A stretch of DNA of 64,000 nucleotides from Peronospora farinosa. Taxonomy: Eukaryota > Oomycota > Peronosporomycetes > Peronosporales > Peronosporaceae. Within the stretch, counting starts at the first letter, position 1. Each line of letters starts with the position of its first letter. This document shows positions 1 to 64,000 of the stretch, one piece after another. Under the pieces are notes generated by a model. The model was not told the DNA's origin and ran no database searches. It saw only the letters and a list, made by a program, of their open reading frames with translations. The stretch spans positions 248,001-312,000 of the forward strand of contig CANTFK010000993.1 in assembly GCA_947646735.1 (NCBI GenBank), in the 5' to 3' direction. Made by a program: the position numbers and the translations under genes.

Positions 1-247
1 GAGTGGCCACCTACCGGCCCACCGAGTGAAGCATATCCACTCGAGGCCCCCCAGGTCTACCTCCCTCAAGGCAGACATCTACATCGTCACCAAGTCCTCC
101 GAAGAGTGCAACCCGCCAGCCGACGGGTACACAAGGTGAGAGAAGGTTCATACGCGGCATCGGGGTACCCCCTCCGACAGTCGGCAGTCCGGCACAGTGA
201 GTGGTTTGGGGTCTCATCATACAATTTTGAGAACCCACTCCACCACA
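1..247 (+). repeat. 5' LTR of gypsy A, 3' part only
   Basis: This segment matches 9184-9430 base for base. It ends in CACCACA, the inverted complement of TGTGGTG that begins the 3' LTR at 8275. It is followed after one base by the PBS. Confidence 0.93.
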
Positions 248-2770
248 ATGGTGCGCGTGCCCGGATCTTCGGAAGACGCGGGATTTTACTGCGAGTCCCA
301 AGACGATAAAAATGTTCAAGTCAAGAAGTAGCACAAGACCGAAGAGTCACTGGAAGACCTATCGCCAGTGACTCAAGAAGAAACAAACAAAGGATCGAAG
401 GACCGACCGGGCCTTGGGAGGGGCCCGGTCAACAGGTCGAGGTTGAATTCATTAAAGAGAAACCTAAATACCCTCCCTATGTCCTCGTTGAGGACACCTT
501 GGGTCATGACGCCTATCATGATCCAGAGGACCATCAGCCGACGGTGAAAACCGAGAGGCTAAGGTCCCCAAATAAACAACAAAACAAGATCGCGCAATCC
601 AAGTCGACGAAGTTCCGGATGAAGGCACCCGGAAACACCAAGTCGATAGGCCCCGAGAAGTCAGGACTGGCATCATGGACAGACGCTGATGTCACGAGGG
701 CCTACCACCAACGCAAGCTGAACGCGTTCCTGGAGAGCAACCCCGTCGCGAAGACCCTGGAGATCCGGCAGCTGGGTCAACTCACTGGGCCGGTGTCGAC
801 CCTGCCACGGCTGCACTCCGTCACGGACGCGATCACAGCGCTGGTCACCCTTCTTCGTGAAGCGAACATGGTCGCTGGTCGGTTCCACCCGGACGACCTG
901 CTATCCCTGGGGTTCGACAGAATCACAACAACGTTAGAGCATATGCACAAGCGTCTGTCGATCCTGGTGGGTACCACACCAGCAACGGAACACCCACCTC
1001 TGGGGACACCTACACACATGCGGTCCAACAGCAGACAGATGACGCTTCAGGACATCACGGTGGGTCCCCACATGTACGGAGCCGCCGGCCACCCAGGGAC
1101 GAATCAAGACCCATCTCAACACCGAATGCCAAGCGGCCAGAGGGAAGCAGCTCCGTGGTCTCCAGGATCGTCCTCAACTGGGTCGGTCACTAGGATGCCC
1201 CTAGGCCCTACTGGAGCGGCGCTGCTCCAGGACCGAGCGCGCAGCGCGGAGCAGGAGCCAAGTGGTCTTAAAACGGCGACGCGTGGCAAGAATGAAAATC
1301 ATTCCGATTTTCATTCAATGGGAAATCAGCAAGTGAAAAAGTTGGAAATTGCTCTACCCTGTGACGAAGATGCTGGGGGGGAAGGACCTACCTCCCCGGT
1401 AGGCGATCTGCAGACCCTCTTTGACGCGGCGATGGCAAGATTTTTGAGTGAACGCCAAGTACCGCGGGCACACCCTAACGGGAGTGTAGCAGGAGGAAGA
1501 CCAGAGGCGCAAAGTACGACCGCTCACCATGACCAGCATCCAGGCATACAAATGCCAAGAGGCCACACGATGACCGACGTCGATATGGAATACGTCGGTT
1601 CCTGTGAGTTCGACCCTGACAACATGGATTTGAGGGGACCTCAGTCGATGATGGCGAACGCAGCGCTGGGACAGATGCCAAATATGGTCCCTCGCATCAA
1701 ACTATCGGCGACCTCGGACCTTAAAGAATTTCATGGAAGAGACAAAGACGAAGACAGAGCGCGCAGCTGGGTATCGACGGTCAAGGCAGAATTTATAGGA
1801 GACCAAGCACCAGATGACGAACGATGTCTCGTTTGTGGAGGGTTGCTGACTGGACCGGCACAGAATTGGTATCGTCAACTGGGTCGCTCAGTCCGAGGAA
1901 ACTGGAAGGGCTTAATCCAAGAGTTCATGATTCGGTTCTGTGGCACGGGGGTACCGATCGCCCGCCTGTACTACCATGCGAAGAAAAGGTCGGAAGAGAG
2001 CCCACTGGATTATCTGTACCGCCTGAATGTGCTTGGACTCAGGGCGAAGATGAAGATTAAGGATGGGTCGCCCAAGATTCAGAAGGATCATGTCGATCAC
2101 TACATTTTGACGGTGGACGACCCGGAGCTAGCAGAAAAGTTTACTATTTGCGTCTGGCGGACGTGGAAGAATTGTAGGAAGTATTGACAGCATGTCAGCG
2201 GACGAAAGCAAGACGAGGCAAGATGCTGTTTGGATCAAACAAGTTTCGTCAGAAGGCACCGGCACTACCCGAGAGGCCGAGAGATATGAATCGCCGCTCC
2301 ATACATGCAGTACGGACGCCCCTGGAAGACTCGAGCTCTGAAGATTCCAGCCCAGACTCCTCGGAGAATGAGGGAGATCTAAGACGAGTCTACCTTATGG
2401 AGAAGGAAGCAGGGAGAGACCAAGTGTGAGGTTCTCAAAGAATCTACCGACCAGGGAGGCCGACCAACACGCCAGGCAGTAGACCAGCGACCCGGCCTAT
2501 CATCAGCGACCCCCCACCCAACACGAGATGTGCATATTGCGGGTCCAAGAAACATGGAGATCTGAATTGCTGGAAAGATTGACCTGCGACCGCTCTGGAA
2601 GGAAAGGTCACCCGTCTGACCGCTGCCTGTTTGTATGCCGGGGTTGTGGAGAGATTCACGAGATTGGGAAGTGCCAGATGGAGGAGTTCTATAATTTGTT
2701 CCGTCAATGGTACAACCCAGCCAAGCACGCAGGGATGTTCCCGGAGAAACTCGAGAAGATGGCAAATTAG
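248..2770 (+). pseudogene. gag: gypsy A gag (capsid and zinc knuckles), frame-broken
   Basis: The capsid protein that packages element RNA. A frame opens at ATG 248 inside the PBS (MVRVPGSSEDAG...) and stops at 329-331. The main gag frame, about 430-2187, carries the retrotransposon gag domain at 1740-1960, including a segment reading PAQNWYRQLGR. Near 2145 the frame shifts and a TAG at 2163 interrupts it; the homologous reading continues to 2429. Zinc knuckles follow at 2526-2690: CX2CX4HX4C, then one whose second Cys is Ser, then CX2CX3HX4C. A frameshift near 2575 separates the first from the others. Three breaks make a working Gag unlikely. The family is clear; the exact N-terminal joining is inferred. 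Confidence 0.85.
249..266 (+). other. Primer binding site of gypsy A
   Basis: TGGTGCGCGTGCCCGGAT lies one base inside the 5' LTR and begins with TGG, the complement of a tRNA CCA end. The matching tRNA would end in GCGCACCA; I did not assign the amino acid. An ATG at 248-250 overlaps the site and opens the gag frame. Confidence 0.7.
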
Positions 2771-2964
2771 GACGCTCGCCAGGTTTGAATCTGGTACGAG
2801 CCGAGCGTTTTAATTGTTGCATCTTTGCATATGTGGAGAAACAGCCCAAGGAGGGGACGGGTATTCCAGTTAAGATTGGAAATATATCGAAGATTGGAAA
2901 TTACCCTGTGGCCCATGTTGCTTCTTTGAATGAGCCTAATAATTTTGTTTGAGAAAGTTCAGTA

Positions 2965-4017
2965 ATGGAGTTGGACTTATTGCCAGGCGAGTCTAGGGGG
3001 TACTGGAAATACCACGCCCCTACTAAATGGTTCAGGCAAGCGAAAGCCTATGGAAAGGTCAACAACGACCATGCAAATATGTTGTTTGATACTGGTGCCG
3101 AGATATCCATTCTGGATATCGCCTTTGCTCGTAAGGTAGGCTGCCAAATTGATGAAAGTGAACGACAAGAATGTAGAGGTATTGGGGAAGCCGTATACAC
3201 CACGGAGGGACGCACTCGCATCAAGGTCACTCTGAATGGGAACTTGGTGTACATCTTTAAGGTGTGGGTAGGCCCTATGGTAGGCCAAGATGCAATTTTG
3301 GGGATGGACTTCATGGTCCCAGCCGGTATCCGGTTAGACTTGGCCGACGGAACTCTTTGCCTCCCTGATGAGGTCAGGGTACAGTTGACTGGGCGAAGGA
3401 CACTGTATAAAACTCGAGTATCGGATGTGAAATTGGGTCGGTATGTACAGATATCCGTTGGAGGATGTACGGAAGTGTCTATCAAAAGGTCGACCTCAGA
3501 ACAGTGGAAATTGTGGGTCACGAGAGGCGAACGATGGGTGACCACCATGATACAAGGGATAGGGCGTCGACCAATTTTGAAGATAACCAACGTCAGCCCT
3601 CGCCCCTTAACATTACACGAAGATACCAAGGTAGGTATGTGGTTGACTAGGGATCAAGTTCCGATAACGCCAGGGTTTGTCTCGGTAGGCTCTCGAAGAT
3701 ATGCGGAATGGCTAAATCTGGCTTATGAATCTACCACTGACCAAGTCGACCATCAGGTCGACCCAACGGAAGAGGAAGAGGGGCCAATAGTGGAGAGACC
3801 CGAGTATAAGACTCCGTCACACATCTTACAGCGACCAGCGGCCCCAACCCCAATGATGAATATGACGTACCAATCGGTACCCGACAGAGAAGAAAAACTG
3901 TGCGAAGAAGAGGTGAATTGTCAGGAGGAGTCCGCCCAGGAGCGGAGTGTAGCTAAGGAAGACCTACCTGCAGTGATCACTACCGAGGAAAAAGAAGCCA
4001 AACTGGTAGACTTGTGA
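2965..4017 (+). pseudogene. pol: gypsy A aspartic protease segment of pol
   Basis: Cleaves the Gag-Pol polyprotein. The catalytic motif LFDTGAEISIL is at about 3085-3117, and GQDAILGMDFM at about 3284-3317 is the second conserved strand of retropepsin-like proteases. The open segment is 350 codons, in the same frame as the RT that follows, and is separated from it only by a TGA at 4015-4017. The C-terminal third is acidic and low in complexity, a linker. Catalytic residues look intact, so the defect lies in the surrounding frame. Confidence 0.88.
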
Positions 4018-4881
4018 CAGGCAGATGACCAGGTGTGTTCTTTCGAGAGTGGGGAACTTTGGGCCGAGGACATAAGGCCAGGGTGGGCGGTCGTACCGGA
4101 AGTGGACCCCTCATCTGAAGGCATTGCTGTAGAAGATATACAGATTCCTGATCCAGATGGGAACACTCCCGAAGAGGTAGAGCGGTTGCGACAAATAATA
4201 TGGAAGAAACGACATCTGTTGATGGGCAAAGGTAACGCCTTACCCCCGGCCGCCCGAGGAGCGATATGCGATATCGATGTGGGGAACGCAAGACCGATCG
4301 CGCAACGCGTACGAAAGGTGGCCCCTCAATTCAGAGAGAAGCTAGCCGACCTGATCAAGGGACTGTTATCAGAAAAGATCATTCAGCCTTCCACCTCGCC
4401 ATGGGCCAGCCCAATTGTAATTATCGTGAAGAAGAATGGGGTCGATATTCGATTGTGTATCGACTATCGGTTAGTGAATGATCTCACCCAGCTCATGGTA
4501 CACCCGATGCCGTTGATTAACGAATTACTGGAAGACTTGGACGGAGCTTTATGGTACTGTTCTCTTGATATGGCGAGTGGTTTTTGGGTCGTCAGTATGA
4601 CCGAAAGGGCGAGACTAATCTCAGCTTTCGTTACTCCACTGGGATTATTTGAATGGCTTCGGATGCCTTTTGGGCTTAAGAATGCGCCTCAGATATATCA
4701 AAGGTTGTTGGATAATGCGTTATATGGATTCTTACGGATTTCGCCAGGGGCGGCCACAGAGGAAACAGAGGATTTGTTCGCAACAGGGAAACCCGATGCA
4801 AAATCGGGCCTCTCTGTATTGGGTCGACGATCATACATTGACGATATACTTGTTCCGGCCGAATCGTGGGACGTATTATGA
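4018..4881 (+). pseudogene. pol: gypsy A reverse transcriptase, fingers and palm
   Basis: RNA-dependent DNA polymerase segment. Conserved blocks are visible in order: SPWASPIVIIVKKNG, RLCIDYRLVN, YCSLDMASGFW, RMPFGLKNAPQIYQ, and the catalytic YIDDI at about 4837-4851. Between the PFGLKNAP block and YIDDI there is an extra stretch of about 35 residues beginning PGAATEETED; elements with a longer loop here are known in oomycetes. An in-frame TGA at 4879-4881 cuts the domain before the thumb, and the next segment continues in the same frame. There is no separate start codon, so this is one pol frame interrupted by stops. Confidence 0.92.
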
Positions 4882-6534
4882 CAGAAAGTGGAGCGGCTGC
4901 TAGACATGTGTGACTATTGGAATTTGTCGGTCAGTGCCGTCAAGAGTACGTGGGGATGTCGGAAGGTCGAGTATCTTGGGCATCGAGTTTCCAAAGGGGG
5001 ACTAGAGGCCCACCCAAAAGATCTTCAGTCTTTGGTCGACCTACCTCTACCGACAACGCTGAAGGCTATGCAGTCCTTTCTAGGAAGCCTAAATTACTAC
5101 AGCAGGTACATCGAAGTTTATGCCATATACGCGTCGATCCTTTACGAACTGAGAGAGGTGGATTTTCACGCTTGGAGGTGCAAATTGAAGGCTAACGAGG
5201 AAGTGGCGGCCCAGGAAGACGACGAAGAAAAATGGTCGAAGGTAAAAGTAGCGTTTGCCATGCTCAAGAACAAGATTGCTACGGCGCCCATCCTACGACA
5301 TTTCGACCCGGCTAGAGAGGCGGTCATCATTGTCTACGCAAGTGATTGGGCTATCTCGGCGTCGTTGGTGCAGAATTACGACGGCCTGTATATGCCGGTA
5401 ATGTTTACGAGCCGAACCCTCAAGTCAAACGAGGTGAACTATAGCACAGTGGAAAAGGAAATGCTGGCGTTGTTACGGATATTGAAAACTTGCTTCACGA
5501 TGTTGGTCACCCGACCTCTCAAGGTTCTGACGAGGCATTCTACACTAGCCTGGCTAGTGAAGTCTTCGGGGTTGCAAGGTCGCTTGGGAAACTGTGCCGC
5601 TCTGTTGTCACAGTGGACTTTGGAGATTGTGAAATGCAAGAAAGGTGAGGACCAGGTACTGGGGGCGTTAGCAGCCAGCATCACGCCTCGAGAGAATGTA
5701 GACTTAATTCTGTCGTCAATTGCTCCCAAGAAGCAATCCAGGCAAGTGGTCGACCTACCGACGCCCACAGTGGAACTAAATGAAGAACTGTATGTGATGA
5801 GTTTCGATGGGTCGGCCCGGGTGAAACAAGGGGGAGGTGCTTGCAGCGCTATTGTGTGGAGACTTCCTGCATGGACTATAGTCGAAGCTGCATCAAAATA
5901 TCTCGACAAGTCTACGGTGAATGAAGCTGAATATGAGGGCATGTTACTGGGTTTTGACCTGTTGGAGCCAATGGAGCGACGGCGTTTGATTATTTGTGGA
6001 GACTCCAATCTGGTTATAAGACAGATGCGTGAAGAGATTGAATGCAAAGCTTCAGGTTTATCCCCTTTGCGGGCCAAGGCGTTGAGTAAACTCCAGTCGT
6101 GGCCCATCCAAGCAGTCCTACTTGTGAAACGAGATTGGAATCAGAGCGCAGACCAGTTGGCCAGTGCAGCTTTACATCAGCAACAAGGGGTCGAGTCGAT
6201 ACCAAGAGGAGAGTGGTCAGGTCTAGAAACAATCAATCGGCTGCCAGAGGTGTTGGTCCCTAGAGACCGGGGTCAGTCGGTCAAGGTAGCTGCGGTGACG
6301 AGATCACGGTTCCCTGTCAAGATATCGGGAGAGGTCATGCAAGAAGATGTGGTACAACAACTCCGGATGGATAGAATCCGAGATGCGCAAGAAGAGGAGA
6401 GCTGGGTACGCGAGTTGAAGGTATATTTGAAGGGAGACTGGAAAGACTTGTCGGTGGAAGCGGCCAGAAACTGCAGCAAAATGTCGGAGGATTACGAGAT
6501 AAGTGAAGAGGGACTGCCCCGGCCAGAGAATTAA
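4882..6534 (+). pseudogene. pol: gypsy A RT thumb plus two RNase H domains
   Basis: Continues pol in the same frame. The RT thumb (VEYLGHRVS at about 4966) is followed by the usual Ty3/gypsy RNase H region at 5225-5690, with IVYASDWAISASL and EKEMLALLRIL. A second RNase H-like domain lies at about 5788-6190. It has four acidic positions typical of the fold: SFDGSAR, NEAEYEG, CGDSNLVIR and SADQLAS. In elements with two such domains the first usually acts as a connection domain, as in retroviruses; which is active here is inference. The open frame ends at 6534, where integrase continues in another frame. Confidence 0.88.
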
Positions 6535-7527
6535 GGGAGACGACCGAGACATAATTGCCAGATTGGTGATACCTGAGAGTCTCCAAGCCGACGTCCTCCA
6601 TCATTATCTTACGAGTTTGGAAGGCGGCCATCAGGGGATCGGGCGTACTTATCATCGGATCCGACGATATTGTCATTGGAGGGGTCTGTTCCGGAGTGTT
6701 CAGAAATATGTGGGTCAGTGCATGGATTGTGTGACTGGGAAAGGGAGACCCACTTTACAAGGGAAGTCTCCGGGGAATGTTGAAGCGACGTACCCCTTCC
6801 AAATTATCGCGATGGACCACATACCATCTCTCCCCAAGTCACATAAAGGAAATACGCAACTACTAATCTGGGTCGACCTGTTCACAGGTTATGTAATGGC
6901 TAAAGCAAGTGCGTCACGGACAGCCCAGAAAGTGGCTGAGGGATATGAGGAATGCGTTTTCCGCCGTTTTGGTGCCAGTGAGACGATCCGTCATGATCGG
7001 GAACCGGGGTTTATGTCGGACTTCTTCCGAGCGTTCAGTCGTATGGTGGGTCAACGTCAGAGAGCGACCATGGCCTACCGACCTCAAGCGAACGGCACTG
7101 CGGAGAGAATGGTCCAGACTCTAACAAGATCGCTCAAGATGTACGTAGCCAACGTGGGACAGCGAGACTAGGATGAATACGTGGAACGTTTAACGTTTGC
7201 GTTAAACACGGCTCAAGACAGAGTGCGGGAGGAAACACCGTTCTATCTGGTACATGGATGGGATGCTAGGACCACTCTTGAGACTATGTTACCGGTGATG
7301 AACACTCGACGTCGAGAATCAGGACCTCGGAGATGGAGATATCGGATTCAGAGTCACTATCAGCGAGCAAGAGACAAGTCAACGAGAATTTACGGGCGGC
7401 TAGTCAGGCTCGGGTGCAAGCACAAAATGAAGGGGTAGTCGGCCACGAAATTCAGCCAGGGGCTCGGGTATGGCTATACTTAGACCGAGTGAAGGAGGGG
7501 TATGCCAAAAAATTGGCCCACCTATGA
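6503..7527 (+). pseudogene. pol: gypsy A integrase, broken
   Basis: Inserts element cDNA into the genome. The HHCC zinc-binding region is at about 6600-6745 (HHYLTSLEGGHQG ... CMDCVTGKG). The DDE core follows: MDHIPSLPKSHKG near 6812, RHDREPGFMSDF near 6990 and NGTAERMVQTL near 7090. A TAG at 7169-7171 interrupts the frame after QRD, and the same frame resumes. A shift near 7375 moves the reading to frame 1, giving GARVWLYLDRVKEG and ending in a TGA at 7525-7527 before HGPFRV. Both stops fall where related elements, as I recall them, have Trp; this is inference. Confidence 0.87.
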
Positions 7528-7968
7528 CACGGACCGTTCCGAGTCCAGGAGTTGGTTGTAGATCATGCGGTACGTCTGGAGTTACGAGTTACAGAATACA
7601 GACTATTCCCAATCGTGCACATCTCCAAGCTCAAGCCCGTCAGAGAGTTCCCCGATCGACCGAACAGCGAGCTGAAAGTGGATGGAACAGATCGAGTCGA
7701 CTTCGATGAATGTCTGTTACCAGAAGACAGCTGGGTGCGGGAATTGGAAGAGGGCGAGTATGAAGTCGAAGAAATTTTAGAGAGTCGTACAGGCAAGAAG
7801 ACTCGGTATGGGAGGCAACAACGACAATTCCTCGTGCAATGGAAGGGACACCCTGACCCCTCGTGGGTGGACGAAGTGGATCCGAATTGCGGAGCCTTAC
7901 TCCGGGACTTCGAGCGCAAGAAGACAAGCCATAACCGCTTCGAAGTAATGCAAAGCCATGAAAACTAG
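7528..7968 (+). pseudogene. pol: gypsy A integrase C-terminus with chromodomain
   Basis: Continues integrase in frame after the TGA at 7525. The GPF/Y-like module (HGPFRVQELV) is followed by a chromodomain at about 7755-7930: YEVEEILESR, RQFLVQWKGHP and SWVDEVD. Chromodomains on gypsy integrases bind modified histones and bias insertion toward particular chromatin, so this is a chromovirus-type element. The frame ends at TAG 7966-7968. About 300 bp without coding signal separate it from the 3' LTR. Confidence 0.85.
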
Positions 7969-8259
7969 CCGGCGGTAGCAAGTTTCTTGGAAGGTGGACC
8001 GAGTCCCTTAATGGTCGGCCCGGCCCCTCGTTGGAAGACTTGGGTCGCCTGCGGGGCGGCCTTGAATTTCCGAGAGTTAGGGGTATAGTAGAATGGAGAA
8101 CAAAGGAGGGCGATTACCAAGATCAATCAGAACCAGGGGAAGACATGGCTGGACAGACAAGAGTTAGAGGTGATGGAGCTACAAATGGGACAGTGAAGGA
8201 CCTACGTGACGAAGGAAGTGAAGACATGCGCGTGCTCAATACGTTGTACGGTTGAGCAA

Positions 8260-8274
8260 GTGCAGGGGGCGGCT
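8260..8274 (+). other. Polypurine tract of gypsy A
   Basis: AAGTGCAGGGGGCGGC lies directly before the TGTGGTG start of the 3' LTR. Position and G-run fit a plus-strand primer, though the tract is not purely purine. Confidence 0.55.
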
Positions 8275-9430
8275 GTGGTGAAGTGCTAATTTTGTGATAT
8301 GGAGGTCCCGGACTCCAGTTGGATGCGGAGTATAGGCCGTGGGTCAGGGACAGGGGACCAGAGAGACAGGGGCCTCGAAGGAGAGCGACCGTTGGTGGAG
8401 AACAATCCGCAGGATCCGCCGAAGGAAAATCTGTATCAGGGTACCGGTTAACCGGTACCAAAGGAAGTTGATCATGGCCCCTCATTGATCGACCTGGCCC
8501 CTCATTGGTAGACCCGGGTCCCTCATAGGTCGACCTGGATCCCTCATAGGTCGACCTGGGTCCCTCATCGGTCGACCCGGTCCCTCGTTGGTCGCCCGGT
8601 CCCTCATTGGTAGACCTGGGTCCCTCATTGGTAGACCCGATCCCACGTTGGTCTACCCGGTCTTTCATCGGTCGACCCGGTCCCTCATTGGTCGACCCGG
8701 TACCTCATCGGTCGACCTCGGCCCCTCGGGGTTCCGCCACTCCGGACCAATTATTACAAGGATCAGACCAGTCGACGCAAGGAATCAGAGCATCAGGCAA
8801 GGATAGAGTAAAGGAGTTAAAAGGATAGGACTATATTAAATACTACTCAATTTGCGATCTACGTGGCACGACTTCGTCACCCAAGAAGGACTTGTTCTAA
8901 GTTACTCACTGTTCCGGGAAGGGATATATTTTGGCCCCCCGTCGAAGACAGTTGCGTAGCGAAGTTCAAGGGCGAATAGAGCTCCAGGATATATTTGGCC
9001 TGTGAGCTCGTTCGAGTAGCAACACCCCCCAAGACCCGCTATCGGAAGCGGTCTCCCTCACCTCAAGGTCCGGGAGCAACGTAAAGGTCAGGTGGTAATA
9101 CCCCTGAAACAGAAGGAAAAGGCCAGGGACGACAAGCGCCCCTGAAGAATTTGGCTCTAAGCCCACTCTCGACAAGGTCGATCGAGTGGCCACCTACCGG
9201 CCCACCGAGTGAAGCATATCCACTCGAGGCCCCCCAGGTCTACCTCCCTCAAGGCAGACATCTACATCGTCACCAAGTCCTCCGAAGAGTGCAACCCGCC
9301 AGCCGACGGGTACACAAGGTGAGAGAAGGTTCATACGCGGCATCGGGGTACCCCCTCCGACAGTCGGCAGTCCGGCACAGTGAGTGGTTTGGGGTCTCAT
9401 CATACAATTTTGAGAACCCACTCCACCACA
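8275..9430 (+). repeat. 3' LTR of gypsy A (1156 bp)
   Basis: Starts TGTGGTG and ends CACCACA, a perfect 7-bp terminal inverted repeat with TG...CA ends. The last 247 bp are identical to window positions 1-247. The U3 part holds a minisatellite (8476-8727). Confidence 0.9.
8476..8727 (+). repeat. Minisatellite inside gypsy A LTR (about 12 x 20-22 bp)
   Basis: About twelve imperfect units of the form CCCTCATTGGTCGACCCGG. Most contain GGTCGACC, a palindromic 8-mer, or variants such as GGTAGACC. The position in U3 suggests an effect on promoter spacing or strength, but that is inference. Confidence 0.85.
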
Positions 9431-9432
9431 AT

Positions 9433-9920
9433 ACAGTGGTCAAGGTATGAGTTGTTGCGCCATAACGCTGGTAGTTGCACTCCCGCTGATGGTGCTTGAG
9501 AGTGCTGCAGTATTGGGTGTCGTATGGTCGGACATCGCTTGTTCGTTTGGGAGCGATAGGTTTTTGACAGTTGAGCACTCACAGTTGGTGAGTGCTGTCT
9601 TGAGAAGGGAGAGATGTAATGGGCCACATTGCATTTATATAGCATTAACAGATATAAACAATTACATATGTAGGCAGGTGCTGTGCCCGCTATTCGGGCT
9701 CAGCGTGGCAATTTATTATTGGTGTATTATTGGGACTAAAGTCCCAATATGGACCAATGATAAATTAACACGAAAATATGTGGGTTTCGAAAGGCGGAAA
9801 CACTGTCGTATTTATTACGACTTTAAATTTTTCTTAATTAGTTCGATTAAAAAGAAGTCAGAGTCAAATTTACTTAATACCTATTACTTGGGCTTGAGAT
9901 TTCCTCAAGCGCACGTGTGA
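9433..9920 (-). mobile_element. Possible Copia-type leader and gag start, cut by gypsy A
   Basis: On the minus strand a TATA-like stretch near 9635 is followed by a frame beginning MSDHTTPNTAALSS and ending MAQQLIP at the gypsy A border. A Thr/Ser-rich N-terminus of this kind is common in oomycete Copia gag. No LTR ends or PBS were found. If right, gypsy A inserted into this older element. Confidence 0.3.
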
Positions 9921-9934
9921 GCTGTGACGGTACG

Positions 9935-10731
9935 GTCTAGCCTCGTTACTTTGTTCGCCGAGTCCCTGCGCCAACTGCTCTGCCAACTCCCTATGATGTT
10001 GGGAGAGGTGAGGAAAATCACCCCAATTTACGTTAACGGACATCCGTATCCACACGCACGCTCAGAGAGGCGGGTCGTGGGAAGGACTACTAGTAAATAC
10101 CTAGTGTAGATGGGCACCTCAATAGAAGCTGGCACGTGATACTCTGGCACACACCTTCAAGCAGCGTGAGAAAGCGGTAAAGCCGTCTAACCTTCGTGCG
10201 CGGTGGTGGGGTGTTTGATCGACCGCTTAGGCGGTCGCACCGACGGTTGCCGGTCGCCAAAGCGAGCTGCGACACGGACACCTAACAAGTACCTCACATA
10301 CAAAACGCAGAAGCTTATTAGGCTTCTCCTTGGCAGCGAACGATGGTTAGTAAATTTAAATCTGACTTATGTTTAGTAGAAAATAATCAAATTTAACTCT
10401 CACTACTGATTGTTTAATATGTAAAAATCTGATTCGCGTCTCGTTAAAAGCGTAGCCCTACGTGCGAGCTTCAAATTTATCTAAGCTCGCTGAGACCGAG
10501 ACGTCAACGTATAAAAGTGATGACGTCCGTCTGTGACGTCATCATGACGCCTAGTTTCAACTGGCGTCATCCCGTTTAATGTGAATCCATCTATGGATAT
10601 CACATTCACGAGGGTGGATCACATTGATGTGCCTCATCCAAGTGGGAGGTCTAAGGTACTACGTACCCTTTTAGACCTCTCCGTTAAGTATCATACACTT
10701 AACGGACTCGTGGAACCATTAGCCCGTTACA
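9935..10731 (-). mobile_element. Minus-strand gypsy relic: LTR (10731-10105) and gag start
   Basis: Read on the minus strand, an LTR of 627 bp runs from TGTAACGGGC (10731) to CCCATCTACA (10105). It is followed by a leader and a peptide containing GDFPHLSQHHRELAEQ, nearly the same as the gag start of gypsy B at about 30975-31010. LTR blocks such as the CACCCTCGTGAATGTGATATCC region are shared with gypsy B in opposite orientation. Homology stops near 9935, so the relic is truncated soon after gag begins. Confidence 0.75.
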
Positions 10732-10764
10732 CCAACAGCATCGCCAGCTGACATCTGGCTCATG

Positions 10765-10835
10765 ACTCTCTCTTTTCCTTCTTTCCCACTCTCTCTTTTT
10801 CTTCTTCCCACTCTCTCTTTTTCTGTTCCGTTCTC
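10765..10835 (+). repeat. Polypyrimidine tract
   Basis: Seventy bases almost entirely C and T, with the block CCCACTCTCTCTTTTTC repeated. It lies just outside the gypsy relic. No function is assigned. Confidence 0.6.
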
Positions 10836-10938
10836 AAAAACTTGATGTTTAAGCAAACAAGCCAACTAATGGCACATGCTTTTAAGATGGGCACTAATTG
10901 GAGCTGCATGTCAGGGATAGGTCAGGCTGTAAAAGTCG

Positions 10939-10996
10939 GTTTGGTTGGGTTTGGTTGGGTTTGGTTGGGTTTGGTCGGGTTTGGTCGGGTTTGGTC
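10939..10996 (+). repeat. 10-bp tandem repeat TTTGGTTGGG
   Basis: Nearly six copies of a 10-bp G/T-rich unit, the last two or three with C replacing one T. The G-runs could in principle stack as quadruplexes. It does not match the usual oomycete telomere repeat. Confidence 0.85.
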
Positions 10997-10999
10997 AAA

Positions 11000-12013
11000 C
11001 GCTCTTTTGGAGCATTCCCGCGAAGCTCGTTGGGTTGAGCCAGCAGAATGTTCTAGTGCATAGGAGAACGACGTAGTCATAGCAGGAGATCGAAATTTCT
11101 TTACAGACATATCTTGAACAAAGATAAGTATTTAATAAACAGTCCGATCATCATCATGATAATTTAAAAAAGGAAAATCATGCGGTCCGTGATCCTTGCT
11201 TTGGCACGAGAGATACGCGAAATGCTCAAAGATAGGAGCCCGAGATGGCGGAGCGCTAAGAGCTGTGGAACTAGTTATGATATCTGCTAGTGCTATCTGA
11301 TACTTTTGCAAGTTGAATGCCATAGCAGAAAAAAATGCTAAAACCTTACATGAACAATGAAGCGGACAAGGCGTAATTAGCTGAGAACTAAGTAAGAGGG
11401 AGAGGTGGAAAACAAAACAGTGCCTTCATTCAGGTTGTCGAGTACGATACTTTTCGTGCTTTAATATTGCAGCTTTAACAATACGCTGGAAGGCTTGAAG
11501 GTCGCAACGTTCAATAGATGTTGACCAGGACATAACCTCGACAAGAACTCAACAAGGTAGGCACCAGCAGTTATACCCGTCTTTACGGCCGAACCTACGA
11601 CATTACGAGCCCTTATTGTAGGTATATTATCGCTATTGGACCAGCTTTAAACTATTGATGACTACTACTGCAACTCTCAAACACGCACGAATATTTTACA
11701 CGCTATAGACTATTTGGCCAGTATCCAAATACTGGCTCTCCATTGCGACTTCATGGATGCTTGAGGCCACACACCTAGGACAGCAGCTGGATTTGTTCGT
11801 CTCACAAAGACCGACGAAAAACCAGAAATCAGCATCTTTGCCTGACACCTTTAGCATTCAAGTGCGACGGTACAAGCTAACAAATGCACAACTGGGGGGA
11901 CCCAACAGAGCCCGAAACAACAACAAGACCTCGTTATTCCAATTGCTCTTATTATTGTTGTCGCTACATCAGGCCAACGCTTGCTAGTATCCAGGCCATT
12001 TCACGAAATCACA
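11000..12013. other. No gene seen; upstream region of first MLO-like gene
   Basis: About 1 kb without a convincing reading frame, repeat or RNA gene. It should contain the promoter and 5' UTR of the gene starting at 12014, but I recognise no specific core element. Confidence 0.4.
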
Positions 12014-14023
12014 ATGGCAGGTGCATCGCTCTTCCAGGTAGGCGAAGACGTCGAGTTCTGGCGAGTGCTTGAGCATTTGAGTATTCTAGCACTTAGTCTT
12101 GTGCTTGTGGAAAAAGCGCTTCACCGTATGGAACACAAAGTCTCTCGCTCAGACAAGTACCAACACATGCTCAAAAAAGTTTATCGTGAACTCATGGTCC
12201 TCGGTTTGATCAGTCTAGGTCTTAAGATCTTCAAGGAGACTTCACACATTGACAGTTCGAGCAAGACAATACTTGCATTCCAAGTGGCCGACTTGACGAT
12301 TTTCTTCTTGGCGCTCGCTCTCATCTTGCAGACCACTGCGGTATTTCAGCTACTCCGAAACCAGAACCGACGAGCTGAACACGCCGAGCTTCTGACAACC
12401 AGCGATCTCATTGATATGATGGAGGATGTTGAGAGACCAAGTCCTTCTATTATCGAAACACTATTTTCTTGTGGTCGAGCAGCAAAGAAAACGATCTATA
12501 TCAAGAAACTGATCGAGCTACGTCTGCTTCGCCATTTATTTCTTCGTCGCTTTGGGTTTCCTCAGCTCTTTCCATTCTCGAACTTTTTGAGTCGAGCTCA
12601 AGCCAACCAGATATGTCACATGATTGAAGTCAATCCGTTGATGTGGCTTGTGCTACTTGCGGTGGCGTGGGGAATTTGCGGCTTACTCAATCTCTTTTCG
12701 ATGCTTGACACGAACATGCCCGAGCGCGAAGAGCTAGTGGACGCATTTATGATCGTCGCTTGGGTCCTTTTGTTGCTTCATGTTATGGTCTTCCTGTATT
12801 TTCGCTCTTGCGTTGACCACCTCCTTCGAAGTGCGGCATTCGCTGATGATAAGATGATTCTCATGGCGAACTTGAACGCAATCGCAAAAGATGAAGCCAA
12901 AGCTTGGCTGAATGAAGAAGCATATAAGGCGTTGGAGATAATGAGTTTCATTCAAGAGCAGCACGAGGAGATCGAACTTGAACGTGTCCAACGTCAGCGT
13001 AAACTCGGCAAGACAAAAGGAAGAATCGGAGCTTTCTTTAGCCATCTGAATGGTTTGATCAGCCGCGGCTCAAAATCAAAGGAGAGAGAAAGTATGAATG
13101 GTGTCGTGCCAGGGTCACCGACTATAGATATTCAGTATTTCTCCTACAAGGCATGGCACGTCTCCGTCATTCTACTTCTTATCCTGAATGGCTTCTTCAT
13201 CACATTATTTCTGCAGTGTGCTATGCACGGCTTGGATGAAATCTATGAAGACTTTGGTGCGCTACCGACAGCATTAGTCCCGCTTCCGCTTGTACTGAAT
13301 GCTCTGTACTTCCAGCGTCATATCTTCTACGACTTTGTCATCGTTAGCAGCACGCTTTGTATCGATTCACACACACTTAGCGATGTGGTCGAGAATTTCA
13401 GTGAGGTTGTCCGACTGCGGTCCGAGTTCGCAACCTCGTTGCTTCACCAAATGACGCAACAAGAGCTCAGTATCTCGGATTTGAAGGAAGAGCTCCAGAT
13501 GCACGATCCGACTGCATCCGGGTTCATCGATATAGACGATCTCCGATCCGTCCTAGCGAAATTTGGGTTTCGCTTAACGCGTTTCCGCTTTAACAGCGTC
13601 GTGAAGCTGTTGTTCAAGCTTGAAGGTACTGCCGTCACGTACGGGCAGGTTGTTCGCCTCGTGGCGATGGCTGAGAATGAAAATGAAAATGAAATTGCTA
13701 TACTTTGTGAGCACCCATCCCATCCATTACTCCGGCCAAGCGTAATGATGTGCGAAAGTGCAGTACAGGCAAGTGCGCTTTCACAGTCAGACTACAGCTT
13801 ATACGCTTCTGTACGTTCACTGCAGCAGTCTAATATGGAAGTGGAGTGTAACTCCGTGGGAGACAGTTTCGTACTGCCACTTATGTCCCAGCAAGAAACA
13901 ATCAACCAAAATGTTGGAGCTCAACAGCCAGTGATGGTGCGCCCCAGTTTCAGCTCTCATGCGCTGCACAGCATGTTTAATCTACAAAGCCTACCGGATG
14001 CCAGGGAGCGCTATGAACTATGA
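12014..14023 (+). CDS. MLO-like seven-transmembrane protein with EF-hand (paralogue 1)
   Basis: Integral membrane protein of 669 residues; the ATG at 12014 (MAGASLFQVGEDVEFW) is chosen because the paralogue at 20679 starts the same way. Hydrophobic spans lie at about 18-35, 57-73, 87-110, 209-229, 242-262, 381-402 and 416-452. The first spans and loop (LVEKALHRMEHK ... YRELMVLGLISLGL) and the later LRHLFLRRF ... WLVLLAV region follow the plan of plant MLO proteins, known as powdery-mildew susceptibility factors and, in recent work, calcium channels. An EF-hand loop follows at 498-509 (DPTASGFIDIDD), then a Ser/Gln-rich tail of about 100 residues. No intron is needed. The MLO assignment rests on topology and motifs; a role in calcium signalling is inference. 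Confidence 0.72.
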   Translation: MAGASLFQVGEDVEFWRVLEHLSILALSLVLVEKALHRMEHKVSRSDKYQHMLKKVYRELMVLGLISLGLKIFKETSHIDSSSKTILAFQVADLTIFFLALALILQTTAVFQLLRNQNRRAEHAELLTTSDLIDMMEDVERPSPSIIETLFSCGRAAKKTIYIKKLIELRLLRHLFLRRFGFPQLFPFSNFLSRAQANQICHMIEVNPLMWLVLLAVAWGICGLLNLFSMLDTNMPEREELVDAFMIVAWVLLLLHVMVFLYFRSCVDHLLRSAAFADDKMILMANLNAIAKDEAKAWLNEEAYKALEIMSFIQEQHEEIELERVQRQRKLGKTKGRIGAFFSHLNGLISRGSKSKERESMNGVVPGSPTIDIQYFSYKAWHVSVILLLILNGFFITLFLQCAMHGLDEIYEDFGALPTALVPLPLVLNALYFQRHIFYDFVIVSSTLCIDSHTLSDVVENFSEVVRLRSEFATSLLHQMTQQELSISDLKEELQMHDPTASGFIDIDDLRSVLAKFGFRLTRFRFNSVVKLLFKLEGTAVTYGQVVRLVAMAENENENEIAILCEHPSHPLLRPSVMMCESAVQASALSQSDYSLYASVRSLQQSNMEVECNSVGDSFVLPLMSQQETINQNVGAQQPVMVRPSFSSHALHSMFNLQSLPDARERYEL

Positions 14024-14404
14024 TAACTTTCGTTTAAACGTTATTGGGCAGTGCATACCATGAACTTATGGCCCAATATCTAGCTAGCCGACGTGCTGAA
14101 CCGGTCAAGTACATTAAAGTTTGGCAATGAAAAGTGTGTAAGGTGTCGTAAATCCCAAGTAGAAACACATTTTAGATACCACCACGACCTCTTCATTTTC
14201 CTTGACTACCGAAACCATGACCGGCCCATTCTTCATTGCGTGTGCTACATGCAAGCTCTCATTTCATGTAAAGTACTAATCGCCCGCATAGAGGACTACA
14301 CAAATTCGGTTGGTTTCGTTGAGTTGATAAAAGTACTTTCGCGAACTGAGCACAGCCGCAGTAGCAAGGTTCGGGTTTACACCATAACGACGTGCAGCTG
14401 TTAA
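14024..14404. other. No gene seen
   Basis: A 380-bp spacer between the MLO-like gene and the LINE relic. It holds a short open stretch without recognisable features. Confidence 0.4.
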
Positions 14405-14953
14405 TCAGCAGATGCGCGAGTGGGTCGTACACAATAGCTTTATCCAGCGAAGAAAGCCGTCACCGAAGCTCATGCGCTCAAGCAAACGGAATATATAGTC
14501 CCAGTCAACGCGATCCAACGCCTCTTGAAAGTCCAAGAACAGTGCATACGCCTCCTCATCAACACTGGTGATGTAGCCTTGGAGGTCTGCGAGGAAGCGA
14601 ACATGGTGGTAGATGGACGGATCGCGAACAAATCCTTTCTGGCCAGGATAAATCAACTTGCCGAAGAACTGCTGCAGGCGAAAAGTTAGCGCCTTCGACA
14701 ACACTTTCACTTCGACTTGCACCAGTGCAATCGGACGGTAGTTGCCTGGGTCAGCGCGCGAACCTTTCTTGTGCAATAAACGATTGCCGACTTTCGCTTT
14801 GTATGCCAGAAACGTGCCACGCCCAAGTTGGTCATAGATGACCAAAGCGAGGCACTTACCAAAAATCTCTGGCGCGACTGGAAAGAAGCCAGCATTCAGA
14901 CCGCCAATTCCCGAACACGAGGTTAATTTCATGTGCTTGATCGAGCACACCAC
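14405..14953 (-). pseudogene. LINE reverse transcriptase fragment
   Basis: A 182-codon open stretch of a non-LTR retrotransposon RT. Blocks seen are HKKGSRADPGNYRPIALVQ, KGFVRDPSIYHHVRFL and ALFLDFQEALDRVDWDYIF, typical of the L1-like RT fingers and palm. The catalytic YxDD region and everything downstream are missing, as is most of the endonuclease between this piece and the one at 14981-15214. It is a truncated relic. Confidence 0.85.
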
Positions 14954-16636
14954 TAATCCGGCCTCTTGTCGGCCGATTCCTTACAAACAACTTGTGCGTA
15001 AACGTTGACTCGAGGTGAAAGCGAAAAGTGTCGAGATGATGCCGGTCTGCAAACTTTGTTTCTTGAAGAAAAGGACAGAGTACTTAGAGAGCAGATGCTC
15101 GATCAACTGGTGACCATTTTTCTTCACACCGTTGGTGTTCACTGTCAGAACACCAACATTTGCCCAGGTAAAATTGGGATCTGAGGCCGGTGTAGCAGCG
15201 TATGGCAAGGCCAACCACGACTAGTGTCACTATTCCTGCATCTGCAGCCTAATATTTTAACACCGACTTATCAGCGGAATATTCACCGTCGAGCTTACGT
15301 AGCTCTTCAAGCTCGTCAAATTGCTGACCTTGCCACTGGATTGACGCCAGTGGTTGATCATGTGCAGTTGTGCTAGTTCGGAGATCTCAATTTGAGTCTT
15401 AGCCATGGTGAGCGATATGGCGCTGTTGAAAGCTGGTGCCGACTCCGCAACCTTTTTGATAACTTTGTCCGGGATTGTGGCGTTCTTGATGATCTTCAAG
15501 ACGCTGTCGACCTTGCCGTCAGCCGCCTCGAGAAGGTCAGAGAGTGCATTCAGCAGCGCCGTGTTCTCATCATTTACCATTAACTTTGCCACTTCAGCGA
15601 GTGGTGACGCCTTCTTTGCGTTGCGAATCTTCGTTTGGCGCTTCACTACAAAGAATGCAGCCTCAGTAGACAATCTAAGCGCATCCAAGGGTGACGTCGG
15701 CTAGAATAATGCAAAGACGATCGCCGTACTTAGCAGTGACTGTCGCATCAAAGCCCGTGAACAACGCATATAGCGTCTAGAGCTCCGCGAAGTAATTTGG
15801 TGTCGCGATGCGGTTGAGTGGGCGTAGAACGTGTTTCGTAGTTTCGTCAACACGCTGGAGAAGTCAACTCCTCCACGCGTGCGCATTTTTTGCTTGTTTG
15901 TGATGGTCGTAAAGCCATCAGTAGTCATCTACGTTGGCTTTGGCGTGCACGTTGGACTCGACGGAGGCGATATGTTCCCGGATGAATCGTGGAGAGTAAA
16001 TATTGCAAGCGCTTTATCAAAATTTGTACCCGTCTGAGCAATTCAATAGATGGCAGCTGGACGATCATGCAAAGCTCCAGTATGGATCTGACCTTCTTCT
16101 TTCTCTTCATCCTCGAGCGAGGCTCGCAAAATAGAAACAATAGGTTCGGTGCGAGCCGCATGAGCTGATGGTATTTTTAGTGGCACGTTGCGAGGGTAGT
16201 AAGGTGGTACTCCCACTTGGATAGCGTGACCTTGCTGTACAGTGCATCATCGAAGAGTCTGATGAGAAATTTCTTGAGTTGGTCTGGCTCGCATCTGAGT
16301 AAACCTCGTGATACGAACGAAAACAAAATGGAAGACGCACTGACTCGACTGTTATGGTGCATCCTTTCCGAGTGCTAATTGAAGCTTATTGTTGAAAATA
16401 ACTTGGTCACAGACTAAGCTATTCACGAGCAATGGTGGGGGATACGTGGCGGATTCGAAGGAGACACGCCAAGTCGCAGGCGTGAGGCCAGTTGCCAGGT
16501 TCACATCGCGAAACGTGTCATAGACAGGTGAAATTCCCCACCGACGGCGTATTGGTGCGCAATCACCTTGATGTCGATTGAAATTGGGCTTGGGAGTCTC
16601 TCTTAACTCGGCGTTTGGCAGCCAGAGGCATATCAA
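14954..16636 (-). pseudogene. LINE ORF1 and endonuclease-start fragments
   Basis: Minus-strand pieces in the order expected upstream of the RT. 16636-16352 carries an ORF1-like stretch (SPVYDTFRDVNLATGLTPATWRVSF). 15928-15701 contains DGFTTITNKQK. 15688-15257 is a Lys/Ala-rich stretch. 15214-14981 begins like an APE-type endonuclease (VGVLTVNTNGVKKNG). Frames differ and stops intervene throughout. ORF1 naming is by position and resemblance only; the endonuclease start is likelier. Confidence 0.5.
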
Positions 16637-16896
16637 GCGACAATTTTATTGTTCAAAAGAATTTTAAAGATTTCATAATCACGACTCAATAAAATATAAT
16701 GAATGTCATTAGATAAAATATACTATTTGCTCAAAAAAAATCACAAAAAATCACATAATGACAAAGATATAAAACGTATACCATACGTATGCGTATACTA
16801 TACGTACTGTCTGGCATAATTCTACTCTATTTGGTATTCTGACCAATCAGGTTTGAATAATTTGGGGGGGATGGTTAGGCGACCTAACTACTAGAA

Positions 16897-18079
16897 ATGA
16901 CAAGCCGATGGCTCCTAGTACTGGTCGTAATAGTGGTGCTGCTATGTCAAGTCGGCGTCTATTACCTGCAAGCGTGGCGATGTGAGCTGCAAATTCAGTC
17001 TAATGCAATCGATTCCAAAGATTTGCTCACAGTCCTGATCGTGACCGATGTGCATTTGCTGGGAAATAGGCGACGCACATGGGTCGAGCGTTTGTGGGTG
17101 GACTGGCAGGTGTACGCGTCTGCTAGGGCAGCAGTGGACGTACACAATCCAGAAATAGTTCTCGTGTTGGGCGACCAATTCGATGAGGGCAGTCGATGGA
17201 CACCAACATCGGATTGGGACAAATATGTTACACGTTTTTTTCGAGCCTTTTCGAGCTTCCTGCCGTTGAAAACGCTGTACCTGGTGCGAAGGTGGTGTAG
17301 TCCTTGAGAAGTAGTAAAGAGGGACATTGACCGAACTTTGTCTTGATATGTACTGTACCTAGTAGGTAGGTAACCACGACACGTCATTTGGACGGGATAT
17401 GAGGATGGAGGACTTGAAGCGCTACGAAATCACGTTTGGGGCGGCAAACCGTATCGAGGAGATTAAAGGACATACGTTTGTGAGTCTCAATACGATGGCG
17501 CTGGACTTGGACGTGGGAAGCAAAGAGGTGAAGACAGAAGCGAGAAGCTTTCTGGAGCATATCAACTTTGACGACCTTCGAGCGCGTACGAATGGCAGTA
17601 TGATCTTGCTCACACACCTGCCGCTTTTTCGTACAGATGATCTAAAATGCGGACAAGAGCGACTTAGTGAGTCGGCACACGTCACGTACGAGCACCCGGG
17701 CTTCAAGTACGATACCCACCACCATGTACTCTCACGCGAGCTATCTGCGGAGCTCCTTGGCAAGATACAACCAAGCCTAGTGTTGTCAGGTCACACCCAT
17801 GCGTGGTGTGCGTATCAGCACTTCGGCACATCGACCATGGAGTATACCACCCCGGCGTTTTCTTGGGGACAACGCCCCGACCCTAGCTACGCCTTAATAC
17901 GGCTATCTCGCAATGGTGACGGCAAAGCGGGCGAACCAGAAGTGACGGCTTGTCACTTGCCGCAGGAGCCGTTCATCTTTGCAACGTACGCTGCCACAGC
18001 TGCCATTATCCTACTAGCTCATGTCGTCAGACTTGTACGCGCACTACGTACGCCCAAGGCGAAGGCCAAGGGTGCTTAA
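16897..18079 (+). CDS. PGAP5/MPPE1-like metallophosphoesterase, two exons
   Basis: Exons 16897-17283 and 17366-18079 around an 82-bp GT-AG intron give 366 residues. Calcineurin-type metal ligands appear in order: TDVHLLG (D51, H53), GDQFDEG (D93), GNHD (132-134, encoded just after the splice), THLPLF (H213) and SGHTHAWC (H272, H274). Membrane segments lie at about 5-25 and 332-350. The last residues, KAKGA, fit a KxKxx ER-retrieval signal. This architecture matches the Cdc1/Ted1/PGAP5 family, which removes ethanolamine phosphate from GPI anchors at ER exit. The splice is supported because it alone rejoins the GNHD motif in frame. It sits between the LINE relic and the second MLO-like gene with no sign of co-regulation. 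Confidence 0.85.
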
Positions 18080-18222
18080 GTATGGTGAGAGTGCTCGATG
18101 ACTAGCCTCAATTGGGAACCGGTAATGGTATGGTGCTGCATGTAGTATTCGTCCATTTCCGTCGCTAGAGACAAAGTAGAACACTGACTATCCGGAGTTA
18201 ATACGCTCCTATTTCAAGAGGG

Positions 18223-18600
18223 ATGGCATGTACAAAGTTTGTGCCCCAGAAGCAACTGTCCTGGTATTACGACTTGTACGCAGAGTCGTATAAGTCATTT
18301 CCCATTACGTTCAAGGATAATGTGGAAAGAAAAGCTGAACTCAAAAATGCCAGCATTGACGACTACTCTGGCGGAATCAGACCCATTTTCGGGACCGGTT
18401 CCGTCCCGCTCGTTTTTGGTACATCCAAGGGATCCAAGCAAGAAACCTACCGCTGGACAACGCCGTCGACTGACCCCAGACCTGTACCTCCTTCGCCTGT
18501 GTGCACAGGATCATGCAGCCTGGAAGACCTTCAGCGCGACGCTCATAGCGCGCGCCGCTTAATGGACCCTGGCGAGAGTAGAGAGAAATGTAGAGAATGA
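18223..18600 (+). CDS. Short open frame, unrecognised
   Basis: A 125-codon frame starting at ATG 18223 (MACTKFVPQKQLSWYYDLY). It has no signal peptide, no RXLR or LFLAK motif and no membrane span; the second half is Pro/Ser-rich and of low complexity. It lies 140 bp after the phosphoesterase gene in the same direction. It may be a transposon remnant or chance; I do not recognise it. Confidence 0.15.
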   Translation: MACTKFVPQKQLSWYYDLYAESYKSFPITFKDNVERKAELKNASIDDYSGGIRPIFGTGSVPLVFGTSKGSKQETYRWTTPSTDPRPVPPSPVCTGSCSLEDLQRDAHSARRLMDPGESREKCRE

Positions 18601-19854
18601 GAGATAATTCGACGCATGCGGAAGTTGAGCCACCTTGATGTCTAGACGGCTCGCGTAATGCGTTTACATGCATTTAATTCTGTGCTTGGTGCCTTCACTT
18701 GCTACCGTTAAGTTTGCAATGTGCAAAGCCTGTGCAGCAGTGGTGTGTTTACATGGTGTCTCCCGTAGATTGACCGAAAACTGGACGATCCAGAACGCAC
18801 AACCTGCGGGTGAGTTTATGAAGTGCGAGGCAAGTCACCTTTTAAAGGAAAACCGAGCAACTTGAAGGCAAAGGTTTCATTGTTGAAGCAAAAGGTCGAG
18901 GGAAACGCCACTACCATGAATATGACTACGGCAAGAGACAAATGACGCCATAAAACAGCGACGACTAACACGTCTTCTATTAATGCAAAGTTCCAAGGAA
19001 TTTGGTTCCGGTACGTTATTAACGAAGTAGGATCTTCACCCAACTACCATAGCTTCTCGCTGAAGCGCAGCAGATCGGTCCGCCCTCTTAATGGTGAGTA
19101 GTGAGGTTCTTGTTTGTGCTACGTAGCTCTCGAGATCTTGCTCGAAATGAGGTAGGCGCTATATCCCCCACCTTTTTGCTAATTACTGCACCACCTCAGC
19201 AGTTTGCATATGCTTTTATGGCACAGCAAGAGGGAAAATGGGCTTTTCACTCAAGCTTGAGTGCCACAACTTTTTTGCGGGGATCAAAAGCGAATATCAA
19301 GGGCGGAATAATACAGCTATGATTGTTTTTGTGTTATATGTTTACAGACTCTAAAAGTTAATTATACAGACAGGTCACAATGCTTACCTCAACAACAGCA
19401 AAAGCATGTCTTTTGCCAAAGGTAGTCATCGAATGCAAAACAGCGGCAGTCTTTCGCGAGAACTACCAACGATTATCTAATGTCGTAACACCCAGACATC
19501 ACAGGCTTATGAATGTAGTGTCGTCAAATAGCAAGTATTGCTGGAGGTAAATAGACGATAGATCGCTGCACTGGTTTTCTGACACAATAGACAGGATCAA
19601 ACTGAAACCATCGCATAACATGTTTCATCGGCATGGCATGAGCATATGCAGACTCCTGGTGTATGGGCAGCCAGCGTTTCTGCAACAAAATGATTCAACG
19701 GACTGTGACCAAACGAAAGCAGTGACAACGCTGCGAGTTCCGTACTCAAACGGCACCGTAAAAATTGCTTAGATGCGTGGATCATTCTTCGTCTAAGCAG
19801 GTCTCTTTCAAGTCGGCTGTATTCTGGAGTCTAAAATGACTTGAGGTGCGTCAT
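18601..19854. other. No gene seen
   Basis: About 1.25 kb containing only short frames without homology I can name. No structured RNA or tandem repeat was noticed. Confidence 0.4.
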
Positions 19855-20310
19855 AAAGGCTAAAGGCCTTCGCCGTTATCAAAGTGATAGAATGGCACAG
19901 TATATGCAAAAAGTGCGTGCTGTAAGCTCATGTGACTGACTGCATACTCCATGCGAGTAGGCGGTAGCAAATGATAATAGTAAACGTAGCGTGCTCCTGT
20001 CGTTGAGGAAATTTAGCGCTGCAATGATGTGTCTTTAAAGAAAAGGAGAGTTGTCGACGAGTTTCTATAATCTATGTTTGCTACTAATTCCACTGGACAT
20101 AGTAGCAAAACTCTTGAAGTTAGTAGCAAATTTGAGTTGTTTGATAAAAAGGTACAGCAAATAGTTTGATCAAGCAATCACACTAATTACTTCCTCTTAC
20201 TTGGCAATGGCATGAAATGCTTCCCTTTTAACATACGCGTCTTTCTTATGGTATCATCCGCTCCTTATTACCGTTAGTGCCAACTTTTTGCAATTAACTT
20301 GACCGATTTT
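19855..20310 (+). repeat. Dispersed repeat copy 1
   Basis: Shares ordered blocks with the reverse complement of 45785-46230: AAAGGCCTTCGCCG, GAGTAGGCGGTAGC, CTCCTGTCGTTGAGGAAAT, GCGCTGCAATGATGTGT, and TACGCGTCTTTCTT. The copies are clearly diverged. No coding potential, terminal inverted repeats or target duplications were found, so the class is open (old non-autonomous element or LTR relic). Confidence 0.7.
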
Positions 20311-20678
20311 TCCTCATAGTATGTATTTGAATTGGCGGTTTTGCAACGGATTCAAAGGTAGAGTTGAACGAAAGCCTCGAATGTCGTTACTCGACATCGA
20401 AGATACGTTTATCAAAATCGACTTTGTAGCACTTACATTCAATGCATAAATAATACTGATTTTCCTCTCTTACAGTAATGGTTGTTGGAGTTGTCCTTAA
20501 AAGTTTGAGAAGACAGCGAGCGCTCTCGACGCTTCCGTCCGGCCACCAGAAGCGCATCAAGGGATGGGTCGGTGGTTGAAAAAGAAGGCAAGAATCAAGG
20601 CTGGTCTCACGAGAGAAACGGTGTAACTTTTCGGAGACCGTTTCAAGAGTAACTAGCTCTCACTTCAGAAAAAGCAAA

Positions 20679-22385
20679 ATGGCAGGCGGATCCCTGTTTC
20701 AGGTCGGTCAAGCGGTCGAATTTTGGCGGGTACTAATTCACTTGAGCATCTTGGCTTTCTGCCTCGTTTTCTTTGAGGCCGCTCTCCATCACGTCGAACA
20801 TAAACTCTCGCAATATGACAAGTACCAACACATGCTTCGAAAGGTATATCGAGAACTCATGGTTCTTGGTTTACTGTGTCTTGGATTGAAACTAATTTCG
20901 GAAGTGCCAAACGACTACGCAGATAGCAAGACCATGTTGGCTTTCCAAGTGGCTGATCTCACCATCTTTATCTTGGCCATCGCTCTCATTCTGCAAGCAA
21001 TCACCGTCTTTTCGCAGCTTCGCAAACACAACAAACAGGCTGATCGCATCGAATTAATCACGGCACAAGACTTGGTCAATGCCATCCGTCCACCGAATGG
21101 AACGCGCGCAACTGCAGCACAATTTCAATTGAACCCAACAAAATGGTTTTGTTGGCCAAGTAAATCTGTAATTGGATTTGGGCAAGACGCAGTCGAACGT
21201 CGACTACTTCGGCATTTGTTTCTTCGTCGCTTTGGACTTCCACAGATCTTCCCGTTTTCCAAGTACCTTCGTCGTGCTCAAGCAAACCAGATCTTGCACA
21301 TGATCGAAATCGAGCCATCCATGTGGATTCTTCTGCTAGCTGTAGCCTGGATGCTTTGTGGCTTTCTTAGTGCTCTCCACAAAATGAACGTCGATCTTCC
21401 TGAAAGTCACGAACTTGTCCAAGCTTTCGTGATTTTTGCCTCGGGACTGGTAGTTCTTCACATTGCGGTGCTGGTCTACTTCCGTTCGTGTGTTCACCAG
21501 CTTTTGCGAGCTGCTGGTTATAGCGACGATGAGACTACGTTGGTTGATAATCTCCAACAAATCGCTCAAGATGAAGATGATGCTTGGCAAAGTGAAGCAG
21601 CTGACAGTGCTCTGAGCACCATGAACCGGGTACAAGAAGAACTTGAAGAGATTGAGGACAGTCGAAATGCCGCGAGACACGTTTTGCTTCGGAAAGATAT
21701 CGGACTACAGCTCGTGGCTACTTGCTGTCTCAATTTGAATCAAATCGGTCATGTCAAGCTGCGCCGACTACCGAGTGGGGTGCAGCCTGAAAGTCCAGAC
21801 ATCCACATACGATTCTTTTCACGCAAAGTATGGCACGTTATGGTAATATTCATGCTAGTTCTTAACGGATTTTTCATCGCTCTGCTTGTGCAGTGCGCCG
21901 TGTACGACTTGAACGACATTTACGAAGACTTCGGGCTCTTTCATGCTATCGTGGTACCTCTTCCGTTGGTTTTGAACACTTTCGTCTTCCAGCATCGAAT
22001 CTTTCGCTACTTTGTGATCATCTGCAGCATCCTTCGTGTGGATGCCAATACGTTAGGCGAGGTGGTAAACCATTTCAGCGAGATTGTTGAATTACGGTCA
22101 GAGTTTGCGTCCTCGTTGCTAGAGAGTTTAAAAGATGGAGACTATACAATCATGGATTTGCGCCAAGAACTTGACGCCTATGACCCACGACAGACTGGTA
22201 TGATCGACGTTGACTACCTTCGTGCCATCCTAACAACCTTTGGCTTCAAGTTGACGCGATTTCGCTTTAATACCGTTGCGAAGATGCTTTTTGAACTCAA
22301 TGGAACAAAAGTTGAGTATAATCAACTACTCCGGCTGTTGGTATATGGACAAAATGATGCTGCGATGCGGGATTGCTCTCGATAG
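20679..22385 (+). CDS. MLO-like seven-transmembrane protein with EF-hand (paralogue 2)
   Basis: 568 residues in a single exon, starting MAGGSLFQVGQAVEFW. It is colinear with the protein at 12014 across its whole length: same N-terminal helices, same LRHLFLRRFG and QANQI-HMIE segments, same LNGFFI span and C-terminal domain. It lacks the roughly 100-residue Ser/Gln-rich tail. Its EF-hand-like loop (502-513, DPRQTGMIDVDY) has Tyr at position 12 where an acidic residue normally completes calcium binding, so binding may be weak. The two genes are direct paralogues separated by a phosphoesterase gene and transposon relics, which points to an old tandem duplication later invaded by mobile DNA. MLO naming is by topology and motif. 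Confidence 0.72.
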   Translation: MAGGSLFQVGQAVEFWRVLIHLSILAFCLVFFEAALHHVEHKLSQYDKYQHMLRKVYRELMVLGLLCLGLKLISEVPNDYADSKTMLAFQVADLTIFILAIALILQAITVFSQLRKHNKQADRIELITAQDLVNAIRPPNGTRATAAQFQLNPTKWFCWPSKSVIGFGQDAVERRLLRHLFLRRFGLPQIFPFSKYLRRAQANQILHMIEIEPSMWILLLAVAWMLCGFLSALHKMNVDLPESHELVQAFVIFASGLVVLHIAVLVYFRSCVHQLLRAAGYSDDETTLVDNLQQIAQDEDDAWQSEAADSALSTMNRVQEELEEIEDSRNAARHVLLRKDIGLQLVATCCLNLNQIGHVKLRRLPSGVQPESPDIHIRFFSRKVWHVMVIFMLVLNGFFIALLVQCAVYDLNDIYEDFGLFHAIVVPLPLVLNTFVFQHRIFRYFVIICSILRVDANTLGEVVNHFSEIVELRSEFASSLLESLKDGDYTIMDLRQELDAYDPRQTGMIDVDYLRAILTTFGFKLTRFRFNTVAKMLFELNGTKVEYNQLLRLLVYGQNDAAMRDCSR

Positions 22386-22504
22386 GAGATGGTTAGCTGA
22401 CGAAGTGCTAAGAGTGCAGGTCCACGGCTGAATAGACAGTGATAAAATTGATGATGGAAACAACCAATATCAACACGAACCCTGCCGTTGTCCATTTATA
22501 AGAA

Positions 22505-22890
22505 ATGCAGGCCAGGAAGTGGAACGCCGATAATGAAAAGCCGGATGAGGTTTTCGACCTTTTGGGACTTACGGGAGACACTCAACTCATTACGAGCCCG
22601 TTGGGGAACACTTATTTGGACTACTAGAATCATGACATCGACTTGACAGTTGTGGCTGTCGACAAGCTCGGCAAAGTAGAGCGACATAGAGCAGCTTTTT
22701 TAATCGCTTTCATCTTAGGCAAAGACTGCGAGCTGAGCCCATTGCTGAGCTTTTTTGGAGACGTGGAGATCTTGTCACAGGACAAAGCTCGGTCGATTCC
22801 ACTTGACGACTATGCTGGCAGCTATGAGTCGAGTAGGAGAATCAAAGCAGGAAGAATATATAAGGAGACAGGCCTTTTCGATAGCCATTA
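22505..22890 (+). pseudogene. RXLR-effector WY-domain-like fragment with in-frame stop
   Basis: From ATG 22505 the frame reads a WY-like pattern: W at the start, then KPDEVFDLLGL, a short variable part, SPLGNTYLDY. This resembles the alpha-helical WY fold of Phytophthora and downy-mildew host-translocated effectors. A TAG at 22625-22627 stops the frame, which then stays open to 22890. No signal peptide or RXLR-EER lies upstream, so at best this is a decayed C-terminal part. It sits just after the second MLO-like gene. Confidence 0.4.
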
Positions 22891-22919
22891 GCAAGAATGC
22901 ATCTGCTGTAACGTGCCCC

Positions 22920-23130
22920 TATGCATCCATCTTGCTACGCGCGTGTATTTCAAAGTGTATGAGATTTGCACTCCTCCTAGCACCTATCATAATCAAAACA
23001 ACAGCCATCTTGCCTTTACCGGCTGCGCAATGGCCAAATTAATAGCCGACGCCGAAACATTTGCATTGTTCGATTATGTGATTTTACTGATTGAAGGTTA
23101 CGTGTTGTACTTCAAGAGCTTGGGGCTTCA
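22920..23130 (+). repeat. 211-bp dispersed repeat, copy 1
   Basis: Nearly identical to 38834-39044 in the same orientation, with a handful of substitutions and no length change. One frame is open across both (TRVYFKVYEICTP ... FALFDYVILL) and most changes are conservative, but I do not recognise a protein. Flanks of the two copies are unrelated. Confidence 0.88.
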
Positions 23131-23520
23131 AACGTTACACGCAAGAATTTTTGCTATCGATAAGTAGTATAAATACGAAGCTAAAAGTGTGCTAAGACCT
23201 ACGCTTGAGTTGTTCGAATTGTCCGACATCCACCGAAATGTATGACGAAATACATGCTACACAGTACTATCACACGACCTAGAGCAGCACGTTGAGCCGA
23301 TCCATAACTCAAAAAAGTATCGTTGCCGCATCAATACTCTCGAGGCTCATGCCACCAAGCTTTTACAGTACTATCAGACTTGTCTTGTCGTAGCAATGGG
23401 ATTGCGCTTGAACGTTTTACCAGATTAATACCATCAACTTTCAAGAGGTAGTGGCAACCTTTTTATTGCGATATAAGACGATATTCCTTGCGCAAGTTAC
23501 GATGAACCCGCAATTCTCGT
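23131..23520. other. No gene seen
   Basis: A spacer between the 211-bp repeat and the left arm of the inverted duplication. No frame or repeat is supported. Confidence 0.4.
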
Positions 23521-24091
23521 CTCTACGAGATTGCCGAGCCAGCTTCTCGGGGAGGCATTGTATACCATTGTAAGGTGCTGTCAGTCACAGCTATCTAGTC
23601 TTTGCAGAATCGATGCTCTTTGGCACATTCATATACTATAGTGTGCGGCTTATTGACCACCGCGGAATGGTACTTGAAAATACCTGTTCACCAAACAAAC
23701 ATACATCGGCTGTTTCTTTAGCAAAGTCTTGAAAAAGCGTGCGAAAAATGCCCAAACTTCACATAGTGAACGCACATAATTTGTTTGAAGGATTAGAACT
23801 GAACTTTGTCGGTGTCTTGCCATTCTACTGGCTTGCTCTCGACACTTCGAGATTGCTCGGTCTCACATAGTGAGTTCGAGCCATTTTTCAGCTCTGACAC
23901 TTGGGGTGACGAACTTGGTTGCCGTCGTGCTCCTTGTTCTGACTTGCTCTCGACGCTTTGCGAAGATCACAGTGAGTAACTTTAACAGCTTCAACAACAT
24001 TTATCAACAACCAAAAAGCTTTAAAGCGTCCGGGGACGACAAAATAACAAGGCTTAAGATCTTACACAATTCAGAGCCTCAACAAGACAGA

Positions 24092-24345
24092 ATACTCGGT
24101 CGGCATCGCATCGGCACGACCTACTCGGGCGTGGGCGTGTGGCAGAATGATAGCGTAGAGATCCTCGCTAATGATCAAGATAAGCACACCACGCCGTTGT
24201 ACGTGGACACGGAGCGGGTCATTGGCAGCAAGTTCTCGGACCCGATCGGTTTATCTGACACCAAGCAAGCCGTTCCAGGTGCCGTCTGGCACCGTAACAA
24301 GCCGCCGATCCCGATGTAGTCTAAGGTCGAGTCGACGATGTTCGA
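24092..24345 (+). pseudogene. Hsp70 5' fragment (left arm)
   Basis: Decayed copy of the start of a cytosolic Hsp70 gene. The frame reads [17 protein letters not shown], then DTERVIG joined directly to [13 protein letters not shown]. In the intact gene at 45284-43278 these blocks are separated by about 27 codons lying between two copies of a Leu-Ile-Gly-coding sequence. A stop at 24317-24319 replaces a sense codon, and similarity continues to about 24345. It is not functional. Confidence 0.88.
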
Positions 24346-24584
24346 TATCTTTAGAAGTTTTTAAAGTCAGCTCGTAGCACAACGACGACATAATAAACGT
24401 CAGCGGAACTTCGAATCAGAAGTTAAACCTGTGAGAGAGAGGACATGACAACACTACATCAGAAAGATACGCGATGGAGTCGGTGTAGTTACCCATCTTT
24501 TATCATTGATTATTGCGATAGTAAACTGCATTCGCACAAATACTTGTTCACATTACGGATAACTTCTTATACATACATACATGA

Positions 24585-26138
24585 CTATTCGGCTACAGAA
24601 TATGCGCTGAGATTGCTGTTGCTGCTGCTGAGCAGGGGCCGCATATATTGCATGCCGACACTCAAACTCGGCAGCATGGATTGGTTGCCATTGACGGATG
24701 AGATGATGGAAGAGGTGCTGCCGTTAATGGAGGAGGAAGGCAGCAAAAGGTGCAAAGGCGCCGCGGGCACAGTTACTTCCGTTGCCGAGCCACCCACAAC
24801 AGTATGCCGCGAGCATTTGCGGCTCGTCGATGGCGGTGAGGACTTGGATCTGTAATCATAGCCTGGGTGCTCCAGATGATGGTGGCTGGCAACTGGGCCC
24901 AATGACGTCGTGGGCACCGATGGCGGCCAGTCCACGATAATATGCCGAACCGACTGCTCATTGCGTGACTGAAAGCGTACCATCAGCTCGCGCGCATTAG
25001 CCACCGAGATGTCCGGAAGTTTGCGCAACGCAGCCACCTCGACCAGTTTCATAAGCTCATCGAACGTCATCAACACGCCCAGCTCCGCGCGGGCCACCAC
25101 CACGCGCATGATTCCGGCCTCATCGCTCTGATGAAAGTAACCATTGGTGCCCTTGGACGAATGTCCTCCCTGCGCACGCTTCTTCACGCGGCGATGGAGA
25201 GCTGCAAAATGCACACCGTAAGTTCTGGCAGCGGCGCGCAGACTCATCCCCTGCTGTTCCACAGCCGCGATTGCTCTATCCCATGTCTCCGGTGACACTG
25301 TGTGGCTCAGCTTGTAGCCACGTTTCGCGCTGGAGGTCGGATCAAAGTATTGGGGGGAAACACCGCCATCTCTATTGTTGTCCGCGCTACCAGTAGAAGG
25401 TGCTGCACTGACACTCGAGCTGCTGCTAGTCCCAGTCGTCGTGTCATTCTCGCTGTCGCCGCTACCACTGCTGGCGTTGAAGCTGATCTCTTCGTTGCTC
25501 CATTTATGCCTGGAACCATGTCCTGCACGGTAGTTGTCCACAACCAAGGAGCGGTGCTGCTGCTGCTGTTGCTGTCGACGAGTATGCTGTATCTGCGGGT
25601 CGCTGTCGCACATTGTCCGCATGCTGCACTGCGCCAAGGTTTCAGACTCACGCGCAGCGGCGGAGCGTCTCAACGGCTGTTTGCCCCCACCTTTCTCGTC
25701 ATCGCTACTACCATCACTCATCTGGATGCTACTTGTTGCACGCACGGCGCTGCTGTGGGTGCGACTCCCCACGTGGGCCCGCTCGGGCAGCCCGAATGCG
25801 AAGACATCGTCGGCATGTGCGAAGCCGTGCGCGCGCTTGAACGCAAGGATCCAGCGCGTGGGCGGAAAGTCGGGTGGAAAGCTAATTGCGCCCTTGTGGC
25901 TGGCGACCGCACGCACGACAACGCGGACATCGTCCGAGGTGATGCGTTGGTCGTGCCAGAAATGCTCGCGCAGAACGACGAGTGCTTCTTGCTCGTCCGT
26001 CTCGGTCAGGTACTGGCGCACCAGCTCACCACATGACGCTTCGGTTGAGCTTCGAAAGTGATGTTGTCGCTCTCTGTCCATCGGTAGCGAGGACTGGGAC
26101 ATAAGGTCGGCTAGTTTCGGACGCTCGGTCGGATGCAT
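24585..26138 (-). CDS. Pipsqueak-type HTH DNA-binding protein (intact copy)
   Basis: 517 residues on the minus strand from ATG 26138. Residues about 283-322 (ETWDRAIAAVEQQG ... RTYGVHFAALHRRVKKR) form an HTH_psq helix-turn-helix, a DNA-binding fold found in pipsqueak-type proteins and CENP-B/Tc5-type transposases. An upstream segment around residues 56-106 (FPPDFPPTRWILAFKRAHGF) resembles the N-terminal half of a second HTH seen in oomycete CENP-B-like proteins. A Gln run is at 189-194, with Ser-rich linkers around it and a Ser/Asn-rich C-terminus. No DDE catalytic domain is present, so it looks like a nuclear regulator derived from or related to transposases rather than an active transposase. 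Its inverted copy at 26545 is frameshifted. Confidence 0.7.
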   Translation of the reverse strand: MHPTERPKLADLMSQSSLPMDRERQHHFRSSTEASCGELVRQYLTETDEQEALVVLREHFWHDQRITSDDVRVVVRAVASHKGAISFPPDFPPTRWILAFKRAHGFAHADDVFAFGLPERAHVGSRTHSSAVRATSSIQMSDGSSDDEKGGGKQPLRRSAAARESETLAQCSMRTMCDSDPQIQHTRRQQQQQQHRSLVVDNYRAGHGSRHKWSNEEISFNASSGSGDSENDTTTGTSSSSSVSAAPSTGSADNNRDGGVSPQYFDPTSSAKRGYKLSHTVSPETWDRAIAAVEQQGMSLRAAARTYGVHFAALHRRVKKRAQGGHSSKGTNGYFHQSDEAGIMRVVVARAELGVLMTFDELMKLVEVAALRKLPDISVANARELMVRFQSRNEQSVRHIIVDWPPSVPTTSLGPVASHHHLEHPGYDYRSKSSPPSTSRKCSRHTVVGGSATEVTVPAAPLHLLLPSSSINGSTSSIISSVNGNQSMLPSLSVGMQYMRPLLSSSNSNLSAYSVAE

Positions 26139-26544
26139 GTAGATTCAGAAATGCCTCTTTTTAAATGAGACGTCGGCTGGTCTTCAATGTACCGATTATG
26201 GCTCTGTTCGACGAGCTTCTTTTGCGTATTTGTTGTGATTGAAATGGAAACCCAGCCGCTCTTTCTATCACCTAAGTCGGACTCGTAAATGTACTGTTTC
26301 GCTTGTCATGTCTAACGACGTCCCTGCCTTTCGCAATGCAAGGCGCAAGAGAGGACAGCGCTGCAACAAAATTCTCTAGGAACAACTAGCTGGCCAGTCC
26401 ACCCAGTAACTGCTTACTTCAGTAGTTACTTTCCCGATATTCAATCACAACAAATACGCAAAAGAAGCTCGTCGAACAGAGCCATAATCGGTACATTGAA
26501 GACCAGCCGACGTCTCATTTAAAAAGAGGCATTTCTGAATCTAC
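26139..26544. promoter_or_regulatory. Shared divergent intergenic region of HTH_psq copies
   Basis: 406 bp separate the two divergent start codons. The outer 105 bp on each side belong to the duplicated arms and the inner 196 bp (26244-26439) are unique. Any promoter within the arm part is duplicated; a bidirectional arrangement follows from position only. I recognise no core element. Confidence 0.4.
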
Positions 26545-28097
26545 ATGCATCCGACCGAGCGTCCGAAACTAGCCGACCTTATGTCCCAGTCCTCGCTACC
26601 GATGGACAGAGAGCGACAACATCACTTTCGAAGCTCAACCGAAGCGTCATGTGGTGAGCTGGTGCGCCAGTACCTGACCGAGACGGACGAGCAAGAAGCA
26701 CTCGTCGTTCTGCGCGAGCATTTCTGGCACGACCAACGCATCACCTCGGACGATGTCCGCGTTGTCGTGCGTGCGGTCGCCAGCCACAAGGGCGCAATTA
26801 GCTTTCCACCCGACTTTCCGCCCACGCGCTGGATCCTTGCGTTCAAGCGCGCGCACGGCTTCGCACATGCCGACGATGTCTTCGCATTCGGGCTGCCCGA
26901 GCGGGCCCACGTGGGGAGTCGCACCCACAGCAGCGCCGTGCGTGCAACAAGTAGCATCCAGATGAGTGATGGTAGTAGCGATGACGAGAAAGGTGGGGGC
27001 AAACAGCCGTTGAGACGCTCCGCCGCTGCGCGTGAGTCTGAAACCTTGGCGCAGTGCAGCATGCGGACAATGTGCGACAGCGACCCGCAGATACAGCATA
27101 CTCGTCGACAGCAAAGCAGCAGCAGCACCGCTCCTTGGTTGTGGACAACTACCGTGCAGGACATGGTTCCAGGCATAAATGGAGCAACGAAGAGATCAGC
27201 TTCAACGCCAGCAGTGGTAGCGGCGACAGCGAGAATGACACGACGACTGGGACTAGCAGCAGCTCGAGTGTCAGTGCAGCACCTTCTACTGGTAGCGCGG
27301 ACAACAATAGAGATGGCGGTGTTTCCCCCCAATACTTTGATCCGACCTCCAGCGCGAAACGTGGCTACAAGCTGAGCCACACAGTGTCACCGGAGACATG
27401 GGATAGAGCAATCGCGGCTGTGGAACAGCAGGGGATGAGTCTGCGCGCCGCTGCCAGAACTTACGGTGTGCATTTTGCAGCTCTCCATCGCCGCGTGAAG
27501 AAGCGTGCGCAGGGAGGACATTCGTCCAAGGGCACCAATGGTTACTTTCATCAGAGCGATGAGGCCGGAATCATGCGCGTGGTGGTGGCCCGCGCGGAGC
27601 TGGGCGTGTTGATGACGTTCGATGAGCTTATGAAACTGGTCGAGGTGGCTGCGTTGCGCAAACTTCCGGACATCTCGGTGGCTAATGCGCGCGAGCTGAT
27701 GGTACGCTTTCAGTCACGCAATGAGCAGTCGGTTCGGCATATTATCGTGGACTGGCCGCCATCGGTGCCCACGACGTCATTGGGCCCAGTTGCCAGCCAC
27801 CATCATCTGGAGCACCCAGGCTATGATTACAGATCCAAGTCCTCACCGCCATCGACGAGCCGCAAATGCTCGCGGCATACTGTTGTGGGTGGCTCGGCAA
27901 CGGAAGTAACTGTGCCCGCGGCGCCTTTGCACCTTTTGCTGCCTTCCTCCTCCATTAACGGCAGCACCTCTTCCATCATCTCATCCGTCAATGGCAACCA
28001 ATCCATGCTGCCGAGTTTGAGTGTCGGCATGCAATATATGCGGCCCCTGCTCAGCAGCAGCAACAGCAATCTCAGCGCATATTCTGTAGCCGAATAG
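26545..28097 (+). pseudogene. Pipsqueak-type HTH gene, frameshifted inverted copy
   Basis: Plus-strand twin of the minus-strand gene ending at 26138. The first 190 codons agree. At about 27112 the Gln-codon repeat has one base fewer than the left copy, so the frame leaves the protein and stops at 27375. The remainder, including the HTH_psq domain, stays open in the other frame to 28097. Apart from this indel the copy is almost unchanged, so inactivation is recent or the base is a sequencing error in a CAG-rich tract. Confidence 0.88.
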
Positions 28098-28336
28098 TCA
28101 TGTATGTATGTATAAGAAGTTATCCGTAATGTGAACAAGTATTTGTGCGAATGCAGTTTACTATCGCAATAATCAATGATAAAAGATGGGTAACTACACC
28201 GACTCCATCGCGTATCTTTCTGATGTAGTGTTGTCATGTCCTCTCTCTCACAGGTTTAACTTCTGATTCGAAGTTCCGCTGACGTTTATTATGTCGTCGT
28301 TGTGCTACGAGCTGACTTTAAAAACTTCTAAAGATA

Positions 28337-28590
28337 TCGAACATCGTCGACTCGACCTTAGACTACATCGGGATCGGCGGCTTGTTACGGTGCCAGACGG
28401 CACCTGGAACGGCTTGCTTGGTGTCAGATAAACCGATCGGGTCCGAGAACTTGCTGCCAATGACCCGCTCCGTGTCCACGTACAACGGCGTGGTGTGCTT
28501 ATCTTGATCATTAGCGAGGATCTCTACGCTATCATTCTGCCACACGCCCACGCCCGAGTAGGTCGTGCCGATGCGATGCCGACCGAATAT
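28337..28590 (-). pseudogene. Hsp70 5' fragment (right arm)
   Basis: Inverted copy of 24092-24345 with the same internal deletion and stop. The deletion and stop therefore preceded the inverted duplication. Confidence 0.88.
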
Positions 28591-29270
28591 TCTGTCTTGT
28601 TGAGGCTCTGAATTGTGTAAGATCTTAAGCCTTGTTATTTTGTCGTCTTCGGACGCTTTAAAGCTTTTTGGTTGTTGATAAATGTTGTTGAAGCTGTTAA
28701 AGTTACTCACTGTGATCTTCGCAAAGCGTCGAGAGCAAGTCAGAACAAGGAGTACGACGGCGACCAAGTTCGTCACCCCAAGTGTCAGAGCTGAAAAATG
28801 GCTCGAACTCACTATGTGAGACCGAGCAATCTCGAAGTGTCGAGAGCAAGCCAGTAGAATGGCAAGACACCGACAAAGTTCAGTTCTAATCCTTCAAACA
28901 AATTATGTGCGTTCACTATCTGACGTTTGGGCATTTTTCGCACGCTTTTTTCAAGACTTTGCTAAAGAAACAGCCGATGTATGTTTGTTTGGTGAACAGG
29001 TATTTTCAAGTACCATTCCGCGGTGGTCAATAAGCCGCACACTATAGTATATGAATGTGCCAAAGAGCATCGATTCTGCAAAGACTAGATAGCTGTGACT
29101 GACAGCACCTTGCAATGGTATACGATGCCTCCCCGCGAAGCTGGCTCGGCAATCTCGCAGAGTGTAACAGGGCATCTGGTTACACGCAAACATTAATTAA
29201 TATATATAATGTTTGGTCTAAAAGCATCCATGATTACTTTGACCTGTCACTTGGGTGCGATACACAAATG

Positions 29271-30388
29271 TAGAGGTGGTACCCAGACTCAGACTCAGTG
29301 GGTAATTACCCATACCCAGACTCATGGGTTGGGTATGGGTAATTGGCCTCAATTAACCAACTTACCCATGGGTACCCATGGGTAAATGTTTCAAATTTTT
29401 GAGACATACATCAGACACACCTGCTCGTATTGATTTCTAATTGTTTAATGTATTAATGACTCATTACGCCTTTTTTGGTGAAAGTCTACCGCACATATGA
29501 TGCAAAGCAACTGGAGCCAGTGGCGCAGGCCATGCTAAGCAAACTCAACAAATATATATCAAGCTGGTGTTTAAACAGGATGCAAACTTCTTTGCGACGG
29601 TGTTAGATCCAAGATGGAATATTAGCTGGTTCAAAAACCTCGACGAAGGGCCAAAGCAATTTTGGGCTCTTGGCCATAGCCCACAAGCAATTGAGTTGCT
29701 TTTTGTGGGTGCAGCATACAGTCATCAGAAGTCATAAGAAAAAATCCCGCCTCCGCCACCTGTCAACATTTGTAACGACAAGAGCGATGACGACATGGAG
29801 CCAGACGTCTTCGCATTTGCTGAAGACAGAGTTTTACAGACCGCAGTGAGCAAAGTCGAGGAAAAAGCTCAAACTTATTTTGCTCTTTCGCTTGTTCACA
29901 TACACTTATTGCCATTGGAGTGGTGAGCACTGCATCAGCTGCAATTTCCGATACTTGCAAGGATGGCAAGATTTTATCTGGCCATCCCCGCGTCTTCAAC
30001 TCCGTCTGAGAGAGGATTCTCTCAAGGTAGAAAGACTTGCAGGTAGAACAGAACTTCGCTTTCCCCTAAAAGCTTGGAGAGGCTTCTGTGCCTCAAAGAT
30101 TGGATAAGGACACAGGGTCACGTTTTTTTGTTGGCAAGGGATTAGATTTTTCCTTTGTCAGCTCGCTTGAACTTCCCAGTGGGAGACGTAGAGTGTGGAT
30201 ACTTTTATTACCAATTTCCATAATGCTTTTACTCCCTTTCATACTGTTAAATAGTCCGCATATTTATTGCGGGTAACATGGGTAATTACCCGCGGGTATG
30301 AGTCCAAGTCGTGGGTAATGAAATTTGAATGAGTCTGAGTCGTGGGTAAACGCAATTACCCAACCCAGACTCATGGGTACCACCTCTA
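29271..30388 (+). mobile_element. hAT-superfamily DNA transposon, decayed, 1118 bp
   Basis: Perfect 14-bp terminal inverted repeats TAGAGGTGGTACCC / GGGTACCACCTCTA are flanked by an exact 8-bp duplication CACAAATG (29263-29270 and 30389-30396). The 3' LTR of the host element shows the empty site with one CACAAATG. TIR sequence and 8-bp duplication are diagnostic for hAT. Subterminal regions repeat GGGTAATTACCC-like blocks. Too short for a full transposase. Confidence 0.96.
29486..30107 (+). pseudogene. hAT transposase remnant
   Basis: Fragments of the C-terminal half of a hAT transposase. KLVFKQDANFFATVLDPRWN lies near 29553-29620, a block placed before the dimerisation region in hAT proteins. 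A decayed dimerisation segment (GHPRVFNSV ... LKAWRGFCASKIG) reaches about 30107. Stops and frame changes lie between them, and the N-terminal zinc finger and most of the catalytic core are missing. Transposition would depend on another element. Confidence 0.75.
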
Positions 30389-30892
30389 CACAAATGTGAT
30401 TCACCCTCGTGAATGTGATATCCATTTATGGATTCACATGGGAAGGGATGACGCTAGTTGAAGCTAGGCATCGCAACGTCTCAGAAGAACGTCATTCAAA
30501 AGCTTAAATCTAGATTCAAGCTCATGCGACAGAATACGCTTCTAAAGAGTCGCGTATCCGATCTATATACATATATAGCCAATCAGTAGTTAAGTATATA
30601 TTTAATTATAATTAATTAAATATAGCTCAATCTTGAATTTGCTAAATCAAAAGCACCGCGCACGAGAAGCTCTAAAAGCTTCTGCGTGACGTCGGTGAAT
30701 TCTTGTCTTAGAAGTTCGTTGCACTCTCGCTTAAGCGAGAGGCAAGTGGTGGTACGACTGCGTAAGCAGTCTACCAACCTCCTAATCACCCTCGCACGCG
30801 AAGGTAAGACGGTATAACCGCTTCCTCGCTTGTGCATAAGGTGTGTGCTAGTAGTACGAGGCAGCCTTTTTTAGACAGTGCCCGTCTACACT

Positions 30893-30907
30893 TGGTAGCA
30901 TTAGTTG
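30893..30907 (+). other. Primer binding site of gypsy B
   Basis: TGGTAGCATTAGTTG begins two bases after the LTR end. It starts with TGG as a tRNA 3'-end complement should; the tRNA is not identified. Confidence 0.55.
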
Positions 30908-32031
30908 TCCTTCCCACGACCCGTCTCTCTGAGCGTGCGTGTGGTCAAGATGGTCCTTAATATGGACTGGAGTGACTTCCCTCACCTCTCCCAACATCAC
31001 AGGGAGTTGGCAGAGCATATGGCGCAGGGACTTGGTGAACAAGCCCTGGTCAATCTCTTGCATTGTCCTCCTGAGCAACATGTTGCTTAGTTGGAGCAAT
31101 TTGAGGCGTTTGTGCATGGACAGCGTAGAAACGCGTCCGAGGTAAACAGCCAAGACACGGCTGAATCCATCAATAAGACTCAGGATAAGCTTCGGCTTGA
31201 GCAGGCACGTAAGGAGGCGCTCAACAGAACTGTTGAGACGCTCTCTGCCCGGCCTGATCAACCAAGGCTCATTCGGATGGACCCTCCGAAGCTCGATGGA
31301 ACTAGCCTTCACACGATTATCACTGGCTAATAGCAGTTGAGCAATGTGGAGTGGCGCAGCTCATCGAATACGACACCAGGATGGTGTCGTATGCCATGTC
31401 CAACTTGCGTGGCAAAGCGTCAGAGTGGGCATACTCTGCGCTGATGGCTAATGCTGATGCATTTCCATCATGGGCGATCTTTAAGTCAAAGATTCGTGCC
31501 ATGTATCAGCCGCCTAACAACGAAGTGTTGCTTATGGCGCGCTTCTTTGGAGCACGACAGGCGAAACGCTCTCTGCAAGAGTTTGTGCAGGAGATGCGTT
31601 CGCTGTCGGCGTCCATCAATGGGGAACCGATACCAGAGCGTATCAAGGTAGCCACGTTTATGAATGGACTTAGGCACGGCCCATCGCGTCAGGCACTTTT
31701 CAGAAAGGTGCCAGCGACGATGGAAGAGGCAATTGACATTGCCTTAGTTGAGGAGCAATCCTACAACAGCGCCTCGGCGACAGCCTATTACAGGCCGTCG
31801 ACCGAGAGGTCTGATGCCACTCCTATGGAGTTAGGCAATGCAGATGTGATCTGCTACAAGTGCGGCAAGCGAGGCCATATGATGGCTCGCTGCTATGCCA
31901 AAGTAGCTGCTGGTGCTAAGGCAGCCAGCAAAAGGTCTCCCAACCCGAAGGGAGGTGCGAAAAACCAGCGTGCACGACGCACGGGTTCAGCACCTGCCCA
32001 AGATGGGTCGGGAAATGCGGGAGCGCAGTAG
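30905..32031 (+). pseudogene. gag: gypsy B gag, broken
   Basis: Capsid protein. The N-terminus (MDWSDFPHLSQHHRELAEH near 30963) is shared with the relic at 10055. A TAG at 31088-31090 interrupts it and the same frame resumes. A shift near 31325 moves to the frame of 31351-32031, which carries the gag domain (FPSWAIFKSKIRAMYQPP, LQEFVQEMRSLSA) and one zinc knuckle, CYKCGKRGHMMARC, at about 31852-31893, followed by a Lys/Ala-rich tail. Two breaks make it defective. Confidence 0.88.
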
Positions 32032-32169
32032 GGGCGGGATGCCCTACTGTCGCGGACTCTGAAGCTACCTCTAAGTTCAGAGTGATCGAACAAATGGGTA
32101 GCATAGTCTCTGAGGTTCCGAAAGGTCGGACCTTAACCCTTTTGGTCTATAGCGCTCGAGTACGAGGTT

Positions 32170-32568
32170 ATGACCAAGTGATGATCCTTCTCGTTGATTT
32201 TGGGTGCATCACAATATTTTGTGAAACTCGTGGCTCTGAAAAGGAGACCGGCGAGTTATGAGTCGCTTTGCCCGGATGGCAAGCGAGAAGAGGCGATCGT
32301 CCGTTTAGCGAACGGCGCGCTCGTTAAATCGGAGGGAGTTCAAGTTGAACTCACCTTCAGTTTCAGTGACTTCTCTTGTAAAGAGAAGCTCACAGTGCTA
32401 GGTATGGAGAGTCCGTATGACCTCATCCTAGGCATGCCTTGGTTGGCTAAACACCAACCATGGATAGACTGGCGTACACGCACAGTTACGAAAGACATCG
32501 AAAAGGATGTGCTCTTGCGAGAGGCTTATGCGGTTGATGCTATGTCCAACACAGTCGAATTGCGATGA
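32170..32568 (+). pseudogene. pol: gypsy B aspartic protease, broken at active site
   Basis: Retropepsin-like segment with GASQYF, a central beta-rich part, and SPYDLILGMPWLAKHQP, the second hallmark. The catalytic Asp codon (GAT near 32197) is in a different frame from the GAS residues, so a frameshift lies within the D-[ST]-G-A active site. It cannot be active as written. Confidence 0.78.
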
Positions 32569-32921
32569 CGGTATGTCAATCGGCACCAGGAACTACCCAG
32601 CTCGAAAAGAGTGGTGTAGTTGGCGGAAAGCCAGGTGACACATATTCCTACCCAGGTCGAAGAGACTGGTGTAGTGAATGGGATGATGACAAGTAGTCGT
32701 GCGTCCAATGGTCCTGCACAGAGCCGAGAGCATGTGACAGTTGATGGTGGACTGACAAGAAGCCAAGCGCCACAAGAACCGGCACAGAGCCATGAGCCTG
32801 TGCGGCTGGAAGAAGTGCGCTAGCTGAAATAACAACGACACCTTCTTCAAGTTCAATGGTCGTGATGACTTGAGCAACGAGCATCAGACCTATCAAGACG
32901 ATCAAGGGCACGTCGAAACGA

Positions 32922-34065
32922 GTGAACCTTGGATCAGTCTCGGTCCAAGAGGACGGACCTACGAACGAGTTGTTCGAGGTCGTCGAAGACAAAATGCCGG
33001 AGGCATCCTCAGTTGAGGTGCTCCAACTTGTCTTGGCATCTGCCGAGGAGATAATAAATCTCTCGGAGATGACGTGGGATCTGTTCCTGTCCGAATTAAA
33101 GGAAGGAAAGATCCACGAGATAGTCGCACCAGTTCCAGAAGAGAACGTGGTGGACTGTTGCTCTTCATCCACAATGGATGAGATCATCTTGGAGACCGAC
33201 AAGAAGAAACGGTTCGCTGCTCAAGGCTGGGATACCTTAAAGGACAGCCCGTTCTATGATGTTCTGTGGAAACACCGTGATGCGTTTCCAACAGAAGTGC
33301 CGAGCCGCTTACCGGCCGATAGGGGCATCAGGCACGAAATTGACCTGGAGCCTGGCACCAAGTATTGTGTGACCAGGCAATGGCCGTTGCCGAAGGATAA
33401 AAGTCGATTTCATCGATGAGTTTTTCGACAAGCGAGCTAAGGCGGGACATGTACGTGAGAGCAAGTCGCCTCACTGCAGCCCGACCTTCTGTGTGCGTAA
33501 AGCAACAGGTGGATGGCGCGTGGTTCACGCTTATAATAAGCTGAACACGGCCACCATTCCAGCTCAAACGCCGATCCCGCGGAAGGATGTCTTGTTGAAT
33601 TCCATGGGAAAGTCAACTATCTTTTCCGCGTTGGATCTGAAGGATGTCTACTATCAGGTTCTCATGAGAGATACCGATGTAGCCAAAACGGCAGTAAGCA
33701 CCCCAAGCGGTATGCTGTGGGAGTGGCTTGTGATGCCACAAGGGTTGAAAAATGATCCAGCAACATTCAACCGAGTAGTGACTCACGTGATGCGTCAGCA
33801 CCGTGTCTACGCGCCCCATTACTTTGACGATGTATTCGTGCATAGTAGGGCAGAGGATGGTCTGAGCGCGATAGAGTCGCACAAGCGTCATTTAGACGCT
33901 GTGTTGCAGACTCTGGGTGACGCCCAATTATACGTTAACTTGCAAAAGTGCGTAATAGGGTTCCCCGAGATACCGGTACTGGGCTGCATCGTAGGTACCC
34001 ATGGTGTACGAGCAGACCCAGAAGCGGTAAAGGCTATCAAGGAATGGCTGTCCTACGTAATGTGA
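32922..34065 (+). pseudogene. pol: gypsy B reverse transcriptase, frameshifted
   Basis: The first segment (32922-33419) ends in HEIDLEPGTKYCVTRQWPLPKD. A frame change near 33410 leads to the second (33493-34065): VRKATGGWRVVHAYNKLN, FSALDLKDVYYQVLM, VMPQGLKNDPATFN, then YFDDVFVHSR. The catalytic motif is FDD where most gypsy RTs have Y-x-D-D; both aspartates are kept. The reading stops at 34065 and the thumb continues in another frame toward RNase H. Confidence 0.9.
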
Positions 34066-34756
34066 AGGGTCTGCGCCAATTCCTTGGGCTCGCTAATTAA
34101 TTGCATAAGTACAGCAAGAATTATGCGGAGGAGACTAAGCCATTGTCTGACCTTTTAAAAAAGGATACAGAATGGTCTTGGTCAAAGGAGAAGAAAATGC
34201 GTTCACTTCAGTAAAGCAATCTCTTGTAGAGGCACCGGTATTGGCATTGCCAGACGCGGATAAGCCCTTTAGCGTCGTCTGCGATGCAAGCAATTTTGTA
34301 ATCGGCAGCGCGCTCATGCAGAAGGATGACAACGGCGTTGACCGTGTCATTTCGTATCAGTCTTGGCTTTTAAAAGCCGTAGAGCTGAATTACCTTGTGC
34401 ATGACAAGGAGCTACTTTCAATTAAGTATGCCCTTGTAAAGTTTCGGATGCACCTCTTGAGCACCGAACCTTTTGTGGTTTATACGGATCACGCATCACT
34501 GCGGACCGCTATAAATTCACCGCACCTCTCGCCGAGAATGGCGAGATGGCTAACATTCTTCTCTGAATTTAATATCAAAGTTGAATATAAGCCGGGTAAG
34601 TCGAATGTCTTGGCTGACGCGTTATCGCGCAGACCAGAATTCGAGGCAAGACACCAGGAAAGTGTTTCTCGTGCGAAATCACAAGCTGAGTCGTCAACAA
34701 TGGCAGCCATGAAGGCGTACCATGTGACGAGCTCAATGGCCTCCGATATAGAGTAG
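34066..34756 (+). pseudogene. pol: gypsy B RNase H
   Basis: RNase H domain typical of gypsy pol: FSVVCDASNFVIGSALMQ near 34270, LNYLVHDKELLSIKYAL near 34386, FVVYTDHASLRTAI near 34472 and SNVLADALSRRPE near 34600. Catalytic acidic positions (CDAS, DKELLS, TDHASL) are present. The upstream join with RT is in a different frame. Unlike gypsy A there is only one RNase H. Confidence 0.88.
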
Positions 34757-36270
34757 TGCTACAGTCAGGAAGAACATTGTCGCCTGCTGCTGGATCATTT
34801 TGGTGGACGAAAGGTTACCCTTCCGTCGCACCTCAAAGCGAAATTAAATCGCTTTAGTTACAGTGATGGCCTACTATGGCATCTGCTGTCAACTTGTGAT
34901 CCCTTGAGAATCTATGTACAGATCTCGAGATGATGATACTTCACGAGTGCCATGATGCGCCATCTAGTGGGCATCTGGGCCGTGAAAAGACATTCTTACG
35001 AGTTTCAGAGGAATTTTGGTGGCCCCACCTATATCGGTGGGTGGCCAACTATATTCGCTCTTGTGAAGAGTGTCAGCGCATAAAGCCTGCACCTTCAAAC
35101 AGTGTGCCACTGAAGCCACTGCCGATTCCAACTGAATGTTGGAAGTCGGTCAGTTTGGACTTCATGTTTGGCTTACCGCCTGACCATAAAGGCAGGACGG
35201 GGCTCGTCGTCTTTGTAGACAGACTGAGCAAGATGGTGCATTTGGCACCATGTAGCACCAAGATCTCAGGAAAAGATGCTGCCCTCTTGTTCCTGGATCA
35301 CGTGTATCGACTACACGGGATGCCCGAGTCCATAGTATCGGACCGGGATCCGCGTTTTACGTCGGGTTTTTGGCGACATGTGTTCGAGATGCTGGGTAGC
35401 AAGCTCCACATGTCAACCGCTGATCATCCCCAGACCGATGGCCAAACAGAACGGGCCAATCGAGTCGTGGCGGATGTGTTGCGTACAATAGCGACTCCCA
35501 AAGAACGGACCAAGCAATTGCCATTCGTGGAGTTCGCTATTAATAATAGTGTTCACGCCAGTACGGGTGAAACACCGTTTTACATTAACGGACTGCGTCA
35601 TCCTCGAACGCCAGTCTCGTTTGTACGCAGCCCGAGTCTTAGTGGGGGAGGGCCCCTCACTTCGCTCGGTGCGAATGCCAAAGAGGGCCAAGGTTGCCCT
35701 AGTGACACTGCTAAGTTAGCAGTGGTCACGACACCTATAGATGTCACAAAGGAGGCACGGCAAGAAATGCCAGTGCTCCTTGATGATGACACTATAGTGT
35801 TGTCAACAGCGTCGACCCATGAACGACCTCTTGAAGGCGTCATCGGCGAGCTGGATGCTAAAAGCGTGAGCGACGCTCAGCGCTTTGTGGATGAGCGATT
35901 AGCCATCACACGTAAAGTCCGTGACGCGATGGCAAGCGCACAGGACAAGCAAAAACAATATGCAGAGCAGCATGGTCGCAAAAACAATGAACACTTTAGT
36001 GTGGGGGAAAAAGTGCTATTAAGTACTGCTACCCTACCTAAACATGCAATTTCTGTACTACCTGGTGGTACTACTAAGCTATTGCCCCGATTCATTGGGC
36101 CCTTTACAGTGGTTGAAGAAGTTGGAGATCTAAATTATAGGCTCACTCTCCCACCGTACATGAAGACGCACCCCGTATTTTACGTGGGTCGTCTGAAACG
36201 GTATGTTGATCCAGAAGAGATTCCATATCCACATCGGTCTAACGAGACCGATGGTCGACGTCGACTGTGA
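34757..36270 (+). pseudogene. pol: gypsy B integrase (core intact)
   Basis: The open frame 34930-36270 carries the HHCC region (HECHDAPSSGHLG ... CEECQRIKP) and the DDE core (SLDFMFGLPP, SDRDPRFTSGFW, TDGQTERANRVV). It also has a C-terminal GPF/Y module (FIGPFTVVEEVGDLNYRL) and ends in HPVFYVGRLKRYVDP. The 34757-34929 part continues the N-terminus through stops. All three catalytic acidic residues are visible. It is the best-preserved part of element B. Confidence 0.9.
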
Positions 36271-36817
36271 GTCGAGCGTCGCGACCGATCAGGCGACGAG
36301 GAAGCCTAGAGGCTCCCCGTATACGAACGAGGCGATAGAGGACTCGGCGATCGAGGAGGACTCCGCGCTTGACGCGGATCTCTCATCACCAGTCGCTCTA
36401 AGATGTCCGAACGGGTCTTCAGGCGGTCATACCCCTGACGGTCCCTCGTCCTCACATCGCGCAGATCCGAGTTCAGTCGCGAGACTTGACTCTCGAGATC
36501 TTTCACCTGCCTCTTCAGCGCAGAGGACTCAGCCTGCGACTGAACAGCAGCAGGGTAGGCAGCCGCGAGTAGGTGGGCGTACTCGCCACTCCTATCGGGC
36601 GCCACCTGTGTTGGTAGATGCAGGTGGGAACACGCGCTTCCTTGTTGGAAGGCTGTTGGCCCACCGGTTTGTGAAGCGAAAGCTCCAAATCCTTGTCCAG
36701 TGGAAGGGTTACCCAACGAGCTTTGCCTCGTGGGAGCCTGTGGACGCTTTGCGCGTTGACGTGCCTGGGCTGGTGACTGCTTATGTAAAGCAGCACCAGC
36801 TGTCTTCTTTCTGCTAG
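36203..36817 (+). pseudogene. pol: gypsy B chromodomain segment
   Basis: In a frame overlapping the integrase end, a Ser/Pro-rich linker leads to a chromodomain at about 36620-36780: FLVGRLLAHRFVKRKLQILVQWKGYP and SFASWEPVDAL. Such domains steer integration to marked chromatin. The frame ends at TAG 36817. The antisense frame below covers much of this segment. Confidence 0.85.
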
Positions 36818-37626
36818 GTCCGGAAGGACTAGCAGAAGAAGCGTGGCGAGAATTAATTGGGGGTCGCTTACCACCCATAATTTCATGCGCACGCTTCATG
36901 GCGAAGCTTATTCGTTGCGACCGTTGTTCCGTTGCATCTTCATGCAAGGTAACACGGCGCCGAAGTTCAGCTTCATAGTCGTCGGCTGTTTCGTTAGAAC
37001 GCAGCACGACTGGAATTGGGAAAGCACGACCAAGTGCTTTGCCCTGCTTTTTCCACAAAGGAAAGACGCTATAGAATCTATGAGCGTCTATAGTGGCACG
37101 CTGCAAAAGCGCTGCGCTAGACCCATCCGAGTTCATCCACTCAGATGGAGGTGGCATTGGTGGCAAGCCACCACGCCCTCGCGACGGCGGGCTAGTGAGG
37201 CCGAAGGTGTACTTGGTGGAGCTTTAAGCTCACACTCACCTAAGTCTGAATCTCCATTATGAATTGTCAAGACATCAGCTTGAGAAGTAACATCTGACTG
37301 AGTCGCGACTACTCCTTTCGAAGTAGCGCGCTCAGTCTTAGTCGCTGCGCTCGTAGGCGCAGACGACGGGATTTTACCTTCGCTTGTAGGAAGCATAGAT
37401 GCTCCTCAAGGACGGGTGCCTCAAATGATGAGGACATATGTCCCATCAATGCACTATGCTCATCGCCACTTTGGGGTGATGTCAGTGGTGTGGTCTCATT
37501 GTAGTCTACAATGAGAGATGGATCTTCATCCACATTATCGTGAAATGGAAGATCCACCCCAGTGCCTGACGCACTTTGCGACGGCTGCGATAAATCGCAG
37601 CGCGTGCGCTTAGTGCTGGACTGCAT
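36306..37626 (-). pseudogene. Antisense reading frame of gypsy B, coiled-coil protein candidate
   Basis: On the minus strand, three open pieces follow one another with short overlaps: 37626-37309, 37396-37133 and 37166-36306. Together they would span about 440 codons with two frameshifts, the same decay as gag and pol. The first begins MQSSTKRTRCDLSQ, about 155 bp inside the 3' LTR. The last contains a well-formed heptad pattern (SSALKRQVKDLESQVSRLN) predicted to coil, and ends over the chromodomain linker. I recognise no catalytic domain. Whether it is expressed is unknown; the length and coil argue against a chance frame, but the part antisense to the linker could be a shadow. Confidence 0.5.
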
Positions 37627-37766
37627 GGGTGCCTTCGCAGGCGACCCATCAGCCTTACCACGTTTCGGTGGAATGAGAATTGAGTAGACTAAAGCGGCGC
37701 GTTTATAACGGCTCGCCAGTCTCTCTGTCTCTTAGGCGATGTTTTATAAAATGTAAACATCGTTCT

Positions 37767-37780
37767 AAAACGGGGGATGG
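37767..37780 (+). other. Polypurine tract of gypsy B
   Basis: AAAACGGGGGATGG directly precedes the 3' LTR start, a plausible plus-strand primer. Confidence 0.6.
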
Positions 37781-38386
37781 TGTAACAGGGTATCTAGTTA
37801 CACGCAAACATTAGGTGATATACTATAATGTTTGGTCTAAAAGTATCCATGGGTTACTTTTGACCAGTCACTTGGGTGCGATACACAAATGTGATCCACC
37901 CTCGTGAATGTGATATCCATTTATGGATTCACATGAGAAGGGATGACGCTAGTTGAAGCTAGGCATCACGACGTCTCAGAAGGACGTCAGTTGTGATCTT
38001 AAATCTAGATTTAAGATCATGCGACAGGATACGCTTCTAAAGAGTCGCGTACCCGATCTATATATATACATATATATAGCCAATCAGTAGTTAAATATAT
38101 ATTTAGTTATAATTAATTAAATATAGCTCAGTCTTGACTTTACTTAAACAAACGCATTACGCACGAGAAGTTGAAAGACTTCTGCGTGACGTCGGTGCTT
38201 TAGTGTTAAGAAGTTCGTTGCACTCTCACTTAAGCAAGAGGCAACTGGTGGTACGACTGCTTAAGCAGTCGACCAACCTCCCAACCACCCTCGCACGCGA
38301 AGGTAAGACGGTATAACCGCTTCCTCGCTTGTGCATAAGGTGTGTGCTCGTAGTACGAGGCAACTTCGTAGAAGTGCCCGTCTACA
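37781..38386 (+). repeat. 3' LTR of gypsy B (606 bp)
   Basis: Begins TGTAACAGGG and ends CCCGTCTACA. It shows the uninterrupted sequence into which the hAT inserted in the 5' LTR. Confidence 0.93.
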
Positions 38387-38589
38387 CCCCTGCTCGATGT
38401 ATCCCAGGAAAGTCACCAAGCTGCTTATAGAGTCCTCCGCAACCTTCAACTTGATATTTGCAACGCACCCATACCCTCGACATGTGGTTCAAGTAAGTTT
38501 TTTCGTCCAAAATACAATAAAATGCTTATTTTACAAAGTTATATTGCCCTGCCTGATTTTGACTAATAGCTTATAACTTAGCGACCATA

Positions 38590-38833
38590 GAACGAGCTCG
38601 ATGGAACTAAAATTTGATGACCTACCGGAGGTTAAAACTTATTGGAGGGTAATTTATTGGAGGGAGGTCTGTATTATCTAATATTATTAGTTATTATAAC
38701 ATTTTTATTGGCACTTATTATAATATTATGTAACGGGCTCACCCTGTTACATCTAAGGTACCACGTACCCTTTTGGACCTCCCCGCTATGTATCACATAC
38801 TTAACGAACTCGTGTAACTATTGGCCCGTTACA
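38590..38833 (-). repeat. LTR relic with nested or rearranged ends
   Basis: Read on the minus strand from TGTAACGGGC (38833), about 80 bp match the start of the LTR at 10731-10650. A second LTR-like start TGTAACAGGG follows at about 38754, then AT-rich LTR-like sequence to about 38590. The 10-bp ends TGTAACGGGC/GCCCGTTACA (38729-38833) mimic a small inverted-repeat element. Confidence 0.55.
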
Positions 38834-39044
38834 TATGCATCCATCTTGCTACGCGCGTGTATTTCAAAGTGTATGAGATTTGCACTCCTCTTAGCACCTA
38901 TCATAATCAAAACAACAGCCATCTTGCCTTTACCGGCTGCGCAATGACCAAATTAATAGCCGACGCCGAAACATTTGCATTGTTCGATTATGTGATTTTA
39001 CTGATTGAAGGCTACGTGTTGTACTTCAAGAGCTAGGGACTCCA
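38834..39044 (+). repeat. 211-bp dispersed repeat, copy 2
   Basis: Same as 22920-23130 apart from a few substitutions. It starts directly after the LTR terminus at 38833 and ends where Copia integrase similarity begins. One substitution creates a stop near its end. Confidence 0.88.
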
Positions 39045-41503
39045 GGCTCAACGAGCTGGGTAACGACTCTTCGGATGCAAAATTCTGGTGTTTCGTACCG
39101 ATGAAAGAGGTGAGTATCGAAACGTCGACCTATTGTACCGGTGTCACACGCCATATCAGCTAAGAGCGCATCAATGGCAAGGCAGAACGAATGCACAGGA
39201 CTGTGCTGAACATGGCGAGGACGATGATCTTCGCGTGCAACGTGAGACTGTCTTTGGGTGATGCTGTCGACTATGCACTGTACAAATTGAATCGCAGCCC
39301 TCTATGAGCGCAATCGAGCGACGCGCATCTCCGTACGAAGTGCTGACGAAGACCGTGCCACATCTGCGTAACATCGTCGTTTTCGGGTCAACGTGCAACG
39401 CACGACGGGATCCGAGCAAGAACTCGATGGAGCCGCGATCGGAAGAAAGGCAGATCATCGTCTGCAACGATGAGACGAAGGGCTACCGAGTGGACTCTCA
39501 AAGATCAATATTGTCATCACGACGCGACACGTCAAGAACATCGCGACGCTGTCAGCAGAACAAAACGAACGACTGCTGCGCGAAATTAGTGACCCGGTCA
39601 TGCGCAGAGACGCCGTGAGTACGACAAACTCGGGCCCGTTACCTGCGTTAGAGCAAGAAGCAGCGGAAGCGACTCAGTCGATCGCCGAAAAAAGCAGCGG
39701 AACCGCGCGGACAAAGGCGAAGAAAAAATAGTGGCAGCGGCAGCCGCACGCGACACGTAAGCTGCTATGTGCACAAAAGGAGCGGCGCAGCTGGAGGAGC
39801 CGACGGCGATCCCGCATGTCGTCAACCTCGCGTACGAGAAGGGCCTGACCAACTATGCAGAAGCGAAGCGCGCGGAGTGAAAGGTCGCAATGCGCTAGAA
39901 GATCAGCGCACTCCAGGAGATCGGCGTCTGGCGCGTGACAAAGAGAAGTGTGGAATCGATCCCGCTGCACTCTTAATGGATCTATATGACCAAGACGAGA
40001 GCCGACGGTGAGATGGAACGCTACAAAGCATGAGCAACGATCAAGTGCTCGGTGTGGACTACAGTCTTACGTCCGCGGCGGTAATTTACATTAGCACTGT
40101 CAAGGTAGTGCTAGCGCTCGAAAACAAATTAAGGTGTGTCGGCCGGGTCATGGAAACATCTCAAACGCGTACGTAAAGGCGGACAAGGAATCCACCTTAA
40201 GATTTTCTTGCAAGTGCCGCGCGGGTGGACGTGAACGACGACACACTACGCGAGCTCGACGCCGCGAGCTCCGATGAAGTCTTTTCGAGCTTCGCAAGAG
40301 CCTGTGGCTTGAAGCAAGAGGGGCTCCTCTGGATCCAGCTGCTCCATGCGCGGCTTACGGACGCTGTGTTCGTACGATGTGTTACCGACATGTGCTTATA
40401 CTTTGGGCGTGACGACGAGAATCTTATTGTCGTCGGTGTGTACGTCGATGATCTACTTGCGACGAACACGAGCGCCGCGGCAGTGGAGAAGCTATATGAG
40501 GGTCTGGCGACGCTGCAGATCAAGGACTTGGGCCGCGTGTACAAGTTACCCGAGATGCGTGTCGAGCTTGGCAACGACGGCAGCTACCGCACTGATCAAG
40601 AAGAAGCGATCGAATAACAACTGCGTGACCATAGCATTATCAATGCCAACACGACGAAGACGCCAATCGGTGGTGAGTGCTACGAGGTGCTGATCGATGT
40701 TGCTGTGCTGCTTGAGACAACGAGCGCGAGCAGCAACCCGACGAGTGGCATTCCAGGGACTCGTGGGTATCTTGTTCTGGGTGGCGCGATGCACGCGTTC
40801 GAACGTAAAACTCTCCTTTCATAAGGTGACGCGACAGACGCAAGCACCGCGCTTCCTCTACTGGAAGCTTGCGAAGCGTATCGCCGGGTACCTTAAGAGC
40901 ACAGCAACGCTCAAGCTCACGATGGCGCCTTCGCAAGCGAGCCGTGACGTGCTACTGTTGAAGTCGTACAGCATCGCCGACTTCGTGGACGACAAGGCCG
41001 ACCGCAAGTCGCTCACCAGAGGAGTTGTGCTTTTATAATGGCATGGCAGTGTTATGATGCGCCAAAAAGCATGAAGGTGGGGTTTTTGTGGCTGCGCGCG
41101 CGAGATCATTGGCCTGAGGCAGCTTCTAAAGTAGATTGGCATGGGCGCCGGTGGTTCCGTGCTTCTGCATGGCGACAACCAGGCTGTCATTAGCTAAATA
41201 GAGGGATAAGCGTCGACGAGCAAGGCGAAGCACATCGACGTACGCCACAAGTTTGTAAAAGACTACGCGCAACGCGGCATCATCCGGGCGCAGCACGTTC
41301 GCTCCGAGCTTATGCTTGCGGACCTAACGACGAAAGCGATGGACTCTGTAAAGCTCGCGACGCTACGCGGCTTGATGAGCATGGCGTTAGGTCTGCCTCA
41401 CTTAAGAAGCCTCACTGGAGAAGCGCGTGCACGAGCAACTGGAGGAGCGCTGTGCGATGACGGGGTACGAGTGACAACGATGAAACTGCGTGAGAGCCGG
41501 TGA
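39045..41503 (+). pseudogene. pol: Copia-type pol relic (integrase end, RT, RNase H)
   Basis: Degenerate Ty1/Copia polyprotein with many stops and frame changes. The integrase C-terminal part at 39070-39620 has GKAERMHRTVLNMAR and ETKGYRV. The RT part at 39880-40620 includes KISALQEIGVWRV, ARLTDAVFVRCVTDMCLYF and the catalytic YVDDLLAT near 40441-40464. RNase H follows at about 40760-41450, with LFWVARCTRSNV, DKADRKSLTRGVVLL, KAKHIDVRHKF and LADLTTKAMDSVKL. Gag, protease and the first part of integrase are missing, so the element is 5'-truncated or rearranged at the 211-bp repeat. Confidence 0.9.
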
Positions 41504-41509
41504 GGGGAG

Positions 41510-41767
41510 TGTAAGAAATTGTATATTTAGTCGTATAGTAGTTTCTGGCGACGCGAAAGGACGCGTCCTTTCGGTAGTGCTTGGCGACGCAAGGGAGGCA
41601 GCGAAGAGGAGTTTGAAGAGTTGAGAGCCGACGCTAGAAAGTGGTTGGTGCAGAGAGATCGCAGCTAGCTAGCACAGCAAGAGCAACAAAAGCGAGAGAT
41701 GAACACAGAATCTACGCCCATCCTCAGGATCTTCGTGCTTTTTGATCAATACTAAAGGAGACAAACA
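41510..41767 (+). repeat. Putative Copia 3' LTR
   Basis: TGTAAGAAATTG begins directly after a purine-rich stretch (GGTGAGGGGAG) following the Copia RNase H. The end is placed at ACAAACA, 41767, as a CA end, but there is no second copy to confirm it. The element ends about 40 bp before the next gene's ATG, so it may form part of that gene's promoter or 5' UTR. Confidence 0.5.
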
Positions 41768-41807
41768 CCTAGTTGTGGTTTTTTGTTTGTAATAGGAAAC
41801 TTTGTAT

Positions 41808-42852
41808 ATGGCCGATATCAATGAATTCTTTATTTGCAAATTGTGTAAAGGCTATTATCGAGACCCGTACACTGCGAAAGAGTGTCTGCATACCTGTATG
41901 ACATTGACGTAACGCTTTAAACCAAGTGTATGTAGCAGTTAGCAGATTAATATTCCGTTTTGTATTGATGTAGTCTGTCATGGCTGCATTCGAGGATTCT
42001 ATCTGCATACATCATCGTGCACTTGTCCGACTTGTGGTGTGAATCTCGGTGCCAAGCCGTGGACCCAATTCATGTACGCCGAATAGGAAAACATTATTGT
42101 TTGAAGTGATATACTTTGTATCCGTACTATCTGTCACTCGTTTCGATAATGTAGCCCTGATCCAGCTATAAAAGAGCTCTCTGAAAAGTACTTGCCAGAC
42201 TACCGTGAAGCTGAAGAAACGGAAGGTACGGCTGCTGTTGATCACTACATTCGTTATTCTATAAGTTTGTCAAGCGTCTAATGTTTGTTTGTTACCTTAC
42301 AGAGCAAGAGTTTTATGCAAACTTTGGTATCAAGCGCAAACAACCTGATACGTTGATCGGAAAATCGCCCGAGTGCTTCAAAGTTTCGTCGTGGACTCGG
42401 CCCGTCGTCACCTAGACACATGATTCAGTTTGAGCTGTATCCACAGCGCGGGTGAGTTTTTCTGAATTGATCCGGCGAGTACGTGCTAGTGCTGAGCTCT
42501 CACCGCTTGTTGGTGGTGTAATGTTTGCAGTTCCGATGTTCCTCTCTTCCTCCACCTTGGCGAGCTGAAAGCTCCGTGTATGAACACGCAGTCTTTTTTC
42601 AAGGTAAGGGCTTAAGTGACTAGGATATTGCATTGAGAGTTTAAACGGATTGGTGCTGGTATCGCCTAGATCATGTATCTGCGCAAGTACCTGGCTAAGA
42701 AGCTGAACATTCTGAAGCCTGAGGAGATCGAGATTCTATGCAACGGCGCGGTTGTCGGTCCAGAATACTCGCTCGAGTTTATCCGACGAACACGCTGGAA
42801 AGCGGACTCCAAGATGATTCTCGAGTATCGACGTCAGATAGTTGCCTCCTAG
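41808..42852 (+). CDS. Polycomb-type RING finger protein (PCGF-like), six exons, one frameshift
   Basis: Exons 41808-41895, 41974-42073, 42155-42225, 42303-42451, 42531-42603 and 42670-42852 are joined by five short GT-AG introns of 66-81 bp. Exons 1-2 encode a RING finger: CKLCKGYY, CLHT across the splice to FCHGC, then CTCPTCG. Exon 3 gives DPAIKELSEKYLPDYREAE. Exons 4-6 give a RAWUL domain (MIQFELYP ... IMYLRKYLAKKLNIL, ILCNGAVVGPEYSLEFI, RWKADSKMILEYRRQ). RING plus RAWUL is the PCGF/BMI1 plan, partner of RING1 in H2A-ubiquitinating Polycomb complexes. Inside exon 4, near 42384, the frame is off by one base, giving an early stop at about 42414. Either the copy is a recent pseudogene or a base is wrong. 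A Copia LTR lies just upstream. Confidence 0.82.
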
Positions 42853-43277
42853 ACTGTAAGTTGCAGAAGTCAACTTCGTGTAATAATGATATTGGACTAC
42901 ATCTTCTGCAAAAGGTGAGAATACCTTACTGTGAACAGCCTTGTTGTACAGCAACGTGAATTCGACAAGTTGAGCTCAATGCGCTTTTCAACATCTCCGT
43001 CACGTAGCCGTATTCGCACATCCAATCTCCGACAGATCTCAATTTTGTCTACTCAAGACGTTCTTCTTCTTGAAACAGTGGATATCAAAGATATTGTGAA
43101 AGCCAAGACACGGCATTTCAATTCGAATTTATTTCATGCAGTTTTTGTAATTTTCTTTCAGAAACAATTGCCATAACTACTTCTCTACCTACTACTCAAA
43201 TCAACCGACTTCAAAAGCAAGTGAGAGAATGCCTTTTGCCGGTGACAGCACGATACGAGACTTCTAGCGGAGCGCGC
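42853..43277. other. No firm gene; short open stretch
   Basis: A plus-strand open stretch around 42979-43176 begins MRFSTSPSRSRIRTSN, and a TTTCTTTCAG acceptor-like sequence follows at about 43151-43160. No domain is recognised. The rest is the spacer between the convergent PCGF-like and Hsp70 genes. Confidence 0.3.
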
Positions 43278-45284
43278 TTAATCGACTTCCTCAATCTTGG
43301 GGCCCTGGTCCGGCGCGCCAGCAGGGGGAGCGCCAGCACCGGGCATGCCACCAGGCATGCCGCCGGGCATACCACCAGGCATACCTGGCATTCCTCCGGG
43401 CATTCCACCAGCAGCGCCGGGAGCACCGCCAGCAGCAGCGTACATCTTCTGCAGAATCGGGTTGGCCACACCCTCGAGCTCCTTCTGCTTTCCTTCGTAC
43501 TCCTCCTTCTCCGATGACTGGTTTGCATCCAACCAGTTAATGGTCTCGGTCACCTTGTCCTCAATCGCCTTCTTGTCATCCTCCGAAATCTGGTCCTTCA
43601 ACTTCTCGTCGTTGAGCGTATTACGCAAATTGTAGGAGTAGTTCTCAAGAGCGTTCTTGGCCTCAATGCGCACCTTATTAGCCTCGTCCTCCGACTTGTA
43701 CTTCTCGGCTTCCGACACCATACGGTCAATATCAGCCTGCGACAAACGACCCTTGTCATTTGTGATCGTGATCTTGTTCTCCTTGCCCGTCGACTTCTCC
43801 ACAGCCGACACGTTCAAAATGCCATTCGCATCGATGTCGAAGGTTACGTCAATCTGAGGCACGCCACGAGGCATGGGCGGGATACCGTCCAAGTTAAACT
43901 TGCCCAGCAAATTGTTGTCGCGTGTCATGGACCGCTCGCCTTCAAACACCTGGATCAGAACACCCGGCTGGTTGTCCGCGTATGTCGAGAACGTTTGCGA
44001 CTTCTTGGTCGGTACAGTCGTGTTACGTGCAATCAGCGTCGTCATGACACCACCAGCCGTCTCTAGACCAAGCGACAAAGGCGTCACATCCAGCAAAAGC
44101 AGGTCCTGTAGCTTCTCCGATGAATCGTTGCCACTCAGAATGGCAGCCTGGACGGTAGCACCGTAGGCAACAGCCTCATCAGGGTTAATTGACTTGTTGG
44201 GCTCCTTGCCGTTAAAGAAGTCCGACAGCAGCTGCTGCACCTTGGGGATACGCGTCGACCCACCAACAAGTACCACCTCGTGCACCTGGCTCTTGGACAG
44301 CTTTGCGTCACGCAACACCTTCTCCACAGGCTCCATCGTCTTGCGGAAGTAGTCACCGCACATGTCTTCGAAACGCGCACGCGTGATGGTCGAGTTGAAA
44401 TCAATACCATCGAACAGAGAATCAATCTCAATGTACGCCTGTGCCGACGACGAGAGTGTACGCTTTGCGCGCTCACACGCTGTACGTAGACGACGGAGGG
44501 CACGCTGGTTCTCCGTAATGTCCTTGCGGTGCTTACGCTTGAACTCCTGGGTGAAGTGGTCTACCAGACGGTTGTCAAAGTCCTCACCACCCAAATGCGT
44601 GTCACCAGCTGTGGCTTTCACCTCAAAAATGCCCTCTTCAATGCTTAGTAGCGACACGTCAAAGGTACCGCCGCCAAGATCAAAGATCAGCACGTTACGT
44701 TCGCCGCCCTTCTTGTCCAGACCATAGGCAATAGCAGCAGCCGTCGGTTCGTTGATAATACGGAGCACATTAAGTCCAGCAATGGCACCGGCGTCCTTGG
44801 TGGCTTGACGCTGCGAGTCATTGAAATAGGCCGGTACCGTAATCACTGCATTCTTCACCTCCTTGCCGATGAAAGCTTCCGCCACCTCACGCATCTTAAT
44901 CAGGACCATGGACGAGATCTCCTCAGGCTGGAACGTCTTTGACTCGCCCTTGAATTGCACCGTAATCTGTGGCTTGTCACCGGCACCAGACGTGACTTTA
45001 AAAGGCCAGTGCTTCGTGTCAGCTAGAACGATCGGGTCCGAAAACTTGCGACCAATGAGGCGCTTGGCGTCGAACACCGTGTTGTGTGCGTTCATAGCCA
45101 CTTGGTTCTTAGCGGCATCACCAATAAGACGCTCCGTGTCCGTGAATGCCACGTAGGACGGCGTCGTACGGTTACCTTGGTCGTTAGCAATAATCTCTAC
45201 GCGGTCATTCTGCCACACACCGACGCACGAGTACGTCGTACCGAGATCAATGCCGACCGAGTATCCAGAGACAGTCTGAGCCAT
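43278..45284 (-). CDS. HSP70: Cytosolic Hsp70 chaperone
   Basis: 668 residues, uninterrupted, from ATG 45284. It is an ATP-driven chaperone that binds exposed hydrophobic peptides. The nucleotide-binding domain shows [16 protein letters not shown] at the start, then [29 protein letters not shown] and [13 protein letters not shown]. The substrate-binding domain includes [20 protein letters not shown], and a helical lid follows. The C-terminus has GGMPGG-type repeats and ends PKIEEVD, the EEVD signal of cytosolic/nuclear Hsp70 that docks TPR co-chaperones. Length is normal for the family. It lies convergent to the PCGF-like gene; heat-shock elements lie upstream. It is the likely source family of the two Hsp70 fragments near 24.1 and 28.5 kb. 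Confidence 0.98.
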
Positions 45285-45460
45285 TTTGTTGTTTCTTGTT
45301 TGGGGTTGTTTGTCTTCTTCTTCTGTAGGAAAATTTGGAAATGAGACTTGTTACTGTGGACGAGCTACGAAAGATCGTTTAAAACGGGTGTGAGACGGTG
45401 GGGAAGGTTAAAGAGAGTAATGACATCTGTCCCTCTATTGTGGGCCACCCACGGCAAAAC

Positions 45461-45475
45461 GTTCGAGACAATTCC
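45461..45475 (-). promoter_or_regulatory. Heat-shock element, imperfect
   Basis: GTTCGAGACAATTCC fits TTC-NN-GAA-NN-TTC with one mismatch (GAC for GAA), about 180 bp upstream of the Hsp70 start. Confidence 0.55.
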
Positions 45476-45548
45476 GTCAGCGATCGTGATGGACGTGCAT
45501 TGGTTAAAATTATGGTGCGTTCTTTTGACCAAATATTTGTAAGTTTGT

Positions 45549-45563
45549 CGAAAGTTCTGGAAG
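45549..45563 (-). promoter_or_regulatory. Heat-shock element, perfect trimer
   Basis: CGAAAGTTCTGGAAG contains GAA-NN-TTC-NN-GAA without mismatch, the heat-shock-factor site. It is about 265 bp upstream of the Hsp70 start codon. Confidence 0.75.
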
Positions 45564-45784
45564 CTGTCAGACTCTGCCGACTTTTCCGATAAATGTAGCC
45601 ACGTGCGACAGGGGAACAGAAACAGGATAAGAGGAAAGGTTACCTCTCAGTTAGTAATGTTCGTGCGAATATAGCTTACTATTGATTAAATAATGGGTAC
45701 CTTATTAAGTAACTTTTGTTACTGGATACGCGCTGAAATTGCTGCTGTATATTTAATGTTGACATTTAAATAAGGAGCCAGTAA

Positions 45785-46230
45785 ATTGCAAATGTTACTT
45801 AGTTAGTGGCAAAAACGTTTAACAAAGAGCAAGTGATACCAAAAAATGAATCAAGAAAGACGCGTATATAAAAGTAGAGCATTTGTTGCCATTGCCAAAA
45901 ATAGAGTACTTATTCTTATCGCTTGACTAAACTACTTGCTGTACCCTTTAATCAAGCAACTCATATTTGCTACTTACTTCAGCAGTTTTGCTACTCTTTT
46001 AGCGAAATAAGCAGCAAACTGCAAGATTTTAGAAGCTCGCCGACAACTCTCCTCTTCTTTGCGAACACATCATTGCAGCGCTAGATTTCCTCAACGACAG
46101 GAGTACGCTAACGTCACTATAATCAATTGTTAACGCCTACTCACATGGAGTAGGCAGTCAGTCGCATGAGCTCACAGCACGCACTTTTGCAAATTGACTG
46201 TGCCATTTTATCACTCCGATACCGGCGAAG
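45785..46230 (-). repeat. Dispersed repeat copy 2
   Basis: Reverse-complement counterpart of 19855-20310 with shared ordered blocks (see copy 1). It lies upstream of Hsp70, beyond the heat-shock elements. TAGTAGC/TTGCTACT-type short motifs recur within it. Confidence 0.7.
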
Positions 46231-47374
46231 GCCTTTAGTGTAGCGGAGCTGCACAGCTCTTGAATTTAATTAATTTCAGATTTTAAAAAATTTTTTTTTT
46301 AGCCAGAGGAAGCCTTTTAGACTGAAAGCCTCTTAGTTAAAGAACTAAATAGAGTTAAGGCTAAAAGCCACTACGTTCTAAGGAACTAATTTAATGACTT
46401 AGAGGTCACCCTGTTCTAAGGAAGTAGGAGAGAGTTTTAGTCAGCAAGCAATAAGCTTAAGGTTCAGAGAACCAACGCACAGAGTGCAAGAACAAGCTAG
46501 AGCTTAGAGGTTCAGAGAACCAACGCACAAAGTGCACAAGAGAACAAGTCAGAACGACTTGCGATCTTAAACTCAAAAGGAGAACTGATTTTATGTATGC
46601 TTTAAGATTTTATGAATAGTCCTACTCTAAGTACACTACACTAGATTAATTACTATAATAGTAATTATTATATGCAGACTTTGCTATTGGACGACGTATC
46701 GTCTAAACATCTGTGTATGATGTACTTAATACAGCGTTAGTGATTTTATCGAATCCCAATCGATAAGATACGGTATTACCGGATACCGTATCTTAACGCT
46801 CATACTTATTACCTCTAAAGAGAAGTATAATAATTCATTATATGCAATGGAAGAAAACTTCAACCGTAAACTTTCAGAATGACGTTACAACCGTCGTAAA
46901 ACCCCGTTACACAATGTAAGACCTTCTTCATAGCAGCGACGCGGTAAGCTCATCGTTGATGTTGGGATTAAACGATGCCGAACTTGCACCTACTTTGAGG
47001 ACATAAGTGCGAATTTATTTTTATGTGAGACCTGAAGCTGTCTTATGTCTTCAGTCTTAATCGTTGTCACGTAAGAGATGTCCCCGGTACAGACCTAGCG
47101 TCGAGAGTTGCAACACTCAAAGAGTCCGCACGCTTATTATTCGGGCTGATGTTGTCAATTTGGCGGTTCAAACACTCTACGACTTCACTTCTGAGCAAGC
47201 CCGAATGAGGCTGCTAGCAGACTCGTCTAATTATGTCAATGGGCTCAACCTTCTATTGGATTAGTACGCTAAATTATAATGTAATGTTCGCTAGTAATGG
47301 TGCTAGATGCAAAGAGGAAGTTAATAGCGCAGTGTAAATGGATCCTGGAATATATGTGTTAGCTCCTGGGGGAA
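46231..47374. other. AT-rich LTR-like region, no gene
   Basis: AT-rich sequence with repeated short blocks such as GTTCTAAGGAA (46374, 46411) and AGCC-TTTTAG variants, reminiscent of an LTR or leader. An open stretch at 47064-47264 (VRTLIIRADVVNLAVQTL) has no ATG start and no recognised domain. Clear LTR ends were not found. Confidence 0.35.
46459..46545 (+). repeat. Short direct repeat, two copies
   Basis: AGGTTCAGAGAACCAACGCA followed by CA(G/A)AGTGCA occurs at about 46460 and again at about 46507, 47 bp apart. GGTTC-AGA-GAACC inside each copy is a small hairpin. Confidence 0.8.
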
Positions 47375-50300
47375 ACCCATTACCTGTCTTGTCTCTCTTT
47401 CGCTCACGTCCTCTTAATCTGATTAATCCAGCCGAAGCATACCGAAGCGAAGAGAGCTTACAGGACATCCTAGGAATATTTTCGCAAGAAAAAGTTATCA
47501 ATTGAATTTAGTCAGCCTATCAGAAAGGAACAATGGCTTTACATCTTGGCCAAAGTATTGTCATATAAAATCAATCTTATTCGTTTGCAACCAGAAAATT
47601 TGTGTCTCTTCATTCGAGAATTGTCTGGCTCAATAAGATAATGGTAAAGCTGTTCTGCGTCATCGTTGGTATGAAGGGAAGTGCGTTTCCTGTGGACATT
47701 GATACGACTGAGAGTGTGGGGAGACCTAAAAGACGCAAGCAAGGCAAAGAAGGCGAACGCCTTGAAGAACGTTGGTGCGCGTAACCTGCAGCTCTTCCTT
47801 GCGAAAGGAACAGATGGCGAGTGTATCTCGTCTGGATTGGAAATCGTGAAGATGCTGAAGAAGGGTGAGAAAACTGCTTATATTAAGCTCTCACGGCGGA
47901 AGAAAATGAGCTGCAGGCAGAGAAATTCCTTGTGGACATTCTTGATGAAAATACCCATTACCTGTCTTGTCTCTCTTTCGCTCACGTCCTCTTAATCTGA
48001 TTATCCAGCCGAAGCATACCGAAGCGAAGAGAACTTACAGGACATCCTAGGAATATTTTCGCAAGAAAAAGTTATCAATTGAATTTAGTCAGCCTATCAG
48101 AAAGGAACAATGGCTTTACATCTTGGCCAAAGTATTGTCATATAAAATCAATCTTATTCGTTTGCAACCAGAAAATTTGTGTCTCTTCATTCGAGAATTG
48201 TCTGGCTCAATAAGATAATGGTAAAGCTGTTCTGCGTCATCGTTGGTATGAAGGAAAGTGCGTTTCCTGTGGACATTGATACGACTGAGAGTGTGGGGAG
48301 ACCTAAAAGACGCAAGCAAGGCAAAGAAGGCGAACGCCTTGAAGAACGTTGGTGCGCGTAACCTGCAGCTCTTCCTTGCGAAAGGAACAGATGGCGAGTG
48401 TATCTCGTCTGGATTGGAAATCGTGAAGATGCTGAAGAAGGGTGAGAAAACTGCTTATATTAAGCTCTCACGGCGGAAGAAAATGAGCTGCAGGCAGAGA
48501 AATTCCTTGTGGACATTCTTGATGAAAATACCCATTACCTGTCTTGTCTCTCTTTCGCTCACGTCCTCTTAATCTGATTATCCAGCCGAAGCATACCGAA
48601 GCGAAGAGAACTTACAGGACATCCTAGGAATATTTTCGCAAGAAAAAGTTATCAATTGAATTTAGTCAGCCTATCAGAAAGGAACAATGGCTTTACATCT
48701 TGGCCAAAGTATTGTCATATAAAATCAATCTTATTCGTTTGCAACCAGAAAATTTGTGTCTCTTCATTCGAGAATTGTCTGGCTCAATAAGATAATGGTA
48801 AAGCTGTTCTGCGTCATCGTTGGTATGAAGGAAAGTGCGTTTCCTGTGGACATTGATACGACTGAGAGTGTGGGGAGACCTAAAAGACGCAAGCAAGGCA
48901 AAGAAGGCGAACGCCTTGAAGAACGTTGGTGCGCGTAACCTGCAGCTCTTCCTTGCGAAAGGAACAGATGGCGAGTGTATCTCGTCTGGCTTGGAAATCG
49001 TGAAGATGCTGAAGAAGGGTGAGAAAACTGCTTATATTAAGCTCTCACGGCGGAAGAAAATGAGCTGCAGGCAGAGAAATTCCTTGTGGACATTCTTGAT
49101 GAAAATACCCATTACCTGTCTTGTCTCTCTTTCGCTCACGTCCTCTTAATCTGATTATCCAGCCGAAGCATACCGAAGCGAAGAGAACTTACAGGACATC
49201 CTAGGAATATTTTCGCAAGAAAAAGTTATCAATTGAATTTAGTCAGCCTATCAGAAAGGAACAATGGCTTTACATCTTGGCCAAAGTATTGTCATATAAA
49301 ATCAATCTTATTCGTTTGCAAACAGAAAATTCGTGTCTCTTCATTCGAGAATTGTCTGGCTCAATAAGATAATGGTAAAGCTGTTCTGCGTCATCGTTGG
49401 TATGAAGGAAAGTGCGTTTCCTGTGGACATTGATACGACTGAGAGTGTGGGGAGACCTAAAAGACGCAAGCAAGGCAAAGAAGGCGAACGCCTTGAAGAA
49501 CGTTGGTGCGCGTAACCTGCAGCTCTTCCTTGCGAAAGGAACAGATGGCGAGTGTATCTCGTCTGGCTTGGAAATCGTGAAGATGCTGAAGAAGGGTGAG
49601 AAAACTGCTTATATTAAGCTCTCACGGCGGAAGAAAATGAGCTGCAGGCAGAGAAATTCCTTGTGGACATTCTTGATGAAAATACCCATTACCTGTCTTG
49701 TCTCTCTTTCGCTCACGTCCTCTTAATCTGATTATCCAGCCGAAGCATACCGAAGCGAAGAGAACTTACAGGACATCCTAGGAATATTTTCGCAAGAAAA
49801 AGTTATCAATTGAATTTAGTCAGCCTATCAGAAAGGAACAATGGCTTTACATCTTGGCCAAAGTATTGTCATATAAAATCAATCTTATTCGTTTGCAAAC
49901 AGAAAATTCGTGTCTCTTCATTCGAGAATTGTCTGGCTCAATAAGATAATGGTAAAGCTGTTCTGCGTCATCGTTGGTATGAAGGAAAGTGCGTTTCCTG
50001 TGGACATTGATACGACTGAGAGTGTGGGGAGACCTAAAAGACGCAAGCAAGGCAAAGAAGGCGAACGCCTTGAAGAACGTTGGTGCGCGTAACCTGCAGC
50101 TCTTCCTTGCGAAAGGAACAGATGGCGAGTGTATCTCGTCTGGCTTGGAAATCGTGAAGATGCTGAAGAAGGGTGAGAAAACTGCTTATATTAAGCTCTC
50201 ACGGCGGAAGAAAATGAGCTGCAGGCAGAGAAATTCCTTGTGGACATTCTTGATGAAAATACCCATTACCTGTCTTGTCTCTCTTTCGCTCACGTCCTCT

Positions 50301-53300
50301 TAATCTGATTATCCAGCCGAAGCATACCGAAGCGAAGAGAACTTACAGGACATCCTAGGAATATTTTCGCAAGAAAAAGTTATCAATTGAATTTAGTCAG
50401 CCTATCAGAAAGGAACAATGGCTTTACATCTTGGCCAAAGTATTGTCATATAAAATCAATCTTATTCGTTTGCAAACAGAAAATTCGTGTCTCTTCATTC
50501 GAGAATTGTCTGGCTCAATAAGATAATGGTAAAGCTGTTCTGCGTCATCGTTGGTATGAAGGGAAGTGCGTTTCCTGTGGACATTGATACGACTGAGAGT
50601 GTGGGGAGACCTAAAAGACGCAAGCAAGGCAAAGAAGGCGAACGCCTTGAAGAACGTTGGTGCGCGTAACCTGCAGCTCTTCCTTGCGAAAGGAACAGAT
50701 GGCGAGTGTATCTCGTCTGGCTTGGCAATCGTGAAGATGCTGAAGAAGGGTGAGAAAACTGCTTATATTAAGCTCTCACGGCGGAAGAAAATGAGCTGCA
50801 GGCAGAGAAATTCCTTGTGGACATTCTTGATGAAAATACCCATTACCTGTCTTGTCTCTCTTTCGCTCACGTCCTCTTAATCTGATTATCCAGCCGAAGC
50901 ATACCGAAGCGAAGAGAACTTACAGGACATCCTAGGAATATTTTCGCAAGAAAAAGTTATCAATTGAATTTAGTCAGCCTATCAGAAAGGAACAATGGCT
51001 TTACATCTTGGCCAAAGTATTGTCATATAAAAACAATCTTATTCGTTTGCAAACAGAAAATTCGTGTCTCTTCATTCGAGAATTGTCTGGCTCAATAAGA
51101 TAATGGTAAAGCTGTTCTGCGTCATCGTTGGTATGAAGGAAAGTGCGTTTCCTGTGGACATTGATACGACTGAGAGTGTGGGGAGACCTAAAAGACGCAA
51201 GCAAGGCAAAGAAGGCGAACGCCTTGAAGAACGTTGGTGCGCGTAACCTGCAGCTCTTCCTTGCGAAAGGAACAGATGGCGAGTGTATCTCGTCTGGCTT
51301 GGCAATCGTGAAGATGCTGAAGAAGGGTGAGAAAACTGCTTATATTAAGCTCTCACGGCGGAAGAAAATGAGCTGCAGGCAGAGAAATTCCTTGTGGACA
51401 TTCTTGATGAAAATACCCATTACCTGTCTTGTCTCTCTTTCGCTCACGTCCTCTTAATCTGATTATCCAGCCGAAGCATACCGAAGCGAAGAGAACTTAC
51501 AGGACATCCTAGGAATATTTTCGCAAGAAAAAGTTATCAATTGAATTTAGTCAGCCTATCAGAAAGGAACAATGGCTTTACATCTTGGCCAAAGTATTGT
51601 CATATAAAAACAATCTTATTCGTTTGCAAACAGAAAATTCGTGTCTCTTCATTCGAGAATTGTCTGGCTCAATAAGATAATGGTAAAGCTGTTCTGCGTC
51701 ATCGTTGGTATGAAGGGAAGTGCGTTTCCTGTGGACATTGATACGACTGAGAGTGTGGGGAGACCTAAAAGACGCAAGCAAGGCAAAGAAGGCGAACGCC
51801 TTGAAGAACGTTGGTGCGCGTAACCTGCAGCTCTTCCTTGCGAAAGGAACAGATGGCGAGTGTATCTCGTCTGGCTTGGCAATCGTGAAGATGCTGAAGA
51901 AGGGTGAGAAAACTGCTTATATTAAGCTCTCACGGCGGAAGAAAATGAGCTGCAGGCAGAGAAATTCCTTGTGGACATTCTTGATGAAAATACCCATTAC
52001 CTGTCTTGTCTCTCTTTCGCTCACGTCCTCTTAATCTGATTATCCAGCCGAAGCATACCGAAGCGAAGAGAACTTACAGGACATCCTAGGAATATTTTCG
52101 CAAGAAAAAGTTATCAATTGAATTTAGTCAGCCTATCAGAAAGGAACAATGGCTTTACATCTTGGCCAAAGTATTGTCATATAAAAACAATCTTATTCGT
52201 TTGCAAACAGAAAATTTGTGTCTCTTCATTCGAGAATTGTCTGGCTCAATAAGATAATGGTAAAGCTGTTCTGCGTCATCGTTGGTATGAAGGGAAGTGC
52301 GTTTCCTGTGGACATTGATACGACTGAGAGTGTGGGGAGACCTAAAAGACGCAAGCAAGGCAAAGAAGGCGAACGCCTTGAAGAACGTTGGTGCGCGTAA
52401 CCTGCAGCTCTTCCTTGCGAAAGGAACAGATGGCGAGTGTATCTCGTCTGGCTTGGCAATCGTGAAGATGCTGAAGAAGGGTGAGAAAACTGCTTATATT
52501 AAGCTCTCACGGCGGAAGAAAATGAGCTGCAGGCAGAGAAATTCCTTGTGGACATTCTTGATGAAAATACCCATTACCTGTCTTGTCTCTCTTTCGCTCA
52601 CGTCCTCTTAATCTGATTATCCAGCCGAAGCATACCGAAGCGAAGAGAACTTACAGGACATCCTAGGAATATTTTCGCAAGAAAAAGTTATCAATTGAAT
52701 TTAGTCAGCCTATCAGAAAGGAACAATGGCTTTACATCTTGGCCAAAGTATTGTCATATAAAAACAATCTTATTCGTTTGCAAACAGAAAATTCGTGTCT
52801 CTTCATTCGAGAATTGTCTGGCTCAATAAGATAATGGTAAAGCTGTTCTGCGTCATCGTTGGTATGAAGGAAAGTGCGTTTCCTGTGGACATTGATACGA
52901 CTGAGAGTGTGGGGAGACCTAAAAGACGCAAGCAAGGCAAAGAAGGCGAACGCCTTGAAGAACGTTGGTGCGCGTAACCTGCAGCTCTTCCTTGCGAAAG
53001 GAACAGATGGCGAGTGTATCTCGTCTGGCTTGGAAATCGTGAAGATGCTGAAGAAGGGTGAGAAAACTGCTTATATTAAGCTCTCACGGCGGAAGAAAAT
53101 GAGCTGCAGGCAGAGAAATTCCTTGTGGACATTCTTGATGAAAATACCCATTACCTGTCTTGTCTCTCTTTCGCTCACGTCCTCTTAATCTGATTATCCA
53201 GCCGAAGCATACCGAAGCGAAGAGAACTTACAGGACATCCTAGGAATATTTTCGCAAGAAAAAGTTATCAATTGAATTTAGTCAGCCTATCAGAAAGGAA

Positions 53301-56300
53301 CAATGGCTTTACATCTTGGCCAAAGTATTGTCATATAAAAACAATCTTATTCGTTTGCAAACAGAAAATTCGTGTCTCTTCATTCGAGAATTGTCTGGCT
53401 CAATAAGATAATGGTAAAGCTGTTCTGCGTCATCGTTGGTATGAAGGGAAGTGCGTTTCCTGTGGACATTGATACGACTGAGAGTGTGGGGAGACCTAAA
53501 AGACGCAAGCAAGGCAAAGAAGGCGAACGCCTTGAAGAACGTTGGTGCGCGTAACCTGCAGCTCTTCCTTGCGAAAGGAACAGATGGCGAGTGTATCTCG
53601 TCTGGCTTGGCAATCGTGAAGATGCTGAAGAAGGGTGAGAAAACTGCTTATATTAAGCTCTCACGGCGGAAGAAAATGAGCTGCAGGCAGAGAAATTCCT
53701 TGTGGACATTCTTGATGAAAATACCCATTACCTGTCTTGTCTCTCTTTCGCTCACGTCCTCTTAATCTGATTATCCAGCCGAAGCATACCGAAGCGAAGA
53801 GAACTTACAGGACATCCTAGGAATATTTTCGCAAGAAAAAGTTATCAATTGAATTTAGTCAGCCTATCAGAAAGGAACAATGGCTTTACATCTTGGCCAA
53901 AGTATTGTCATATAAAAACAATCTTATTCGTTTGCAAACAGAAAATTTGTGTCTCTTCATTCGAGAATTGTCTGGCTCAATAAGATAATGGTAAAGCTGT
54001 TCTGCGTCATCGTTGGTATGAAGGGAAGTGCGTTTCCTGTGGACATTGATACGACTGAGAGTGTGGGGAGACCTAAAAGACGCAAGCAAGGCAAAGAAGG
54101 CGAACGCCTTGAAGAACGTTGGTGCGCGTAACCTGCAGCTCTTCCTTGCGAAAGGAACAGATGGCGAGTGTATCTCGTCTGGCTTGGCAATCGTGAAGAT
54201 GCTGAAGAAGGGTGAGAAAACTGCTTATATTAAGCTCTCACGGCGGAAGAAAATGAGCTGCAGGCAGAGAAATTCCTTGTGGACATTCTTGATGAAAATA
54301 CCCATTACCTGTCTTGTCTCTCTTTCGCTCACGTCCTCTTAATCTGATTATCCAGCCGAAGCATACCGAAGCGAAGAGAACTTACAGGACATCCTAGGAA
54401 TATTTTCGCAAGAAAAAGTTATCAATTGAATTTAGTCAGCCTATCAGAAAGGAACAATGGCTTTACATCTTGGCCAAAGTATTGTCATATAAAAACAATC
54501 TTATTCGTTTGCAAACAGAAAATTCGTGTCTCTTCATTCGAGAATTGTCTGGCTCAATAAGATAATGGTAAAGCTGTTCTGCGTCATCGTTGGTATGAAG
54601 GGAAGTGCGTTTCCTGTGGACATTGATACGACTGAGAGTGTGGGGAGACCTAAAAGACGCAAGCAAGGCAAAGAAGGCGAACGCCTTGAAGAACGTTGGT
54701 GCGCGTAACCTGCAGCTCTTCCTTGCGAAAGGAACAGATGGCGAGTGTATCTCGTCTGGATTGGAAATCGTGAAGATGCTGAAGAAGGGTGAGAAAACTG
54801 CTTATATTAAGCTCTCACGGCGGAAGAAAATGAGCTGCAGGCAGAGAAATTCCTTGTGGACATTCTTGATGAAAATACCCATTACCTGTCTTGTCTCTCT
54901 TTCGCTCACGTCCTCTTAATCTGATTATCCAGCCGAAGCATACCGAAGCGAAGAGAACTTACAGGACATCCTAGGAATATTTTCGCAAGAAAAAGTTATC
55001 AATTGAATTTAGTCAGCCTATCAGAAAGGAACAATGGCTTTACATCTTGGCCAAAGTATTGTCATATAAAATCAATCTTATTCGTTTGCAACCAGAAAAT
55101 TTGTGTCTCTTCATTCGAGAATTGTCTGGCTCAATAAGATAATGGTAAAGCTGTTCTGCGTCATCGTTGGTATGAAGGGAAGTGCGTTTCCTGTGGACAT
55201 TGATACGACTGAGAGTGTGGGGAGACCTAAAAGACGCAAGCAAGGCAAAGAAGGCGAACGCCTTGAAGAACGTTGGTGCGCGTAACCTGCAGCTCTTCCT
55301 TGCGAAAGGAACAGATGGCGAGTGTATCTCGTCTGGCTTGGCAATCGTGAAGATGCTGAAGAAGGGTGAGAAAACTGCTTATATTAAGCTCTCACGGCGG
55401 AAGAAAATGAGCTGCAGGCAGAGAAATTCCTTGTGGACATTCTTGATGAAAATACCCATTACCTGTCTTGTCTCTCTTTCGCTCACGTCCTCTTAATCTG
55501 ATTATCCAGCCGAAGCATACCGAAGCGAAGAGAACTTACAGGACATCCTAGGAATATTTTCGCAAGAAAAAGTTATCAATTGAATTTAGTCAGCCTATCA
55601 GAAAGGAACAATGGCTTTACATCTTGGCCAAAGTATTGTCATATAAAAACAATCTTATTCGTTTGCAACCAGAAAATTCGTGTCTCTTCATTCGAGAATT
55701 GTCTGGCTCAATAAGATAATGGTAAAGCTGTTCTGCGTCATCGTTGGTATGAAGGGAAGTGCGTTTCCTGTGGACATTGATACGACTGAGAGTGTGGGGA
55801 GACCTAAAAGACGCAAGCAAGGCAAAGAAGGCGAACGCCTTGAAGAACGTTGGTGCGCGTAACCTGCAGCTCTTCCTTGCGAAAGGAACAGATGGCGAGT
55901 GTATCTCGTCTGGCTTGGCAATCGTGAAGATGCTGAAGAAGGGTGAGAAAACTGCTTATATTAAGCTCTCACGGCGGAAGAAAATGAGCTGCAGGCAGAG
56001 AAATTCCTTGTGGACATTCTTGATGAAAATACCCATTACCTGTCTTGTCTCTCTTTCGCTCACGTCCTCTTAATCTGATTATCCAGCCGAAGCATACCGA
56101 AGCGAAGAGAACTTACAGGACATCCTAGGAATATTTTCGCAAGAAAAAGTTATCAATTGAATTTAGTCAGCCTATCAGAAAGGAACAATGGCTTTACATC
56201 TTGGCCAAAGTATTGTCATATAAAAACAATCTTATTCGTTTGCAACCAGAAAATTTGTGTCTCTTCATTCGAGAATTGTCTGGCTCAATAAGATAATGGT

Positions 56301-59300
56301 AAAGCTGTTCTGCGTCATCGTTGGTATGAAGGGAAGTGCGTTTCCTGTGGACATTGATACGACTGAGAGTGTGGGGAGACCTAAAAGACGCAAGCAAGGC
56401 AAAGAAGGCGAACGCCTTGAAGAACGTTGGTGCGCGTAACCTGCAGCTCTTCCTTGCGAAAGGAACAGATGGCGAGTGTATCTCGTCTGGATTGGCAATC
56501 GTGAAGATGCTGAAGAAGGGTGAGAAAACTGCTTATATTAAGCTCTCACGGCGGAAGAAAATGAGCTGCAGGCAGAGAAATTCCTTGTGGACATTCTTGA
56601 TGAAAATACCCATTACCTGTCTTGTCTCTCTTTCGCTCACGTCCTCTTAATCTGATTATCCAGCCGAAGCATACCGAAGCGAAGAGAACTTACAGGACAT
56701 CCTAGGAATATTTTCGCAAGAAAAAGTTATCAATTGAATTTAGTCAGCCTATCAGAAAGGAACAATGGCTTTACATCTTGGCCAAAGTATTGTCATATAA
56801 AAACAATCTTATTCGTTTGCAAACAGAAAATTCGTGTCTCTTCATTCGAGAATTGTCTGGCTCAATAAGATAATGGTAAAGCTGTTCTGCGTCATCGTTG
56901 GTATGAAGGAAAGTGCGTTTCCTGTGGACATTGATACGACTGAGAGTGTGGGGAGACCTAAAAGACGCAAGCAAGGCAAAGAAGGCGAACGCCTTGAAGA
57001 ACGTTGGTGCGCGTAACCTGCAGCTCTTCCTTGCGAAAGGAACAGATGGCGAGTGTCTCTCGTCTGGCTTGGCAATCGTGAAGATGCTGAAGAAGGGTGA
57101 GAAAACTGCTTATATTAAGCTCTCACGGCGGAAGAAAATGAGCTGCAGGCAGAGAAATTCCTTGTGGACATTCTTGATGAAAATACCCATTACCTGTCTT
57201 GTCTCTCTTTCGCTCACGTCCTCTTAATCTGATTATCCAGCCGAAGCATACCGAAGCGAAGAGAACTTACAGGACATCCTAGGAATATTTTCGCAAGAAA
57301 AAGTTATCAATTGAATTTAGTCAGCCTATCAGAAAGGAACAATGGCTTTACATCTTGGCCAAAGTATTGTCATATAAAAACAATCTTATTCGTTTGCAAC
57401 CAGAAAATTTGTGTCTCTTCATTCGAGAATTGTCTGGCTCAATAAGATAATGGTAAAGCTGTTCTGCGTCATCGTTGGTATGAAGGGAAGTGCGTTTCCT
57501 GTGGACATTGATACGACTGAGAGTGTGGGGAGACCTAAAAGACGCAAGCAAGGCAAAGAAGGCGAACGCCTTGAAGAACGTTGGTGCGCGTAACCTGCAG
57601 CTCTTCCTTGCGAAAGGAACAGATGGCGAGTGTATCTCGTCTGGCTTGGAAATCGTGAAGATGCTGAAGAAGGGTGAGAAAACTGCTTATATTAAGCTCT
57701 CACGGCGGAAGAAAATGAGCTGCAGGCAGAGAAATTCCTTGTGGACATTCTTGATGAAAATACCCATTACCTGTCTTGTCTCTCTTTCGCTCACGTCCTC
57801 TTAATCTGATTATCCAGCCGAAGCATACCGAAGCGAAGAGAACTTACAGGACATCCTAGGAATATTTTCGCAAGAAAAAGTTATCAATTGAATTTAGTCA
57901 GCCTATCAGAAAGGAACAATGGCTTTACATCTTGGCCAAAGTATTGTCATATAAAAACAATCTTATTCGTTTGCAACCAGAAAATTTGTGTCTCTTCATT
58001 CGAGAATTGTCTGGCTCAATAAGATAATGGTAAAGCTGTTCTGCGTCATCGTTGGTATGAAGGAAAGTGCGTTTCCTGTGGACATTGATACGACTGAGAG
58101 TGTGGGGAGACCTAAAAGACGCAAGCAAGGCAAAGAAGGCGAACGCCTTGAAGAACGTTGGTGCGCGTAACCTGCAGCTCTTCCTTGCGAAAGGAACAGA
58201 TGGCGAGTGTATCTCGTCTGGCTTGGCAATCGTGAAGATGCTGAAGAAGGGTGAGAAAACTGCTTATATTAAGCTCTCACGGCGGAAGAAAATGAGCTGC
58301 AGGCAGAGAAATTCCTTGTGGACATTCTTGATGAAAATACCCATTACCTGTCTTGTCTCTCTTTCGCTCACGTCCTCTTAATCTGATTATCCAGCCGAAG
58401 CATACCGAAGCGAAGAGAACTTACAGGACATCCTAGGAATATTTTCGCAAGAAAAAGTTATCAATTGAATTTAGTCAGCCTATCAGAAAGGAACAATGGC
58501 TTTACATCTTGGCCAAAGTATTGTCATATAAAAACAATCTTATTCGTTTGCAAACAGAAAATTCGTGTCTCTTCATTCGAGAATTGTCTGGCTCAATAAG
58601 ATAATGGTAAAGCTGTTCTGCGTCATCGTTGGTATGAAGGAAAGTGCGTTTCCTGTGGACATTGATACGACTGAGAGTGTGGGGAGACCTAAAAGACGCA
58701 AGCAAGGCAAAGAAGGCGAACGCCTTGAAGAACGTTGGTGCGCGTAACCTGCAGCTCTTCCTTGCGAAAGGAACAGATGGCGAGTGTATCTCGTCTGGAT
58801 TGGAAATCGTGAAGATGCTGAAGAAGGGTGAGAAAACTGCTTATATTAAGCTCTCACGGCGGAAGAAAATGAGCTGCAGGCAGAGAAATTCCTTGTGGAC
58901 ATTCTTGATGAAAATACCCATTACCTGTCTTGTCTCTCTTTCGCTCACGTCCTCTTAATCTGATTATCCAGCCGAAGCATACCGAAGCGAAGAGAACTTA
59001 CAGGACATCCTAGGAATATTTTCGCAAGAAAAAGTTATCAATTGAATTTAGTCAGCCTATCAGAAAGGAACAATGGCTTTACATCTTGGCCAAAGTATTG
59101 TCATATAAAAACAATCTTATTCGTTTGCAAACAGAAAATTCGTGTCTCTTCATTCGAGAATTGTCTGGCTCAATAAGATAATGGTAAAGCTGTTCTGCGT
59201 CATCGTTGGTATGAAGGAAAGTGCGTTTCCTGTGGACATTGATACGACTGAGAGTGTGGGGAGACCTAAAAGACGCAAGCAAGGCAAAGAAGGCGAACGC

Positions 59301-62300
59301 CTTGAAGAACGTTGGTGCGCGTAACCTGCAGCTCTTCCTTGCGAAAGGAACAGATGGCGAGTGTATCTCGTCTGGCTTGGCAATCGTGAAGATGCTGAAG
59401 AAGGGTGAGAAAACTGCTTATATTAAGCTCTCACGGCGGAAGAAAATGAGCTGCAGGCAGAGAAATTCCTTGTGGACATTCTTGATGAAAATACCCATTA
59501 CCTGTCTTGTCTCTCTTTCGCTCACGTCCTCTTAATCTGATTATCCAGCCGAAGCATACCGAAGCGAAGAGAACTTACAGGACATCCTAGGAATATTTTC
59601 GCAAGAAAAAGTTATCAATTGAATTTAGTCAGCCTATCAGAAAGGAACAATGGCTTTACATCTTGGCCAAAGTATTGTCATATAAAAACAATCTTATTCG
59701 TTTGCAAACAGAAAATTCGTGTCTCTTCATTCGAGAATTGTCTGGCTCAATAAGATAATGGTAAAGCTGTTCTGCGTCATCGTTGGTATGAAGGAAAGTG
59801 CGTTTCCTGTGGACATTGATACGACTGAGAGTGTGGGGAGACCTAAAAGACGCAAGCAAGGCAAAGAAGGCGAACGCCTTGAAGAACGTTGGTGCGCGTA
59901 ACCTGCAGCTCTTCCTTGCGAAAGGAACAGATGGCGAGTGTATCTCGTCTGGCTTGGAAATCGTGAAGATGCTGAAGAAGGGTGAGAAAACTGCTTATAT
60001 TAAGCTCTCACGGCGGAAGAAAATGAGCTGCAGGCAGAGAAATTCCTTGTGGACATTCTTGATGAAAATACCCATTACCTGTCTTGTCTCTCTTTCGCTC
60101 ACGTCCTCTTAATCTGATTATCCAGCCGAAGCATACCGAAGCGAAGAGAACTTACAGGACATCCTAGGAATATTTTCGCAAGAAAAAGTTATCAATTGAA
60201 TTTAGTCAGCCTATCAGAAAGGAACAATGGCTTTACATCTTGGCCAAAGTATTGTCATATAAAAACAATCTTATTCGTTTGCAAACAGAAAATTCGTGTC
60301 TCTTCATTCGAGAATTGTCTGGCTCAATAAGATAATGGTAAAGCTGTTCTGCGTCATCGTTGGTATGAAGGGAAGTGCGTTTCCTGTGGACATTGATACG
60401 ACTGAGAGTGTGGGGAGACCTAAAAGACGCAAGCAAGGCAAAGAAGGCGAACGCCTTGAAGAACGTTGGTGCGCGTAACCTGCAGCTCTTCCTTGCGAAA
60501 GGAACAGATGGCGAGTGTATCTCGTCTGGCTTGGCAATCGTGAAGATGCTGAAGAAGGGTGAGAAAACTGCTTATATTAAGCTCTCACGGCGGAAGAAAA
60601 TGAGCTGCAGGCAGAGAAATTCCTTGTGGACATTCTTGATGAAAATACCCATTACCTGTCTTGTCTCTCTTTCGCTCACGTCCTCTTAATCTGATTATCC
60701 AGCCGAAGCATACCGAAGCGAAGAGAACTTACAGGACATCCTAGGAATATTTTCGCAAGAAAAAGTTATCAATTGAATTTAGTCAGCCTATCAGAAAGGA
60801 ACAATGGCTTTACATCTTGGCCAAAGTATTGTCATATAAAAACAATCTTATTCGTTTGCAAACAGAAAATTTGTGTCTCTTCATTCGAGAATTGTCTGGC
60901 TCAATAAGATAATGGTAAAGCTGTTCTGCGTCATCGTTGGTATGAAGGAAAGTGCGTTTCCTGTGGACATTGATACGACTGAGAGTGTGGGGAGACCTAA
61001 AAGACGCAAGCAAGGCAAAGAAGGCGAACGCCTTGAAGAACGTTGGTGCGCGTAACCTGCAGCTCTTCCTTGCGAAAGGAACAGATGGCGAGTGTATCTC
61101 GTCTGGCTTGGCAATCGTGAAGATGCTGAAGAAGGGTGAGAAAACTGCTTATATTAAGCTCTCACGGCGGAAGAAAATGAGCTGCAGGCAGAGAAATTCC
61201 TTGTGGACATTCTTGATGAAAATACCCATTACCTGTCTTGTCTCTCTTTCGCTCACGTCCTCTTAATCTGATTATCCAGCCGAAGCATACCGAAGCGAAG
61301 AGAACTTACAGGACATCCTAGGAATATTTTCGCAAGAAAAAGTTATCAATTGAATTTAGTCAGCCTATCAGAAAGGAACAATGGCTTTACATCTTGGCCA
61401 AAGTATTGTCATATAAAAACAATCTTATTCGTTTGCAAACAGAAAATTCGTGTCTCTTCATTCGAGAATTGTCTGGCTCAATAAGATAATGGTAAAGCTG
61501 TTCTGCGTCATCGTTGGTATGAAGGAAAGTGCGTTTCCTGTGGACATTGATACGACTGAGAGTGTGGGGAGACCTAAAAGACGCAAGCAAGGCAAAGAAG
61601 GCGAACGCCTTGAAGAACGTTGGTGCGCGTAACCTGCAGCTCTTCCTTGCGAAAGGAACAGATGGCGAGTGTATCTCGTCTGGCTTGGCAATCGTGAAGA
61701 TGCTGAAGAAGGGTGAGAAAACTGCTTATATTAAGCTCTCACGGCGGAAGAAAATGAGCTGCAGGCAGAGAAATTCCTTGTGGACATTCTTGATGAAAAT
61801 ACCCATTACCTGTCTTGTCTCTCTTTCGCTCACGTCCTCTTAATCTGATTAATCCAGCCGAAGCATACCGAAGCGAAGAGAACTTACAGGACATCCTAGG
61901 AATATTTTCGCAAGAAAAAGTTATCAATTGAATTTAGTCAGCCTATCAGAAAGGAACAATGGCTTTACATCTTGGCCAAAGTATTGTCATATAAAAACAA
62001 TCTTATTCGTTTGCAAACAGAAAATTCGTGTCTCTTCATTCGAGAATTGTCTGGCTCAATAAGATAATGGTAAAGCTGTTCTGCGTCATCGTTGGTATGA
62101 AGGAAAGTGCGTTTCCTGTGGACATTGATACGACTGAGAGTGTGGGGAGACCTAAAAGACGCAAGCAAGGCAAAGAAGGCGAACGCCTTGAAGAACGTTG
62201 GTGCGCGTAACCTGCAGCTCTTCCTTGCGAAAGGAACAGATGGCGAGTGTATCTCGTCTGGCTTGGCAATCGTGAAGATGCTGAAGAAGGGTGAGAAAAC

Positions 62301-64000
62301 TGCTTATATTAAGCTCTCACGGCGGAAGAAAATGAGCTGCAGGCAGAGAAATTCCTTGTGGACATTCTTGATGAAAATACCCATTACCTGTCTTGTCTCT
62401 CTTTCGCTCACGTCCTCTTAATCTGATTAATCCAGCCGAAGCATACCGAAGCGAAGAGAACTTACAGGACATCCTAGGAATATTTTCGCAAGAAAAAGTT
62501 ATCAATTGAATTTAGTCAGCCTATCAGAAAGGAACAATGGCTTTACATCTTGGCCAAAGTATTGTCATATAAAAACAATCTTATTCGTTTGCAAACAGAA
62601 AATTCGTGTCTCTTCATTCGAGAATTGTCTGGCTCAATAAGATAATGGTAAAGCTGTTCTGCGTCATCGTTGGTATGAAGGAAAGTGCGTTTCCTGTGGA
62701 CATTGATACGACTGAGAGTGTGGGGAGACCTAAAAGACGCAAGCAAGGCAAAGAAGGCGAACGCCTTGAAGAACGTTGGTGCGCGTAACCTGCAGCTCTT
62801 CCTTGCGAAAGGAACAGATGGCGAGTGTATCTCGTCTGGCTTGGCAATCGTGAAGATGCTGAAGAAGGGTGAGAAAACTGCTTATATTAAGCTCTCACGG
62901 CGGAAGAAAATGAGCTGCAGGCAGAGAAATTCCTTGTGGACATTCTTGATGAAAATACCCATTACCTGTCTTGTCTCTCTTTCGCTCACGTCCTCTTAAT
63001 CTGATTAATCCAGCCGAAGCATACCGAAGCGAAGAGAACTTACAGGACATCCTAGGAATATTTTCGCAAGAAAAAGTTATCAATTGAATTTAGTCAGCCT
63101 ATCAGAAAGGAACAATGGCTTTACATCTTGGCCAAAGTATTGTCATATAAAAACAATCTTATTCGTTTGCAAACAGAAAATTCGTGTCTCTTCATTCGAG
63201 AATTGTCTGGCTCAATAAGATAATGGTAAAGCTGTTCTGCGTCATCGTTGGTATGAAGGGAAGTGCGTTTCCTGTGGACATTGATACGACTGAGAGTGTG
63301 GGGAGACCTAAAAGACGCAAGCAAGGCAAAGAAGGCGAACGCCTTGAAGAACGTTGGTGCGCGTAACCTGCAGCTCTTCCTTGCGAAAGGAACAGATGGC
63401 GAGTGTATCTCGTCTGGCTTGGAAATCGTGAAGATGCTGAAGAAGGGTGAGAAAACTGCTTATATTAAGCTCTCACGGCGGAAGAAAATGAGCTGCAGGC
63501 AGAGAAATTCCTTGTGGACATTCTTGATGAAAATACCCATTACCTGTCTTGTCTCTCTTTCGCTCACGTCCTCTTAATCTGATTATCCAGCCGAAGCATA
63601 CCGAAGCGAAGAGAACTTACAGGACATCCTAGGAATATTTTCGCAAGAAAAAGTTATCAATTGAATTTAGTCAGCCTATCAGAAAGGAACAATGGCTTTA
63701 CATCTTGGCCAAAGTATTGTCATATAAAAACAATCTTATTCGTTTGCAAACAGAAAATTCGTGTCTCTTCATTCGAGAATTGTCTGGCTCAATAAGATAA
63801 TGGTAAAGCTGTTCTGCGTCATCGTTGGTATGAAGGGAAGTGCGTTTCCTGTGGACATTGATACGACTGAGAGTGTGGGGAGACCTAAAAGACGCAAGCA
63901 AGGCAAAGAAGGCGAACGCCTTGAAGAACGTTGGTGCGCGTAACCTGCAGCTCTTCCTTGCGAAAGGAACAGATGGCGAGTGTATCTCGTCTGGATTGGA
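47375..64000 (+). repeat. 577-578 bp tandem satellite of CRN-fragment units, about 28.8 copies
   Basis: A head-to-tail array starting at ACCCATTACC (47375) and continuing to the window end. The CRN-like ATG recurs every 577 bp from 47641 to 61489 (25 copies), then at 62067, 62645, 63223 and 63800. The 578-bp spacing comes from one extra A (TGATTAATCC for TGATTATCC), also present before copy 1. Copies differ at only a few sites: GGGAAG/GGAAAG at codon 12 of the CRN frame, GAAATC/GCAATC, GATTGG/GCTTGG, AATTTG/AATTCG, CAACC/CAAAC and AATCAA/AACAA. About 220 bp per unit is not CRN-coding and includes sequence directly upstream of the CRN ATG. Confidence 0.98.
47641..48000 (+). pseudogene. CRN (Crinkler) effector N-terminal domain fragment, first of 29
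   Basis: From ATG 47641 (MVKLFCVIVG) the unit encodes the start of a CRN-family protein, oomycete effectors that enter host cells and act in the nucleus. The LFLAK hallmark appears as NLQLFLAKGTDGE near 47787-47825, in a different frame from the start, followed by GLEIVKMLKKGEKTAYIK. The reading changes frame near 47720, at a run of four G, and again near 47886, returning to the first frame and ending at TGA 47998-48000. There is no C-terminal effector domain. All 29 units, with ATGs at 47641 + 577n up to 61489 and then 62067, 62645, 63223 and 63800 (last one cut by the window end), carry the same two breaks. None should make a working effector as written. Confidence 0.85.

What the first reader, a model, noticed from the sequence alone, without database searches (positions are those of the whole stretch)
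47375..64000. A Crinkler effector fragment has become a satellite array
Seen: 29 head-to-tail units of 577-578 bp, each holding a CRN N-terminal (LFLAK) domain plus about 220 bp of other sequence, extending past the window. Known: CRN genes are multicopy and recombine at the LFLAK/C-terminal junction, but I know of no satellite made of the LFLAK domain. Inference: unequal crossing-over or rolling-circle amplification fixed a dead 5' effector cassette. The array could act as a donor for recombination, a source of transcripts or small RNAs against CRN genes, or plain satellite.
Basis: partly seen in the sequence, partly recalled or inferred. Interest (0 to 1): 0.88.

Follow-up and report, generated by a model that had tools for sequence, protein, structure and literature searches.

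The report
Dead Crinkler gene turned satellite array
In an oomycete-like genome, the front end of a broken Crinkler effector gene, with its upstream region, was copied head-to-tail 64 times where it stood, and a second Crinkler gene shows much the same, so dead effector genes can give birth to satellite-like DNA.

Summary
Confirmed and extended. The array is real: 64 head-to-tail units of 577-578 bp, from window 47375 to C273:332342 (20.3 kb beyond the window), both borders inside one contig. Both halves of the unit's coding part match Pfam Crinkler PF20147 above its cut-off, in different reading frames. The 'other sequence' is the gene's own 5' flank; its last 132 bp are shared with other CRN loci. 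The array begins and ends at the same unit phase with 4-bp microhomology, and just past its 3' border lies the rest of the same CRN pseudogene, colinear with unamplified paralogues. So it most likely arose in place, by tandem duplication of one CRN 5' segment, then grew and was homogenised by exchange between units; the six most divergent units are the three at each end. All 64 units share the same broken frame. A second CRN array (846-bp unit, at least 35 copies) lies at C177/C224; its 3' border is in place too, its 5' border is unsupported. No sign of recent donor use in nine loci checked; a small-RNA role is untested. New variant of a known kind.

The parts
47375..64000 (+). 577/578-bp CRN-derived tandem array (28 complete units and a 29th cut by the window; continues to window-frame 84342 = C273:332342, 64 units in all)
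47375..47378 (.). 5' border; the 4 bases ACCC stand at the 5' border, at the internal joint shown, and at the 3' border (4-bp microhomology)
47285..47454 (+). stretch across the 5' border that is colinear with C53 (unamplified), with one 9-base gap at the border; alignment score 171 against a maximum of 28 in 100 shuffles
47953..48529 (+). unit 2, a complete unit
47953..48217 (+). upstream part of unit 2, -265 to -1 from the CRN ATG; the last 132 bp are shared with other CRN loci
48186..48193 (+). initiator-like TTCATTCG at -32, aligned with the same sequence in C239, C131 and the open CRN of C104
   Evidence: PMC3599244 gives TCATTCT as the most frequent INR form (passages), so the match is partial
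48218..48358 (+). first half of the CRN N-terminal domain, open for 47 codons from the ATG, PF20147 positions 1-31
48252..48530 (+). second half of the CRN N-terminal domain incl. LFLAK, in another frame, PF20147 positions 26-75 (the stretch searched reaches one base into unit 3)
46375..46917 (+). left-flank stretch, 92% identical to two places on C177 (57971-58518 and 74796-75343): a dispersed repeat

Best explanation
A single CRN pseudogene on C273 suffered a tandem duplication of the segment from -265 to +312 around its start codon, at 4-bp microhomology (shown by border phase and flanks). Unequal crossing-over and short-tract conversion then raised it to 64 copies and keep the units about 99.5% alike (shown by variant mosaics and by divergent end units; the process itself is inferred). 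The remainder of the same pseudogene is still attached at the 3' border. The array codes for no CRN protein. It is most likely a by-product of the fast birth-and-death turnover of CRN genes; each unit carries a copy of the CRN upstream region, so transcripts and small RNAs from it are plausible but only inferred. A like process happened to another CRN gene in the same genome (846-bp unit).
For: Same phase and ACCC at both borders and at the joint. The sequence 3' of the array continues the CRN gene, colinear with C131 (last unit 5235-5667, flank 5669-6227) and with the four C239 copies, 80-82% identical, with an HVLIKLP motif 21 bp past the border. The 5' border is colinear with C53. 64 of 64 units have the same first stop, after 47 codons, while the PF20147 matches of C239 (4 of 4) and C131 (1 of 1) are without stops. 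14 variable columns of 578; 33 of 55 informative pairs show all four combinations; mean differences rise from 1.59 between neighbours to 7.50 at lag 60. The six most divergent units of 64 are units 1, 2, 3, 62, 63, 64. Second array: 3' border colinear with the single-copy CRN locus of C189 across and past the border; 34 probe matches, all on C177 and C224.
Against: Copy number rests on the assembly: 31 distinct units of 64, and a run of 13 identical neighbours. The 5' border is supported only by C53, which has a 9-base gap exactly there and no Crinkler match nearby among the 150 scored; the CRN paralogues C131 and C239 do not match upstream of -132. C131 and C239 are themselves broken further downstream, so no intact close relative of this gene was examined. 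In the 846-bp array the borders differ by about 25 bp of phase (159 against 133), its ends lie on two contigs, and its 5' flank on C224 shows no match to the C189 locus. An excised circle, amplified and returned by homologous recombination to its source, would look the same as in-place duplication.
Confidence: 0.85

Rival explanations
1. The array is a working small-RNA source: tandem copies with CRN upstream regions are transcribed, processed, and silence CRN genes in trans. (Compatible with the origin given above; the odds are for the function.)
For: In P. [quoted passage not shown] Satellite small RNAs are reported in P. parasitica (PMC7290008, passages). Each unit keeps the upstream region and an initiator-like site.
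Against: No RNA data could be examined. In the same P. infestans paper satellite repeats gave under 1% of small-RNA reads, mostly 24-30 nt. The longest exact match of one unit to other fetched loci is 32 bp (C239), 19-22 bp to seven, and 12 bp at most to C189, so trans-silencing would need tolerance of mismatches. All units point the same way, so double-stranded RNA would need antisense transcription or an RNA-dependent polymerase (inference).
Confidence: 0.2
2. Recombination donor: the array supplies upstream region and N-terminal domain to new CRN genes.
For: The 3' border lies 21 bp before HVLIKLP, and HVLVVVP is described as the recombination breakpoint of CRNs (PMC3726527, passages).
Against: No recent exchange seen: longest exact match 32 bp, one unit against 9 fetched loci (54 Crinkler matches outside arrays are known, so most were not compared this way). 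All 64 units have a broken frame. In the second array the border lies well past the corresponding motif (motif phase 749, border phase 133 of the next turn).
Confidence: 0.04
3. Circle-based amplification: the segment left as a circle, was amplified by rolling circle, and returned by homologous recombination to its own locus; or a Helitron was involved.
For: Gives the same border phases as in-place duplication (inference). [quoted passage not shown] infestans.
Against: Needs more steps; the 38-base probe finds no unit copies elsewhere. Tandem duplication with microhomology suffices. Helitron ends were not searched.
Confidence: 0.08
4. Assembly artefact: one or few units inflated by the assembler.
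For: Runs of identical units exist (13 in a row).
Against: 31 distinct units, variant gradients with divergent ends, and unique sequence on both sides in one contig.
Confidence: 0.04

Closest known systems
CRN (Crinkler) effector genes and pseudogenes of oomycetes (PMC3726527, passages)
   Same: PF20147 N-terminal domain, HVLxxxP-type junction, many pseudogenes, tandem and segmental duplication
   Different: Here only the 5' segment, not the gene, is the repeat unit, and it is repeated 64 times
PpSat1/PpSat2 of Phytophthora parasitica (PMC7290008, passages) and AeSat families of Aphanomyces euteiches (PMC8780586, passages)
   Same: Tandem arrays of similar units in oomycetes; small RNAs reported for PpSat
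   Different: The passages seen name no effector origin; the A. euteiches survey kept only monomers of 100-500 bp with more than 100 occurrences, so units of 577 and 846 bp would have been left out
Satellites seeded by rDNA spacers or transposons (PMC5615363, passages)
   Same: A pre-existing sequence becomes the monomer
   Different: Here the seed is an effector pseudogene and the source gene is still joined to the array
Tandem arrays of Avr1a/Avr3a in Phytophthora sojae (PMC2661136, listing and start of abstract only)
   Same: Effector copy number changes with tandem duplication
   Different: There the abstract start speaks of four near-identical tandem copies at Avr1a; here the unit is a dead gene fragment

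Membership tests
Crinkler (CRN) effector genes | N-terminal LFLAK/Crinkler domain (PF20147) | tested here: met
   both halves above the cut-off, in two frames; the family rings in 0 of 14 control genomes
Crinkler (CRN) effector genes | one open frame through the domain to a C-terminal domain | tested here: not met
   64 of 64 units stop after 47 codons; the remainder past the 3' border is split among frames. It is a pseudogene fragment, not a CRN gene
Crinkler (CRN) effector genes | HVLxxxP motif at the junction | tested here: met
   HVLIKLP, 21 bp past the array's end, in the attached remainder (not in the unit)
Crinkler (CRN) effector genes | secretion or translocation into a host | not testable with these tools
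   no functional data; no signal-peptide predictor on hand
Satellite DNA | long head-to-tail array of near-identical units | tested here: met
   64 units, about 37 kb, mean identity 99.5%
Satellite DNA | concerted evolution (units exchange variants) | tested here: met
   33 of 55 column pairs with all four combinations; end units most divergent
Satellite DNA | high copy number, several loci (more than 100 occurrences was the cut-off used in PMC8780586) | tested here: not met
   64 copies at one locus; better called a satellite-like single-locus array
Satellite DNA | heterochromatic state | not testable with these tools
   no chromatin data
CRN tandem gene cluster | each repeat holds a complete gene | tested here: not met
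   the unit ends at +312 of the gene
Rolling-circle or Helitron capture | copies placed at sites unrelated to the source gene | tested here: not met
   the 3' flank is the source gene's own. Helitron ends were not searched

The most novel reading that the evidence does not exclude
CRN genes are recurrent seeds of satellite DNA: their 5' ends (upstream region plus N-terminal domain) have become arrays at least twice in one genome, and such arrays act as standing small-RNA loci that tune the CRN effector repertoire.
Probability: 0.15. Interest if true: 0.85.

Novelty: new variant of a known kind. Interest (0 to 1): 0.62.

Why it matters
It catches the birth of a satellite-like array with its parent gene still attached, and shows a second case in the same effector family. 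It adds a possible fate to the birth-and-death model of CRN genes and gives a clear test of whether effector-derived arrays feed the CRN-directed small RNAs reported in Phytophthora. It also shows that satellite surveys limited to monomers under 500 bp would overlook such arrays.

Tried and rejected
Non-coding RNA or rDNA-type origin: not supported, 0 Rfam matches at gathering score and 0 tRNAs in the window. A coding tandem-repeat protein: rejected for the window part, no ORF of 150 aa or more. Unit spread elsewhere: not seen, 64 of 64 probe matches on C273 at up to 2 mismatches. A shared breakpoint rule for both arrays: the 5' breaks lie at about -265 and -256 from the ATG, but the 3' breaks lie on different sides of the HVL-type motif, so I claim no common 3' hotspot. 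Complete oomycete initiator: the 8-letter pattern that I recalled (YTCANTYY; it was not found in PMC3599244) is not fully met in the unit; its first 7 letters are, and not even those in the 846-bp unit. The P-loop-like fragment in the 3' flank reached no Pfam cut-off. The host species was not identified: 'oomycete' is inferred from 54 Crinkler-domain matches outside the arrays; Crinklers are also named in an arbuscular mycorrhizal fungus (PMC6131194, listing), so this is not proof.

Literature: (open-licence PMC papers only) listed no paper whose title, abstract start or passages that I read describe a CRN- or effector-derived satellite. Two of these lists were cut well short: 20 of 219 papers shown, 12 of 40; one search showed 17 of 18. 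I read passages, not whole papers, of PMC8780586, PMC3804510, PMC11139960, PMC7290008, PMC3599244, PMC3726527, PMC5615363 and PMC9430622; PMC12692304 gave no passage. The others are known from listings only.

Full report
Observation. The tandem array is real. In 200-base steps, best identity near lag 577 is 0.305-0.355 left of the border and 0.97-1.0 in most steps right of it. BLAST of one unit against the contig gives head-to-tail copies from 47375 to window-frame 84342, that is C273:295375-332342. Cut at the border phase there are 64 units, each 577 or 578 bp; 28 of them lie complete in the window. A 38-base probe finds 64 copies in the 46.85-Mb genome, all on C273, and none for the reversed control. 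Tandem Repeats Finder did not list the array; its period limit was 500.

What the unit is. The unit holds -265 to +312 of a CRN gene, counted from its start codon. The first 47 codons match PF20147 positions 1-31 (31.3 bits), and a stretch in another frame matches positions 26-75 (24.7 bits; cut-off 24.6). So the domain is broken between its halves. All 64 units have the same first stop, after 47 codons. The part upstream of the ATG is the gene's own flank: from -132 onward it aligns with C239, C131 and a number of other loci; the aligned upstream regions share an initiator-like TTCATTCG with C239, C131 and the open CRN of C104. INR and FPR elements are described for Phytophthora infestans (PMC3599244, passages); the match here is partial, so promoter activity is inference.

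How it arose. The array starts and ends at the same unit phase. The four bases ACCC stand at the 5' border, at the internal joint, and at the 3' border. The sequence past the 3' border is the rest of the same gene: the last unit aligns with C131:5235-5667 and the flank with C131:5669-6227, and the four C239 copies behave alike. An HVLIKLP motif begins 21 bp past the border, and a P-loop-like fragment follows (no Pfam cut-off reached). The 5' border is colinear with a piece of C53, with a 9-base gap at the border and a score of 171 against a maximum of 28 in 100 shuffles; C131 and C239 do not match there. This is the anatomy of a tandem duplication in place, joined at microhomology. A circle that returned to its source by homologous recombination would look the same and stays possible.

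How it evolved since. There are 14 variable columns, mean pairwise identity is 99.5%, and 152 of 2016 pairs are identical. Variants form mosaics: 33 of 55 informative column pairs show all four combinations. Differences grow with distance, from 1.59 between neighbours to 7.50 at lag 60. The six units with the highest mean difference to all others are 1, 2, 3, 62, 63 and 64 (5.2-6.5 against a median of 2.63). That is what unequal exchange and short conversion tracts are expected to leave. 31 of the 64 units are distinct, and one run of 13 neighbours is identical, so the exact count rests on the assembly.

A second case. The PF20147 search of the genome scored 150 of 224 candidates and rang in 0 of 14 control genomes. 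By my hand count the 150 are 54 matches outside arrays, 62 in the C273 array, 32 on C177 at 846-bp steps and 2 on C224. The C177 array (115642 to the contig end at 143170) and the start of C224 (1-2102) carry the same 846-bp unit, 98-100% identical. A 37-base probe gives 34 matches, 31 on C177 and 3 on C224, and by its spacing misses one C177 unit, so at least 35 copies. The unit comes from a different CRN gene: about 70% identical to the first over -132 to +66, spanning roughly -256 to +565. The CRN locus on C189, which has a 616-codon ORF with a PF20147 match, is colinear with the terminal unit and continues past the 3' border. So this too looks like an in-place amplification, on the 3' side. 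On the 5' side support is lacking: the C224 flank has no match to the C189 locus, and the border phases differ by about 25 bp. Over 33 complete units mean identity is 99.45%, 19 are distinct, 21 of 66 column pairs show all four combinations, and end units are again among the most divergent.

What it does. The best reading is a by-product: a dead effector gene caught in a family with fast turnover, with no coding product. A donor role is not supported: the longest exact match between one unit and nine other fetched loci is 32 bp, although most of the 54 outside matches were not compared this way. A small-RNA role is open. In P. [quoted passage not shown] PpSat satellites of P. parasitica are reported to be transcribed mainly as small RNAs (PMC7290008, passages). 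No RNA data were on hand here.

Known and new. CRN duplication, recombination at HVLVVVP and abundant pseudogenes are known (PMC3726527, passages). Satellites from rDNA spacers or transposons are known (PMC5615363, passages). Eight literature searches listed no effector-derived satellite, in open-licence papers only and with some lists cut short. The A. euteiches survey kept monomers of 100-500 bp (PMC8780586, passages), which would exclude both units. I file it as a new variant of a known kind: a gene-fragment array whose seed is an effector pseudogene, caught with its parent gene attached, with a second case in the same genome.

Noticed in passing
C177:115642-143170 and C224:1-2102 (L013-L015, L025, L026): Second CRN-derived array, unit 846 bp, at least 35 copies; the two contigs probably join across it.
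   Followed up: yes
C239:1-40000 (L016-L019): About 10.43-kb tandem segment with four Crinkler matches at 999, 11429, 21856 and 32287.
   Followed up: partly
C263 (196775, 211781, 226773) and C78 (636, 15833, 31426): Crinkler-domain matches at about 15-kb steps, suggesting further segmental tandem repeats; sequences not fetched.
   Followed up: no
window 43278-45284 (-): Hsp70 ORF, 668 codons, near-complete Pfam match, 2.1 kb from the array.
   Followed up: no
window 24585-26138 (-) and 27054-28097 (+): Two ORFs with HTH_psq domains in a G+C-rich stretch, perhaps transposon-derived.
   Followed up: no
window 2965-6534 and 34930-36270; L011:3678-4271: Retrotransposon pieces (protease, RNase H, integrase; gag right of the array) on both sides.
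   Followed up: no
window 8479-8727 and 10938-10995: Short tandem repeats with 20-bp and 10-bp units.
   Followed up: no
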